From a virus, in the IMG/VR virus record IMGVR_UViG_3300020470_000022, positions 1 to 47,751 of that record: a stretch of DNA of 47,751 nt, one strand, 5' to 3'. Each line of letters begins with the position of its first letter. Position 1 is the first letter of the stretch. Below, piece by piece: positions 1-47,751 of the stretch. Both the position numbers and the translations under genes were made by a program. The notes below the pieces were generated by a model. That model had not been told where the DNA came from. It did no database searches and worked only from the letters and a program-made list of their open reading frames with translations.

Positions 1-98
1 TTTTTGATGTCGATGAATCCCATATCGAGAATCTTCTTATCTTGTGTGAATGCATATCCGACACAAGTCGTTGATGCGTCTAATCCTAATGAAACCAT
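1..98 (-). CDS. RuvC-like Holliday junction resolvase / RNase H-fold nuclease, N-terminal part only
   Basis: Only the first 32-33 codons lie in the window; the gene runs off the left edge. The ATG is at 98-96, preceded by a strong ribosome binding site (AAGGAG) at about 103-108. The N-terminus reads MVSLGLDASTTCVGYAF, which matches the opening of RuvC-type RNase H folds: a hydrophobic strand, then the first catalytic Asp (LGLD), then a small-residue turn and GYA. RuvC family enzymes cut branched DNA, and phages use them to resolve recombination or replication intermediates before packaging. The gene sits 12 bp beyond the end of the last structural gene, so it is probably co-transcribed. Other ASKHA or RNase H-fold proteins start in a similar way, so this call rests on one motif. 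Confidence 0.55.
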   Translation of the reverse strand, partial: MVSLGLDASTTCVGYAFTQDKKILDMGFIDIK

Positions 99-110
99 TT
101 TTCTCCTTAA

Positions 111-1187
111 TTATACATCTTTTATATTATCTATATGATGATCAAGTTGTATCTTTATCGTCATATCTTGATTACCCAACTTTTTGACAGGTTGACTAAA
201 TTTCCCAACCATAACTGGTTGTAAATCTTCATTATACAGTTTAACTCCAGTAATATAAGGTTGAAAGTCTGGATGTTGGAATTTAGGATTTACTAAAAAT
301 TCAGATCCAGAATCTACAGGATTCCATTCAAAAATATGTTCGTATCCCTTTTGACCAGGATTTGGATTAAAAGAACCTGATTGACCTTTATGTGGAGTTG
401 TAGAGTATTTATATAAAGTTGGATTCATAGACCAATTAAATTCATTAGATTTAACTTTACATAAATATTCTGTAGAATAAAATGTTTCTTCAGAGTCAAC
501 ATTTCCATACCATAATGGTGTGCCTAATCCAAATTTATTTGTAAAAGAAGATGAATAAAAAATATTACCATATGAAGGTGTAGCCCTCAGTTCATCACCA
601 GCTGAAATTACTATTAACCCCTCGTCATAAAAAACATTTCCTACATAATTTATTGATGATGAAATTGAACTACTTAATGGATTAAAAGAACCACTTTGAT
701 CTTGATATACTGTACGATTTGGAAACGTCATAGAACCACTAACACCATATCCATTAGAATTATATAAATTTCCATAACCATCATCTCTGATAATCCAATT
801 AACAGCTGAATGTTCTATAGCATCTATAATAAAAAGAGAACCAGATTTTATTCTTTCTCCATACATACTAGAAGATAAAGATAATAAAACTCCTTTATCT
901 GCAAATTTATGTCTAAATTGAAATCCATCATTACCAGTATTAGAAGATACACTACCAGTATCAAATACATATTGTGTACCATATGTGTTATTATTATTGG
1001 GTTTATAATATAGGTGATATAGTAGGTTGTATATACTCGCTGAATCTGGATTACTAGAACCTGATTCATAATGATGGAGAGTCCAGTCGTTACTGGTCCC
1101 TCCACCTATTCCGAAAAAATTTGTTCTACTAACAGTATGTTTTCGTGTTAATATATCACCTTTGTTGATTCTTTTAATGCCAGACAT
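111..1187 (-). CDS. Virion structural protein with C-terminal ITGVKLYN module, paralog of next gene upstream
   Basis: A 358-residue protein rich in Ser, Gly, Asn and Tyr, as is usual for beta-rich phage tail proteins. The last 60 or so residues read as a compact module (ITGVKLYNEDLQPVMVGKF followed by QPVKK). It matches the corresponding end of the 382-residue neighbour at 1210-2358 (ITGIGLYNADKDLVAVAKL, then KPVKN). Both proteins also share an EGLIVISAGDEL / HGLFIFAGSKL strand and an N-P-T-x-Y segment before the C-terminal module, so I regard them as diverged paralogs. I associate this 'TxIGLYN..LLAVAKLSxP' ending with structural genes of marine T4-like phages, but I cannot assign a specific role. 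The upstream spacing is 22 bp and its ribosome binding site is weak. No Cys-rich or lectin motifs are visible. Confidence 0.6.
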   Translation of the reverse strand: MSGIKRINKGDILTRKHTVSRTNFFGIGGGTSNDWTLHHYESGSSNPDSASIYNLLYHLYYKPNNNNTYGTQYVFDTGSVSSNTGNDGFQFRHKFADKGVLLSLSSSMYGERIKSGSLFIIDAIEHSAVNWIIRDDGYGNLYNSNGYGVSGSMTFPNRTVYQDQSGSFNPLSSSISSSINYVGNVFYDEGLIVISAGDELRATPSYGNIFYSSSFTNKFGLGTPLWYGNVDSEETFYSTEYLCKVKSNEFNWSMNPTLYKYSTTPHKGQSGSFNPNPGQKGYEHIFEWNPVDSGSEFLVNPKFQHPDFQPYITGVKLYNEDLQPVMVGKFSQPVKKLGNQDMTIKIQLDHHIDNIKDV

Positions 1188-1209
1188 ACCATACCACTAA
1201 ATTCTCAAT

Positions 1210-2358
1210 CTAACCTTGAAGAGTAACAACACCAGTAAATTCAGAATTAGGTGTATTCTTAACAGGTTTATTTAATTTAGCTACAGCTACCAAGTCTTTA
1301 TCAGCGTTATATAATCCAATACCAGTAATAAAAGTTGTTGGGTTACCTACAAATTCAGGTTTGATATCATTATATTCAGATCCATTAACATACCAAGTTG
1401 GATTTGATGAAGCGTTAAAGTCTCCGTGATGTACCCTTACATAGATTGTTGTTTGATTTAAATGTTGTCTTGTTCTTACTACCATTGAACCACTTCTCAG
1501 ACAATGAAGCAATTTATAGTGATTCTTTGCACCTGCAGTAGCTGGGAAGTATGGTGCAAATCCTTGACCCCATTTTCCACTACCTAAACCTGTCATCGGA
1601 TATTGTGCACTTCCAGAATGAGATCCTTTAGCAGCTGAATCATATCCAGTCTTACTACCACTCACACCAGGAAGAGATGCAGATAGTTTAGAACCTGCAA
1701 AAATGAATAAACCATGATCTGGATAGAAGTGTCCATAAGTTGTTCCAAAACCAGCCGTACCATCTGTTCCATACTCTACACCATTAGATCCAGATATCAT
1801 TTTATAAAATTGTCCACCAGGTGAACCATAAGTACTACCAGTATATGTTGTTAAAACTAAAGATTTCTTTGCTCCATTTGCAAGTGAACCAGTAAATGTT
1901 ATTGTACATTTAGAGTCAAGTTCATTCTTTAACTTATCTGTTTTTGCAGTCATAGTATAAATGTAATCTTCTACAGTTCCTGTATCACTACCAGAAACAT
2001 CGGAGAATGTGAATCCAGTAAATGGATCATCTAATACAACATTGGCAAATTGTGAATACATAACTTGAGTTTCTTTAAGTGATGAGTTAAGTCCTCCAGC
2101 TGGAATTACAGATCCAGATGCGTATTTGTGACCAAATGAAACATCCCAATAATCTACTGTTCCAGTTTGACTTTTATCTCTAATTGTATGATAGTAAGCG
2201 TGGTTTGATGATGATATGGAAGATGTTTCCATATTACCCCCAAGAAAAGTACCTGCACCATTAAATAGTCCAACTGTCAATTCTTGAGTATCTAAAAATA
2301 CATCGTTAGCTCCGAGTTTTTTTAGATATGTCATTCCTGTTGTATTTCCATTTGCCAT
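1210..2358 (-). CDS. Virion structural protein, ITGIGLYN family
   Basis: A 382-residue protein, Gly/Ser/Thr-rich, with a clear AGGAG-type ribosome binding site in front of its ATG and a TAG stop. Its start (MANGNTTGMTYLKKLGANDV) is followed by a long beta-rich central part with many SGS turns. It ends in a module shared with the 358-residue protein downstream (FITGIGLYNADKDLVAVAKL and KPVKN). By position it belongs to the distal part of the tail/fibre operon. The most economical reading is a small baseplate- or fibre-associated structural subunit made by duplication and divergence. I do not recognise an enzymatic motif. Confidence 0.6.
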   Translation of the reverse strand: MANGNTTGMTYLKKLGANDVFLDTQELTVGLFNGAGTFLGGNMETSSISSSNHAYYHTIRDKSQTGTVDYWDVSFGHKYASGSVIPAGGLNSSLKETQVMYSQFANVVLDDPFTGFTFSDVSGSDTGTVEDYIYTMTAKTDKLKNELDSKCTITFTGSLANGAKKSLVLTTYTGSTYGSPGGQFYKMISGSNGVEYGTDGTAGFGTTYGHFYPDHGLFIFAGSKLSASLPGVSGSKTGYDSAAKGSHSGSAQYPMTGLGSGKWGQGFAPYFPATAGAKNHYKLLHCLRSGSMVVRTRQHLNQTTIYVRVHHGDFNASSNPTWYVNGSEYNDIKPEFVGNPTTFITGIGLYNADKDLVAVAKLNKPVKNTPNSEFTGVVTLQG

Positions 2359-2408
2359 TTTTATTTCTCCTAATATTTAAAAACTATATCGTTTTCCTAA
2401 AATTGTTA

Positions 2409-3098
2409 TTATGAACTTAATCCTTTTGTATTTCTTGCTCCTTCAAATGTAGCATATTTTGTAACACCATAGTGTTCAGATTCAATAATCAACATTGTAT
2501 TCACAGATGTACGAGTTCCTATTCCTGATTTTGTCAAATCACCAGGTACTCTTGTTGTTTCAATCTTAACTACCGTATCACCAGGAACCACTCCAACCAC
2601 TGGATAATTTACACCATCATATGGAACTTTTGTTGATCTTGTGTCACCTTTTTTCATAACTAAACCTTTAGCAGACATTTGGAAATCTACTCCATTAGTT
2701 AAAGTTAGTCTTAAAGGCATTGGAGAAACAAGTTCGTGGGTTATTCGAATAAATTCTTCAGCTTCACCTGGACCTTTAGCTAATGTACCTGTCGTTTTAT
2801 CAAGTTTCAATACTGGTCCTCTAATAGCATCTCTTGGAAATCCATTAATCAAATGATAATTACATTGATATGAGTGATTTTTAACAGGTGCTAAAATTGG
2901 TGTATTTTCAATTACTTTACCAAATGATTTCACACCATCTGTATGATTTGGATTCCACAAAGAATAATCTATTTCATCATCACTTAATGAAAAATAAGTT
3001 ATATTAAATTTTGCCGGATTTTCCATAAGAAATTGTGCACCTAAATCTGTCACAGCCGCGTGAATACTAAAGTTACTATTGTTGTTTCCTAAACCCAT
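2409..3098 (-). CDS. Phage structural protein (VTDLGAQFLM / DDEIDYSLW family)
   Basis: A 229-residue protein with an AGGAGA ribosome binding site. The opening (AAVTDLGAQFLMENPAKFNI, then YFSLSDDEIDYSLWNP) resembles a recurring family of small structural proteins in marine T4-like phages. In that family a 'TDxGxxFL' helix is followed by 'F.LGDDEIDYxLY'. The exact role in the particle is not known to me. It starts a transcription segment of its own: the 133-bp gap in front of it contains one copy of the motif proposed here as a late promoter, giving a leader of about 80 nt. The C-terminal half has alternating hydrophobic strands with no recognised motif. Confidence 0.55.
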   Translation of the reverse strand: MGLGNNNSNFSIHAAVTDLGAQFLMENPAKFNITYFSLSDDEIDYSLWNPNHTDGVKSFGKVIENTPILAPVKNHSYQCNYHLINGFPRDAIRGPVLKLDKTTGTLAKGPGEAEEFIRITHELVSPMPLRLTLTNGVDFQMSAKGLVMKKGDTRSTKVPYDGVNYPVVGVVPGDTVVKIETTRVPGDLTKSGIGTRTSVNTMLIIESEHYGVTKYATFEGARNTKGLSS

Positions 3099-3181
3099 TG
3101 TTTGTCTCCTAAAATTGTTAAGTTTTTTTTAAAACTTTTTTGTTGTTCCAATCTTTACTAAATACTTTAATTTTATATATT

Positions 3182-3194
3182 CACATATAAATAT
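3182..3194 (-). promoter_or_regulatory. Candidate late promoter motif, copy 1
   Basis: The coding strand reads ATATTTATATGTG. The same 13-mer recurs exactly at 29260-29272 and with one change at 44037-44049, each time in a gap before a structural gene. Here it lies 84 nt before the ATG at 3098, in a 133-bp gap that otherwise holds only AT-rich sequence. All three copies are followed by AATA or TATA. Promoter function is inferred from position and conservation. Confidence 0.45.
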
Positions 3195-3231
3195 AAAGTA
3201 ACTAAAAAAAATTTAATTTATTTATTTTCTT

Positions 3232-6200
3232 TTATCGTTTTTTCTTACCTTTTTTTGGTAAAATATTCGATTTATTCCTAAACTCTGTAGTTGTGGTTTT
3301 TTTATTTGTCACAGAAATAGTATTATCACCAGATTTACTCCAAACATAAACAGCTGTTTTACCATATTCAGAATGATTGTCTGGATGAACTTGACCTTCT
3401 GGATCATATGGTTTATGTGTTTTTTGATTCATAGAACTTGGTTCATAAAGATATCCCGCCGCTAATTGATTAGCCCTAATTAATTGACATTGAGATTTCC
3501 AAAGATGATGATCTGGATAATTCATTTCACCAGAACCAAATCCAGTAATAGAATCATTTCCAGAGCCAGTTGTATATTGTAAAGTAAATCCTATTGTATT
3601 TCCTCGTTGATCTACTAAAGGTGGCTCCCATTGCCTTATATCAGAATAATCTTTTTCATATCCTCTTTCCCACCACAAATGTTTATTTTTTAATGTTATA
3701 GCAGAAGTAGCAGTACCACCAGCTAAAACTTTAATATATTTCCAAGACAATGGTAAACCTCTATATCTTTCGGTATATCCTATAAAAGTATGATTAATTT
3801 CACCTGGTGCATATGGACTAGCTGAACTTGAACCCATTGCTTTATATGCACTATTTGGGTGACTATCTATAATATAATCAGGATATTCAGAAGAATAAAA
3901 TTTATCCCATTCAAATGGTTTTCCAAAATTATTATAAAATGAATCTAATATTGATGGAACTCCGAATTGATAACCAGCTGAATCAGAACCACTTATAGGA
4001 AATAAATTATCACCATACCCAGCATTTTCCTTAACTAATGGTGGTTCATATGTTGAAAAAATATCAAAAGCTGATGTTATACGTTTTAATTCTTTAACTA
4101 TGAAAGACTCTACAGCTACCGCGTCTTTACCATATTCAGAAGCTTTATCTATTTTTATTTTTTTATCAACATTTAATATTGTTGATTTATCTAATTCAGG
4201 TGATTTTATACTTTTATTAACAGTTGTTTTTTCAGAATCTTTTGATATTTTTTTCACAGCATCTAATTTAGATATATCAGATTTTACAGTAGTAACTGTA
4301 TCCAAATTTATATTAGTTTCTTGATTTATTTTTTCTATTTCTATTTCGGAAATAGTATTTTTAATAGATTGTAAATTTTTAAGTTTAGCTGGATCAATGA
4401 ATTTTTCTACATCTATTTTAGTTGGTAACTCTACAGTTGGTTTATGTAATCCAGATTTTATAGATTCTTCAATGTTTATTTCACTATGTTTTTTAAGTGT
4501 AGGTAATGCATTCCATTTAGATAATTCGGAAAAATCTATCCCTATATCTTCAGAAGGGGATGGTGTAACAAATGATTGGTCATTTAAATTAAGATTTTCT
4601 AATTTAACAAAGCTTGTTGAAATATCTTGTGTAACAGAATTACTATGTGTAATATCAATATCATTAGAAATTGTCATTTTATTGGATTCTACAATACTTA
4701 CAACATCATTACTTGTTTGTAAATCATTTAGTATTAAATCTGAATCAGATTTAACACCATCAGAATAAATCATATCACTTTGCATAATATTCATATCTAA
4801 TGGATTTACATCTTGTAAACTTGTTATATTATTTTGAGTTAATAAACGATTTGGTGGTTTAAGTATACTATCTGCTATAGGAATATCAACAGGTATTAAT
4901 TTTGATAAATCATTTTTTTCTATATTTAATATATTAGTTTCAATACTGTTATCAGATAGTATAGAATCAGATATATAAGAATTATCTTTTATGTTAAGTT
5001 GATTTAGTTCTATTTCACTTGTAGAGTCATCATATCCAATCATAGAATTATTAAAAACTTCTAATTTATGTCTAACATTAATATCTTCAAATTCTTCAGA
5101 TTGTTTTAGATTTTGATATATTGGAGTATGGAAACTACTATTAAATTTACCTACTTCTTTATCCAATTCTAATAAAGAAATTTTAGTTGAGTTAATTTTA
5201 CTTTGAAAATCTATTTCATCATAATTAACCTCTTTTAAAACTTGAACAAGTTTATCAAGTGGTGTTCCTTCATTAACTTGTGCAGCTTCCACATCAAGAT
5301 TCAATTCGTTTTCTTTTGTTATAGAAGTAGATTTAACAGAAACTATTGTATCATCTATTAATGATGTTTTATCTAAATTAAGATCATTACTAATATCAAG
5401 ATCACCAACAGAATTTTGTGGTATATCATAAAAAGTATTATCTAATTGTTGTTCTTTTGTTGATGATATTGGTTCATCAATTTTTACAGTTGTATTAGTA
5501 ATTAATCCAGTTACATCTAATTCATCACCCAACGAAATTGATTTATTAGTTTTATAATAATTATGTTGTTGACCAGATGATTTGTACCTAGTAACTTTAT
5601 TTCTATGAAACATATGAGAAGAAATCATAATTCCAGATCTTAACAACATTCCAGTAGGTATTATTCTTTCTAACATATCCCATATTAAATTTGGTATTAA
5701 AGATTGTTTATGATTCCATTCATTAATACCTATTATATTTTCTTGTGATAAAACTACTTCAAAAAATGTATTACTAAATGCTTCTAATGCAGGATATTTT
5801 TCCTCATTTTCATATCGAGGTGTTATATGATCAGCTGGATTTGCACTTCCATAATTAAATTTAGTACCACCAGCATATACATTAGAGATTCTACCTATAT
5901 CTGGTTGTATGGTTAACAATTGACCCAAATCATCATCATCAAAATAATCCGTAATTAATGTATTTATTTTTTTAGCATATGATAATGATGCATCTAAAAT
6001 TGTAGTATTTAAAGGACTGTATTTGTAAGGATCATTATCTATTGATAATACAGATTTATCTGGTAATAGTTGTGATCCAATTATTTTATTTTTACTGTTT
6101 ACGACTATTGTATCTTCTATTTTTAAAGAATCTAATCCCCTAACACCAAATCTATAAATTTCTTTATTTATTTTTTTAATTATTGGTGGAGTATTTCCAG

Positions 6201-9200
6201 CTGGATCAACATTAAATTTCACTGATTTCATTAATTGATTATGATTTGCTGGGAAGCTTCCATTCCTATCTATCACTAATCTATTTTTATCATTTACATC
6301 TCTAAAATCATATGAGTGTATTGGAAAACCTTCAAAGTCAATTCCCATCCTAATAGAATTATAATTATTAGATGATAGTTCATTTAGTCTATAAGTTGCA
6401 CCCTTATAGTAAGGATTAAAAGCATATTTGATAAAATCAGATTTAAGTCTTGCACTTAATAATGAATCCCCCGCTTGTACAATATCAGCATTAAAATCTG
6501 TAGCCTTATTTGAAAATATTTCTATATGTGACATAGAACCAGTGAAATTTGGACCAACATATAAATTACCTAATGAAGGATGACCAACAACTGTACTACT
6601 ACCAGAGGAAATAAAGTTTCTATTCATCCAATGTTTACCACCACCAGTTGTATCACTGGATGTTAGTTCTGTGTGAGACCAATATTTTATTCTATCACCC
6701 TCAGCTTTAGCAACATATAGTTCATAAGAAGCTGTCGTTGGAGTTTCAAGTTCATTTGAATTATCGAAATTAGATCTAAGAAGTTCTACACTCCAAACCT
6801 CATCACTATTCCAACTCATCATTGGCATTTTAGTAGATGATAATGTCACCTTACTAGAAGATATCGGTAATGAACCAGACCCACCAGAAGAATAATTAAA
6901 ATTAACTTCTAACGAAGCCGATACAGGTACACCATTAGTCCATGTATATGAAGTATCAGGTACTAATGTTACTTCCCATAAAGGAGCATATGTTTTAAAA
7001 CCACCAGTTTTATTAAATGCTGGGAGACTTCCACTAGCAACAAATAAACTTTGCGTAGTTGTAGTAGGTACAGATGTAAATGTAAATCTTAATGTATCTC
7101 CACTGTTACTTCCCCTATCACCTCCTGGTCTATTTAAAGCAGAACCTGATTTATTAGAATAATTCCAATACATTGTTCTATATCCAGAACCACCATACGG
7201 AAACCATAAATGATTTATAGATTTATTCTCTTTGTGATAAACTAAATTTCCACTAACTTCTGATATAGCATCACCGGAAGGAAGTGTTTTTAAAACACCA
7301 GGTGATGCAGCTACTTGTCTTTCAAAACTACTTCCTAATGTATCCACAGTTACAACATTTGGTGGTATACCAAAACAATTCAATAATGCATTTATACTTT
7401 GTTTTGTTCCTTTTGTTTTGTAAATATAAATTAAATTATTTAATATATTTTTCCATATATTATTAGTTAAATCATCATAACTAATACCAACAGATTCTTT
7501 TCCACCAGTGTGATACTCTAAAAGATTTGTTAAACTATTTGTATTTAAAAATTCCCAACCAAATTGTTTACCTATATTTTCTAATAATACATTTGGTAAA
7601 AAGTTATCATCACCATAATTTCTATCATTAATTTTAACATAGTTATCAATATAATATTTTAATATGTCATAATATTCACCCAACATTGACATAAATTTCA
7701 TTAATACTAATTGGTCATCTTCATCTCTATAAAATTTAGGTATATTATTATATAATGCATGTATGTTTTCAGAATCATATCTTCTAGCTTCTTTTAGTGA
7801 AGCGGAGTACCAATTTTGTACAGCATTTGATCCAGTTTTATATAAATGAGAAAAATCTAAAACATCTGTTGGGTTACCATTCCACAATTTATCGTCTTTA
7901 TATATTTTAACATCCGTAATAAATGAAGATGTTATTGGTGATTCAGCACCATCAATAGACGAAGTTGTATGATATAATCTAAATAACTCACCACTTGGTA
8001 ACATAGCAGAACTTGAGTATGTAAGTAAATTACCATATTGACCAATTTGATCATTCATATTATAAGAACCAGTTATATTTTGGCCACTTAATATTTGCCA
8101 ACCATCTTCTTTAGATGCATCATCAGGAACTATTCCCTCATCTATGTTTGTACTTGTTGTTCTCCAATAAGATTGTGAAGCTACTAAAATATATCTTTGA
8201 AATCTATTTTTTGCTGGTGTTTTACCAGACGCACTTGAACCAAATGGAGCACTATAATTTGAATGTGTATAATGTCCTTGCCAAGCACTACTTGGTATAT
8301 CTACAAAAGAAGCTGAAGCTTGATTTAAATTATAATTTTCCCAAGTTGGGAATACAGGCCATTTAGCTAAAAAAGAAAGGTAAAAAGGTCCATTATAATG
8401 TGACATTGGATATTGTTCAACACGATATTGATCTGTAAAAATATCAGCCTTTCCATCTGAGTCGGTTGTTGATTTTACAGAAACATTATCTATTGAACCA
8501 GAAAAATTCTTTCCATTACTATCTTTTACTGCAACTATTGATAAAATATTATTAGGATTTTCCATCAATTGAGATGTTTTATGATATGAAGAATAATGTC
8601 CACTTGCGGTTATATCAAAAGATACTCTTTCAATTGCACTTGCACCATCACCAAAATCAAATCTTATACTTCCAGTTCCTGGGGCTGGTGTATTGGATAT
8701 CACATCAAAATCTATTTTGTATGTATTATTTATTTTAAATTGATTTGTTGCAACTTTAGAACCAGTTTGATTAAGATAAACATGACTCCCAACACCAGAT
8801 CCAGAAAAATGTGCAGCACTTCCAGAAAAATACCAACCACCATCTTTACCAACACCAGATTCATATACAGAACCAGTATCCCAAAAATCATTTGGATCTG
8901 TATGTGATCCAGAATTATTGAAACTTCCACTTAATACTATATCATCACCAATAGTTGAAACTTCATAAACTAAATCCATACCATAATAATCAGGATAAAG
9001 TCTGGCATCACTACTTACATTTACAAAGTTGCTCCCAGTAAAACTACCAGATATAGCTGGAACTTTTGCATAATTAATTCCAATTTTTGGATAAGATGAA
9101 GAAATTGTTGTATTTTCATACATCCATTTTTCATATGGAGTAAATGAACTTATAGTCTTTCTTACATCTTCATATAAATTTCTTCTAATTGTAGAAACAG

Positions 9201-10440
9201 CTGACTCTGTTACAAAATTACCATCACTATTATTAATCGAAGCACTAATACTTGTTAATTTTTCTTCAATAGTTTTTATTTTACTATAAAAATTATTTAA
9301 TTTAGATTCTGCAGAACCAAAAAATGTATGATTTTTACTTTTTGAAAAATCTAAATTAATATAGTCATATTTACTGGCCGAAAAGACATCATTTAAAATA
9401 CTTTCCCGTTGATTAAAACTTAATGAAGAACTTTCTATTAATTCATTATAACTTTGTTTTTTTAAATTATCACCATATTGTGTAGATGACATTTCATAAG
9501 TATTATCATCAGGAGTTAACCTAAATATTCCCTCATCTGGTGCATCTTCTATAATATATAAAATATCTTGAAATTGTGTAGGAAGTAATTCTTGTGCTAA
9601 ACTTACTTCTGATAAATTTCCTATACCATTAGGTAATGGATTGTAAAGTTTTAGAATAATCGAATTAGTATCGTAACTAGTATCATCCCATTCATAATTT
9701 GTAACAAGAATATTGGTTTTTTGATCTGGTAATATTAATGATAATTCTAATTTATATGGGTTACTAGGATTATCGGTTGGAGTTCCATATCCATATCTAG
9801 TTTCAAAATTTGCCTTAAATGCATCATCAAATCTGTTTTCAGCATTCTCGTTAACTAGTTCACCATTTTGATATGTTGAAACTCTTCCTATTAATCTAAC
9901 TTCTTTTCTTGAAGTAGATACTTCTCTTATATATAATCTTGGATTTGAAGAACCAGTTGTTTCATAAAATATACCATTATCTCTAGAAAATATATCTTGT
10001 AAAAAATCAAATTGTAATCTATAATTAGTTTGTGGATAAACAGTTGATGTATCAATAGATAATGCGTCATTTGGTTTTACAAACCAATTTTGATCTTGAT
10101 CCCAAAATATAGGTAATTGAATATCTTTAGACTCAACAAGTGTACCAGATTCTGGGTAAAAAACATCTGCTAGTCCTTCAGGTTGTGGTGGATTAATGTA
10201 AGTTAATCTTTCATTAGCTTCTATAGTACCATCTGTATCTAAATCTTGATATACATAATAGACTTTTTCATCATTCCATGTTTTATTTGAATAATATGTT
10301 TGTCTTAATTGATTGTTATCAATTGTTGATACAGACATTCTAATGTAAGTTTCACCACTCCCAGTGAAAGCATTAAAAACAGATCCACTTTGAGCTAAAG
10401 AAAAAACACTACTATTTATATCTTGTTCTACTGTTGGCAT
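3232..10440 (-). CDS. Giant baseplate/tail protein with tail-protein-I-like segment and LamG-like region (2,402 aa)
   Basis: A 2,402-residue virion protein. Residues of about 890-1020 (NNIPKFYRDEDDQLVLMKF, then GWEF, then IYKTKGTKQSINALLNCFGI) resemble the P2 gpI/wedge-type family. There a helical bundle ends in a 'KGTxxSIxxLL..FGIP' motif, consistent with a place in the baseplate wedge. N-terminal to this are Ser/Gly-rich beta regions, including GSGVGSHVYL and FDFGDGAS stretches that could be jelly rolls. Residues of about 1100-1340 look like a concanavalin A/LamG-type domain (GSMSHIEIFS). Residues of about 1630-2130 are low-complexity and rich in Ile, Ser, Asn, Asp, Lys and Thr, with almost no aromatic residues, followed by a folded-looking C-terminus with many Trp and Tyr. 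The gene starts 2 nt after the stop of the 889-residue gene and ends in TAA. Length is far beyond any classical wedge protein, so it is probably a fusion of wedge and fibre functions. Confidence 0.65.
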   Translation of the reverse strand: MPTVEQDINSSVFSLAQSGSVFNAFTGSGETYIRMSVSTIDNNQLRQTYYSNKTWNDEKVYYVYQDLDTDGTIEANERLTYINPPQPEGLADVFYPESGTLVESKDIQLPIFWDQDQNWFVKPNDALSIDTSTVYPQTNYRLQFDFLQDIFSRDNGIFYETTGSSNPRLYIREVSTSRKEVRLIGRVSTYQNGELVNENAENRFDDAFKANFETRYGYGTPTDNPSNPYKLELSLILPDQKTNILVTNYEWDDTSYDTNSIILKLYNPLPNGIGNLSEVSLAQELLPTQFQDILYIIEDAPDEGIFRLTPDDNTYEMSSTQYGDNLKKQSYNELIESSSLSFNQRESILNDVFSASKYDYINLDFSKSKNHTFFGSAESKLNNFYSKIKTIEEKLTSISASINNSDGNFVTESAVSTIRRNLYEDVRKTISSFTPYEKWMYENTTISSSYPKIGINYAKVPAISGSFTGSNFVNVSSDARLYPDYYGMDLVYEVSTIGDDIVLSGSFNNSGSHTDPNDFWDTGSVYESGVGKDGGWYFSGSAAHFSGSGVGSHVYLNQTGSKVATNQFKINNTYKIDFDVISNTPAPGTGSIRFDFGDGASAIERVSFDITASGHYSSYHKTSQLMENPNNILSIVAVKDSNGKNFSGSIDNVSVKSTTDSDGKADIFTDQYRVEQYPMSHYNGPFYLSFLAKWPVFPTWENYNLNQASASFVDIPSSAWQGHYTHSNYSAPFGSSASGKTPAKNRFQRYILVASQSYWRTTSTNIDEGIVPDDASKEDGWQILSGQNITGSYNMNDQIGQYGNLLTYSSSAMLPSGELFRLYHTTSSIDGAESPITSSFITDVKIYKDDKLWNGNPTDVLDFSHLYKTGSNAVQNWYSASLKEARRYDSENIHALYNNIPKFYRDEDDQLVLMKFMSMLGEYYDILKYYIDNYVKINDRNYGDDNFLPNVLLENIGKQFGWEFLNTNSLTNLLEYHTGGKESVGISYDDLTNNIWKNILNNLIYIYKTKGTKQSINALLNCFGIPPNVVTVDTLGSSFERQVAASPGVLKTLPSGDAISEVSGNLVYHKENKSINHLWFPYGGSGYRTMYWNYSNKSGSALNRPGGDRGSNSGDTLRFTFTSVPTTTTQSLFVASGSLPAFNKTGGFKTYAPLWEVTLVPDTSYTWTNGVPVSASLEVNFNYSSGGSGSLPISSSKVTLSSTKMPMMSWNSDEVWSVELLRSNFDNSNELETPTTASYELYVAKAEGDRIKYWSHTELTSSDTTGGGKHWMNRNFISSGSSTVVGHPSLGNLYVGPNFTGSMSHIEIFSNKATDFNADIVQAGDSLLSARLKSDFIKYAFNPYYKGATYRLNELSSNNYNSIRMGIDFEGFPIHSYDFRDVNDKNRLVIDRNGSFPANHNQLMKSVKFNVDPAGNTPPIIKKINKEIYRFGVRGLDSLKIEDTIVVNSKNKIIGSQLLPDKSVLSIDNDPYKYSPLNTTILDASLSYAKKINTLITDYFDDDDLGQLLTIQPDIGRISNVYAGGTKFNYGSANPADHITPRYENEEKYPALEAFSNTFFEVVLSQENIIGINEWNHKQSLIPNLIWDMLERIIPTGMLLRSGIMISSHMFHRNKVTRYKSSGQQHNYYKTNKSISLGDELDVTGLITNTTVKIDEPISSTKEQQLDNTFYDIPQNSVGDLDISNDLNLDKTSLIDDTIVSVKSTSITKENELNLDVEAAQVNEGTPLDKLVQVLKEVNYDEIDFQSKINSTKISLLELDKEVGKFNSSFHTPIYQNLKQSEEFEDINVRHKLEVFNNSMIGYDDSTSEIELNQLNIKDNSYISDSILSDNSIETNILNIEKNDLSKLIPVDIPIADSILKPPNRLLTQNNITSLQDVNPLDMNIMQSDMIYSDGVKSDSDLILNDLQTSNDVVSIVESNKMTISNDIDITHSNSVTQDISTSFVKLENLNLNDQSFVTPSPSEDIGIDFSELSKWNALPTLKKHSEINIEESIKSGLHKPTVELPTKIDVEKFIDPAKLKNLQSIKNTISEIEIEKINQETNINLDTVTTVKSDISKLDAVKKISKDSEKTTVNKSIKSPELDKSTILNVDKKIKIDKASEYGKDAVAVESFIVKELKRITSAFDIFSTYEPPLVKENAGYGDNLFPISGSDSAGYQFGVPSILDSFYNNFGKPFEWDKFYSSEYPDYIIDSHPNSAYKAMGSSSASPYAPGEINHTFIGYTERYRGLPLSWKYIKVLAGGTATSAITLKNKHLWWERGYEKDYSDIRQWEPPLVDQRGNTIGFTLQYTTGSGNDSITGFGSGEMNYPDHHLWKSQCQLIRANQLAAGYLYEPSSMNQKTHKPYDPEGQVHPDNHSEYGKTAVYVWSKSGDNTISVTNKKTTTTEFRNKSNILPKKGKKKR

Positions 10441-10442
10441 AA

Positions 10443-13112
10443 TTAAAATGCTCCATCATCTTTATTTGTTGTATCTGGTGCTTCTATTGAAGACTGTCTA
10501 ATAATATCTTCATTATAATTAGTTTTTATAAGTGAATAATCACTTATAATTATTCCTTTATTACCATTAGGATCACCATTTATTTGATTATCCAACACAT
10601 CTTCATAATTTATTTCGATTTGAGTGTTATTAGATAAATCAACTCTACTACCACTCTTGTTTATAAATAGTGTTCCAATGGAAGATTCTCTTGGATATTG
10701 TGGTAAATTATTACTTCCAGTACCTTCAATAAACTCATACCAAGTAGATTGATCATTATATTTTACAAATGATGAGTATGTTAAAGAACAACTACCAGAT
10801 ACATTTATTATACTACAACTAATATTACATTCATTTATAGATGATGATAAAAAAGTTTTTGGATTTAAAATATTTCCAGCCCCATAATCATCTCTACATA
10901 TATAATTTTCATTAAGTTCTAATAACTCATTCATATCATATGGAATATGTATACATTCACCAGTTCCACAACCACTAGACCCTGTACAACTATTACCAAC
11001 GGTAGAACCATCTGTATCATCACAAACTCCATCATTTTGTAAAATAAATCGTGTTTGTCCTAAATCAGCCTTACCTAAATAATTACCCATTTCATCTGTT
11101 ATCTTATTTTTAGTATTAGCTAATGCACTTATAGTTCTTGATTCTTGTATCACTTCTAATTCTGTAAATAAATTTTGTGCTGCTATTGTTTCAATACTTT
11201 TTACATACTTACTATCAGAAGAAATTCCACTAACTACAGGAGTTGTATAAGGCCATGGAATATAATCATAATCATCTTGTGTTAAGTAAGAAAAGTCATC
11301 AACTATTCCAGAAGAAGTTCCAACAAATACTTTTAAATTTATTAATTTCCATCTGAGCGGTTGTAAGTAATCATAATAACCAGGTTGTTCATGATTCATA
11401 GCAGAAAACATTATAGCTGTTATAACATATGTACCTGGATAATCATATTCATGAGTTAATGTATTATACTTTTGTTTATTATTATCATTTGGATCTGGGC
11501 TAAATAATTGTGTAAATTTATATGTATTATCATTATCTTGAGCAGATACAATATCATCAAATGTTTCTGGGTAGTTATCTAATACATAATCCCAATTATT
11601 TGTAAGTGCATTACTATCATCATCGACTGGTGTATCCCAATTTGTTACATAAAAATAAAATTTTGTATTTTTGAATGGAGTTAAATCATCGTCTTTAACT
11701 TCATTAAAAGAAGATGGAATATCTGAATCATAATACCAACCAAGATAATCTGGATTAAATGATGTATCACTTCTAGCTAATCTAAATGATAAATTAAGTT
11801 TTAAAGGTGCTGTTGTAAATTTATAATCATCATCTGTAGATGCATTGTATAAATTTTGTAAATCTGGTTCATCCTCAACTTCTTGGGTTTCATTTTCGTT
11901 TAAATCAACAGTTACAAATGAAATTGGTCTAAAATCTATAATATCAGATTCTTTTAATAAATCAGGACCAGCACCCTGTCCTCCAGCTAAATCATGTGAT
12001 GGATAAAATCCTACAAAATCTATTTGTTGATTTGGTCTAAATCTTGCTAAATCTTCATCAACATCTTCTTGACCCCAAATCCATCCTATCTCACCTGATG
12101 TTGGTTCTGCTTCTGAATCTGTTGATAGATAAGCTGGTATTCTATCAAAATTCCATAGAGGTGCAGTTACTTTAACACATAATTCTCTAGCTTGAAAAGC
12201 AGGTGAAGTAACATCATATGTTTCATCACCTTCTCCATAATTATCCGAATATGGTCCAGGCATTCCACCTATTTTTTTATCAATAGTATTACCTTGATAA
12301 TCTGACATTCCAGCATTAACATTTCCACCTCCCCAACAAAAAGTTTTTGAACTACCATCAGCTTTTGCCCATAATGTTTCTAATTCTCTTTTTGATAATT
12401 TCATTTTTTGATAATTTCTATTTCTAAAATCTTGTGTATCATAATCATCAGCATTACCACCAGTTCTAACCACAAACCATATGCCAGGAGAACCAGGATT
12501 ATGCATATCAGCACTCCAATTAAGTTGTGATTTATCCCAAGCTTGATCATCACCTCTATGTTTAGCTGATGATGGTACATCTATAACACTCCAATATGAA
12601 TCAGGACCAAGTCCTCGTACTTGACCCATATCACTATCATCACTTAAATGACCCCTATCTTCGGCATATAATAAATAAGGTGAACCTGATAAATCATCAT
12701 GATCATTTTGCCATACATTACCACTCGAACCATTAGACATCATCAGAGCGTCACGTATATCATTACCACTAACAGCGTCTTGAATAGCTGGTGGATTTAC
12801 AGCTTCTACATTTTCTCTTTCATCTACCATATATACACCAAAACTGGCTCTTTTAACATCATAATTAACATGAGTAGATTCAATAAATAAATGAGTAACT
12901 TCTATTTTAGAACTTTCCCATAAATAATTTATACCATTTTCATCCACAGGAGAATTTGATATATTATTTTTATTATCTTGACTGTTATGGACTATTGTAT
13001 GAAGATCTTTATTTGTACTTACACCCAAATATTGGCCATCACCATAGTTATATTGACCATATGCATTTTCATAAGGTTTATTTCTATTTATTATTTTTTT
13101 AAAATCAGGCAT
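10443..13112 (-). CDS. PKD-containing virion protein with attachment module shared with the 5,364-aa protein (889 aa)
   Basis: An 889-residue protein. The N-terminal 300 or so residues start MPDFKKIINRNKPYENAYGQ and contain a VTHLFIESTHVNYDVKRASF strand pattern. Around residues 535-570 is a PKD-like beta sandwich (HEYDYPGTYVITAIMF). Residues of about 617-695 carry YIPWPYTTPVVSGISSDSKY-VKSI and then MGNYLGKADLGQTRF. Both pieces recur near the C-terminus of the giant protein encoded just upstream (PYPSTTPIIGGLSSDSVYYK; MGKHLGDVDLGQTRY). A short Cys cluster (GNSCTGSSGCGTGEC) follows. The gene is 14 nt after the 5,364-codon gene and 2 nt before the 2,402-codon one, so the three are expected to be made together. 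The shared module suggests that both proteins dock to the same partner, probably on the baseplate. No catalytic motif is seen. Confidence 0.6.
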   Translation of the reverse strand: MPDFKKIINRNKPYENAYGQYNYGDGQYLGVSTNKDLHTIVHNSQDNKNNISNSPVDENGINYLWESSKIEVTHLFIESTHVNYDVKRASFGVYMVDERENVEAVNPPAIQDAVSGNDIRDALMMSNGSSGNVWQNDHDDLSGSPYLLYAEDRGHLSDDSDMGQVRGLGPDSYWSVIDVPSSAKHRGDDQAWDKSQLNWSADMHNPGSPGIWFVVRTGGNADDYDTQDFRNRNYQKMKLSKRELETLWAKADGSSKTFCWGGGNVNAGMSDYQGNTIDKKIGGMPGPYSDNYGEGDETYDVTSPAFQARELCVKVTAPLWNFDRIPAYLSTDSEAEPTSGEIGWIWGQEDVDEDLARFRPNQQIDFVGFYPSHDLAGGQGAGPDLLKESDIIDFRPISFVTVDLNENETQEVEDEPDLQNLYNASTDDDYKFTTAPLKLNLSFRLARSDTSFNPDYLGWYYDSDIPSSFNEVKDDDLTPFKNTKFYFYVTNWDTPVDDDSNALTNNWDYVLDNYPETFDDIVSAQDNDNTYKFTQLFSPDPNDNNKQKYNTLTHEYDYPGTYVITAIMFSAMNHEQPGYYDYLQPLRWKLINLKVFVGTSSGIVDDFSYLTQDDYDYIPWPYTTPVVSGISSDSKYVKSIETIAAQNLFTELEVIQESRTISALANTKNKITDEMGNYLGKADLGQTRFILQNDGVCDDTDGSTVGNSCTGSSGCGTGECIHIPYDMNELLELNENYICRDDYGAGNILNPKTFLSSSINECNISCSIINVSGSCSLTYSSFVKYNDQSTWYEFIEGTGSNNLPQYPRESSIGTLFINKSGSRVDLSNNTQIEINYEDVLDNQINGDPNGNKGIIISDYSLIKTNYNEDIIRQSSIEAPDTTNKDDGAF

Positions 13113-13126
13113 ACATTTTTCCTATT

Positions 13127-16100
13127 TTAATATGACTTTTTATTTTCATCATTCTCTAAATTTGGTTTTAATATGTCTTTCAATTTAGTAGGTTCATTAG
13201 TGTCTTTATCATATTTTATACCATAATCATTAAGAACAATACCAATATTTTTATTACCACTTGAATCTTCAACTTCATCATTAGAAGAAATTTCTTTCAT
13301 AGATAAATCAATTTGAACCCTTTGATCTTTTATTTTTTCAGAAGTTATTGGTGCTGATTTATCTTCTCCGTTCCACTTTGTTCCAGGAGAACCAAATGGT
13401 ATTTTATCACCTTGTAATCCTTTTAATTCATCAAATTTTCCATTTTCATCAACCATTGGTAATACTGGATAATAATAAGTATTACCATATTCATTAATAC
13501 CTTCCCATTCTTGTAAAGATGTTTCATCAACTATGATAGTATTATTATCACTAATTGTTACACCTTGTCTATCTTCAAGTTTATAACTTTTTGGAATTAT
13601 ATTATTCCAATAGTTAGGTGATGATGGATTTCCAGCACTTACATCTTCAAATCCTAATTGTTCCCACATATATGATTGACCTTCATAATATCTAGTTTGT
13701 CCTAAATCAACATCCCCCAAATGTTTACCCATTTCTCCAAAGTTTTTAAACTTACCTTTATTAATTAATATAGGTGTTGTTGTATTTTCTAAATATCCAA
13801 AACTATCAACACTACCAGAATAAAATCCACTAACTTTTGAAGCTGATATAAATTCACCTCCAGTATTAGTCCAATTATCATAATAACTTTGTATTTGATA
13901 ATCTTCGGAAAAATCATTTGGTTGAGATATGGATAAAAATGATCCAGTAAATTTACTAATTTCTTTTCCTATATAATTTTCATCCATTTTAGCCAAAGCA
14001 TATTCAGCATCTATCTTATCTTTATATTTACTAAATTTTAAATCAAATGCACTTTTAGATCCTCCAATATAACCAAGATTTCTTTTAATAGATTTATAAT
14101 ATACACTATCAGATGATAATCCACCAATAATTGGAGTAGTACTTGGATATGGTAAATAAGTGTATGATTCACCACCCAATGATTCAAATTCTTTAGAAAA
14201 TCTTGTATTTTCACCTAAATTTATTCGAACATTAAATTTTTGAAAATCATCAATACCAACAATATTTTCTTCAGAAACATCGTTAAATGATTGACTTAAT
14301 TTAACATTAAAAGCCCATCCAGTAACATCATATATACCATCTTCCTTATAGTTATGTTTTATAACACCATTATTCCACAATTGAAATGGTTTTGATTTAT
14401 ATTTAGGTTTAGAACCATCTCCAAAATTTAAATTATAAATAAACCAAGTAGATTTATCTTTTCCAAAACTTAATGTGTCTACTAATGAATTTCTTTCAGA
14501 TAGTAATGATTTTGCTTCTCTAGGATAAAAGTAAAATTGTGTTTCTACTGGTGCCATATTTTCTTTATATTCTTCTGGCTGTAATTCTTCATCATAATAT
14601 TTTAGTGGTGTAGAATAAGCACTACCACTTCTTAAAGTTGGAAAACACCTAACATCACAATCTATAGAAAATTCATTACCTTCCAAATTTTCTGCAGAAG
14701 CCGTTAAATTAAATGGTTCAGATAATTCACCTTCTGTTAATGCTGACCAAGTTCTATAATCTGGATTGTCTTCTCTATATAAAAAACATCCTAACGAGGG
14801 TCTATCATCCACATCTTCTAATTCTAAAGTATTCTTTTTAGAAAATATATTTCCTTCACCATAACTTGGGATATAGGCATTTTCTGGAATATTAATTCCT
14901 TTCCATGGATTATATCTTTCTTTGACACTTTGAATTATTGGAAACACCCAATCAACATTAAATATAGTTTCACTTTCACCAACATTACTAGATGTATTTA
15001 ACAATGGATTATATCTCAAATCATATGCTTTAATAACGGCTTTATGTAAACCTTCATTTAAAAATTGATAAGTATATCCATTTTCTAAAAATTCTCTAAC
15101 AGTTCCCATTCGTGGAGTTCCACTTAAATCTGTGGTACACGATGTTAAAAAGTTAGCTCCATCTTGAGGATCTTCATTGTTAGTACCATAAGCTATTGTA
15201 CAAGCTTCAACATCATGTTCACCCCATTCAGAATAAACTTGTGTCCACTCACCACCACAATCAAATTCATTTGTTCCACTTTCACATATTTCTTGATTTT
15301 CATTACAAGTTAAAAATACATTTGGATCAGTATTTATCATTTGTTGACCATATCCACCAAGACAAGCACCCTCACCAGATAAAGCACAACAACCATCATT
15401 TGTCCATAGATTTTGCCATACTCCATATTGATCTTCAGAAGATTGTTGTGGTGGATAAAATTGAGATAAACCATGATAAGGAGCTATGTCTTCATATTGG
15501 TCAGCCCAATCAGAAAAAACAACATGATGTAAAAGTGTAGAATTACTTGTTATACATTCTGGATCATTTGGTGCACATTGATATATTAATAATTCATATT
15601 TCCAAACAGTATCATATGGATCTGTACCATCTGGATTCAAGGATTCATCATAATAATCTATTGCATTTTTTGGTAACCATCCACCTAAATTTGTATTATC
15701 ATATTGTACAATAGTTCCATCAACAGCTTCAACATATTCAGTATAAGTTGCAGTTACTGTAAGATTATTAAAACAATTATATGAAGGCCATGAACCATCA
15801 TTAAATATATCAGCAAATTGTGTTTGTATAGATACAAATGAATTGTTTTGATATCCTACTTCTCCAAGAAACTCTTCACATTTACCAAATCCACCATATA
15901 AATCACCTATTGTATCATCTGGATTTCTGCACTCATTGTCTTCACTACAAGGTGAACCAGATATATCAACAGATAATTGTGGATTACCATCTTCGTCTGT
16001 ATAACTTATTATTGAATCTTCAGAACAAAAACCAAATGGTAATGTTGGATTTATAACATTATTTTCAAATTCATAATCCGCATTTTGAAATGATTCTACA

Positions 16101-19100
16101 ATAGTATCAATATATTCTTTACCATCTACATAATATGTAATCAAATCAATTTCTTGATTTTGCTCTTGACAATAAAAACCTATACTATCATTTTCAGGGT
16201 CATATTCATAACCAATAGTTCCAAATCCACCATTAACTATATATGATTCTGGAACTCCTTCTACAACTTCAGGTGAGTAATTAACTATATAATCTCTCAT
16301 ATCATCACCAGCTGGTCTAAATTCATATCTATCTGGTGATACACCAAATGAACTAACGATTGAATAACCAACATCACCTTCTGGTCCTCTTGTATCAATA
16401 ACATACATTTCAAATGTAGTTTGTTCTATAAACTCTTCTTGAATATAATAAGGTGTAAAATCAGAAGTAAAATCACCTTCAACAGTCATATTATAAACGT
16501 CATGTAACATTTCATTCCATCTAGAGGTTAATGTAACTAAATAAGTTCCTTTTGGATTAGGCCTTCTATTACCATCTTGATCAAATAAATCTTTAAATTT
16601 AAAATTAATTTCTTCTGATTGCCAATCTGCACCAGCACCATCCTCATTATTAATTTCTGTAAAGGTATATGTTGTAACCTCAGGTAAAATCATATTTGAT
16701 ACACCAGTGATTGGAGTCACAGTAACATCAACAGTAAATAAATCACCATCCACATCCTTCATTGAAAATGGAAATGGAGTTAAGGCACCTGATTGGAAAT
16801 TTCCACTTGCATCGTATACATCATCAATATCATAAGTTATATTATTTAACCCATCACCATCAGGGTCATAGTCTAATCTAATTGAAGTAGTATCTGTAGA
16901 ACCTTGAGGTAAATTTTGAGATCCGTGTATATCATTTCTTATAAATGTTAAATCTAATTCTTTTGTTATAGTAGCATAATTTTCAGGTACTCCAGATTCT
17001 ATCATAAATAAATCTTTTATGTCAACTCTTAATGTAATTTCAATATCATCTAATTGAGATGGATTGTATTCTAAAGTATGAGTATCTGGTTTATTTATTT
17101 CTAATGGATTATAAATTGGTATGTCTAACATTATTGGATCATTTGCAAAACCAGCACAAATGTCACTACAACCATTATCATTTGTTCCTTCAATAGTATA
17201 AGATGGAGTCCATTCTACATCATTTATATACCATTTAATTTCAAGACTATCACTAGTTAAAAGTTCACCAGGAACTCCTTCACTGGGATACCAAACATTA
17301 TCATATGCATCTGTAACACCGTTTATTGTTCCAGCACCTAATACCCAAACATATAGTATTGAAGATGCAGGTCCTCCACCCTGATTTTCATCGTCTGTAA
17401 ATGGAAATGGTCTTCTTATTAATTGTGGTACACCATCTTGAGTTGTATTATTATCATTTTCTAAAAATACATATCCACTTCTTTCTAAAGGAGGATTAAC
17501 AGCAAATCCTTCTGCATTCTCAAGTCTATATCCTATATTATATTGAAATGGAAATATACAATACCCATCATTTCTTTCCCAAGTTCCAGTACCTCCAGGA
17601 CATTGAGATTCATCATCACAATTTGCTGGTTGTGCGTCACAAAAAGCTTGATTACCAGGTTCTGTATTTCCTACACAAGTACCACCAACAAGAATCCATT
17701 TACTTTGTAAACCATAAATTGTATTTGGATCAATATAAACATCACTATCAGCTGGATATTGTGCTGGTTCACAACAAGTTGATGCATCACCTTCAGGACA
17801 CCCTTCTTCATAAGTCCAATCTATAGAACAATTTGTATTTGCTATATTAAAATTAGTATATTCAATATTTCCATAATAATTAATCGCGTCTCTATCTGTA
17901 CAACCATAATATCCAGAACAAGAGCCGTCTTCATATGTAGCTTCTGTATCATATTCTCCACTTGATGCTATACCAACTGGACTGACACCTGGTGTAACAC
18001 TACCAAATCCAAAATGATTATTAACATATGTCTCACCAATTACAGCCAAACAAGGAGTTCCATCTATACAATCTGTTTCAGAAGAATATGTTGAATCAAC
18101 AAAACATTCATCTGCACTTGAATCACCATAATTACATCTACCACCTGGCATATTACCATCATCCATACATCCTAATTTAGGATATGTACATAATTGGTAA
18201 CAACTTGTACCAGGTATTCCACTAGCATCAGAACAAAGACAACCTTTATTATCACCATCTGAATTAGCTCCACAATCATCATGATTATGACATTGTAAAC
18301 CATTAGAAGCATCATTTTCATCTAGGAAATTCCAACAATATCCCACACTAGCCTTTGGATTATAAAAACCTTCATCGAAACAAGTATCTGGTTGACATAT
18401 ATTACCTATTGGTGATGGTACACAAGAAGAATCAATTTCACACCCTCCATCGTTATCACAAGGTGTATATGTAGCATCATTACAACATTCATTAGTACCA
18501 CATGTTATACAATTACAAGCACCTAACCATCCACCACCAGTTGGTTCATCCATACATCCAGTAATAACATTTGTTTTAATGGTAACTGTATCTAAAATGC
18601 TTGGTGTACAAGTTGTAGTTCCATCACTACATTCACTTGAATCTGATGTACTTCCACAATAACTTCCATCATCACAAGTGTAATAATTATTTGGATATTC
18701 AACATCTATTTGTATAGGTTCACCTGTTTCATCTGGCCATATTAAATCCCATAAAGGTCCGTGTTTTCCACCCAAATTAAAATAAGTATTGTGATAAGTT
18801 ACACAACCAGAACCTATAAGTGGTTCACAAACAGCATTACATGATTCTTCATCAAAGTATTGTTCATCTTCTGTCCAATTTTCTTCAAATGGACAATACC
18901 AATAACTATTAGTATCAGATTGAACTTGGTTACCATCCCCAATCCATCCTTCATGTAACAAGTCACCTTGAAGACTTATTGGTAAATATTCATAATATTC
19001 AACATTACCAGAATAAGTTGTTGTAATTTTAAGATGAATTTCATTTTCACTACCATCTGTAAATAAAGAATCATAATTTAATTCTATTGGTATATCTTCA

Positions 19101-22100
19101 TTTGAATTATATGTATCATCATCAGATGCCCAATCTTCGGGTTCAACAACAGATATTGATGGTGTATATATTTGTAATGTTGTAGTAAGTTCATTACTAT
19201 ATTCTGAATTAGTTATATCAAGTATTCTATATGTTATTTCTATTTCATTTGTATCTGTAGGCCATAATTCTGATGCAACAGATTCAGGTGGAAACATATC
19301 AAGAAAAGTATACTCATACTCAGTTCCATTATTTGTTGTTATTATATCGGTTGGTCCTATAGAATATTCCTCCCCACCATAATAATCATATGGATAATTT
19401 CTTTGAATAGCAAATTGTGGTGTTGGAGAATATGATATCCAAGTTAAATTAACACCATTTTGTATTGTTTGATTTACAATAAAAGCACCATCAGATACAG
19501 ATTCTAAAACTGGTGCATCAAATTCACAAGTTCCATCGTCAAATAGACAATCATACCCCCACGCTTGACACGCTTCAAAATAATTATTTGCAAATTCATT
19601 TGTACACCCAGTACAACGATTATTCCATAATGGATTTGTTGGTATACATACACCACTACCACAAGTGTCTGAAGTACATGGATTTTGACTTATATATGGT
19701 GGAGGTGTATAGTCATCAGGGACTGTAGATGTAAAATCTGTACCTGTATTCCAATTTCCACCACAATCTTCAATACATGCTTCTTGAGAGTTTTGACAAT
19801 GAGTTTCATCGAATCCTCCACCAGAATCAACAGAACATACCCCAAAATCTCTACATTCTGGATCCATACAATTTGAAACATCTTGACCTAAATTGTTACA
19901 TTCATCATATAAATGCCCACTATAACACACTCCATCACAACCTAAAAATATATCAGAAGCAGCCTCTCCAGCTTCATCTAAAGACCAACATACACCACAA
20001 GAATCGATATATCCAAAACAATCATCAGTAACAAAATAATAAGAAAATTCTGTTCCTGCTTCAGCTCCAGGTTGATTTTGACCATCATATAATATTGGTT
20101 CTTCTTGGCCACCAAATTGAGGTGCACATACACTTATTGGGATAGTGACATACCAATCTCCAGTACATTCATTTTCATTCGAATATCCAGTATCAGAACA
20201 ATATCCCAATTCACCAGTTTTTGAATCACCAGTTTCATCCATATCAGGCCAAGCATTCACTGTTTGAGTATTAAAACAACATTGATCTAATACATCTAAT
20301 GTATCTACAGCACTACCCTCAGCAACACATATTCCACTACAACCAGCATCAGGTCCTATAACAAAACAATCTGAATTTTGACTTCCAGAACCACATGGTG
20401 AAGTTACAATTCCACTAGCATCAATTTGTACACAAGGTTGTCCTTCTTCAGGAGAACCTTCAACACAAGTTCCAATATTCATCAAGTTGTTATTATCACC
20501 ACAAGTACCAGAGTCATATGTTTGTTGATCTGGACATTTACAATAATTACAAGCACCATCTGTAGTATTTGAACCAGAATCTCCATCTATTACAACTCCA
20601 TGACAATCTTGACATGGATTCCAATAATATGAATTTGATGGTGTTCCCCAATCAGCAGGACAAGAATCATCAAATATACCACTACCTTCATTATCTACAA
20701 AACAAGTACTACTTGTTGATAAATGTGGTGGATTTGATGTTAATCCAGGTGTGTGACAAACACCACAATCATCTAAATTTTCATTAGCTGTATGTCCACT
20801 ATTACCATCAGAACATACAAGACATTCATCATTATATGCTCCCCATAATTTACAAGAGTTAGTGTTTATCGACCACCCCTCTCCAGCAGGACAATTATTT
20901 AACTCACTATAATATGTTCCAGGAGAACATGTACCCGCACAATCTTGGGAATGATTATAGTAAACTCCAAATTCAACACCATCAAGTGTTGGTTGATTTT
21001 CTATTAATCTATTACCATTAGTATAATAAGGACATACACCACAAGCATCAGCACCAGTTACTCCATCAGATTGTTGACATAAATTTATTTCTGGAGAAAT
21101 ATCACTCCAACATATTTCATCATGATGAGTATATGGAAAAGCACAATCACAAGCTTCACCAGATTCATTACCACTCAAGTTACCTTCTATAACCCATCCA
21201 GCTGGTGGTTGATTTATAGTTGCATAATGAGGAGTCCAATCTAAATTAGGACAATATCCAATAGCTCCACTATCTAAACATCCTATACCATCATCATCAT
21301 AATCAGCATAATAATTATCTAAAATTCCAAATCCTGTTCCACCATCACATATCTCACAATCATCCATATCAGAATATAAACAACAACTACTTTCATAATC
21401 TAAAAATTCACAACAATCATTATTAGTTCCATCTAAAGTTCCATCACAATCATAAGTTGCATAAGAATTATAACCACCATCACAAGTTGCAGACGCTTTA
21501 CTATCAATACATCCTGATTTTCTTAAAGTAAAAGCAAGTTCACTAGTTTCTGATTTTATAGTACCTGATGTAGGCCATTCAATTCTATATTTTGTTATTA
21601 AGTCACCAGGTGTAACAGCTGGAAACCACTCATTTGACGGATAAAGTTTTTCAGATGGAGAAGAGTAAAATGTATTAACTGTATATACATCAACATTATC
21701 ATCTTTCCTTATAACTTTTAAAGATAATGGATCTGGACTTAATCCTTCCCAATACAAAGGTGGATTATCAAATGTATCATAAGTCCATTGTAATTTTGGT
21801 GATGCACCCCATTCATGATAATAACCTTCCCCATTTGATAAAATTGGATTATATACAGAATTATCAGATATCTCTGCTGGAAATACATCAGAAGCTGTTC
21901 CACAAGTTCCATCACATTGTAAATCATTATAACAAGTTGAACCATCGTTTCCACCACCAGCTCCTTCACAAATACCTCCAATATTTAAAGAAGCTATTGA
22001 AATTGTAGGATATGTACATTCACTATCTTTTGGAATAGTAATACAATCTTGATAAGATGGTTCACATAAACATTCTCCTATACTAGAACCTGATGTTGAA

Positions 22101-25100
22101 CAGTTTGTTGCATATGCATCTGTACAACCCAAGAAGTGTATAGTTTCAGGTGGTAAACAAACACCTAGACAATCAGCACTCGTACCACAATTACTACCGC
22201 CATCTTCTTCTCCATTAGAATCATCACATATACCATTTACCCAAAATATTTCAGGTAATGGAATACCAGTATCATTTGGTCTTTCTAATGGAGAATCTGC
22301 ACCATCACTCATATAAACATTTGTTCTATCAAAAGATAATTTAAATGGAATTATTTCTGTTCCTGGATCTGTAACTGTGAAATTAAATTGAAGTAATTTA
22401 GCTGGTGTACTATTTGTTATAGCTGGTAAAACTGCTCCAGCTGAATAATAATCACCATAAATAATATTATTATTTACATATGTTGGAAAATTATTATCTT
22501 GAATTAATCCAGTATTAGTTACACTTGTTATAGTAAAGTTAGAAGTATCTGTAAAACCAAATGCCCAATAACCAATTGTTTGTTTATTTTCAATCCAAAT
22601 TTCAGCTGAACCTGTCATTGCTGATGAATCTATTGTTACATTTTTAATTTCAAGTAACACATTACAAGATGTATTGTCACCAAAACAAACACCACATGCA
22701 TCTTTATCACTATTAGCTGTATGACCTGAATTACCTCCAGAACATATTAAACAATCATCACAAGTTGCTGAACCATCAGAGTCACCATTACAATCACATG
22801 AACCATTCCATTGTTGACCTACAGCTCCACAAACAGCTGCACTACTATCACCATCACAAATACCACAAGTATCTAAAGCACCTGTTTCACAACATTGTTC
22901 TGTACCTGGACTTCCAGTATTTGGTATGTATGATATTTCTCCAGTACCACCACATACACCACAAATATCTTGTTGTACATCACATTCAGTTTCATCATTA
23001 CAAGTTAATTGTCCTTCACATAAACAAGTATGAGTAAATCCAGTTCCAGGTACACCTGGAGTTGAAGAACAATTTCCACAACCATCTACATCTAATTGAG
23101 GACATTCAGTTGCCTCATCACTACAATAAGTTCCAGAACAGTCTGTACAATTATATGGTCCATCTCCACCACATACACCACAATCGTCATATGGTGATAG
23201 ACTATCACCTTGTGATGTATTAACACAAGCCGTATTATGTGAAGCGTTAGAATCCCAAGTTGTATTACAAGTACAACCACCAGCACAATCTTCATATAAA
23301 CAAGTACCACCAGGTATCGTAGCTTCAGAATCATAAGTACAAGAAGTTGAATCCATACATCCAGTACAAGTAGAGTTATCACCACCACAAACACCACATT
23401 CATCAACTACAGTATCACCATCACAAGTATTAGTACAATCATAATAATCACCAGAATCTAATCTTGTTAAACTTGCTCCCCAAATCCATGCATGATGATT
23501 TGGTCCTATATATTCAATTCCATTTGAAGCTGTATGTTTTGAATTAACCCATACATTTCCAGTATGACCTAAAACCCCATCAGGATTTGATACGGAATCT
23601 ACACAAGTACCTACAATATTACCATCTGCATCAAGTCCAGAAGTTTCATAAACACCATCACCATCTAAATCTAATGGGCTTCCAGACCATGTATCATTCC
23701 CAACTTGACATAAACAATCGTGTCTGGAATATTGTAAAGCTTCTTCTGCACAAGTACCACTCCATTCACCATCTGCAAATGTTGCATTTGATAAACATTT
23801 CATTCCACCACCACCAAGTTGATTTCCAAGCATTATTCGTGCACTTATTATATCACCATGTTGTTGACCATCTTCACCAATTGTATTTACAAAATTAGGT
23901 ACAAAAACATATTCAAGTTTAGTCCATTGGTCAAGTTTATCTGAAACTGGATAATTATAATCAGAACCTACAGGATGACAATAATGATTTAATCCATCCA
24001 TATTAGATGTATTAGGAGTTATATTGTTACAAGTTATATTATAACCATGAGTATTATCTACAGAATTACATGAATTAGTATTCCAATCACTATTATTACA
24101 AACTTGTGAAACATATAATTGAGCTATTCTATCATTGTTAGGATTAAACCATTCATTACCATTGCAATAAGTTGTTGATTCAACACCATCCGAAGGTATA
24201 TAAACCCAAGTACTAAATCTATATGGAACTCCAGCTTGTAATCTTGGTGTTGGTACATGACCATTTATAGGTGCATTTAAAGAGTTAGCTATATCATTAT
24301 CCCATATAGGATTTATAATTTCTTCATCTTGAACTCTAAACCTATATCCAATTCTCATCGTATTTTTAGAATTATTGTCTCCATTTCTAACAAGTGTTGC
24401 ATTTGTTGAAAAACCATCTGGTGCTAATGGAGGTGCACCCCATCGTGTATTATCTTGATTATTTATATCATAAGTTGTGTGATGAAAATAATTTGCTCCA
24501 ATATATCTTAATCCATCTAATAATTCTTCTGTCACATAGTCACAATTACATTGCTGTCCACCAATAGAGTCAGGACAATTCATATCTCCTGGATCTTGAC
24601 TTATACAACTACCACCACATACACCACATAAATCATAATAACTTCCAAACCTAGCGTCATCATAACACACCCCAGAACAATCTTTTGAGTGACCCCAATA
24701 AACAGGAAATGGTGTACCATCATCTAAAGTGATTGTATCTAAAGGTGAACCTATCGTATAATTTGAACATACACCACAATCATCTAAATTATTTTGACAT
24801 TGATTACTTAAACAAACAAGTTCATCATCACAACAAGTTACATAATCACCAGAAGCTGAACCATTACCACCACATACACCGCAGTCATCTTCCAAACCAC
24901 AAGTATCTACATCACCATAATCAGCACCAGTGCCAACTGTAACACAATAATAATATGGATATGTTGTACCACCACCAGCTGGGATAGGAACTCCACCACA
25001 TTGATCACAAGACACTTCACCAACTCCACTAACTCCACATCCACATCCATTATTTTGATCACAAGTTGTAGAACCACCACCAAAACCATTTGGACAATAC

Positions 25101-28100
25101 CAATCACCACAAGTATATGTAGAACCTAATTCACTACACGCTGTGTAAGTTGAAACTAAATTACAAACACCACATTCATCTTCTGTTGGCCAATTTCCAG
25201 ATCCACATTCATATGCAGTATCAGCCGCATTTCTTTCACAATCACATTTTCCAGCTGGGATACCTGAACCACCACAACAACCACATTCATCTATTGTAAC
25301 ATCACCACCACAAGAACCCTCACAATCATTTGTTAATCCACCATCACAAGTTCCTTCACAATCTAAATTTGCAGTTGGACAACACCCACCTTCTCCATCT
25401 TCAACCCAATCACCATCACACGCTCCATTACAATCAAATTCATTTGAAACACAACTATCATCTTCATCAGCATTATTTGCTACCCAACCAGAAGGTTGAT
25501 CACCAGGACAATATGTTACACCATCACCAGCACCAAAACCATCTCCATCTGCATCTTCCCAATATGTAATTGGTTCTACACTACCACCAGGAGTTCCTTG
25601 ACAATCACAACAATTATCACCAGAAGCTTCTCCACACCAATCTTCTATTTCAGTAGCTCCACCAGAACATACACCACATCTATCAAAATCATCACCAGAA
25701 AAACAAGAGTAACCACCATCAGCACAAACACAAACATTATTAGTCATTGTTCCTGTACTACTATCACTACAAATATTATTACCACCACAAATTTGACAAT
25801 CATCAATTGTAACATCACCAAGACAAGTACCTTCACAATCAGCTGAAGCTCCTTCCCCATCTTCACATTCACAATCACCACCACCTGTTACATACCAACA
25901 AGTTCCATCATCATCTGTTGCATTGGAATCATAATTACAAGCACCCGAATCCGTACAACCAGCTACTTCTAATTCATCACATATACCATCACCATCAGAA
26001 TCGTTTAAACAATTTCCCAAGCAATCATAGTATGTTTCTGCATATTCACAAGAACCTTGAATGGTAGCTTCAGAGTCATAATTACAAGCATCACCATCCA
26101 TACAACCTGTACAAGTTGAATCATCACCACCACAGATTCCACAATTGTCATATTGATGTGTACAACAATATTGATCGTCTAAAGGTCCTCCACAAGTTTG
26201 TCCAGGTGTATCACACCAATTACCAACATTAGAACCAGCACCATCTTCACTTATAACTGTACAAGAGCATGTTGTTGAAGTATCTGCAGAACCATTATTA
26301 CAACAAGTTGTGTTGTCACCATTACATTCACCACAAAAATCATCTGTTTGAATAGACTCACATACATTATTACAACCACAATTTACAGAAGTACAACATT
26401 CACAATCAGAATTTAAATAATCAAAACAGCCGGCTTCTGCTGCAGAAAGTGCACAACCACCTGAACCACAAGGTAAACTTGATGCATCTCCTTCTCCTTC
26501 AATTTCAGAATTATCTTCACCACAAGTAAAAATAAGGTTACTACCATTTGGAACACTTGCACAATCAGAACATGATGAATCATCTCCACCACATACATTA
26601 CATTCATCTAAAAGTTGTGTACATACAGAATCACTTGGAGCTCCATCTGGACAAAAACTTCCATTACAATCACAATCACCTTGACCACCAAATGTTGTTC
26701 CATTGTTACAACAAGTTGTATAATCACAATCACCAGGAAGTGTTGCTCCAGCATCATAATTACAAGCTACTTCATCTTGACAACCTGTACAAGATGAGTT
26801 GTCTCCACCACAAATTCCACAATCATCTATTTCAGATGAACCACCACATTCACCAGCACAGTCCTCAACAAGAGTTCCACCACAAGTTCCTTCACAATCT
26901 GAAGATTGGTTATTACCAGAACATACACAACAAGAATCTAAATTTGGGCTATCTGTGTCTGGGTTATATTCATTTGTTCCTGTAGATCCATAAAGTTCTA
27001 TATAATCTAAACAAGCTTGATTTGTATATGAAGACATATCACAAGTTGATGTTCCATCACCATCTGTTCTTGTAATTGTTTTACAATTTGGTATAATACT
27101 TGTGTTACCCCCAGAACAAACACCACAGTCATCAGGAAATGCTACACCACCTGGATCACCATTACAATCAGATAAAATAGAAGCACCATAAACTATAGAT
27201 GAAGCATATTCAGAAGGAGCTTCAGATTCATATTGAATAATTGTACCATCACTATATTGATTATCTACAAAAGAAAGATTTGAGTTAACAGCCATAGATA
27301 GATAATTGAGTTTAAACAATGTTACACTTGTATCAATGGTTAAGTTTGTTCCACCACCTATAACACCACTTACCTTATTACCACTAAAAGTAACAGATGC
27401 CCAATCAGAAGTTGATGTACCATCTGTTATTATACTATTAATAGTGATACCTTCAAATTCTATATCTGTAAATTGTTGTATTGGAAAATCTGTATTTATT
27501 AAAACTTCTATAGTTTGTTCATCTAAATCTATATTACCAAAATTTAATTCTAATGGAAACTCACAACAATCATTATCTACTCCATATTGATTACAAGGTA
27601 AGTAACAAGATTCAAGACACATATCATCAGATGGACAATCTGCACCAGAGTAAACTTCGTCAGCTGCACATATTACAAATGATGCATCATATCCAGAATT
27701 TATAGCTGCTGGATCTGTACAAGTTGTAACTGCATTGTATAAACAAGTTCCATTATCTACTGTAGCACCACTATCATAATTATTAGCATTTTGATCTGTA
27801 CAACCACCTATAATAACTTCTGCAGTACTATTATGTTTCAGTGGTGTTGAGTAATTTCCACTAAAATCATATTCTTCTCTATTTAAACCTAAACCACCTT
27901 CAGTTGTTGATGCTGTCCACCAATTAGGAAAATTAAATCCATAATCATCACCATCAATTTCTACCCAAGAATTATTATTTACATCACTTGTAGTATCATC
28001 ATAATCATGTGCAACATTCCAACTATTACCATCTAAATAAGTTTGAAAATTAAATTCAGTTTCATATGCACCCACATACTCAATACTATTACCAGCATCA

Positions 28101-29221
28101 ATATGATCTTCTTCCCAATTATTTTGTTCAGGATTATAATTTATAGAACAATGTAATTGATCTGGACTTCCCCCACCATCAGTATCTTTCCATAATTCTA
28201 TCGTATCACCACTATCTAATAATCTATATTTAGTAAATGATGTGTATGCATTTCTAAAACCACTATCGGCACCACTACCAATAGTTGTTGTAGTACTACT
28301 ACCATTAATACCTTCACCTTCATCACCCCAGTCACCACCTGCATAAAATCTACCACATTTATAATGTGTTATATCACAGTCAGTTCCTCTATCACTTGCA
28401 GCTAAATTTATTGGATAATCTTGATCATCTGGTCTAAATACACCTTTTCTGTTATTATTACTTGCATTATTTGAAATAACATGAAAAAATCCATTTGCTG
28501 GTATTGTACTTTCGTAAACAAATCCATTCCAAGAAGTATCATTATTATTATACCAACCTGGCTCATCATAATTAGGACCAATTTTTACTAAATCTCCATA
28601 TCCAGTTTTAATCCACCAATTTGATAAATCTATAGCTCCAGATGTTCTATTATATAATTCTATCCAATCAGGAACCCATTTACCATCATCAGCAGCAAAA
28701 TGAATTTCATTAATAAAAACACTACAAGGTGGGGCTGTGGTTGTAACAAAAAAATTCCATTGATTTGAAGTTTGAGATCCAGCTCCTAAAGTAAATTCAA
28801 TATACTCAGAATTAGTTACTGCATTTTCAGCAACATTTACGGGAAATATAGCATTTCTATAATCTTGTTCAGAAGAGCCATTTAATTCATCTGCAACAAA
28901 TACATAAAATTTTATTGGAGCTCCATTTTCATCAGAGGCAAAAAATGGCATTTGAATTGTGGTAACACCATTAGCAGTTAATAAATCAGATACAGATAAA
29001 TACCCTCTTAAAAACCATTCTTCTTCATCTTCATTATATATGTAAGCAAATAAAACATCATCTGGATTTGTACTTGGTACATCATTTACAATAACACCAG
29101 CACCATTACCCCAATCAGCACCATTTACAGTATAAGAACATGTAGTATCGTATCCCCCAGGAATCTCCCAAGAGCTATTACCATTTAGAATTTCTATTAT
29201 ACTTGAAAAATCTTCTACCAT
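13127..29221 (-). CDS. Giant Cys-rich mosaic adhesin/tail fibre, 5,364 aa, with LTD, cohesin-like, CBM-like and PKD domains
   Basis: One uninterrupted frame of 5,364 codons. Approximate domain order: Ig-like N-terminus (1-160); lamin-tail-like domain (165-300, with FINEIHFAADD and DWIELYNRTSGAIDLSNWWI); a GCTDQNANNYDSGAT repeat (470-490); cohesin-like sandwich 1 (555-675); long Cys-rich tract of CGVCGGDNSSC / GCMDxxACNYDSEAT repeats (677-1560); CBM4/9-like jelly roll (1565-1925, with YRFSTWVYIP, then WTKLEYVFVP); more Cys repeats; cohesin-like 2 (2185-2320); mixed Cys-rich and Fn3-like segments to about 3900; then beta-rich modules, PKD (4900-4970, NLNFGDGSKP) and a C-terminal module shared with the 889-residue protein (about 5018-5185). 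There are hundreds of Cys by eye. No signal peptide, catalytic motif or T9SS sorting tail is visible. The position inside the tail operon indicates a virion protein, probably a very long host-binding fibre whose C-terminus attaches to the baseplate. The ribosome binding site is weak, and a candidate late promoter lies 39 nt upstream. Confidence 0.7.
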   Translation of the reverse strand: MVEDFSSIIEILNGNSSWEIPGGYDTTCSYTVNGADWGNGAGVIVNDVPSTNPDDVLFAYIYNEDEEEWFLRGYLSVSDLLTANGVTTIQMPFFASDENGAPIKFYVFVADELNGSSEQDYRNAIFPVNVAENAVTNSEYIEFTLGAGSQTSNQWNFFVTTTAPPCSVFINEIHFAADDGKWVPDWIELYNRTSGAIDLSNWWIKTGYGDLVKIGPNYDEPGWYNNNDTSWNGFVYESTIPANGFFHVISNNASNNNRKGVFRPDDQDYPINLAASDRGTDCDITHYKCGRFYAGGDWGDEGEGINGSSTTTTIGSGADSGFRNAYTSFTKYRLLDSGDTIELWKDTDGGGSPDQLHCSINYNPEQNNWEEDHIDAGNSIEYVGAYETEFNFQTYLDGNSWNVAHDYDDTTSDVNNNSWVEIDGDDYGFNFPNWWTASTTEGGLGLNREEYDFSGNYSTPLKHNSTAEVIIGGCTDQNANNYDSGATVDNGTCLYNAVTTCTDPAAINSGYDASFVICAADEVYSGADCPSDDMCLESCYLPCNQYGVDNDCCEFPLELNFGNIDLDEQTIEVLINTDFPIQQFTDIEFEGITINSIITDGTSTSDWASVTFSGNKVSGVIGGGTNLTIDTSVTLFKLNYLSMAVNSNLSFVDNQYSDGTIIQYESEAPSEYASSIVYGASILSDCNGDPGGVAFPDDCGVCSGGNTSIIPNCKTITRTDGDGTSTCDMSSYTNQACLDYIELYGSTGTNEYNPDTDSPNLDSCCVCSGNNQSSDCEGTCGGTLVEDCAGECGGSSEIDDCGICGGDNSSCTGCQDEVACNYDAGATLPGDCDYTTCCNNGTTFGGQGDCDCNGSFCPDGAPSDSVCTQLLDECNVCGGDDSSCSDCASVPNGSNLIFTCGEDNSEIEGEGDASSLPCGSGGCALSAAEAGCFDYLNSDCECCTSVNCGCNNVCESIQTDDFCGECNGDNTTCCNNGSADTSTTCSCTVISEDGAGSNVGNWCDTPGQTCGGPLDDQYCCTHQYDNCGICGGDDSTCTGCMDGDACNYDSEATIQGSCEYAETYYDCLGNCLNDSDGDGICDELEVAGCTDSGACNYDSNATDDDGTCWYVTGGGDCECEDGEGASADCEGTCLGDVTIDDCQICGGNNICSDSSTGTMTNNVCVCADGGYSCFSGDDFDRCGVCSGGATEIEDWCGEASGDNCCDCQGTPGGSVEPITYWEDADGDGFGAGDGVTYCPGDQPSGWVANNADEDDSCVSNEFDCNGACDGDWVEDGEGGCCPTANLDCEGTCDGGLTNDCEGSCGGDVTIDECGCCGGSGIPAGKCDCERNAADTAYECGSGNWPTEDECGVCNLVSTYTACSELGSTYTCGDWYCPNGFGGGSTTCDQNNGCGCGVSGVGEVSCDQCGGVPIPAGGGTTYPYYYCVTVGTGADYGDVDTCGLEDDCGVCGGNGSASGDYVTCCDDELVCLSNQCQNNLDDCGVCSNYTIGSPLDTITLDDGTPFPVYWGHSKDCSGVCYDDARFGSYYDLCGVCGGSCISQDPGDMNCPDSIGGQQCNCDYVTEELLDGLRYIGANYFHHTTYDINNQDNTRWGAPPLAPDGFSTNATLVRNGDNNSKNTMRIGYRFRVQDEEIINPIWDNDIANSLNAPINGHVPTPRLQAGVPYRFSTWVYIPSDGVESTTYCNGNEWFNPNNDRIAQLYVSQVCNNSDWNTNSCNSVDNTHGYNITCNNITPNTSNMDGLNHYCHPVGSDYNYPVSDKLDQWTKLEYVFVPNFVNTIGEDGQQHGDIISARIMLGNQLGGGGMKCLSNATFADGEWSGTCAEEALQYSRHDCLCQVGNDTWSGSPLDLDGDGVYETSGLDADGNIVGTCVDSVSNPDGVLGHTGNVWVNSKHTASNGIEYIGPNHHAWIWGASLTRLDSGDYYDCTNTCDGDTVVDECGVCGGDNSTCTGCMDSTSCTYDSEATIPGGTCLYEDCAGGCTCNTTWDSNASHNTACVNTSQGDSLSPYDDCGVCGGDGPYNCTDCSGTYCSDEATECPQLDVDGCGNCSSTPGVPGTGFTHTCLCEGQLTCNDETECDVQQDICGVCGGTGEISYIPNTGSPGTEQCCETGALDTCGICDGDSSAAVCGAVGQQWNGSCDCNGDSDGSATCDDCLICSGGNSGHTANSDKDACGVCFGDNTSCNVLLEIKNVTIDSSAMTGSAEIWIENKQTIGYWAFGFTDTSNFTITSVTNTGLIQDNNFPTYVNNNIIYGDYYSAGAVLPAITNSTPAKLLQFNFTVTDPGTEIIPFKLSFDRTNVYMSDGADSPLERPNDTGIPLPEIFWVNGICDDSNGEEDGGSNCGTSADCLGVCLPPETIHFLGCTDAYATNCSTSGSSIGECLCEPSYQDCITIPKDSECTYPTISIASLNIGGICEGAGGGNDGSTCYNDLQCDGTCGTASDVFPAEISDNSVYNPILSNGEGYYHEWGASPKLQWTYDTFDNPPLYWEGLSPDPLSLKVIRKDDNVDVYTVNTFYSSPSEKLYPSNEWFPAVTPGDLITKYRIEWPTSGTIKSETSELAFTLRKSGCIDSKASATCDGGYNSYATYDCDGTLDGTNNDCCEFLDYESSCCLYSDMDDCEICDGGTGFGILDNYYADYDDDGIGCLDSGAIGYCPNLDWTPHYATINQPPAGWVIEGNLSGNESGEACDCAFPYTHHDEICWSDISPEINLCQQSDGVTGADACGVCPYYTNGNRLIENQPTLDGVEFGVYYNHSQDCAGTCSPGTYYSELNNCPAGEGWSINTNSCKLWGAYNDECLVCSDGNSGHTANENLDDCGVCHTPGLTSNPPHLSTSSTCFVDNEGSGIFDDSCPADWGTPSNSYYWNPCQDCHGVVIDGDSGSNTTDGACNYCKCPDQQTYDSGTCGDNNNLMNIGTCVEGSPEEGQPCVQIDASGIVTSPCGSGSQNSDCFVIGPDAGCSGICVAEGSAVDTLDVLDQCCFNTQTVNAWPDMDETGDSKTGELGYCSDTGYSNENECTGDWYVTIPISVCAPQFGGQEEPILYDGQNQPGAEAGTEFSYYFVTDDCFGYIDSCGVCWSLDEAGEAASDIFLGCDGVCYSGHLYDECNNLGQDVSNCMDPECRDFGVCSVDSGGGFDETHCQNSQEACIEDCGGNWNTGTDFTSTVPDDYTPPPYISQNPCTSDTCGSGVCIPTNPLWNNRCTGCTNEFANNYFEACQAWGYDCLFDDGTCEFDAPVLESVSDGAFIVNQTIQNGVNLTWISYSPTPQFAIQRNYPYDYYGGEEYSIGPTDIITTNNGTEYEYTFLDMFPPESVASELWPTDTNEIEITYRILDITNSEYSNELTTTLQIYTPSISVVEPEDWASDDDTYNSNEDIPIELNYDSLFTDGSENEIHLKITTTYSGNVEYYEYLPISLQGDLLHEGWIGDGNQVQSDTNSYWYCPFEENWTEDEQYFDEESCNAVCEPLIGSGCVTYHNTYFNLGGKHGPLWDLIWPDETGEPIQIDVEYPNNYYTCDDGSYCGSTSDSSECSDGTTTCTPSILDTVTIKTNVITGCMDEPTGGGWLGACNCITCGTNECCNDATYTPCDNDGGCEIDSSCVPSPIGNICQPDTCFDEGFYNPKASVGYCWNFLDENDASNGLQCHNHDDCGANSDGDNKGCLCSDASGIPGTSCYQLCTYPKLGCMDDGNMPGGRCNYGDSSADECFVDSTYSSETDCIDGTPCLAVIGETYVNNHFGFGSVTPGVSPVGIASSGEYDTEATYEDGSCSGYYGCTDRDAINYYGNIEYTNFNIANTNCSIDWTYEEGCPEGDASTCCEPAQYPADSDVYIDPNTIYGLQSKWILVGGTCVGNTEPGNQAFCDAQPANCDDESQCPGGTGTWERNDGYCIFPFQYNIGYRLENAEGFAVNPPLERSGYVFLENDNNTTQDGVPQLIRRPFPFTDDENQGGGPASSILYVWVLGAGTINGVTDAYDNVWYPSEGVPGELLTSDSLEIKWYINDVEWTPSYTIEGTNDNGCSDICAGFANDPIMLDIPIYNPLEINKPDTHTLEYNPSQLDDIEITLRVDIKDLFMIESGVPENYATITKELDLTFIRNDIHGSQNLPQGSTDTTSIRLDYDPDGDGLNNITYDIDDVYDASGNFQSGALTPFPFSMKDVDGDLFTVDVTVTPITGVSNMILPEVTTYTFTEINNEDGAGADWQSEEINFKFKDLFDQDGNRRPNPKGTYLVTLTSRWNEMLHDVYNMTVEGDFTSDFTPYYIQEEFIEQTTFEMYVIDTRGPEGDVGYSIVSSFGVSPDRYEFRPAGDDMRDYIVNYSPEVVEGVPESYIVNGGFGTIGYEYDPENDSIGFYCQEQNQEIDLITYYVDGKEYIDTIVESFQNADYEFENNVINPTLPFGFCSEDSIISYTDEDGNPQLSVDISGSPCSEDNECRNPDDTIGDLYGGFGKCEEFLGEVGYQNNSFVSIQTQFADIFNDGSWPSYNCFNNLTVTATYTEYVEAVDGTIVQYDNTNLGGWLPKNAIDYYDESLNPDGTDPYDTVWKYELLIYQCAPNDPECITSNSTLLHHVVFSDWADQYEDIAPYHGLSQFYPPQQSSEDQYGVWQNLWTNDGCCALSGEGACLGGYGQQMINTDPNVFLTCNENQEICESGTNEFDCGGEWTQVYSEWGEHDVEACTIAYGTNNEDPQDGANFLTSCTTDLSGTPRMGTVREFLENGYTYQFLNEGLHKAVIKAYDLRYNPLLNTSSNVGESETIFNVDWVFPIIQSVKERYNPWKGINIPENAYIPSYGEGNIFSKKNTLELEDVDDRPSLGCFLYREDNPDYRTWSALTEGELSEPFNLTASAENLEGNEFSIDCDVRCFPTLRSGSAYSTPLKYYDEELQPEEYKENMAPVETQFYFYPREAKSLLSERNSLVDTLSFGKDKSTWFIYNLNFGDGSKPKYKSKPFQLWNNGVIKHNYKEDGIYDVTGWAFNVKLSQSFNDVSEENIVGIDDFQKFNVRINLGENTRFSKEFESLGGESYTYLPYPSTTPIIGGLSSDSVYYKSIKRNLGYIGGSKSAFDLKFSKYKDKIDAEYALAKMDENYIGKEISKFTGSFLSISQPNDFSEDYQIQSYYDNWTNTGGEFISASKVSGFYSGSVDSFGYLENTTTPILINKGKFKNFGEMGKHLGDVDLGQTRYYEGQSYMWEQLGFEDVSAGNPSSPNYWNNIIPKSYKLEDRQGVTISDNNTIIVDETSLQEWEGINEYGNTYYYPVLPMVDENGKFDELKGLQGDKIPFGSPGTKWNGEDKSAPITSEKIKDQRVQIDLSMKEISSNDEVEDSSGNKNIGIVLNDYGIKYDKDTNEPTKLKDILKPNLENDENKKSY
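22690..27190 (-). repeat. Tract of coding Cys-rich repeats (CGVCGGDNSSC type)
   Basis: Within the 5,364-codon gene the protein repeats units of the form DxCGVCGGDNSSCxGC, often followed by a GCMDxxACNYDxxAT unit and by CEGTCGG or CDCxG units. The tract is interrupted once, at about 23450-24540, by the CBM-like insert. At the DNA level this gives a recurring plus-strand CCACCACA(T/A)ACACCACA pattern with variable spacing. Copies differ at many positions, so the array is old or under selection to diverge. Such a tract invites recombination and also assembly error. Confidence 0.7.
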
Positions 29222-29259
29222 TAAATCATTTTACCCTATACATTTAAGTTGTAAATATA

Positions 29260-29272
29260 CACATATAAATAT
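29260..29272 (-). promoter_or_regulatory. Candidate late promoter motif, copy 2
   Basis: The coding strand reads ATATTTATATGTG, identical to copy 1, in the 78-bp gap between the TGA-containing 2,245-codon gene and the 5,364-codon gene. It lies 39 nt before the ATG at 29221. It would let the giant fibre gene be transcribed independently of the upstream operon. There is no hairpin terminator in this gap. Confidence 0.45.
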
Positions 29273-29299
29273 CAAATTTAATAATTTATGCTACAAATC

Positions 29300-32200
29300 T
29301 CATTGACACATTTCTTCATAACTGCTCCAACCAGTTATTTGTTGGAATAATATATCAGTGTTTAAATAATTATCTTGACTTGTTCCTGGTGCATACATTT
29401 GGTTTATTATATTGCAAAAATCTTGTGGAAGTAATATCCCCTCACTACATACATGAATATGTTGTATTAATGATTGCCATTTATTTAGAACATTTTCAGG
29501 CCATATATTTTTGTCTCCACTAATTGGATTTTGACATGTTAACCCATATATTCTTTCAAGTTTTGACCATTTTTGAATTGATGGTGGTATACCAGCACTC
29601 TCAAGATGATTATAATCAAGATGTATATTAACCATTATATCAGAACACCATTCTTTATAAAGATCCCAATTAGTTGCATCTTCTGCAGAATACTCACTTG
29701 TTCCATCCCAATAAACTAAACTATTTTGTTTATCATTACACCAATTCGCCCACGCCCAATTTGCATCTTCATTATCAATTAAATATTGACTAAATCCTTC
29801 AGGTTCTTTATTTAATATATGATTTGTATATCCACCATTATCAAGAGCTAATTGATGAATTGTTTTCTGGAAAAGATTACCTATTGTAGAAGGTAAATGA
29901 GTTATCTCATTTAATTGAAATCCTATATCAAGATACCACAGTTCAGTTAAATTTCCAAAATATTGATCTAAATTATTTTTTAATAATACATTACCTTTAA
30001 GAATAAAATCATTACTTGATTGTAAATTTAAATATTCAAGTCTTCGACATTGATAACTATTTGTACATGGTTCTCCTGGATATGCTATTCCTATACATTC
30101 ATTTAAAGTAGGATGACATAATCCAGAACTTTCCCACCATTTAACTCTATAACTATTCAAAAATTCATCAAATGATGCATATTCATTATTTATAGAACCA
30201 CCTTCACCTGCATTTATACTACCATAAATAATTTCAAGAACTTGATAATCTGTCCATCTAACATATTCTTGACAAGAAGAACCATCACCATTACATACAC
30301 CACATTCGTCAACTACAGCGTCACCACCACATTCACCATTACAATCAACGTCTACTAAACAGTTACCATCACAATCAAAGTTTTCTTCAGGGTAAACACA
30401 AGAACCATCATCAACTGTTGCTGTTTCATAAAAGTTGCATGCTGAAGAATCTGTACATCCACTAACAGACATTGGTGGTGAATCATCCTCAACAGTTTCA
30501 ACAATAATGTTTTCTAAATTATATCTTAAATATCCACCATTAGCAGATTGAAGATAATATCCTCTACCAGGATATAATGTAAATGGTTGCCAAGCAGATG
30601 GTAACTTTATAGCTACACCTTGAGAGTAACCAGTATTATCAGGTCCACCAATACTATCATTATCAGCCCACTCTCCAAAAACATCAATACCATTAATAGT
30701 AGGTTCACATAAAGTACATTCACCAGGACCTAATAATTGAAAGTTATCTTCATCTATAACAATTGATTCATTTCCTATGTAAGAAATATAATTTGTAAAA
30801 TTACTTTCACCTTTTGGTATAATTGGAATAACATCAAATGTTGGTACTACACCCTCATCAATACAAGCTTGTGCAAATGAGTCAAAGTCTGAATATTTAT
30901 AAGAATAGTTAGTAGCACAATCATTACAAATAATATATCCATTCGATTCACACCAAGTTGAATAATATAAATCATATTCACAATAAATTGGAGTCCAATC
31001 TTCTGTGTCTTGATTTCCTATATCTGTTAGATAATCACAAGCACAAGATTCATCTATTACATCACCACAAGTAACTTCACTTGGTATTGTACAATTACTA
31101 TCTATTGTTGTATAAACATCTTCACAAGTAATATTTTCATTTGTTATTCCATCAGCTAAACAATCTAATCCATAATTAAAATCTGCACAAGTTAACTCAT
31201 CAGCACAATCATCTGGGTCAATCCAATCATCTGAATTTCCACACCAAGTTGGACAATTGTCATTCAAACAAGTTTCATCACAACAACCAGTCTCACCACA
31301 TTGAGAATCACACTCATCATCACAACAACCAGCGTCACCACAACTATCACCATCATTATATGGTGGGATATAATATTCAGGACATTGTTGTTGTGGCCAC
31401 ATAGCATCACCTAAAATGAAACCAATTGTACCTAATACATCCAATATATTAATTGTTCCATCATTGTTCATATCTATACCACTTGAAGATTCACCACCAA
31501 CAGTTATACCTTCTTCAAGATATTCACAACTTCCATCATCAACTGTTGCATCTGGATTATAATTTATAGCATATATGTCTGTGCAACCACTTTCATTTTG
31601 AACAGGTTCACATGTTGCCCAAACATAATAAGAAATGTTTGGATATGTTCCATCAACTGATTGTTGCCATAAAGCAGATTGGGGTGTATTCCATGTCTCA
31701 CTACAAGCACCAATTGGTGTATCTTTACCAGGAACATAATAATCCCTCATATAAAGTGGATGATCTACTATGCCATCACCAGTTGAATCAGCGTTGTAAT
31801 GATTGATAATGTAATACCATCCAGCATCTGTTGGATATGTGTTTGAATTTTCAAACATCTCTATGGGATCGTCTGTACTGGTTTGGTCGTATCCAATTTT
31901 TACCAAATTAAGTTGTTTACACTCAGTTCCAGCTGGACAAACAGATCCATAAGTTTCATCCTCACCAATAGTTAAACTATTATGAAAAGCTACGAATGGT
32001 TTATTTGGATCTATTTCAAATTCAGGTCTACATACATCTGTAGGAGTTACATCACATTCTATACAAGTACCATCATCATACAATGCATTTGGATTATAAT
32101 TTGTTGCAGTAGCATCTGTACATCCAGTAAATTCTGGGTTTATTGTACAATCTACTTTTCCATAAAAGTTATTTTGTTGATAATAGTTTCCATCATTATC

Positions 32201-35200
32201 AAGTACACTTGTTATAATTGTATTTTTACATAAAGAAGGACAAGTTTTAGCTAAATCATCATTAACATCTAAATTATTGCAATATCCATGTCCAATAGAT
32301 ATATTTTCTTGATTACATGGTGGCCATCCCCAAACAGCTGGTTCATTAGTTGTATCATCATGACATACAGCCCATATCCATGGTGGATATCCATTTGCAA
32401 ATATGGATTCCTCAGTAACAAAATCACCAGTTTGTGTAGATGCTCTATAAGATTGTGTATGATGTAAATAATATATAAAATCTGATATTCTTAAATCACA
32501 CACATTAGACGAACCTTGTTGAGCCAAAATATCACCTACATTAACTGGGAAAACATTTGGTACAGGTTGATTAGTATTATCCCAACCAGTCACATCCCAA
32601 CCATCAGCTATAAAAGAATTAAAACTGTATGTAGTTTCTGTAGGGTACTCTTCATGTGTTGCTATACCTAATGGATATGTTATAAGTCTATCTGGATTTT
32701 TTACATAAGTTGGAGCATATGAATAATTTACATCGACACAAGAGAAAGTTCTATTTTGTGTACCTTGTCCTAAATTTAATCTAAAATCATTACATAAATC
32801 TCTAATGTAAAGTGGAGGACCATCACCATCTTCACCAGTAGTATATCCACCATTAGCTGGATCTTGATTAAATACTTCGGAATAAAGATTATTAAATTCA
32901 TCCCATGGTCTAATTGTTTGAGTGGGATGAGCTTGAGACATATAATACCACCATGGACTAAATGATGGACCATTAACCAACACATCCATACTTTCTGCCC
33001 AAGTTCCAAAAGCAGTACCATCTGGCCAATGATTAATTGTATTATAAACTAAAAAAGGATAACCAAGTTTACCACCAGCTAATAAACCATCTTCACTATC
33101 ACAGTTCATCCCAGCCCATGTTGGTGTATAATGTTCTGATAATATTGGATCTCCATTAATAAAAGTTGCGTTTGGAGTAAATGTTTCACATGCATCTGAA
33201 ATTGTTAAACTAGAACCATTATTAATTGCACTACCTGGAAAATATTGTGAACTACAATTTGCATGTGGAGCTTGAGCTGATGTTAGACTATATGTAGTAA
33301 CTGATGCATCTTCATCATACCGTAAATAATCAAAAACTTCTCCTGGTCCTGTTTCAACCATATCAATTGAATTTAAATCCCCAAGTGTTGTAGAATTATT
33401 TAAAGCTTCCCACGAAGTTTCTCCTATTTCTGGGTATGTATTATTATCAAAAACATTTAATCTTGGTGAAGATAAAAATTTAATCAAAAGTCTGTTTGTA
33501 GATACTGGATCTGTTCTATCAGGATTTGGTGGTGAAACATCATCATCAGGATCCCATGGTACATCTGGATCAATTGTTGAGAGTAAATTTAAATACTCCT
33601 CAGCTCTTAAATTTGAATTTGAATTTAATATATAAGATTCTTTATTTAGTGCATCTTGAATAGATATTTTATTTTTATTTTTAGTTTTTGCTGTTAAATT
33701 TCTTACAAGATTTTTTCTTTCTACATTTACTGTCACATCTAAATTTGGATAATTATTATATACATCATTTAAAATATTTCTAACTTCATTTTCTTCAGAT
33801 TGAGATAATGTTCCAGTAGATAAAATATGATTTATAAGTACCATAATATCAAGAATGTTTATATCACCATCACCATTGATATCTGACATAAATTTTTCAT
33901 ATGAACTTAACTCTATTTCGGTGAATGAACTATTATCAACTTGAGAAGTATAAACCAAAATTGTATTTAGTAATATTATAAGATCTTGAACATTAACCAT
34001 ATTATCATGATTAACATCACCTATTTGAATATTCGTACCAGGTTCATTTATACATTCATTGGAATTAAAATATAAATCAGGAAACTCTATACAAGTTGGA
34101 TAGGGTGGACATAAATTATTAAATGAAAAATCTATTACTTGTAAATTATTTGTATAATAATTTTCACAAAAAGATTCTGGTAGATTATTATGAATTTTTG
34201 TATGTGTTATTTTTAATGTGTGTGCATTTGTTATACTACTAATTTCAGGACCAATTATGCCCGTCAATGGTAAATTATGTATTATTAATGATTCTAAATT
34301 ATTTATTAAAAATATGTCATTTGCAATGTTACCTTCAGTCCATATATCTTTAAGATATATTTCTCGAATGTTTTCACCATATTCATACAAACCTGTAACA
34401 TATCTAGATCTTTGAGGTAGTGACATATTTAAACAATTTATATTTTCATTAGTGCCATTCGTTTGACAAAACTGCCAATCAAAAACTCCAATGTCTGTAT
34501 AATCACCCGTGTTATTTATAGAACTTTGAAATTGACTTGGTGCATCTATTGTTACTTTTTTCAAATTTGGATTAGACCAGAATTTTTCAGGAAAAGTATT
34601 AATTGAATATTGTTGATCTGAAGTAGATGAATTGTATGTCATCTCTTTAAAGTCACCCCGTATAGCTTGGTCTTTAATAGATATTTCTTCAATAGTAGTT
34701 ATAGGTCCTTGTAATCCTTCAAGATTAAACATTGAGTCAAACAGTCCAAACCATAAACCATATCGTTCTTCAGAACCTTCTTGTATCCAAGATTTTAATT
34801 TTATTTTTTTTAGGTAAGGTAATTGTGAAAATAAATCTAACCTTTCCGAATAAAATGGACATCCTTCCTCACACACAAAACCTACCAATCGATTGTTTTC
34901 CCATTCCAATGATACAGTAGTATTACCATTATGATTATGTATTTCAAGTGGTTGAATATCTAATGTATAATAATTTGTATTTATAAGTTGTTCTAATATT
35001 GCAATATCATTAATGTTATAACAAGTATTAATTTCACCACCAATTAAATCTTCACCACTATACTCATCCGATGTACATGGTGTATATTCACAACTTCCAT
35101 CATCAACTGTTGCATCTGGATTATAATTTAAAGCATTTGGATCTGTGCAACCCTCTAAAATTTCACAAATAGAATCATCAGAAAACATACACAATTCACA

Positions 35201-36037
35201 ATAGTTTGTTGCTGATTCATTCTTACATCCTATACAAGAATTATCATTTACTACTGCATTTGAATTATAATTAATAGCTTCTGGAAATGTACAACCATAA
35301 TTATAATCATCGTAATAATCAATTGATTCCATTATGTTATACAGTTCTGATTGTAAAGTTTCTAATGGTAGCCAATTTTCTACATCACCACATAATGAAC
35401 TACCTTGTAAAATATCTTGATTATTTAACATTAAATTAATATTATCAATTATTTCTTGTTGATTATTACTTGGATGACCACTATAAACTACTCTACCATA
35501 TTTATTAATCAAAATAACATCTGGAGTAACACCAGATATAAGTTCGTAAAACATTGTTCCATCATCATGAATTACTGGCACCCAATTTTCAAGTGGAGAT
35601 TCCCAATAATGCCAATCACTACATTGAAAGCCTGAATTTGGGTCATGCACATTAAATGAATCTATAAAAATTACATTTTCATTTTCTTTAAAATTTTGAT
35701 ATATTTCTTCTACCTGAAGAAGTGATTCATAACATCCTAGTCAAGTTGATCCAGATAATACTATAACAAATATGTGTTCACCATCTATATAGTCAATCCA
35801 CCTAAAAGATGTGTGTGGTTGTTCCATAGATGAGTCATGTATGTTTGAAAAGTTACTTCCAGCTGAACAAAAATAATTATGTTTACCAAGTATATATGAA
35901 TTTGCAGGTAGAAATCCACATGCTTCAACAAGTCTAGAATCATCTCTGGGTGACGACATTCTATCAACATTATATATATCGTAAGAAAATCGAGGTAATG
36001 TACTTACTTGATTTATTTTCTTTTCAAGTTTATTCAT
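29300..36037 (-). CDS. Thioredoxin-like / LRR / dockerin-like giant virion protein with in-frame TGA at a CxxC position (candidate selenoprotein, 2,245 aa)
   Basis: Two open stretches in the same frame (36037-35744 and 35740-29300) are separated by one TGA at 35741-35743. Read through, the protein has 2,245 residues. Residues of about 80-225 form a thioredoxin-like domain: a hydrophobic strand HIFVIVLSGST, then residue 99 (TGA), then LGC at 100-102, a helix YESLLQVEEIYQNF, a strand NVIFIDS, a likely cis-Pro at 172 (GVTPDVILI), then NKYGRVVYSGH. The TGA therefore occupies the first Cys of CxxC, giving UxxC if read as Sec. Then come GCTDxxAxNYxxxATxDDG repeats, an LRR-like region (about 396-650), a two-loop dockerin-like pair (672-738: DVNHDNMVNVQDL and DINGDGDINILDI), long beta-rich parts, another Ca loop (about 1519-1546: DMNNDGTINILDV), CGGD repeats, and a second LRR-like region (about 1996-2200). 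The start at 36037 has an AGAGG site. The final stop is also TGA, with TAG two codons later. Without readthrough the gene would be broken: an intact redox domain requires both halves. Confidence 0.6.
31520..31566 (-). repeat. 47-bp direct repeat, copy A (GCTD-module tail)
   Basis: Identical over 47 bp to 35084-35130 within the same gene. It encodes the NYNPDATVDDGSCEY part of a GCTDxxAxNY repeat. Other repeats in the gene encode the same motif with different codons, so the exact identity implies recent duplication, gene conversion or recombination between the two modules. Confidence 0.85.
35084..35130 (-). repeat. 47-bp direct repeat, copy B (GCTD-module tail)
   Basis: Partner of 31520-31566, 3.56 kb away and in the same orientation and reading frame. 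Recombination between them would delete the first LRR-like region, the dockerin-like pair and the following segment in frame. Confidence 0.85.
35705..35743 (-). promoter_or_regulatory. Candidate Sec recoding site: UGA plus SECIS-like hairpin
   Basis: UGA (35743-35741) is followed 20-25 nt later by UUCUUC, then the loop AGGUA (nt 26-30), then GAAGAA (nt 31-36): a perfect 6-bp stem with a 5-nt loop. Known bacterial SECIS elements lie just after the UGA inside the coding region and have a G at the start of a small apical loop. The E. coli fdhF loop contains GGU. The placement fits, but the stem is short and AU-rich, so it could occur by chance. UGA-CUAG is also a known leaky stop context in eukaryotes. 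Confidence 0.35.
35741..36037 (-). CDS. Upstream segment of the TGA-interrupted gene (98 codons if TGA terminates)
   Basis: If TGA is a plain stop, translation gives a 98-residue product ending HIFVIVLSGST. It begins 14 nt after the stop of the LamG-like gene, with a ribosome binding site (AGAGG). The product would stop one residue before the active site of a thioredoxin fold, lacking its catalytic helix, cis-Pro loop and last strands, so it is very unlikely to fold on its own. The next possible start downstream (GTG at 35650) has no evident ribosome binding site and would skip the active site. I list this piece separately because an automatic annotation would show it as a small hypothetical gene. 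I believe it is the N-terminus of the 2,245-residue protein. Confidence 0.5.
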   Translation of the reverse strand: MNKLEKKINQVSTLPRFSYDIYNVDRMSSPRDDSRLVEACGFLPANSYILGKHNYFCSAGSNFSNIHDSSMEQPHTSFRWIDYIDGEHIFVIVLSGST

Positions 36038-36051
36038 TAGATTAAAACCTC

Positions 36052-36639
36052 TTAAATTTTATAGCCACGTGCTCTTAACAAATCACTTTTTGAAATTATT
36101 TCTACCTTACATTTATTACCATATCCAGAGAAATTAGTAAAACTTCCACCAGTATCTTTATTGTTCATCCAAAAATCAGAGTCATTATTATATTGAGAAT
36201 AAGAACCTAAAGAGTCATCCTCCTTTACAAATGGATTATAAGTAGCTACGACAAAATACCATTCATCAAAATCCATTGGTATTTTTGTATAATTAAATAC
36301 ATAAAATTTATTTGCATCATATGCAGTTGTAGCTGATGTAGCTGTGTCATATTTAGCATAATTTAAAGTTCCTATATTAGAATCTCTTAACTTATCGTCA
36401 CCCTCTCTAACTACCAACCTAACGAATCTTTCATATTCATTATCTTCAAAAAATTCAGATGGATGTGTTCCATCAAAATTTGATTTTTTTACAACCAATG
36501 TTTCCAATCGAAATCCCATTGGGTTTATAGCTCTAGTTGGATTTCCAAAATTAAATATAGTTCCACTATTAACTCTATCTTTAAATCTAATCCATTGAGT
36601 TATTGTAAATCCTTTTGATAAATATTTAGGTAATTGCAT
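36052..36639 (-). CDS. LamG/concanavalin A-like structural protein
   Basis: A 195-residue protein with the layout of a LamG-type beta sandwich: FTITQWIRFKDRVNSGTIFN near the start, an FRLETLVVKK strand, and MDFDEWYFVVATYNP in the second half. The last matches the usual 'DGxWHxVVxTY' strand. LamG domains commonly bind glycans or proteins, and in phage tails they are often found on fibre or baseplate decoration proteins. An AGGAG ribosome binding site precedes the ATG. It lies between an unknown structural gene and the TGA-interrupted gene, so a surface recognition role is reasonable. Ca-binding residues cannot be judged from sequence alone. Confidence 0.5.
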   Translation of the reverse strand: MQLPKYLSKGFTITQWIRFKDRVNSGTIFNFGNPTRAINPMGFRLETLVVKKSNFDGTHPSEFFEDNEYERFVRLVVREGDDKLRDSNIGTLNYAKYDTATSATTAYDANKFYVFNYTKIPMDFDEWYFVVATYNPFVKEDDSLGSYSQYNNDSDFWMNNKDTGGSFTNFSGYGNKCKVEIISKSDLLRARGYKI

Positions 36640-36659
36640 AACCTATAATCTCCTATTTG

Positions 36660-37535
36660 TTAACATCCAGTTGTATAAAATTCAGCACAAACTTCTTCTT
36701 GTTCACTCATTGGTGGATCTGAACTATTATTTTCATCTATATTTTGTCTAACTATAACAGCATGATTTAAATTTCTAACTTCTAAATAACCACTACTTTG
36801 ATTTGAATATGTATCTCTATCATCAACTATTAATCCAGCAGCGGAGTCTATATCTTTTAAATGTTTGGATATATCATCTCTTAACCATTGTAGTGTTCTA
36901 TAAGATTGTGCTTCTTCACTTATAGTATTATTTTCATTTGCATCTATATTTAATCGTGTTATATATCCAAAAGAGTCATCCATACTTGAAGATTGTAAAT
37001 AAGATATAGTTTCACGATTATACATATTTAAATTAGAACCAGTTAAAAAATATAAATTTGGTATAACAGAAGTATCAATTTGATAACTAGGTTCAGAAGG
37101 ATTTTTTAATTTTAAATATTCTGTAAATAACCTATTAATTCTTTCTTGTCTTGACAATTGATTTGGTAAAAGTTCAAAGATATTAGTACTAACAAGTTGA
37201 TTAAATATTTTTGGATCTAATAAACTTTGGGTAGTATTAAAATTAATAAATTGACTTACATTATCTGGATTCGTTATTAAAGAACTATTTCCTGGATCAA
37301 AATCATAACTTTCTAAACTGGAAGTTATTGTTCCATTCAAAATGACTTCTCTATCTTCAGGATGAGCAACATAATCAGATTTATAAGCAACCATTACATC
37401 TGAATTTTCTTTTCCAGTTTTTATTACACCATCTTTGATTGTTTGTTGATATGGATTTAAGTTATTAAAACTTCCACTTTCAATGGTTTTTTTGGCTAAT
37501 AAATCTGCTATTTGTTCTGGTGTTAGATTTGGCAT
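36660..37535 (-). CDS. Tail/baseplate operon protein of unknown function (291 aa)
   Basis: I do not recognise this 291-residue protein. It starts MPNLTPEQIADLLAKKTIES, a predicted helix, followed by an Asn/Ser-rich middle. A helical segment (LSRQERINRLFTEYLKLKNP) lies near residue 150, and the C-terminus has two Cys five residues apart (EVCAEFYTTGC). A GAGGT ribosome binding site precedes the ATG, and the gene is 3 nt from the DNRLRE-domain gene. The position after gp6 and before the fibres suggests a baseplate or connector component. No enzyme motif is visible. Confidence 0.5.
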   Translation of the reverse strand: MPNLTPEQIADLLAKKTIESGSFNNLNPYQQTIKDGVIKTGKENSDVMVAYKSDYVAHPEDREVILNGTITSSLESYDFDPGNSSLITNPDNVSQFINFNTTQSLLDPKIFNQLVSTNIFELLPNQLSRQERINRLFTEYLKLKNPSEPSYQIDTSVIPNLYFLTGSNLNMYNRETISYLQSSSMDDSFGYITRLNIDANENNTISEEAQSYRTLQWLRDDISKHLKDIDSAAGLIVDDRDTYSNQSSGYLEVRNLNHAVIVRQNIDENNSSDPPMSEQEEVCAEFYTTGC

Positions 37536-37538
37536 ATT

Positions 37539-38741
37539 TTACCTCACAACTTTAAATTCATAATCATTGTCATATATAATTTCTTGACCATCATTATAGT
37601 TTACTTTTATTAAAATTTTATATATTCTATTAGCATCAAAACCATTTAAGTCTTGATTAAAATACATACTTCCACTATCTAAACTTAATAGTGAATAATC
37701 ACCAAATGGAACAATAGTTTCACCAGTAGCAACATCTTTTATTGAATAAGAACCACTAGTGTCTGCTATATATGAACCAGTAATAGTTTGAACAGAAGTA
37801 GAAAATGTTCTACCAACATATTTTTTTCTAGCACCAACTCTAAATTTAGCTGTTTCTGTTTCTTTGTATCTTGGTTTTATCCCTTTAACATAAACATGAT
37901 TATCTACTTCACCAGACATATCTAATGCATTAAAACTACTTGTAAAATTATTTGGAACATTTCCTTTTATACCTTTATGATCATCCCATTTAACTTCAAG
38001 TTTAGGTGCATATATTGTATTTGTATTTCTTGAGAAATATTTTAAACTATGCCTTTCATAATTTGATTCATCGGTAGGAAAAAATTTAATAATCATTCCG
38101 TGATTTGGTATACTAACAGAAGCCGCACCAGGTTGAGCATATTGATTTGGAAGTGGTAGTTGTTTTCTAATTAAATGAGAAATATCCATATTAATATCAA
38201 AATTTTGATCTGTGTCTGAAAATGATTGACTACATATAAACATACTACTTGAATAGTAAGCTCCTCCCCCAAGTTGAACACCAGCTGGACCTGAAGGATT
38301 AAAACTACCTGTTGAACTTTCATTACCAGCCAAAGACCAAGATGCTTCTGGATAGAGTGAAGTTTCTGGATAGTTCCAACTAGATCCATATATTCGTTCA
38401 GGTGGTGAACTACTTTTTCTTCCTGGTCCTTCGTTCCAAGATTGAGATAATGGATGAACTAATAATCTAAATCCAGATGATACACCTGAAGATTCTACAT
38501 TATATAGTCTTAAAAAATATTTAGTTTTACTTGTATTTGGTATTTGACCATTAACAATTGATTGTGACAATTCCGATAAATCAAATTTAGTTAAAATTCT
38601 TGTAATCCCATACGCTATACTTCCAGAATATGGATCATTATATGTTTTATGTAATTCTAATACTTGGTCTTTACCATAATTATCTGATGCAGATATTGAT
38701 GATATGAAATTATCTTTTTGTGAATAATAAAATTTATGCAT
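37539..38741 (-). CDS. DNRLRE/CBM96-like domain baseplate or fibre protein
   Basis: A 400-residue protein whose first two thirds follow the DNRLRE pattern: an opening 'D-N-F-I-S-S... NYG' strand (DNFISSISASDNYGKDQVLE), then ILTKFDLSEL, then KYFLRLYNVESSG, then a strand ending in SQSWNEGPG. In bacteria these jelly-roll domains sit on secreted carbohydrate-active proteins and adhesins, and some bind polysaccharide. In marine T4-like phages similar proteins occur in the baseplate region. The C-terminal third (from about residue 270) is a separate beta-rich part. The gene overlaps gp6 by a TAATG junction, indicating translational coupling with the wedge protein. Confidence 0.55.
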   Translation of the reverse strand: MHKFYYSQKDNFISSISASDNYGKDQVLELHKTYNDPYSGSIAYGITRILTKFDLSELSQSIVNGQIPNTSKTKYFLRLYNVESSGVSSGFRLLVHPLSQSWNEGPGRKSSSPPERIYGSSWNYPETSLYPEASWSLAGNESSTGSFNPSGPAGVQLGGGAYYSSSMFICSQSFSDTDQNFDINMDISHLIRKQLPLPNQYAQPGAASVSIPNHGMIIKFFPTDESNYERHSLKYFSRNTNTIYAPKLEVKWDDHKGIKGNVPNNFTSSFNALDMSGEVDNHVYVKGIKPRYKETETAKFRVGARKKYVGRTFSTSVQTITGSYIADTSGSYSIKDVATGETIVPFGDYSLLSLDSGSMYFNQDLNGFDANRIYKILIKVNYNDGQEIIYDNDYEFKVVR

Positions 38742-40906
38742 TACTCTACCACTCCTTTTACATTATCATTTGGATTTTTTAATTCAAAAACTGCAGGTGT
38801 TGATGGGTGAGCTGGTTTTACCATCTTACCTTCTGTAGCATTTTCAAAGTCGTAACCATATGCATATCCCACTGGATTTGATGAACTAACCCCATTATCA
38901 GGAACTCCATTTACTGCATGTAAATCAACAGGAGTTGATAAGATAGTTTTATCTTGTGTTATTATAACATCATCAACACTATTAACTCCATCTACTTTAT
39001 ATATAGTCGCTTCCAATTCTTGTAAATTAATTGGTTGATTAAACTGCATTTTTTCTTTATCAAAATAATCAATTATAGCAGTTATACATCTTAACTTAAC
39101 ATCAGACTTATTAGCATATTTAGAAGCACCTACTCTAAAGAAAACTCCAAAATTGATAACAAACCCATCTTTAATCTCTATATCATCTGATAAAATTTTA
39201 TATTGACTTAAATATTTTCTTACATTATCTTTAATTACCATAGGTGTTGAAACTAAATTTTTATATCTATCATATGATAATAAAAATATATGAATATTTT
39301 TAAATGCAAGTATGTCAGATTGAGTAACACCACCTAAATTACTTCCTAAACTTTGCATAAAAGTCCAAAGTTCTCCCATTTCAGTTACTTGTGTATCAGA
39401 TAATGTTATACTTTGTCCAGCACTACCAGTTATCATTGGACTAAAGTTTTCATAGAAATAACTTTGATCAGCTAAACTACCAATAGTATTATTTCCACCT
39501 AATCCAGAAGTATCATCTACATAATCAAATGTACCAAAAATAGATGTACCAGAACTACCAGTTATATCATTCATATTTGCTCTATCAGCATATACTTTTG
39601 CTATACTACCATAACGACTTGGTAATGACATAACTCTAGCTTCATAATCTTCTTTTGTTACAGATCTATTTTGACTTGCAAAAAATGATTTTGCATTTTC
39701 TTTAATACTCATTATAGTTTCTTCATCAGCACCACCTCTAGCTGGAAATGGGTTAATAACATTTAACGAAGAAATTGCAGAGGTTTCACCAGCACCTTGT
39801 AACAAAGTTTTAAAATTAATAGTATTTAAATCACTTGCAGGTACATTTGAATCTATACCACCCCCAACTCTATATTTTATAGTTAAAGTTGTATTTGATG
39901 GTGTTTCACCTAACCCATTATAATCTATAACAGATAATGGATCCACAGAGCCAGGTAATTTTGATTGAATTAATGCATTTATATCTTCATTATCATTAAA
40001 TATATCTCTAAGCAATTCACTATCACCACTACGACTTATACCATTACCAAATACCAAAGAGGTTTTATTATTTTCATCTATTTCGGTAATAAATCTTTTA
40101 GATACATCTTCTTGTATTCTTAATTTATAAAATTCAGGAACAATTGTATCTAATATTCTTGATTCTGAAAGATAGTGTTCGTCTGTAAATACAGTGCTTT
40201 GAGCCAAATAATCAACTTCGTACCATTTATTCCCATTACCATCTGTTACATCTAATATATTAATAATATTATCTTCTGATAGTGTTAGTTTTAAAAATTG
40301 TTCAGATTGGTCAACTACAAAAGTTTTTTCCATTGGTCTTCCAGATACAGCTCTAACATTTCTAACTAACCTCCATTTATTAGTCAATCCATTTGTATCT
40401 GTTTCTATTGGTATAGGATCTGGATCTCCAGCTCGTTGTACACTAAAGTCTACAGTATCTAGTGTTTCAAATACTATATCAGCGTTTTGTGAAGATTGTA
40501 CTAACATACCTTTATCAATAACTAACGCTTGTGTCATATTAGGAGTTCTATCAACAGAAGTTCCAGTAAAACCTACTGTTTGAGTAACTCTTAAATCAAC
40601 GATAGCTGGAATGATTGGTTTTACTTTATATCCAAGAGACTTTGCCAAATTAATAGTATTTCTTCTTTCTTCAACTGTAGATAACATTGTTTCTTTAAAG
40701 TTTTGATCTATATAGAATGATAATATGTCACCAACATAAGCCGACATTTCCATTAACATCATACCAGTAGAAGTTTCATTAAAATCACGATATGTATCTG
40801 GAAAATATGATTTGGTATAATTAATTAAGTCTGTTTTTAAACCATCAAAATCTTTATTTAGATAATTTATATTTTTCTTTGATTGTTTATTATTTGTATA
40901 AGGCAT
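38741..40906 (-). CDS. gp6: Baseplate wedge protein, gp6/J-like
   Basis: A 721-residue protein, close to the size of T4 gp6 (660). The N-terminus has the characteristic NYLNKDFDGLKTDLINYTKS, then ETSTGMMLMEMSAYVGDILS-FYIDQ, then ERRNTINLAKSLGYKVK. This is the conserved start of gp6-type wedge proteins and of P2 gpJ relatives. Residues of about 387-445 (ARGGADEETIMSIKENAKSF, SVTKEDYEA) match the baseplate J core. gp6 forms the dimeric ring that holds the baseplate around the hub and transmits the conformational switch at infection. It lies directly after gp25, as in other contractile systems, with a GGAGAAT ribosome binding site. Confidence 0.85.
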   Translation of the reverse strand: MPYTNNKQSKKNINYLNKDFDGLKTDLINYTKSYFPDTYRDFNETSTGMMLMEMSAYVGDILSFYIDQNFKETMLSTVEERRNTINLAKSLGYKVKPIIPAIVDLRVTQTVGFTGTSVDRTPNMTQALVIDKGMLVQSSQNADIVFETLDTVDFSVQRAGDPDPIPIETDTNGLTNKWRLVRNVRAVSGRPMEKTFVVDQSEQFLKLTLSEDNIINILDVTDGNGNKWYEVDYLAQSTVFTDEHYLSESRILDTIVPEFYKLRIQEDVSKRFITEIDENNKTSLVFGNGISRSGDSELLRDIFNDNEDINALIQSKLPGSVDPLSVIDYNGLGETPSNTTLTIKYRVGGGIDSNVPASDLNTINFKTLLQGAGETSAISSLNVINPFPARGGADEETIMSIKENAKSFFASQNRSVTKEDYEARVMSLPSRYGSIAKVYADRANMNDITGSSGTSIFGTFDYVDDTSGLGGNNTIGSLADQSYFYENFSPMITGSAGQSITLSDTQVTEMGELWTFMQSLGSNLGGVTQSDILAFKNIHIFLLSYDRYKNLVSTPMVIKDNVRKYLSQYKILSDDIEIKDGFVINFGVFFRVGASKYANKSDVKLRCITAIIDYFDKEKMQFNQPINLQELEATIYKVDGVNSVDDVIITQDKTILSTPVDLHAVNGVPDNGVSSSNPVGYAYGYDFENATEGKMVKPAHPSTPAVFELKNPNDNVKGVVE

Positions 40907-40919
40907 CTAATATTCTCCG

Positions 40920-41381
40920 TTATGTTCCTACTCTAGCAGTAACAATATCTATTAAATTTGGATTATCATTAACATAAAATTCAATACTTATAACCATTTG
41001 ATTTTCTGGTATACTTGTATCTTCAAGTGAATTAAAAATATTCATTCTATTTATGGTTACAAATGGTAACCATATTTCTATCATTTCTTGTATGTCTTCT
41101 GCTATTGACATCTTTAAATCATCTGTTAAATTCTCAAAAAGAAAATTATCTAACATCAAACCTAATGTTGGATTAAACATTCTTTCTCCTTTTTTTGTTT
41201 GAAGTAAACATCTTATATTATTTCTAATAGCATCAAACGATGTATATGTTGAATCAAAATATCCATCTCTATCATCAGACTTTCTTATAGGTAATTCGAT
41301 ACCAATAGCTTTACTCTTATCTTTATCTATTGGTTTTATACCACTTGTAGTTTTTTCTTGATTGTTTAAAATAATTGCCAT
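40920..41381 (-). CDS. gp25: Baseplate wedge protein gp25-like
   Basis: A 153-residue protein, similar to T4 gp25 (132). It contains DRDGYFDSTYTSFDAIRNNI followed by RCLLQTKKGERMFNPTLGL and an FLFENLTDDL helix. This is the conserved gp25/GPW fold, including the Arg-containing GER-x-F-x-P-x-xG motif. gp25 nucleates the sheath by contacting the first sheath ring and gp6. It ends 13 nt before the gp6 start and overlaps the upstream gene by TAATG. The N-terminal 40 residues are an extra Lys-rich extension. Confidence 0.9.
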   Translation of the reverse strand: MAIILNNQEKTTSGIKPIDKDKSKAIGIELPIRKSDDRDGYFDSTYTSFDAIRNNIRCLLQTKKGERMFNPTLGLMLDNFLFENLTDDLKMSIAEDIQEMIEIWLPFVTINRMNIFNSLEDTSIPENQMVISIEFYVNDNPNLIDIVTARVGT

Positions 41382-41872
41382 TATGCTTTCCCAGATGAAT
41401 TTATATCAGTTTGTAATAATTTTACTTTACTTTTTTTATAATTTTTATTCCCAACTCTACCATGACCATCGACATTCAAAGTTCCACCTTGACCCCCAGA
41501 TTTTAAATTTAATGCTGTGGTAACCGTTCCTATCCCAGAACCTTGACCAAAACCTGTACCTGGTGTTATACCACCACCAGTGGGTGTGGGAGTTCCAGAT
41601 ATATTTTTAACACTTACATCTGTTTCGACCTGCATTGGTTTACCACCAGAACCTAAAGGACCATCAGTACTTATTTCATCAACATCTAATTCAGTTTCTA
41701 ATTCCATTACTCTAAAATTAACACTTGTTAGGAAGTCTTGTACAGCTTTACTAATATCTATACCCAACTCTCTAGCTTTTTTCTTTTGAGAATTTGCAGC
41801 ATCTTTATCTTGAATATCGTTAGTACCCATAGATTTTAAAAATGCATTTTCTATATCTTTTGCTAATCCCAT
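41381..41872 (-). CDS. Gly-rich small baseplate protein, unknown function (163 aa)
   Basis: A 163-residue protein. The first 70 or so residues are helical and charged (KKKARELGIDISKAVQDFLT, then VNFRVMELETELDVDEI). They are followed by a Gly/Thr/Pro-rich linker (TPTGGGITPGTGFGQGSGIG) and a basic end (KNYKKSKVKLL). It overlaps both neighbours by TAATG junctions, so it is made in step with the gp5-like and gp25 proteins. It may be a connector or hub accessory protein, but nothing in the sequence proves this. Confidence 0.5.
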   Translation of the reverse strand: MGLAKDIENAFLKSMGTNDIQDKDAANSQKKKARELGIDISKAVQDFLTSVNFRVMELETELDVDEISTDGPLGSGGKPMQVETDVSVKNISGTPTPTGGGITPGTGFGQGSGIGTVTTALNLKSGGQGGTLNVDGHGRVGNKNYKKSKVKLLQTDINSSGKA

Positions 41873-42315
41873 TATAATGGATTACCCCCATTACCTCTTT
41901 TTTGACTAATAGCTTTATCAACTTTTTTCATTGTTTTTCTATAATCTTTTTTCAAAAACCCCATACCAGGTGCATCTGGATCGACTCCCATCGATGCAGC
42001 AATTTGAGGATTTGGATTATCTTCCGTTGGTAATGGAGATTGAGCCATTGCAACTCTATTAGCTATACTATCTACATTGTTACTATCATATGATAAGGTT
42101 TTCCAGTCTTCACCTTCAGCTGTTTCATTTAATACATCATTAAGAATTTTGTTAGTAGAAAGTTTTTTCTTTTCAACAATTTTCTTTTTAGGTTTTGGTT
42201 GAGACACTTGTTGTGTTGGTTGTTTCAATTCACTTATTACTTCTTGAATCGCCATAGCAACTTCTTCTCTAACGATTTGTCTTATCACTGTCTTTATGTT
42301 TGTTTTCTTTTTCAT
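41872..42315 (-). CDS. Small coiled-coil operon protein, unknown function (147 aa)
   Basis: A 147-residue protein starting with a basic amphipathic helix (KTVIRQIVREEVAMAIQEVI) and a Lys/Pro-rich linker (QPKPKKKIVEKKKL). A helical ILNDVLNETAEGEDWKTLSY segment and a basic C-terminal helix follow. The pattern is common in the small genes beside gp5 in marine T4-like phages and could be a chaperone or assembly factor. A GAGGT ribosome binding site precedes the ATG, and the spacing from the upstream gene is 9 nt. Confidence 0.5.
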   Translation of the reverse strand: MKKKTNIKTVIRQIVREEVAMAIQEVISELKQPTQQVSQPKPKKKIVEKKKLSTNKILNDVLNETAEGEDWKTLSYDSNNVDSIANRVAMAQSPLPTEDNPNPQIAASMGVDPDAPGMGFLKKDYRKTMKKVDKAISQKRGNGGNPL

Positions 42316-42324
42316 ATTTACCTC

Positions 42325-43602
42325 TTATTGATTATCTTCTGGTTTTGAATCATTAGTTTCTATGTAATGATAACTACTTAAAAAATCTTTACTATCAACA
42401 ATAGTTTTTAACTTTGTTATTTTTGTCATAACATCAGGTGATGGTGTTCCAGAAATTCCACCAACAGTTCCAGTTACTTTTAAATTACTTAAAATGTCAA
42501 CAATTAATATCATAATTTCATCTAAAGCTTTACCAAGTACCATATTCTCAGCTTGACTTGTTGGCTTTGATGTTTCTGTATCTTTAGCACTCCTTCCTAA
42601 ATAAATATTAGATGCCTCAATAGTTGTGCTATTTTTACTCATAATCTCTAAATTTATTCCAGCACCTATTTGAAAATTTGTTCTACTAGATAAAAGTATA
42701 TCTTGTTGATGTGCGTTTAATATTATTCTACCTGAATTTATAAATAATGTTGGTAAATCTAAATCTTCAAATGTTATTGGTCTGGATTCATTATCAACGA
42801 CAAATGTTCCAGTTTCCTCTTCTTTTGCACCATTACATGATGGGATATAATTTTCCCCAAAATGCTCAAGTAATGTACCTGCATGTGTCATCGATATCAA
42901 CGATGAGTCATTCATACTTTCCCATGTAGCATTATCTTTCCTACCATTTGAAATAAATAAATTTGGCCATGTACCACGACTTCCTAATCTAATACTATTC
43001 CCAAACCTACCTTCTAATTGTAAATCTCCAATACCATATCTACCTAACAAATCAACATCATTGGTTGGTAATCCCCCAAATTCATCTAACTCTGGTATTA
43101 TTCTTTTTTGCAATCTTTTTACTTCAGGTTTCCATTCTAATTCTGGATTTATATTTAATAATTGTCTTAAATTAGTATCCTTGTTATATTTTTCTTTTGT
43201 AATTAATGTATCTACATTCATATTTGGTGAATTTAAAGTGTTAACAGGTCCTATATAATATGGTATTCCACCAAAATTACATAGTAACACTTGATCACCT
43301 TGAGTTGGTACATCTTGTACTCCTCTTAATAAAGGATAAAAAACTTCTTTAACAGAAGTAGTTAAAGCTTCTAAATCTTTCATTTTTATAACTTTACCTG
43401 GAATATGTCTTATTGCAGTAATAGCGTTTATATTTCTTTCTTTATCATCAAACACAGCTGAATCGGATGAAGTAGCACACTCAACAACATGCCCTAAAAT
43501 GAACTGTACTGGTGTGGATAATGGTCTCTCTTCTTTACCACCATAACCTTGTCTATTAACAGATTTTCGTTGAGACGATTGTGTAAGATTTTCAATAAAC
43601 AT
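42325..43602 (-). CDS. gp5: Baseplate hub / spike protein, gp5-like OB-fold
   Basis: A 425-residue protein. The N-terminal part holds an OB-fold of the gp5/gpV type: PVQFILGHVVECATSSDSAVF, then later VQDVPTQGDQVLLCNFGGIP and YYIGPVN. The C-terminal half has short repeating strands (GRIILNAHQQDILLSSRTNF, INLEIMSKNSTTIEASNIYL) typical of the trimeric beta-helix spike. No lysozyme domain is visible between them, unlike T4 gp5, so wall digestion must come from another protein. The spike is the central needle that pierces the outer membrane. The gene overlaps its upstream neighbour by TAATG. Confidence 0.7.
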   Translation of the reverse strand: MFIENLTQSSQRKSVNRQGYGGKEERPLSTPVQFILGHVVECATSSDSAVFDDKERNINAITAIRHIPGKVIKMKDLEALTTSVKEVFYPLLRGVQDVPTQGDQVLLCNFGGIPYYIGPVNTLNSPNMNVDTLITKEKYNKDTNLRQLLNINPELEWKPEVKRLQKRIIPELDEFGGLPTNDVDLLGRYGIGDLQLEGRFGNSIRLGSRGTWPNLFISNGRKDNATWESMNDSSLISMTHAGTLLEHFGENYIPSCNGAKEEETGTFVVDNESRPITFEDLDLPTLFINSGRIILNAHQQDILLSSRTNFQIGAGINLEIMSKNSTTIEASNIYLGRSAKDTETSKPTSQAENMVLGKALDEIMILIVDILSNLKVTGTVGGISGTPSPDVMTKITKLKTIVDSKDFLSSYHYIETNDSKPEDNQ

Positions 43603-44003
43603 TAATTTTTCCTTATTGTATTAACTGTTTTATTTTTTATACCCTCAAGTCTACTTTGTTCTTTTTCCAAATCTTGAACTGTATCTTGTAATGTAGACAT
43701 TAATTCTTCTTTTTCAGAATCAGATAATAACATGCTTTCTTCATTACTACCATTTGATTTACCTATAATTCTTTGTAAAACTCCAGCTAATTTAACAAGA
43801 TGTTCATCATTTTTTACAGAAACTTCCATATATTCTTTAATAATTGGTGCTACCATAACTACATCATCTATAGTTTGGATAAAACCATGTATTTCTTGAA
43901 TTAATAAGTCAAGTTGTAACTTCTTTTTCTGTGAGTTTTCATAAATATCTTTTGTTAAATCTTGAAAGGTTTTACCCTCAAATATTTCTTTATCATTTGA
44001 CAT
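43602..44003 (-). CDS. Helical coiled-coil protein, first gene of the tail operon (133 aa)
   Basis: A 133-residue, strongly charged helical protein (IYENSQKKKLQLDLLIQEIH; KEELMSTLQDTVQDLEKEQ) without a membrane segment. I do not know a family. It has a good AGGAGA ribosome binding site and is the first gene after the terminator, 34 nt from copy 3 of the candidate late promoter. A tail assembly or hub chaperone role is possible from position only. Confidence 0.5.
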   Translation of the reverse strand: MSNDKEIFEGKTFQDLTKDIYENSQKKKLQLDLLIQEIHGFIQTIDDVVMVAPIIKEYMEVSVKNDEHLVKLAGVLQRIIGKSNGSNEESMLLSDSEKEELMSTLQDTVQDLEKEQSRLEGIKNKTVNTIRKN

Positions 44004-44036
44004 TAAAATTTTCTCCTAAATATAAATACACTTATT

Positions 44037-44049
44037 CATATATAAATAT
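44037..44049 (-). promoter_or_regulatory. Candidate late promoter motif, copy 3
   Basis: The coding strand reads ATATTTATATATG, differing from the other two copies at one base. It sits between the terminator and the first tail gene (ATG at 44003). This is exactly where a promoter is needed, because the hairpin at 44085-44101 should stop transcription coming from the sigma gene. A second, partial TATTTATA copy lies at 44021-44028, closer to the gene. Confidence 0.5.
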
Positions 44050-44076
44050 AAAACTTGTTAAAATTGTTTAATAAAT

Positions 44077-44107
44077 AAAAAAAACCCTCAAGAAATGAGG
44101 GTTTTTT
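44077..44107 (-). terminator. Rho-independent terminator after the sigma factor gene
   Basis: Perfect 6-bp stem CCCTCA / TGAGGG (44085-44090 and 44096-44101) with a 5-base loop. It is flanked by an A-run on the left and a T-run on the right, so on the minus strand it gives a GC hairpin followed by eight U. The symmetric flanks mean it could work in both directions. It lies 27 nt beyond the stop codon of the sigma gene, and it is the only clear hairpin terminator in the window. Confidence 0.85.
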
Positions 44108-44127
44108 ATTCGGAATTGAGTATTTTT

Positions 44128-44991
44128 TTAAAAAAACTTTTTTTGATCTGTTATAGATCCTATCACATTATAATCATGGAAAGCTTTTTTATATTCTTTT
44201 TTTAATATATTCATAACACGAGTAATATGATTAGTTGTTGAACCAGTCATTTCTCTTATCAAAAGATATAAACTTTTCTTATTAAAGTTTTCAATTGTTT
44301 CTCTTTCTCTCATCAATTCTATAATAGAAAAGGCTATATCAATATCTCTTTTTCTTTTAAATAATGTGGGAACATTATTTTCTAAAGTAACGATTAATTC
44401 ATCTAAAAATTCTTTATAATAATTTTTATCTCTATCATCATAAGATAACTTTTGATGCATTTCTGGTTTTACATCTATTCTATGATGTGTTTTATATCTT
44501 TTATAGTTATTATTATTATGAAGAATTAGATAGTTTTTTGCTACAACAGAAAAATAACTAAAGGCCTTATAACCTTTACTATTGTCATATTTATGCATAT
44601 TCATAACTAAAAAAGCTACAACTTCATGTTTTACATCTTCAAATCCATAATCAAAATAACTAAATTTAAATGTATTAATTATATTTTCAGCTAACTTATC
44701 AAAAGCTGCATGTATTTGTGTGTTATATAAATGATTCTTTCTAGAACTATTATTGTCTTCTAATTTATTATATTCTACTATAGCATCTTCAACATCTTGA
44801 TTAAAATATAAGTATTTAGCTTTTCTACCTTTTACAAAAATAAATTCACCAATTTCCATAGACTCTTCATAATCTTGTATACGTTGTCGTATAGATAATT
44901 TACGAAATCCATCTGATCTAGCATCTTTCATTTTTTGTATTAATTCTTTTTCTTCTTTTGTTTTTCTTTTTCTTTTCATTAATTTCTCCAT
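44128..44991 (-). CDS. gp55: Late-transcription sigma factor, gp55-like
   Basis: A 287-residue protein, longer than T4 gp55 (185). Residues of about 115-160 (FEDVKHEVVAFLVMNMHKYD, then KAFSYFSVVAKNYLILHNN) match sigma-70 region 2 as it appears in gp55-type factors: the 'kaFSYFs.i..N' helix that recognises the -10 element and melts DNA. The C-terminal half contains a helical segment (TIENFNKKSLYLLIREMTGS, then HITRVMNILKKEY) that looks like a winged-helix or region 4 substitute. In T4, gp55 directs RNA polymerase to late promoters in association with the sliding clamp. The gene is overlapped at its start by the stop of the 89-residue gene and followed by a terminator, then by the tail operon it presumably activates. 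Confidence 0.7.
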   Translation of the reverse strand: MEKLMKRKRKTKEEKELIQKMKDARSDGFRKLSIRQRIQDYEESMEIGEFIFVKGRKAKYLYFNQDVEDAIVEYNKLEDNNSSRKNHLYNTQIHAAFDKLAENIINTFKFSYFDYGFEDVKHEVVAFLVMNMHKYDNSKGYKAFSYFSVVAKNYLILHNNNNYKRYKTHHRIDVKPEMHQKLSYDDRDKNYYKEFLDELIVTLENNVPTLFKRKRDIDIAFSIIELMRERETIENFNKKSLYLLIREMTGSTTNHITRVMNILKKEYKKAFHDYNVIGSITDQKKFF

Positions 44992-45260
44992 TAATTTTCT
45001 TCATCCTGATTTTCTTCAAATAAAGAACTTAATACATCATTCATAGATTTAAGTTCACTAAAAAAGAAACCTACTTCATCGTCACCCTCAAAATGACCAG
45101 ATGAATCGATTGATTTTAATCTTTCATTAACAAACGATATAGTTTGTTCAATAGAAATAACAATATTTTCATATTGATTTATTCTTCTTAAAGCATAAAA
45201 TAATGCAGTTGAAGAAAATATACTAATTAATAAAAATATTATAAATAATGTCCACCACAT
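44991..45260 (-). CDS. Small membrane protein with N-terminal transmembrane segment (89 aa)
   Basis: An 89-residue protein with one hydrophobic helix at residues 2-24 (WWTLFIIFLLISIFSSTALF), then a helical, acidic cytoplasmic or periplasmic part ending EENQDEEN. Its TAA overlaps the ATG of the sigma gene. Small one-pass proteins next to gp55 are common in marine T4-like phages, but I know no function for them. Confidence 0.55.
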   Translation of the reverse strand: MWWTLFIIFLLISIFSSTALFYALRRINQYENIVISIEQTISFVNERLKSIDSSGHFEGDDEVGFFFSELKSMNDVLSSLFEENQDEEN

Positions 45261-45268
45261 ATTATCTC

Positions 45269-45997
45269 CTAGTTAGAAAACAATTCATCAAATTTTGCTT
45301 TCATATTTTTTATTTCTTTATTAGAAACATTTTTAGTAGAAGTTTCACCCTCATCTGAATGTTCTTCTTCACCTTGTAACCAAGTTTGTTTTTCACATAT
45401 TGTAGACAACCAATCACCAAAGTGAACTATTGAACCAAGAACGTGTCTTGTATCTACATAGGATTTAAAATAAGTTTCAGCTGCTGGGTCGAATAATCCA
45501 TCTGCACATAAAATAGCTTTATATACATGTGGATTAACATCAATATGATATTTAGACAATAACCATAAAGCTCTATCGTGAACTGTCATGTAATCTAAAT
45601 CTTGATTATGAGTATACCACTCTTTTAATTTTTTTCTTCTCCAATCATCAGATTGATATTTATAATAAGGTTGTGTTCCATCACCTAATTTACCCAAATC
45701 ATGAAACATAGCAGCTAATACAACATCTGAATCTGAATGAATACATTTCACACCATTCTTCTCATATAATTTTTTAATCATAAGTGAATTTTTTATCACA
45801 TGTAAAACATGGTCAAGATAACCACCTTTAAAACAATTGTGATAGTTTGGACGACCTGATGCAGGTGCCGTTTTATATTCATCTTCAAAGTCACTATGTA
45901 ACTTTAAAATGTTTTCTTTTTGTTCACCTTCAAAATGTTTGTCAATTATTGACATTAATTCTTTCCAGTTATTATCCATTTGTTCTTGATTTATCAT
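45269..45997 (-). CDS. HD-domain phosphohydrolase
   Basis: A 242-residue protein with the HD signature: His in FKGGYLDHVLHVIKNS (about residue 60) and the HD pair in AAMFHDLGKLGDG (about 95-100). A further Asp in the ILCADGLFDPA region could be the fourth metal ligand. HD enzymes hydrolyse phosphoester bonds in nucleotides or RNA with divalent metals. The size and the GGYLDHVLHV / FHDLGK spacing recall YhaM-type and nucleotide-hydrolysing HD proteins, but the substrate cannot be told. An ATGA overlap with the upstream gene (its TGA stop lies inside this start) indicates coupling. Confidence 0.7.
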   Translation of the reverse strand: MINQEQMDNNWKELMSIIDKHFEGEQKENILKLHSDFEDEYKTAPASGRPNYHNCFKGGYLDHVLHVIKNSLMIKKLYEKNGVKCIHSDSDVVLAAMFHDLGKLGDGTQPYYKYQSDDWRRKKLKEWYTHNQDLDYMTVHDRALWLLSKYHIDVNPHVYKAILCADGLFDPAAETYFKSYVDTRHVLGSIVHFGDWLSTICEKQTWLQGEEEHSDEGETSTKNVSNKEIKNMKAKFDELFSN

Positions 45998-47079
45998 CTA
46001 CCTACTTCTCCTAAATATTTTAATTTTGCTTCTTCATAAGTTAATCCAAATAACTTATCCCAAAAATGTAAATCCGATATTAATTTATTTTCAGATTTAA
46101 GTTTATTATATCTCTTTTCAGCTTTTGTTTTCCACCAGCTTTCTATATATTGATTATAATTTACGAAACTTTGGCGAATTTTCAAAGAGCTTTTTTTAAT
46201 TTTTCCACATAAAAATTCATTTGTGTTTTCATAAAAGGAACAAAAGTAAATTCCTCTTTGCATTCCACTCTGATAATCCTTTGGTTTCATACCACATTCT
46301 CTGTATATCTTTGTATCTAAATTAGATCTAACTTTTCTTTTTTCACCAAAGTATTCTTCCCAAACTCTAACCATATCTTTTGGTAATTTAATTGGCATTT
46401 TACCAGTTGTCTTACCTCTCTTTTTAAATGTTGGCATACTATTGTATTGAGAGTGTGTTCCATATAATGATGTTGTTGTCATTCCAACCAATACTTCACC
46501 ATACTTTTCTTCCCAAGTTTCTCTAATAACATCTGATGTAATCATAAGTGCCATAAGTTTACCACCCAAGAAGTTATGTCCAAAAGGTTGTATTGGGATT
46601 ATGGCTTGTCCACAAGCTACATTGTTTAATCTTTTATTTTTATACCTATCATCCCGTGTCCAACCAATATATTTGTCTCTTGCTCCCAGATCACCGAAGT
46701 CTGAAGTTACTGTTAATGCACCAAGATATAAACCAGTTACATCATCTACAACTAAAAATTTAAGATTCCTACCTGGGTTTTGTACATTTTTAAAACTTGA
46801 AGTAAAACGAATAAGATAACGCCAATCATCAAGTTGTTCTTTGGTATCAACTAAAATAACTTTTGGTTGTAAATTTGAAATATTATTACCATTCCATAAT
46901 TTGTTTTTTAATGCATTAATTTTAAATTGTTCACCTATACAACCTTGTATCTCATTATATTTGTCAAAGAATACGGCTTCAGACGCATCTTGATTCTTTT
47001 TCATTTCAATAAAATCAATTACTTGTTTTTTTTCTTTTTCTAAATTAAATGTGTTTTCAAAAAAATTATCTACCAACAT
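45994..47079 (-). CDS. DUF4338 / DruA-like protein, copy 2
   Basis: A 361-residue protein. The central part has FLVVDDVTGLYLGALTVTSD, then GARDKYIGW (about 131-139), LNNVACGQAIIPIQPFGHNF-LGGKL, then YGEVLVGMTTTSLYGTHSQY (about 191-210). This order matches DUF4338, the family of DruA of the Druantia defence system, in its phage-encoded form. The C-terminal third (MKPKDYQSGMQRGIYFCSFY, helical, basic) is shared with the gene upstream. The function of phage members is not known to me. The gene starts within the last codons of its paralog (14-nt overlap) and ends in TGA followed directly by TAA. Confidence 0.6.
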   Translation of the reverse strand: MLVDNFFENTFNLEKEKKQVIDFIEMKKNQDASEAVFFDKYNEIQGCIGEQFKINALKNKLWNGNNISNLQPKVILVDTKEQLDDWRYLIRFTSSFKNVQNPGRNLKFLVVDDVTGLYLGALTVTSDFGDLGARDKYIGWTRDDRYKNKRLNNVACGQAIIPIQPFGHNFLGGKLMALMITSDVIRETWEEKYGEVLVGMTTTSLYGTHSQYNSMPTFKKRGKTTGKMPIKLPKDMVRVWEEYFGEKRKVRSNLDTKIYRECGMKPKDYQSGMQRGIYFCSFYENTNEFLCGKIKKSSLKIRQSFVNYNQYIESWWKTKAEKRYNKLKSENKLISDLHFWDKLFGLTYEEAKLKYLGEVGR

Positions 47080-47751
47080 CTGTTAAATATTTCTCCTTTG
47101 CTTGTTCCCAAGTCATGTTAAACATATCATTGTAAAATAATGTTTCATCTTTTATTCTACCCTGTTCTAACATTTTGGTATATCGTTTAATTGCCTTTTT
47201 CTTCCACCATTTATTGATGTATTCATAATCTTCTACAAACTTTTTCTTCATAACCAATTCACTATCATCAATTTCGTTTCGTAGATATTCTAAACCATTG
47301 TCGTACATATTGGCAAAGAACACACCTCTCTTAAATCCATGTTCGTAATCCTTAACTTTGATTCCCATATGTTTGAATACTTTATTTAGAATATTCTGTT
47401 TAGGTCCTGTACCATTAATAGCCTTCTCAAATTCTTCAGGATGATTCTCCTTCAACCAATTACTCCAAACTTTATACACAGAGTCATCAGGTTTAATTGC
47501 AATCTTACCTGTTGATTCTCCAAGAGTTTTCCAATGTGGGATTCCGTTGTATTGAGAGTGTACACCATAAAGAGAAGTTGTTGTAACACCAATTAAAGTT
47601 TCATTGTAATTTTTCTTCCATTGGTTTCTGATAGTTGATGTAGTTACTAATGCTGAAAGTAATTTACCACCAAGAAAGTTAAAGCCTAATGGTTGGGTTG
47701 GTACGATAGATGTGCCAATACAAGTATGATTAAGTTTGTGGTCAACAAATT
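47066..47751 (-). CDS. DUF4338 / DruA-like protein, copy 1 (5' end outside the window)
   Basis: The frame is open to the right edge. Reading upstream of the GTG at 47479, the codons give TTSLYGVHSQYNGIPHWKTL, then ESTGKIAIKPDDSVYKVW, and farther up FNFLGGKL. So the GTG is an internal codon and not the start. The visible 228 residues align along their length with the 361-residue protein next to it, including the C-terminal DYEHGFKRGVFFANMYDNG segment and the final DVGR. The two are tandem paralogs. About one third of the protein is missing at the window edge. Confidence 0.65.
   Translation of the reverse strand, partial: FVDHKLNHTCIGTSIVPTQPLGFNFLGGKLLSALVTTSTIRNQWKKNYNETLIGVTTTSLYGVHSQYNGIPHWKTLGESTGKIAIKPDDSVYKVWSNWLKENHPEEFEKAINGTGPKQNILNKVFKHMGIKVKDYEHGFKRGVFFANMYDNGLEYLRNEIDDSELVMKKKFVEDYEYINKWWKKKAIKRYTKMLEQGRIKDETLFYNDMFNMTWEQAKEKYLTDVGR

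Follow-up and report, generated by a model that had tools for sequence, protein, structure and literature searches.

A 5,364-residue protein in the baseplate locus of a marine phage, a probable tail adhesin with bacterial surface modules

A 47,751-bp virus contig in IMG/VR (record IMGVR_UViG_3300020470_000022), the whole of which is called the window here, encodes a protein of 5,364 residues in a T4-type baseplate locus. Judging from gene order and sequence relatives, the virus is an uncultured marine T4-type myovirus, probably with a Marinimicrobia host, and this giant protein is probably an adhesin at its tail tip. The contig has a GC content of 25-38%, all of its substantial genes lie on the minus strand and are read from right to left, and no tRNA was found on it. 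A preliminary description of this DNA had presented the giant gene as one frame encoding successive bacterial surface modules, and the frame is indeed uninterrupted (Table 1). The protein contains 328 cysteines (6.1%). A comparison of its first 1,500 residues with 50,697 phage records gave no match, and residues from about 2250 to 4800, about half of the protein, had no relative among all sequences fetched.

Table 1. Features of the window and the evidence for them
Feature	Position	Strand	Evidence or remark
Large tail gene, 2,402 aa	3232..10440	-	conserved with immuto and Mel-JY01; marks far side of slot
889-aa protein, paralogous anchor segment	10443..13112	-	blastp 37% over 54 aa; homologue in L171
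Giant modular protein, 5,364 aa	13127..29221	-	open frame, ATG to TAA, no internal stop
Phage-only C-terminal anchor, residues 4889-5364	13127..14557	-	alignment A2, viral scan, HMM; N-half PKD-like
GCTD modules at residues 3205 and 3773	17822..19609	-	motifs; surrounding stretch without relatives
Second CGVCGGD/GCTD tract, residues 1927-2190	22652..23443	-	motifs and relatives
Cys-rich CGxCGG/GCTD tract, residues 697-1560	24542..27133	-	motifs and relatives
Divergent cohesin-like domain, residues 553-680	27182..27565	-	profile level, below any Pfam cut-off
GCTD module at residue 473	27731..27805	-	motif count, relatives
Lamin Tail Domain (LTD), residues 163-262	28436..28735	-	Pfam PF00932, E 6.6e-10
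Neighbouring gene, 2,246 codons	29300..36037	-	98-aa ORF, in-frame UGA and 2,116-aa ORF; redoxin, GCTD, LRR, dockerin
GCTD-CGVC module of neighbouring gene	30266..30472	-	motif count and relatives
LRR end and dockerin type I unit	33815..34267	-	Pfam PF00404, E 4.6e-10
Redoxin domain spanning the UGA	35459..35860	-	Pfam PF08534, E 3.2e-5
SECIS-like hairpin UUCUUC-AGGUA-GAAGAA	35705..35721	-	loop 25 nt after UGA; model from PMC13188914
In-frame TGA, candidate selenocysteine codon	35741..35743	-	first Cys position of redoxin CxxC (UxxC)
Two genes	36052..37535	-	single gene in the relatives seen; LamG-like by eye; no Pfam match
gp6-like baseplate wedge gene	38741-40906	-	PHROGs 219/6/10646
gp25-like baseplate wedge gene	40920-41381	-	PHROGs 261/43

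The phage context assumed in the preliminary description is borne out by the gp6-like and gp25-like genes recognized with PHROGs. In reading direction, an HD-type phosphohydrolase-like protein is followed by gp25, gp6, a 400-aa protein, two genes, the 2,246-codon neighbouring gene, the giant gene, the 889-aa protein and the 2,402-aa tail gene. Flavobacterium phage vB_FspM_immuto (Immutovirus), whose gp6 is about 34-35% identical, and Microcystis phage Mel-JY01 share with the window the order phosphohydrolase...gp25-gp6-[slot]-large tail gene-229-382-358; Flavobacterium and Microcystis are also the hosts of the annotated phages nearest by gp6. In the slot, immuto has one 339-nt gene and Mel-JY01 one 1,242-nt gene, against about 24 kb in the window, and since both phages keep the order with one short gene, the slot is an expansion site. 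In L168, L171, L172, L187, L198 and L014, the same slot is filled by large ORFs that encode GCTD, LTD or Cys modules. This location in the baseplate operon, common to relatives, is as expected of a tail adhesin. As with T4-like tail fibers and adhesins, the giant gene lies beside the gp25 and gp6 wedge genes and joins a variable, putatively receptor-binding part to a conserved part. It differs from them in that the conserved part is C-terminal, in relatives sometimes split by the variable part, and in that the protein is of such size and made of bacterial secretome modules. The large tail gene varies in length, from 1,265-1,451 aa in several relatives to 2,062-2,219 aa in L246 and L027 and 2,402 aa here. 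The second of the two genes ahead of the neighbouring gene has its own ribosome-binding site.

The last ~475 residues of the giant protein define an anchor family (alignment A2) of about 17 viral loci, several of them on contigs already seen and often in the same genomic place, which was absent from all cellular loci fetched. Full-length relatives match with E values of 1e-181 to 1e-68 and contain 0-8.3% cysteine. They range from a 981-aa protein without cysteine (L070) over a 2,367-aa protein with LTD, GCTD and CGVCGG (L171) and proteins of 3,389-3,404 aa with 8.3% cysteine (L201, L202) to the L198 protein with 3,903 aa and the L204 protein, whose length is 4,524 aa or more. The parts attached to or inserted in the anchor differ among phages and contain up to three LTDs. 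Long insertions lie inside the anchor in L171, L198 and L204, and in L206-L208, L211-L213, L215 and L216 its halves are encoded by separate ORFs; the join between the halves is therefore a second insertion point. A PKD-like nature of the N-half is suggested by three weak lines, one of which is Foldseek, where the anchor gave weak PKD-type matches alone, none below E 0.05; the structure model is itself weak (pLDDT 59). A conserved family with a variable attached part is as expected of a tail adhesin, and since the parts before or within the anchor vary freely between phages, the giant protein fits the pattern of an exchangeable tail adhesin on a conserved mount.

An alternative is that the giant protein is non-structural and the product of a moron gene, a surface protein which the phage took from its host and expresses while infecting. 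GCTD proteins that have both a signal peptide and a sorting domain are indeed encoded on other virus contigs in IMG/VR. The two hallmarks of a T9SS-secreted surface protein are missing here, as the N-terminus has no hydrophobic stretch (judged by eye) and no C-terminal sorting domain (Por_Secre_tail) was found with Pfam, while flavobacterial and Marinimicrobia carriers of these modules have such a domain. Together with an ending in a phage-specific anchor family and a place inside conserved baseplate gene order, seen in several relatives as well, this argues for the tail adhesin and makes a moron gene improbable. Even less probable, and very improbable indeed, is that the frame arose by chimeric assembly or stays open by chance. 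Parts of the argument do rest on one metagenomic contig, a single 47,751-bp record, and half of the protein is without a relative; against this stand 5,364 open codons, uniform third-position GC along the gene, and independent contigs which share the architecture and the anchor.

Several of the modules named in the preliminary description were recovered in the giant protein. The LTD scored 39.8 bits with PF00932 against a gathering cut-off of 34.3. Five GCTDxxAxNY-type motifs (residues 473, 1039, 1088, 3205 and 3773), four CG[VI]CGGD motifs (residues 801, 1027, 1942 and 2014) and 11 looser C[GN]xC[GS]G motifs were counted, with three further GCTDxxAxNY-type motifs in the neighbouring protein P0002. 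Composition-preserving shuffles gave 0.003-0.08 motifs per protein, and the LTD, GCTD and CGxCGG motifs in the giant protein are far above chance. The tract at residues 697-1560 matched Flavobacteriales L086 at up to 61% over 98 aa and Marinimicrobia L133 at 66% over 73 aa. The cohesin-like domain is supported by profile comparison only: residues 553-680 group with a family of Marinimicrobia domains which reaches 98.4% in hhalign against Marinimicrobia Pfam-cohesins, but they had no direct match in Pfam (cohesin PF00963, below the gathering cut-off) or in the PDB. A PDB search with the cohesin-like profile A3 came back empty, a single-sequence structure model of the domain was of low confidence (pLDDT 34.5), and jackhmmer seeded with it drifted into GCTD modules. 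The carbohydrate-binding module was dropped as unsupported, as the CBM-like stretch (about residues 1575-1925) had no relative, no Pfam match at E<=5 and no similarity to a CBM family.

Third-position GC is uniform at 5-10% along the giant gene and 7-18% in other genes of the contig, which places the giant gene at the level of the phage core or lower. A recent capture was considered on grounds of base composition and rejected, the rise in GC to 38% stemming from codon positions 1 and 2 (Gly/Cys) and not from position 3. The modules carry the codon habits of the phage and, since their third-position GC matches the phage core, were not acquired recently. The idea of capture or exchange of host adhesin pieces thus keeps its support from cellular relatives, but not in the form of a single or recent event: several contigs of the lineage have these module classes at the same place and third-position GC is phage-like, so that the module traffic is old and lineage-wide. 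Three features were absent from the preliminary description, namely the C-terminal anchor confined to phages, the dockerin of the neighbouring gene and the UGA within its frame.

GCTD-type modules belong to secreted proteins of marine Marinimicrobia and Flavobacteriales, much as the preliminary description had stated for marine Bacteroidota and Marinimicrobia. Best matches in the similarity searches it proposed are not confined to phages, because the modules have abundant cellular relatives. For the same tail adhesin, the host could be a marine Flavobacteriales bacterium (Crocinitomicaceae-like) with more than 100 module copies per genome. Among the cellular loci listed (at least 80, biased by the number of genomes per group), nearly all, including almost all of the best, are marine Flavobacteriales and one is Neomarinimicrobiota. 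Most flavobacterial genomes tried contain 120-221 matches to the GCTD module, with a best single-module score of 81 bits against 73 bits in one Marinimicrobia order; immuto infects Flavobacterium, and intact GCTD proteins of the T9SS type are encoded on IMG/VR virus contigs, L163 and L166 among them. In the Marinimicrobia order, whose phylum label was taken from the titles of L133 and L151, at least 24 of 41 genomes have at least 30 candidates each. GCTD-dense genomes number 21 of 149 across the Marinimicrobia phylum and 9 of 296 across Bacteroidota. This common module is thus dense in a portion of each candidate host group, and its scores in the two are roughly the same.

Three features tell the groups apart, among them the dockerin and the cohesin-like domain, and these favour Marinimicrobia. 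The LRR-dockerin unit of the neighbouring gene was matched in 26 of the 41 genomes of the Marinimicrobia order and in none of 198 Flavobacteriales genomes, which was not an empty search because the flavobacterial set responded to the GCTD profile. In one secreted Marinimicrobia protein, 391 aa in length, the match runs contiguously through LRR, cap and dockerin, at 34% over 153 aa. The cohesin-like domain was found in 11/41 genomes of the order with a single sequence, and is sparse in Flavobacteriales, at 9/198 with a more sensitive profile; cohesins above the Pfam cut-off occur in 27 of the 41. Phage relative L014 matches the Marinimicrobia secreted protein L249 over 199 aa (E 4e-30) and has nothing in common with flavobacterial loci. 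L249 (2,887 aa) shares the module order of the giant protein (cohesin-like, GCTD, CGVCGGD) and includes a Pfam cohesin; such Marinimicrobia proteins differ in having a signal peptide and a T9SS-type sorting domain and in lacking the phage anchor. The T9SS-secreted GCTD proteins of marine Flavobacteriales share GCTD-CGVCGGD modules with the giant protein, but have SprB repeats and Por_Secre_tail, and no LRR-dockerin relative was found there. Contigs of the phage lineage, about 33-41% related, lie in two Marinimicrobia bins: G659:C60 (L246, 18.9 kb, immuto-like layout) and G733:C127 (L247). They may reflect infection or binning, as viral contigs may be mis-binned. The host clue of the preliminary description is thereby sharpened: with modest confidence we take the host to be a Marinimicrobia bacterium, and a Flavobacteriales host to be possible but rather doubtful.

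Host-type GCTD proteins also occur on other IMG/VR virus contigs (L163 7997-11170, L166 8039-11032, also L165, L167, L169 and L170), those of L163, L166 and L167 being 84-134 kb. The L163 protein begins with a signal-peptide-like stretch, the L163 and L166 proteins terminate in a T9SS sorting domain, and some neighbours are similar to genes near the corresponding place on phage contig G733:C127. The genome of L127, which bears the title Euryarchaeota archaeon SP189, has about 150 GCTD module matches, as in Flavobacteriales, and is either mislabelled or contaminated or a real archaeal case.

The dockerin encoded by the neighbouring gene scored 40 bits with PF00404 against a gathering cut-off of 22.9, has paired Ca-binding repeats and matched solved dockerins. 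Like cellulosome-type cohesin-dockerin pairs, the locus combines a dockerin with two Ca-binding-type repeats and a cohesin-like domain in the next gene. It differs in having no scaffoldin and no carbohydrate enzyme and in a cohesin too divergent for Pfam, and binding is putative.

The neighbouring gene consists of a 98-aa and a 2,116-aa ORF which form one frame split by a single TGA. A redoxin match (PF08534, 24.2 bits, just under the cut-off of 26.6) appears only when the UGA is read through, and neither half alone matches. The UGA aligns with the first Cys of CxxC in PDB 2m72; a UGA at the redox Cys of a thiol oxidoreductase fold is as expected of a bacterial selenoprotein, and among marine microbes, redoxins with UxxC form a well-known family of selenoproteins (PMC2398784, PMC13188914). 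The published bSECIS model calls for a loop of 3-9 nt with G in its first two positions, a stem of 4-16 bp, a spacing of 16-37 nt and a minimum free energy of -7.5 kcal/mol or lower (PMC13188914). The hairpin here, with the 5-nt loop AGGUA, a 6-bp stem and 25 nt spacing, agrees with this model in loop, stem, G and spacing, but its energy of -6.7 kcal/mol misses the limit. In the window, a hairpin with suitable loop and spacing stands behind 3.3% of Cys codons and behind 4.5% of codons overall. The 98-aa ORF has an ATG with a good Shine-Dalgarno sequence. An alternative code with TGA read as tryptophan was rejected, as TGG is used 248 times and TGA terminates other genes normally, one via an ATGA overlap. 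Selenocysteine would fit a cysteine-rich tail complex, and we regard its encoding by this UGA as a candidate of just under even probability. The redoxin differs from marine redoxin selenoproteins in forming part of a phage protein that extends over more than 2,000 residues, with putative Sec insertion.

The UGA might equally be a nonsense mutation or a sequencing error, with the 2,116-aa part unexpressed or made from a weak GTG. This reading, which we hold to be slightly on the probable side, is consistent with the folding energy, with a viral scan that gave no relatives of the redoxin part, leaving one sequence only, and with an Rfam search that gave nothing meaningful around the UGA. It is opposed by the exact placement of the UGA on the first CxxC Cys in a known UxxC family, by the rarity of such hairpins, and by the more than 2,100 further open codons behind a GTG that has no ribosome-binding site.

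In the proposed explanation, the anchor would fix the giant protein to the baseplate and an arm of ~4,800 residues, partly Cys-rich, would reach out and bind the host surface, using module families that the host itself displays. Cohesins on the surface of the host, or else the cohesin-like domain of the giant protein, may be the partner of the dockerin in the neighbouring tail protein. The many cysteines in a protein made in a reducing cytoplasm need explaining. The weak anchor model, the possible mis-binning, the equal GCTD scores between groups and the gp6 relatives infecting Flavobacterium and Microcystis also speak against this explanation. An unlikely extension is that the tail complex with which a Marinimicrobia phage binds its host is made of the cohesin/dockerin and Cys-rich surface modules of that host, plus a selenocysteine redoxin domain on the neighbouring tail protein that would help to form or reshuffle the hundreds of disulfides or react with the host surface. 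If true, the virion would contain a cohesin-dockerin joint, and the phage would encode a selenoprotein.

The uncultured Marinimicrobia (SAR406) occur widely in the ocean. Little literature was found on their viruses, and nothing helpful on giant phage proteins or lamin tail domains in phage tails. Subscription papers aside, no precedent was found for a tail locus in which a dockerin and a cohesin-like domain are neighbours, or for a phage gene with a UGA at a redoxin catalytic site. Phage tail adhesins are known; what appears to be new here are the bacterial secretome modules, the cohesin/dockerin parts, the giant size and the variable slot. By gathering surface modules of host type, such a tail locus would provide a sequence handle for phage-host assignment and allow asking how receptors and adhesins co-evolve.
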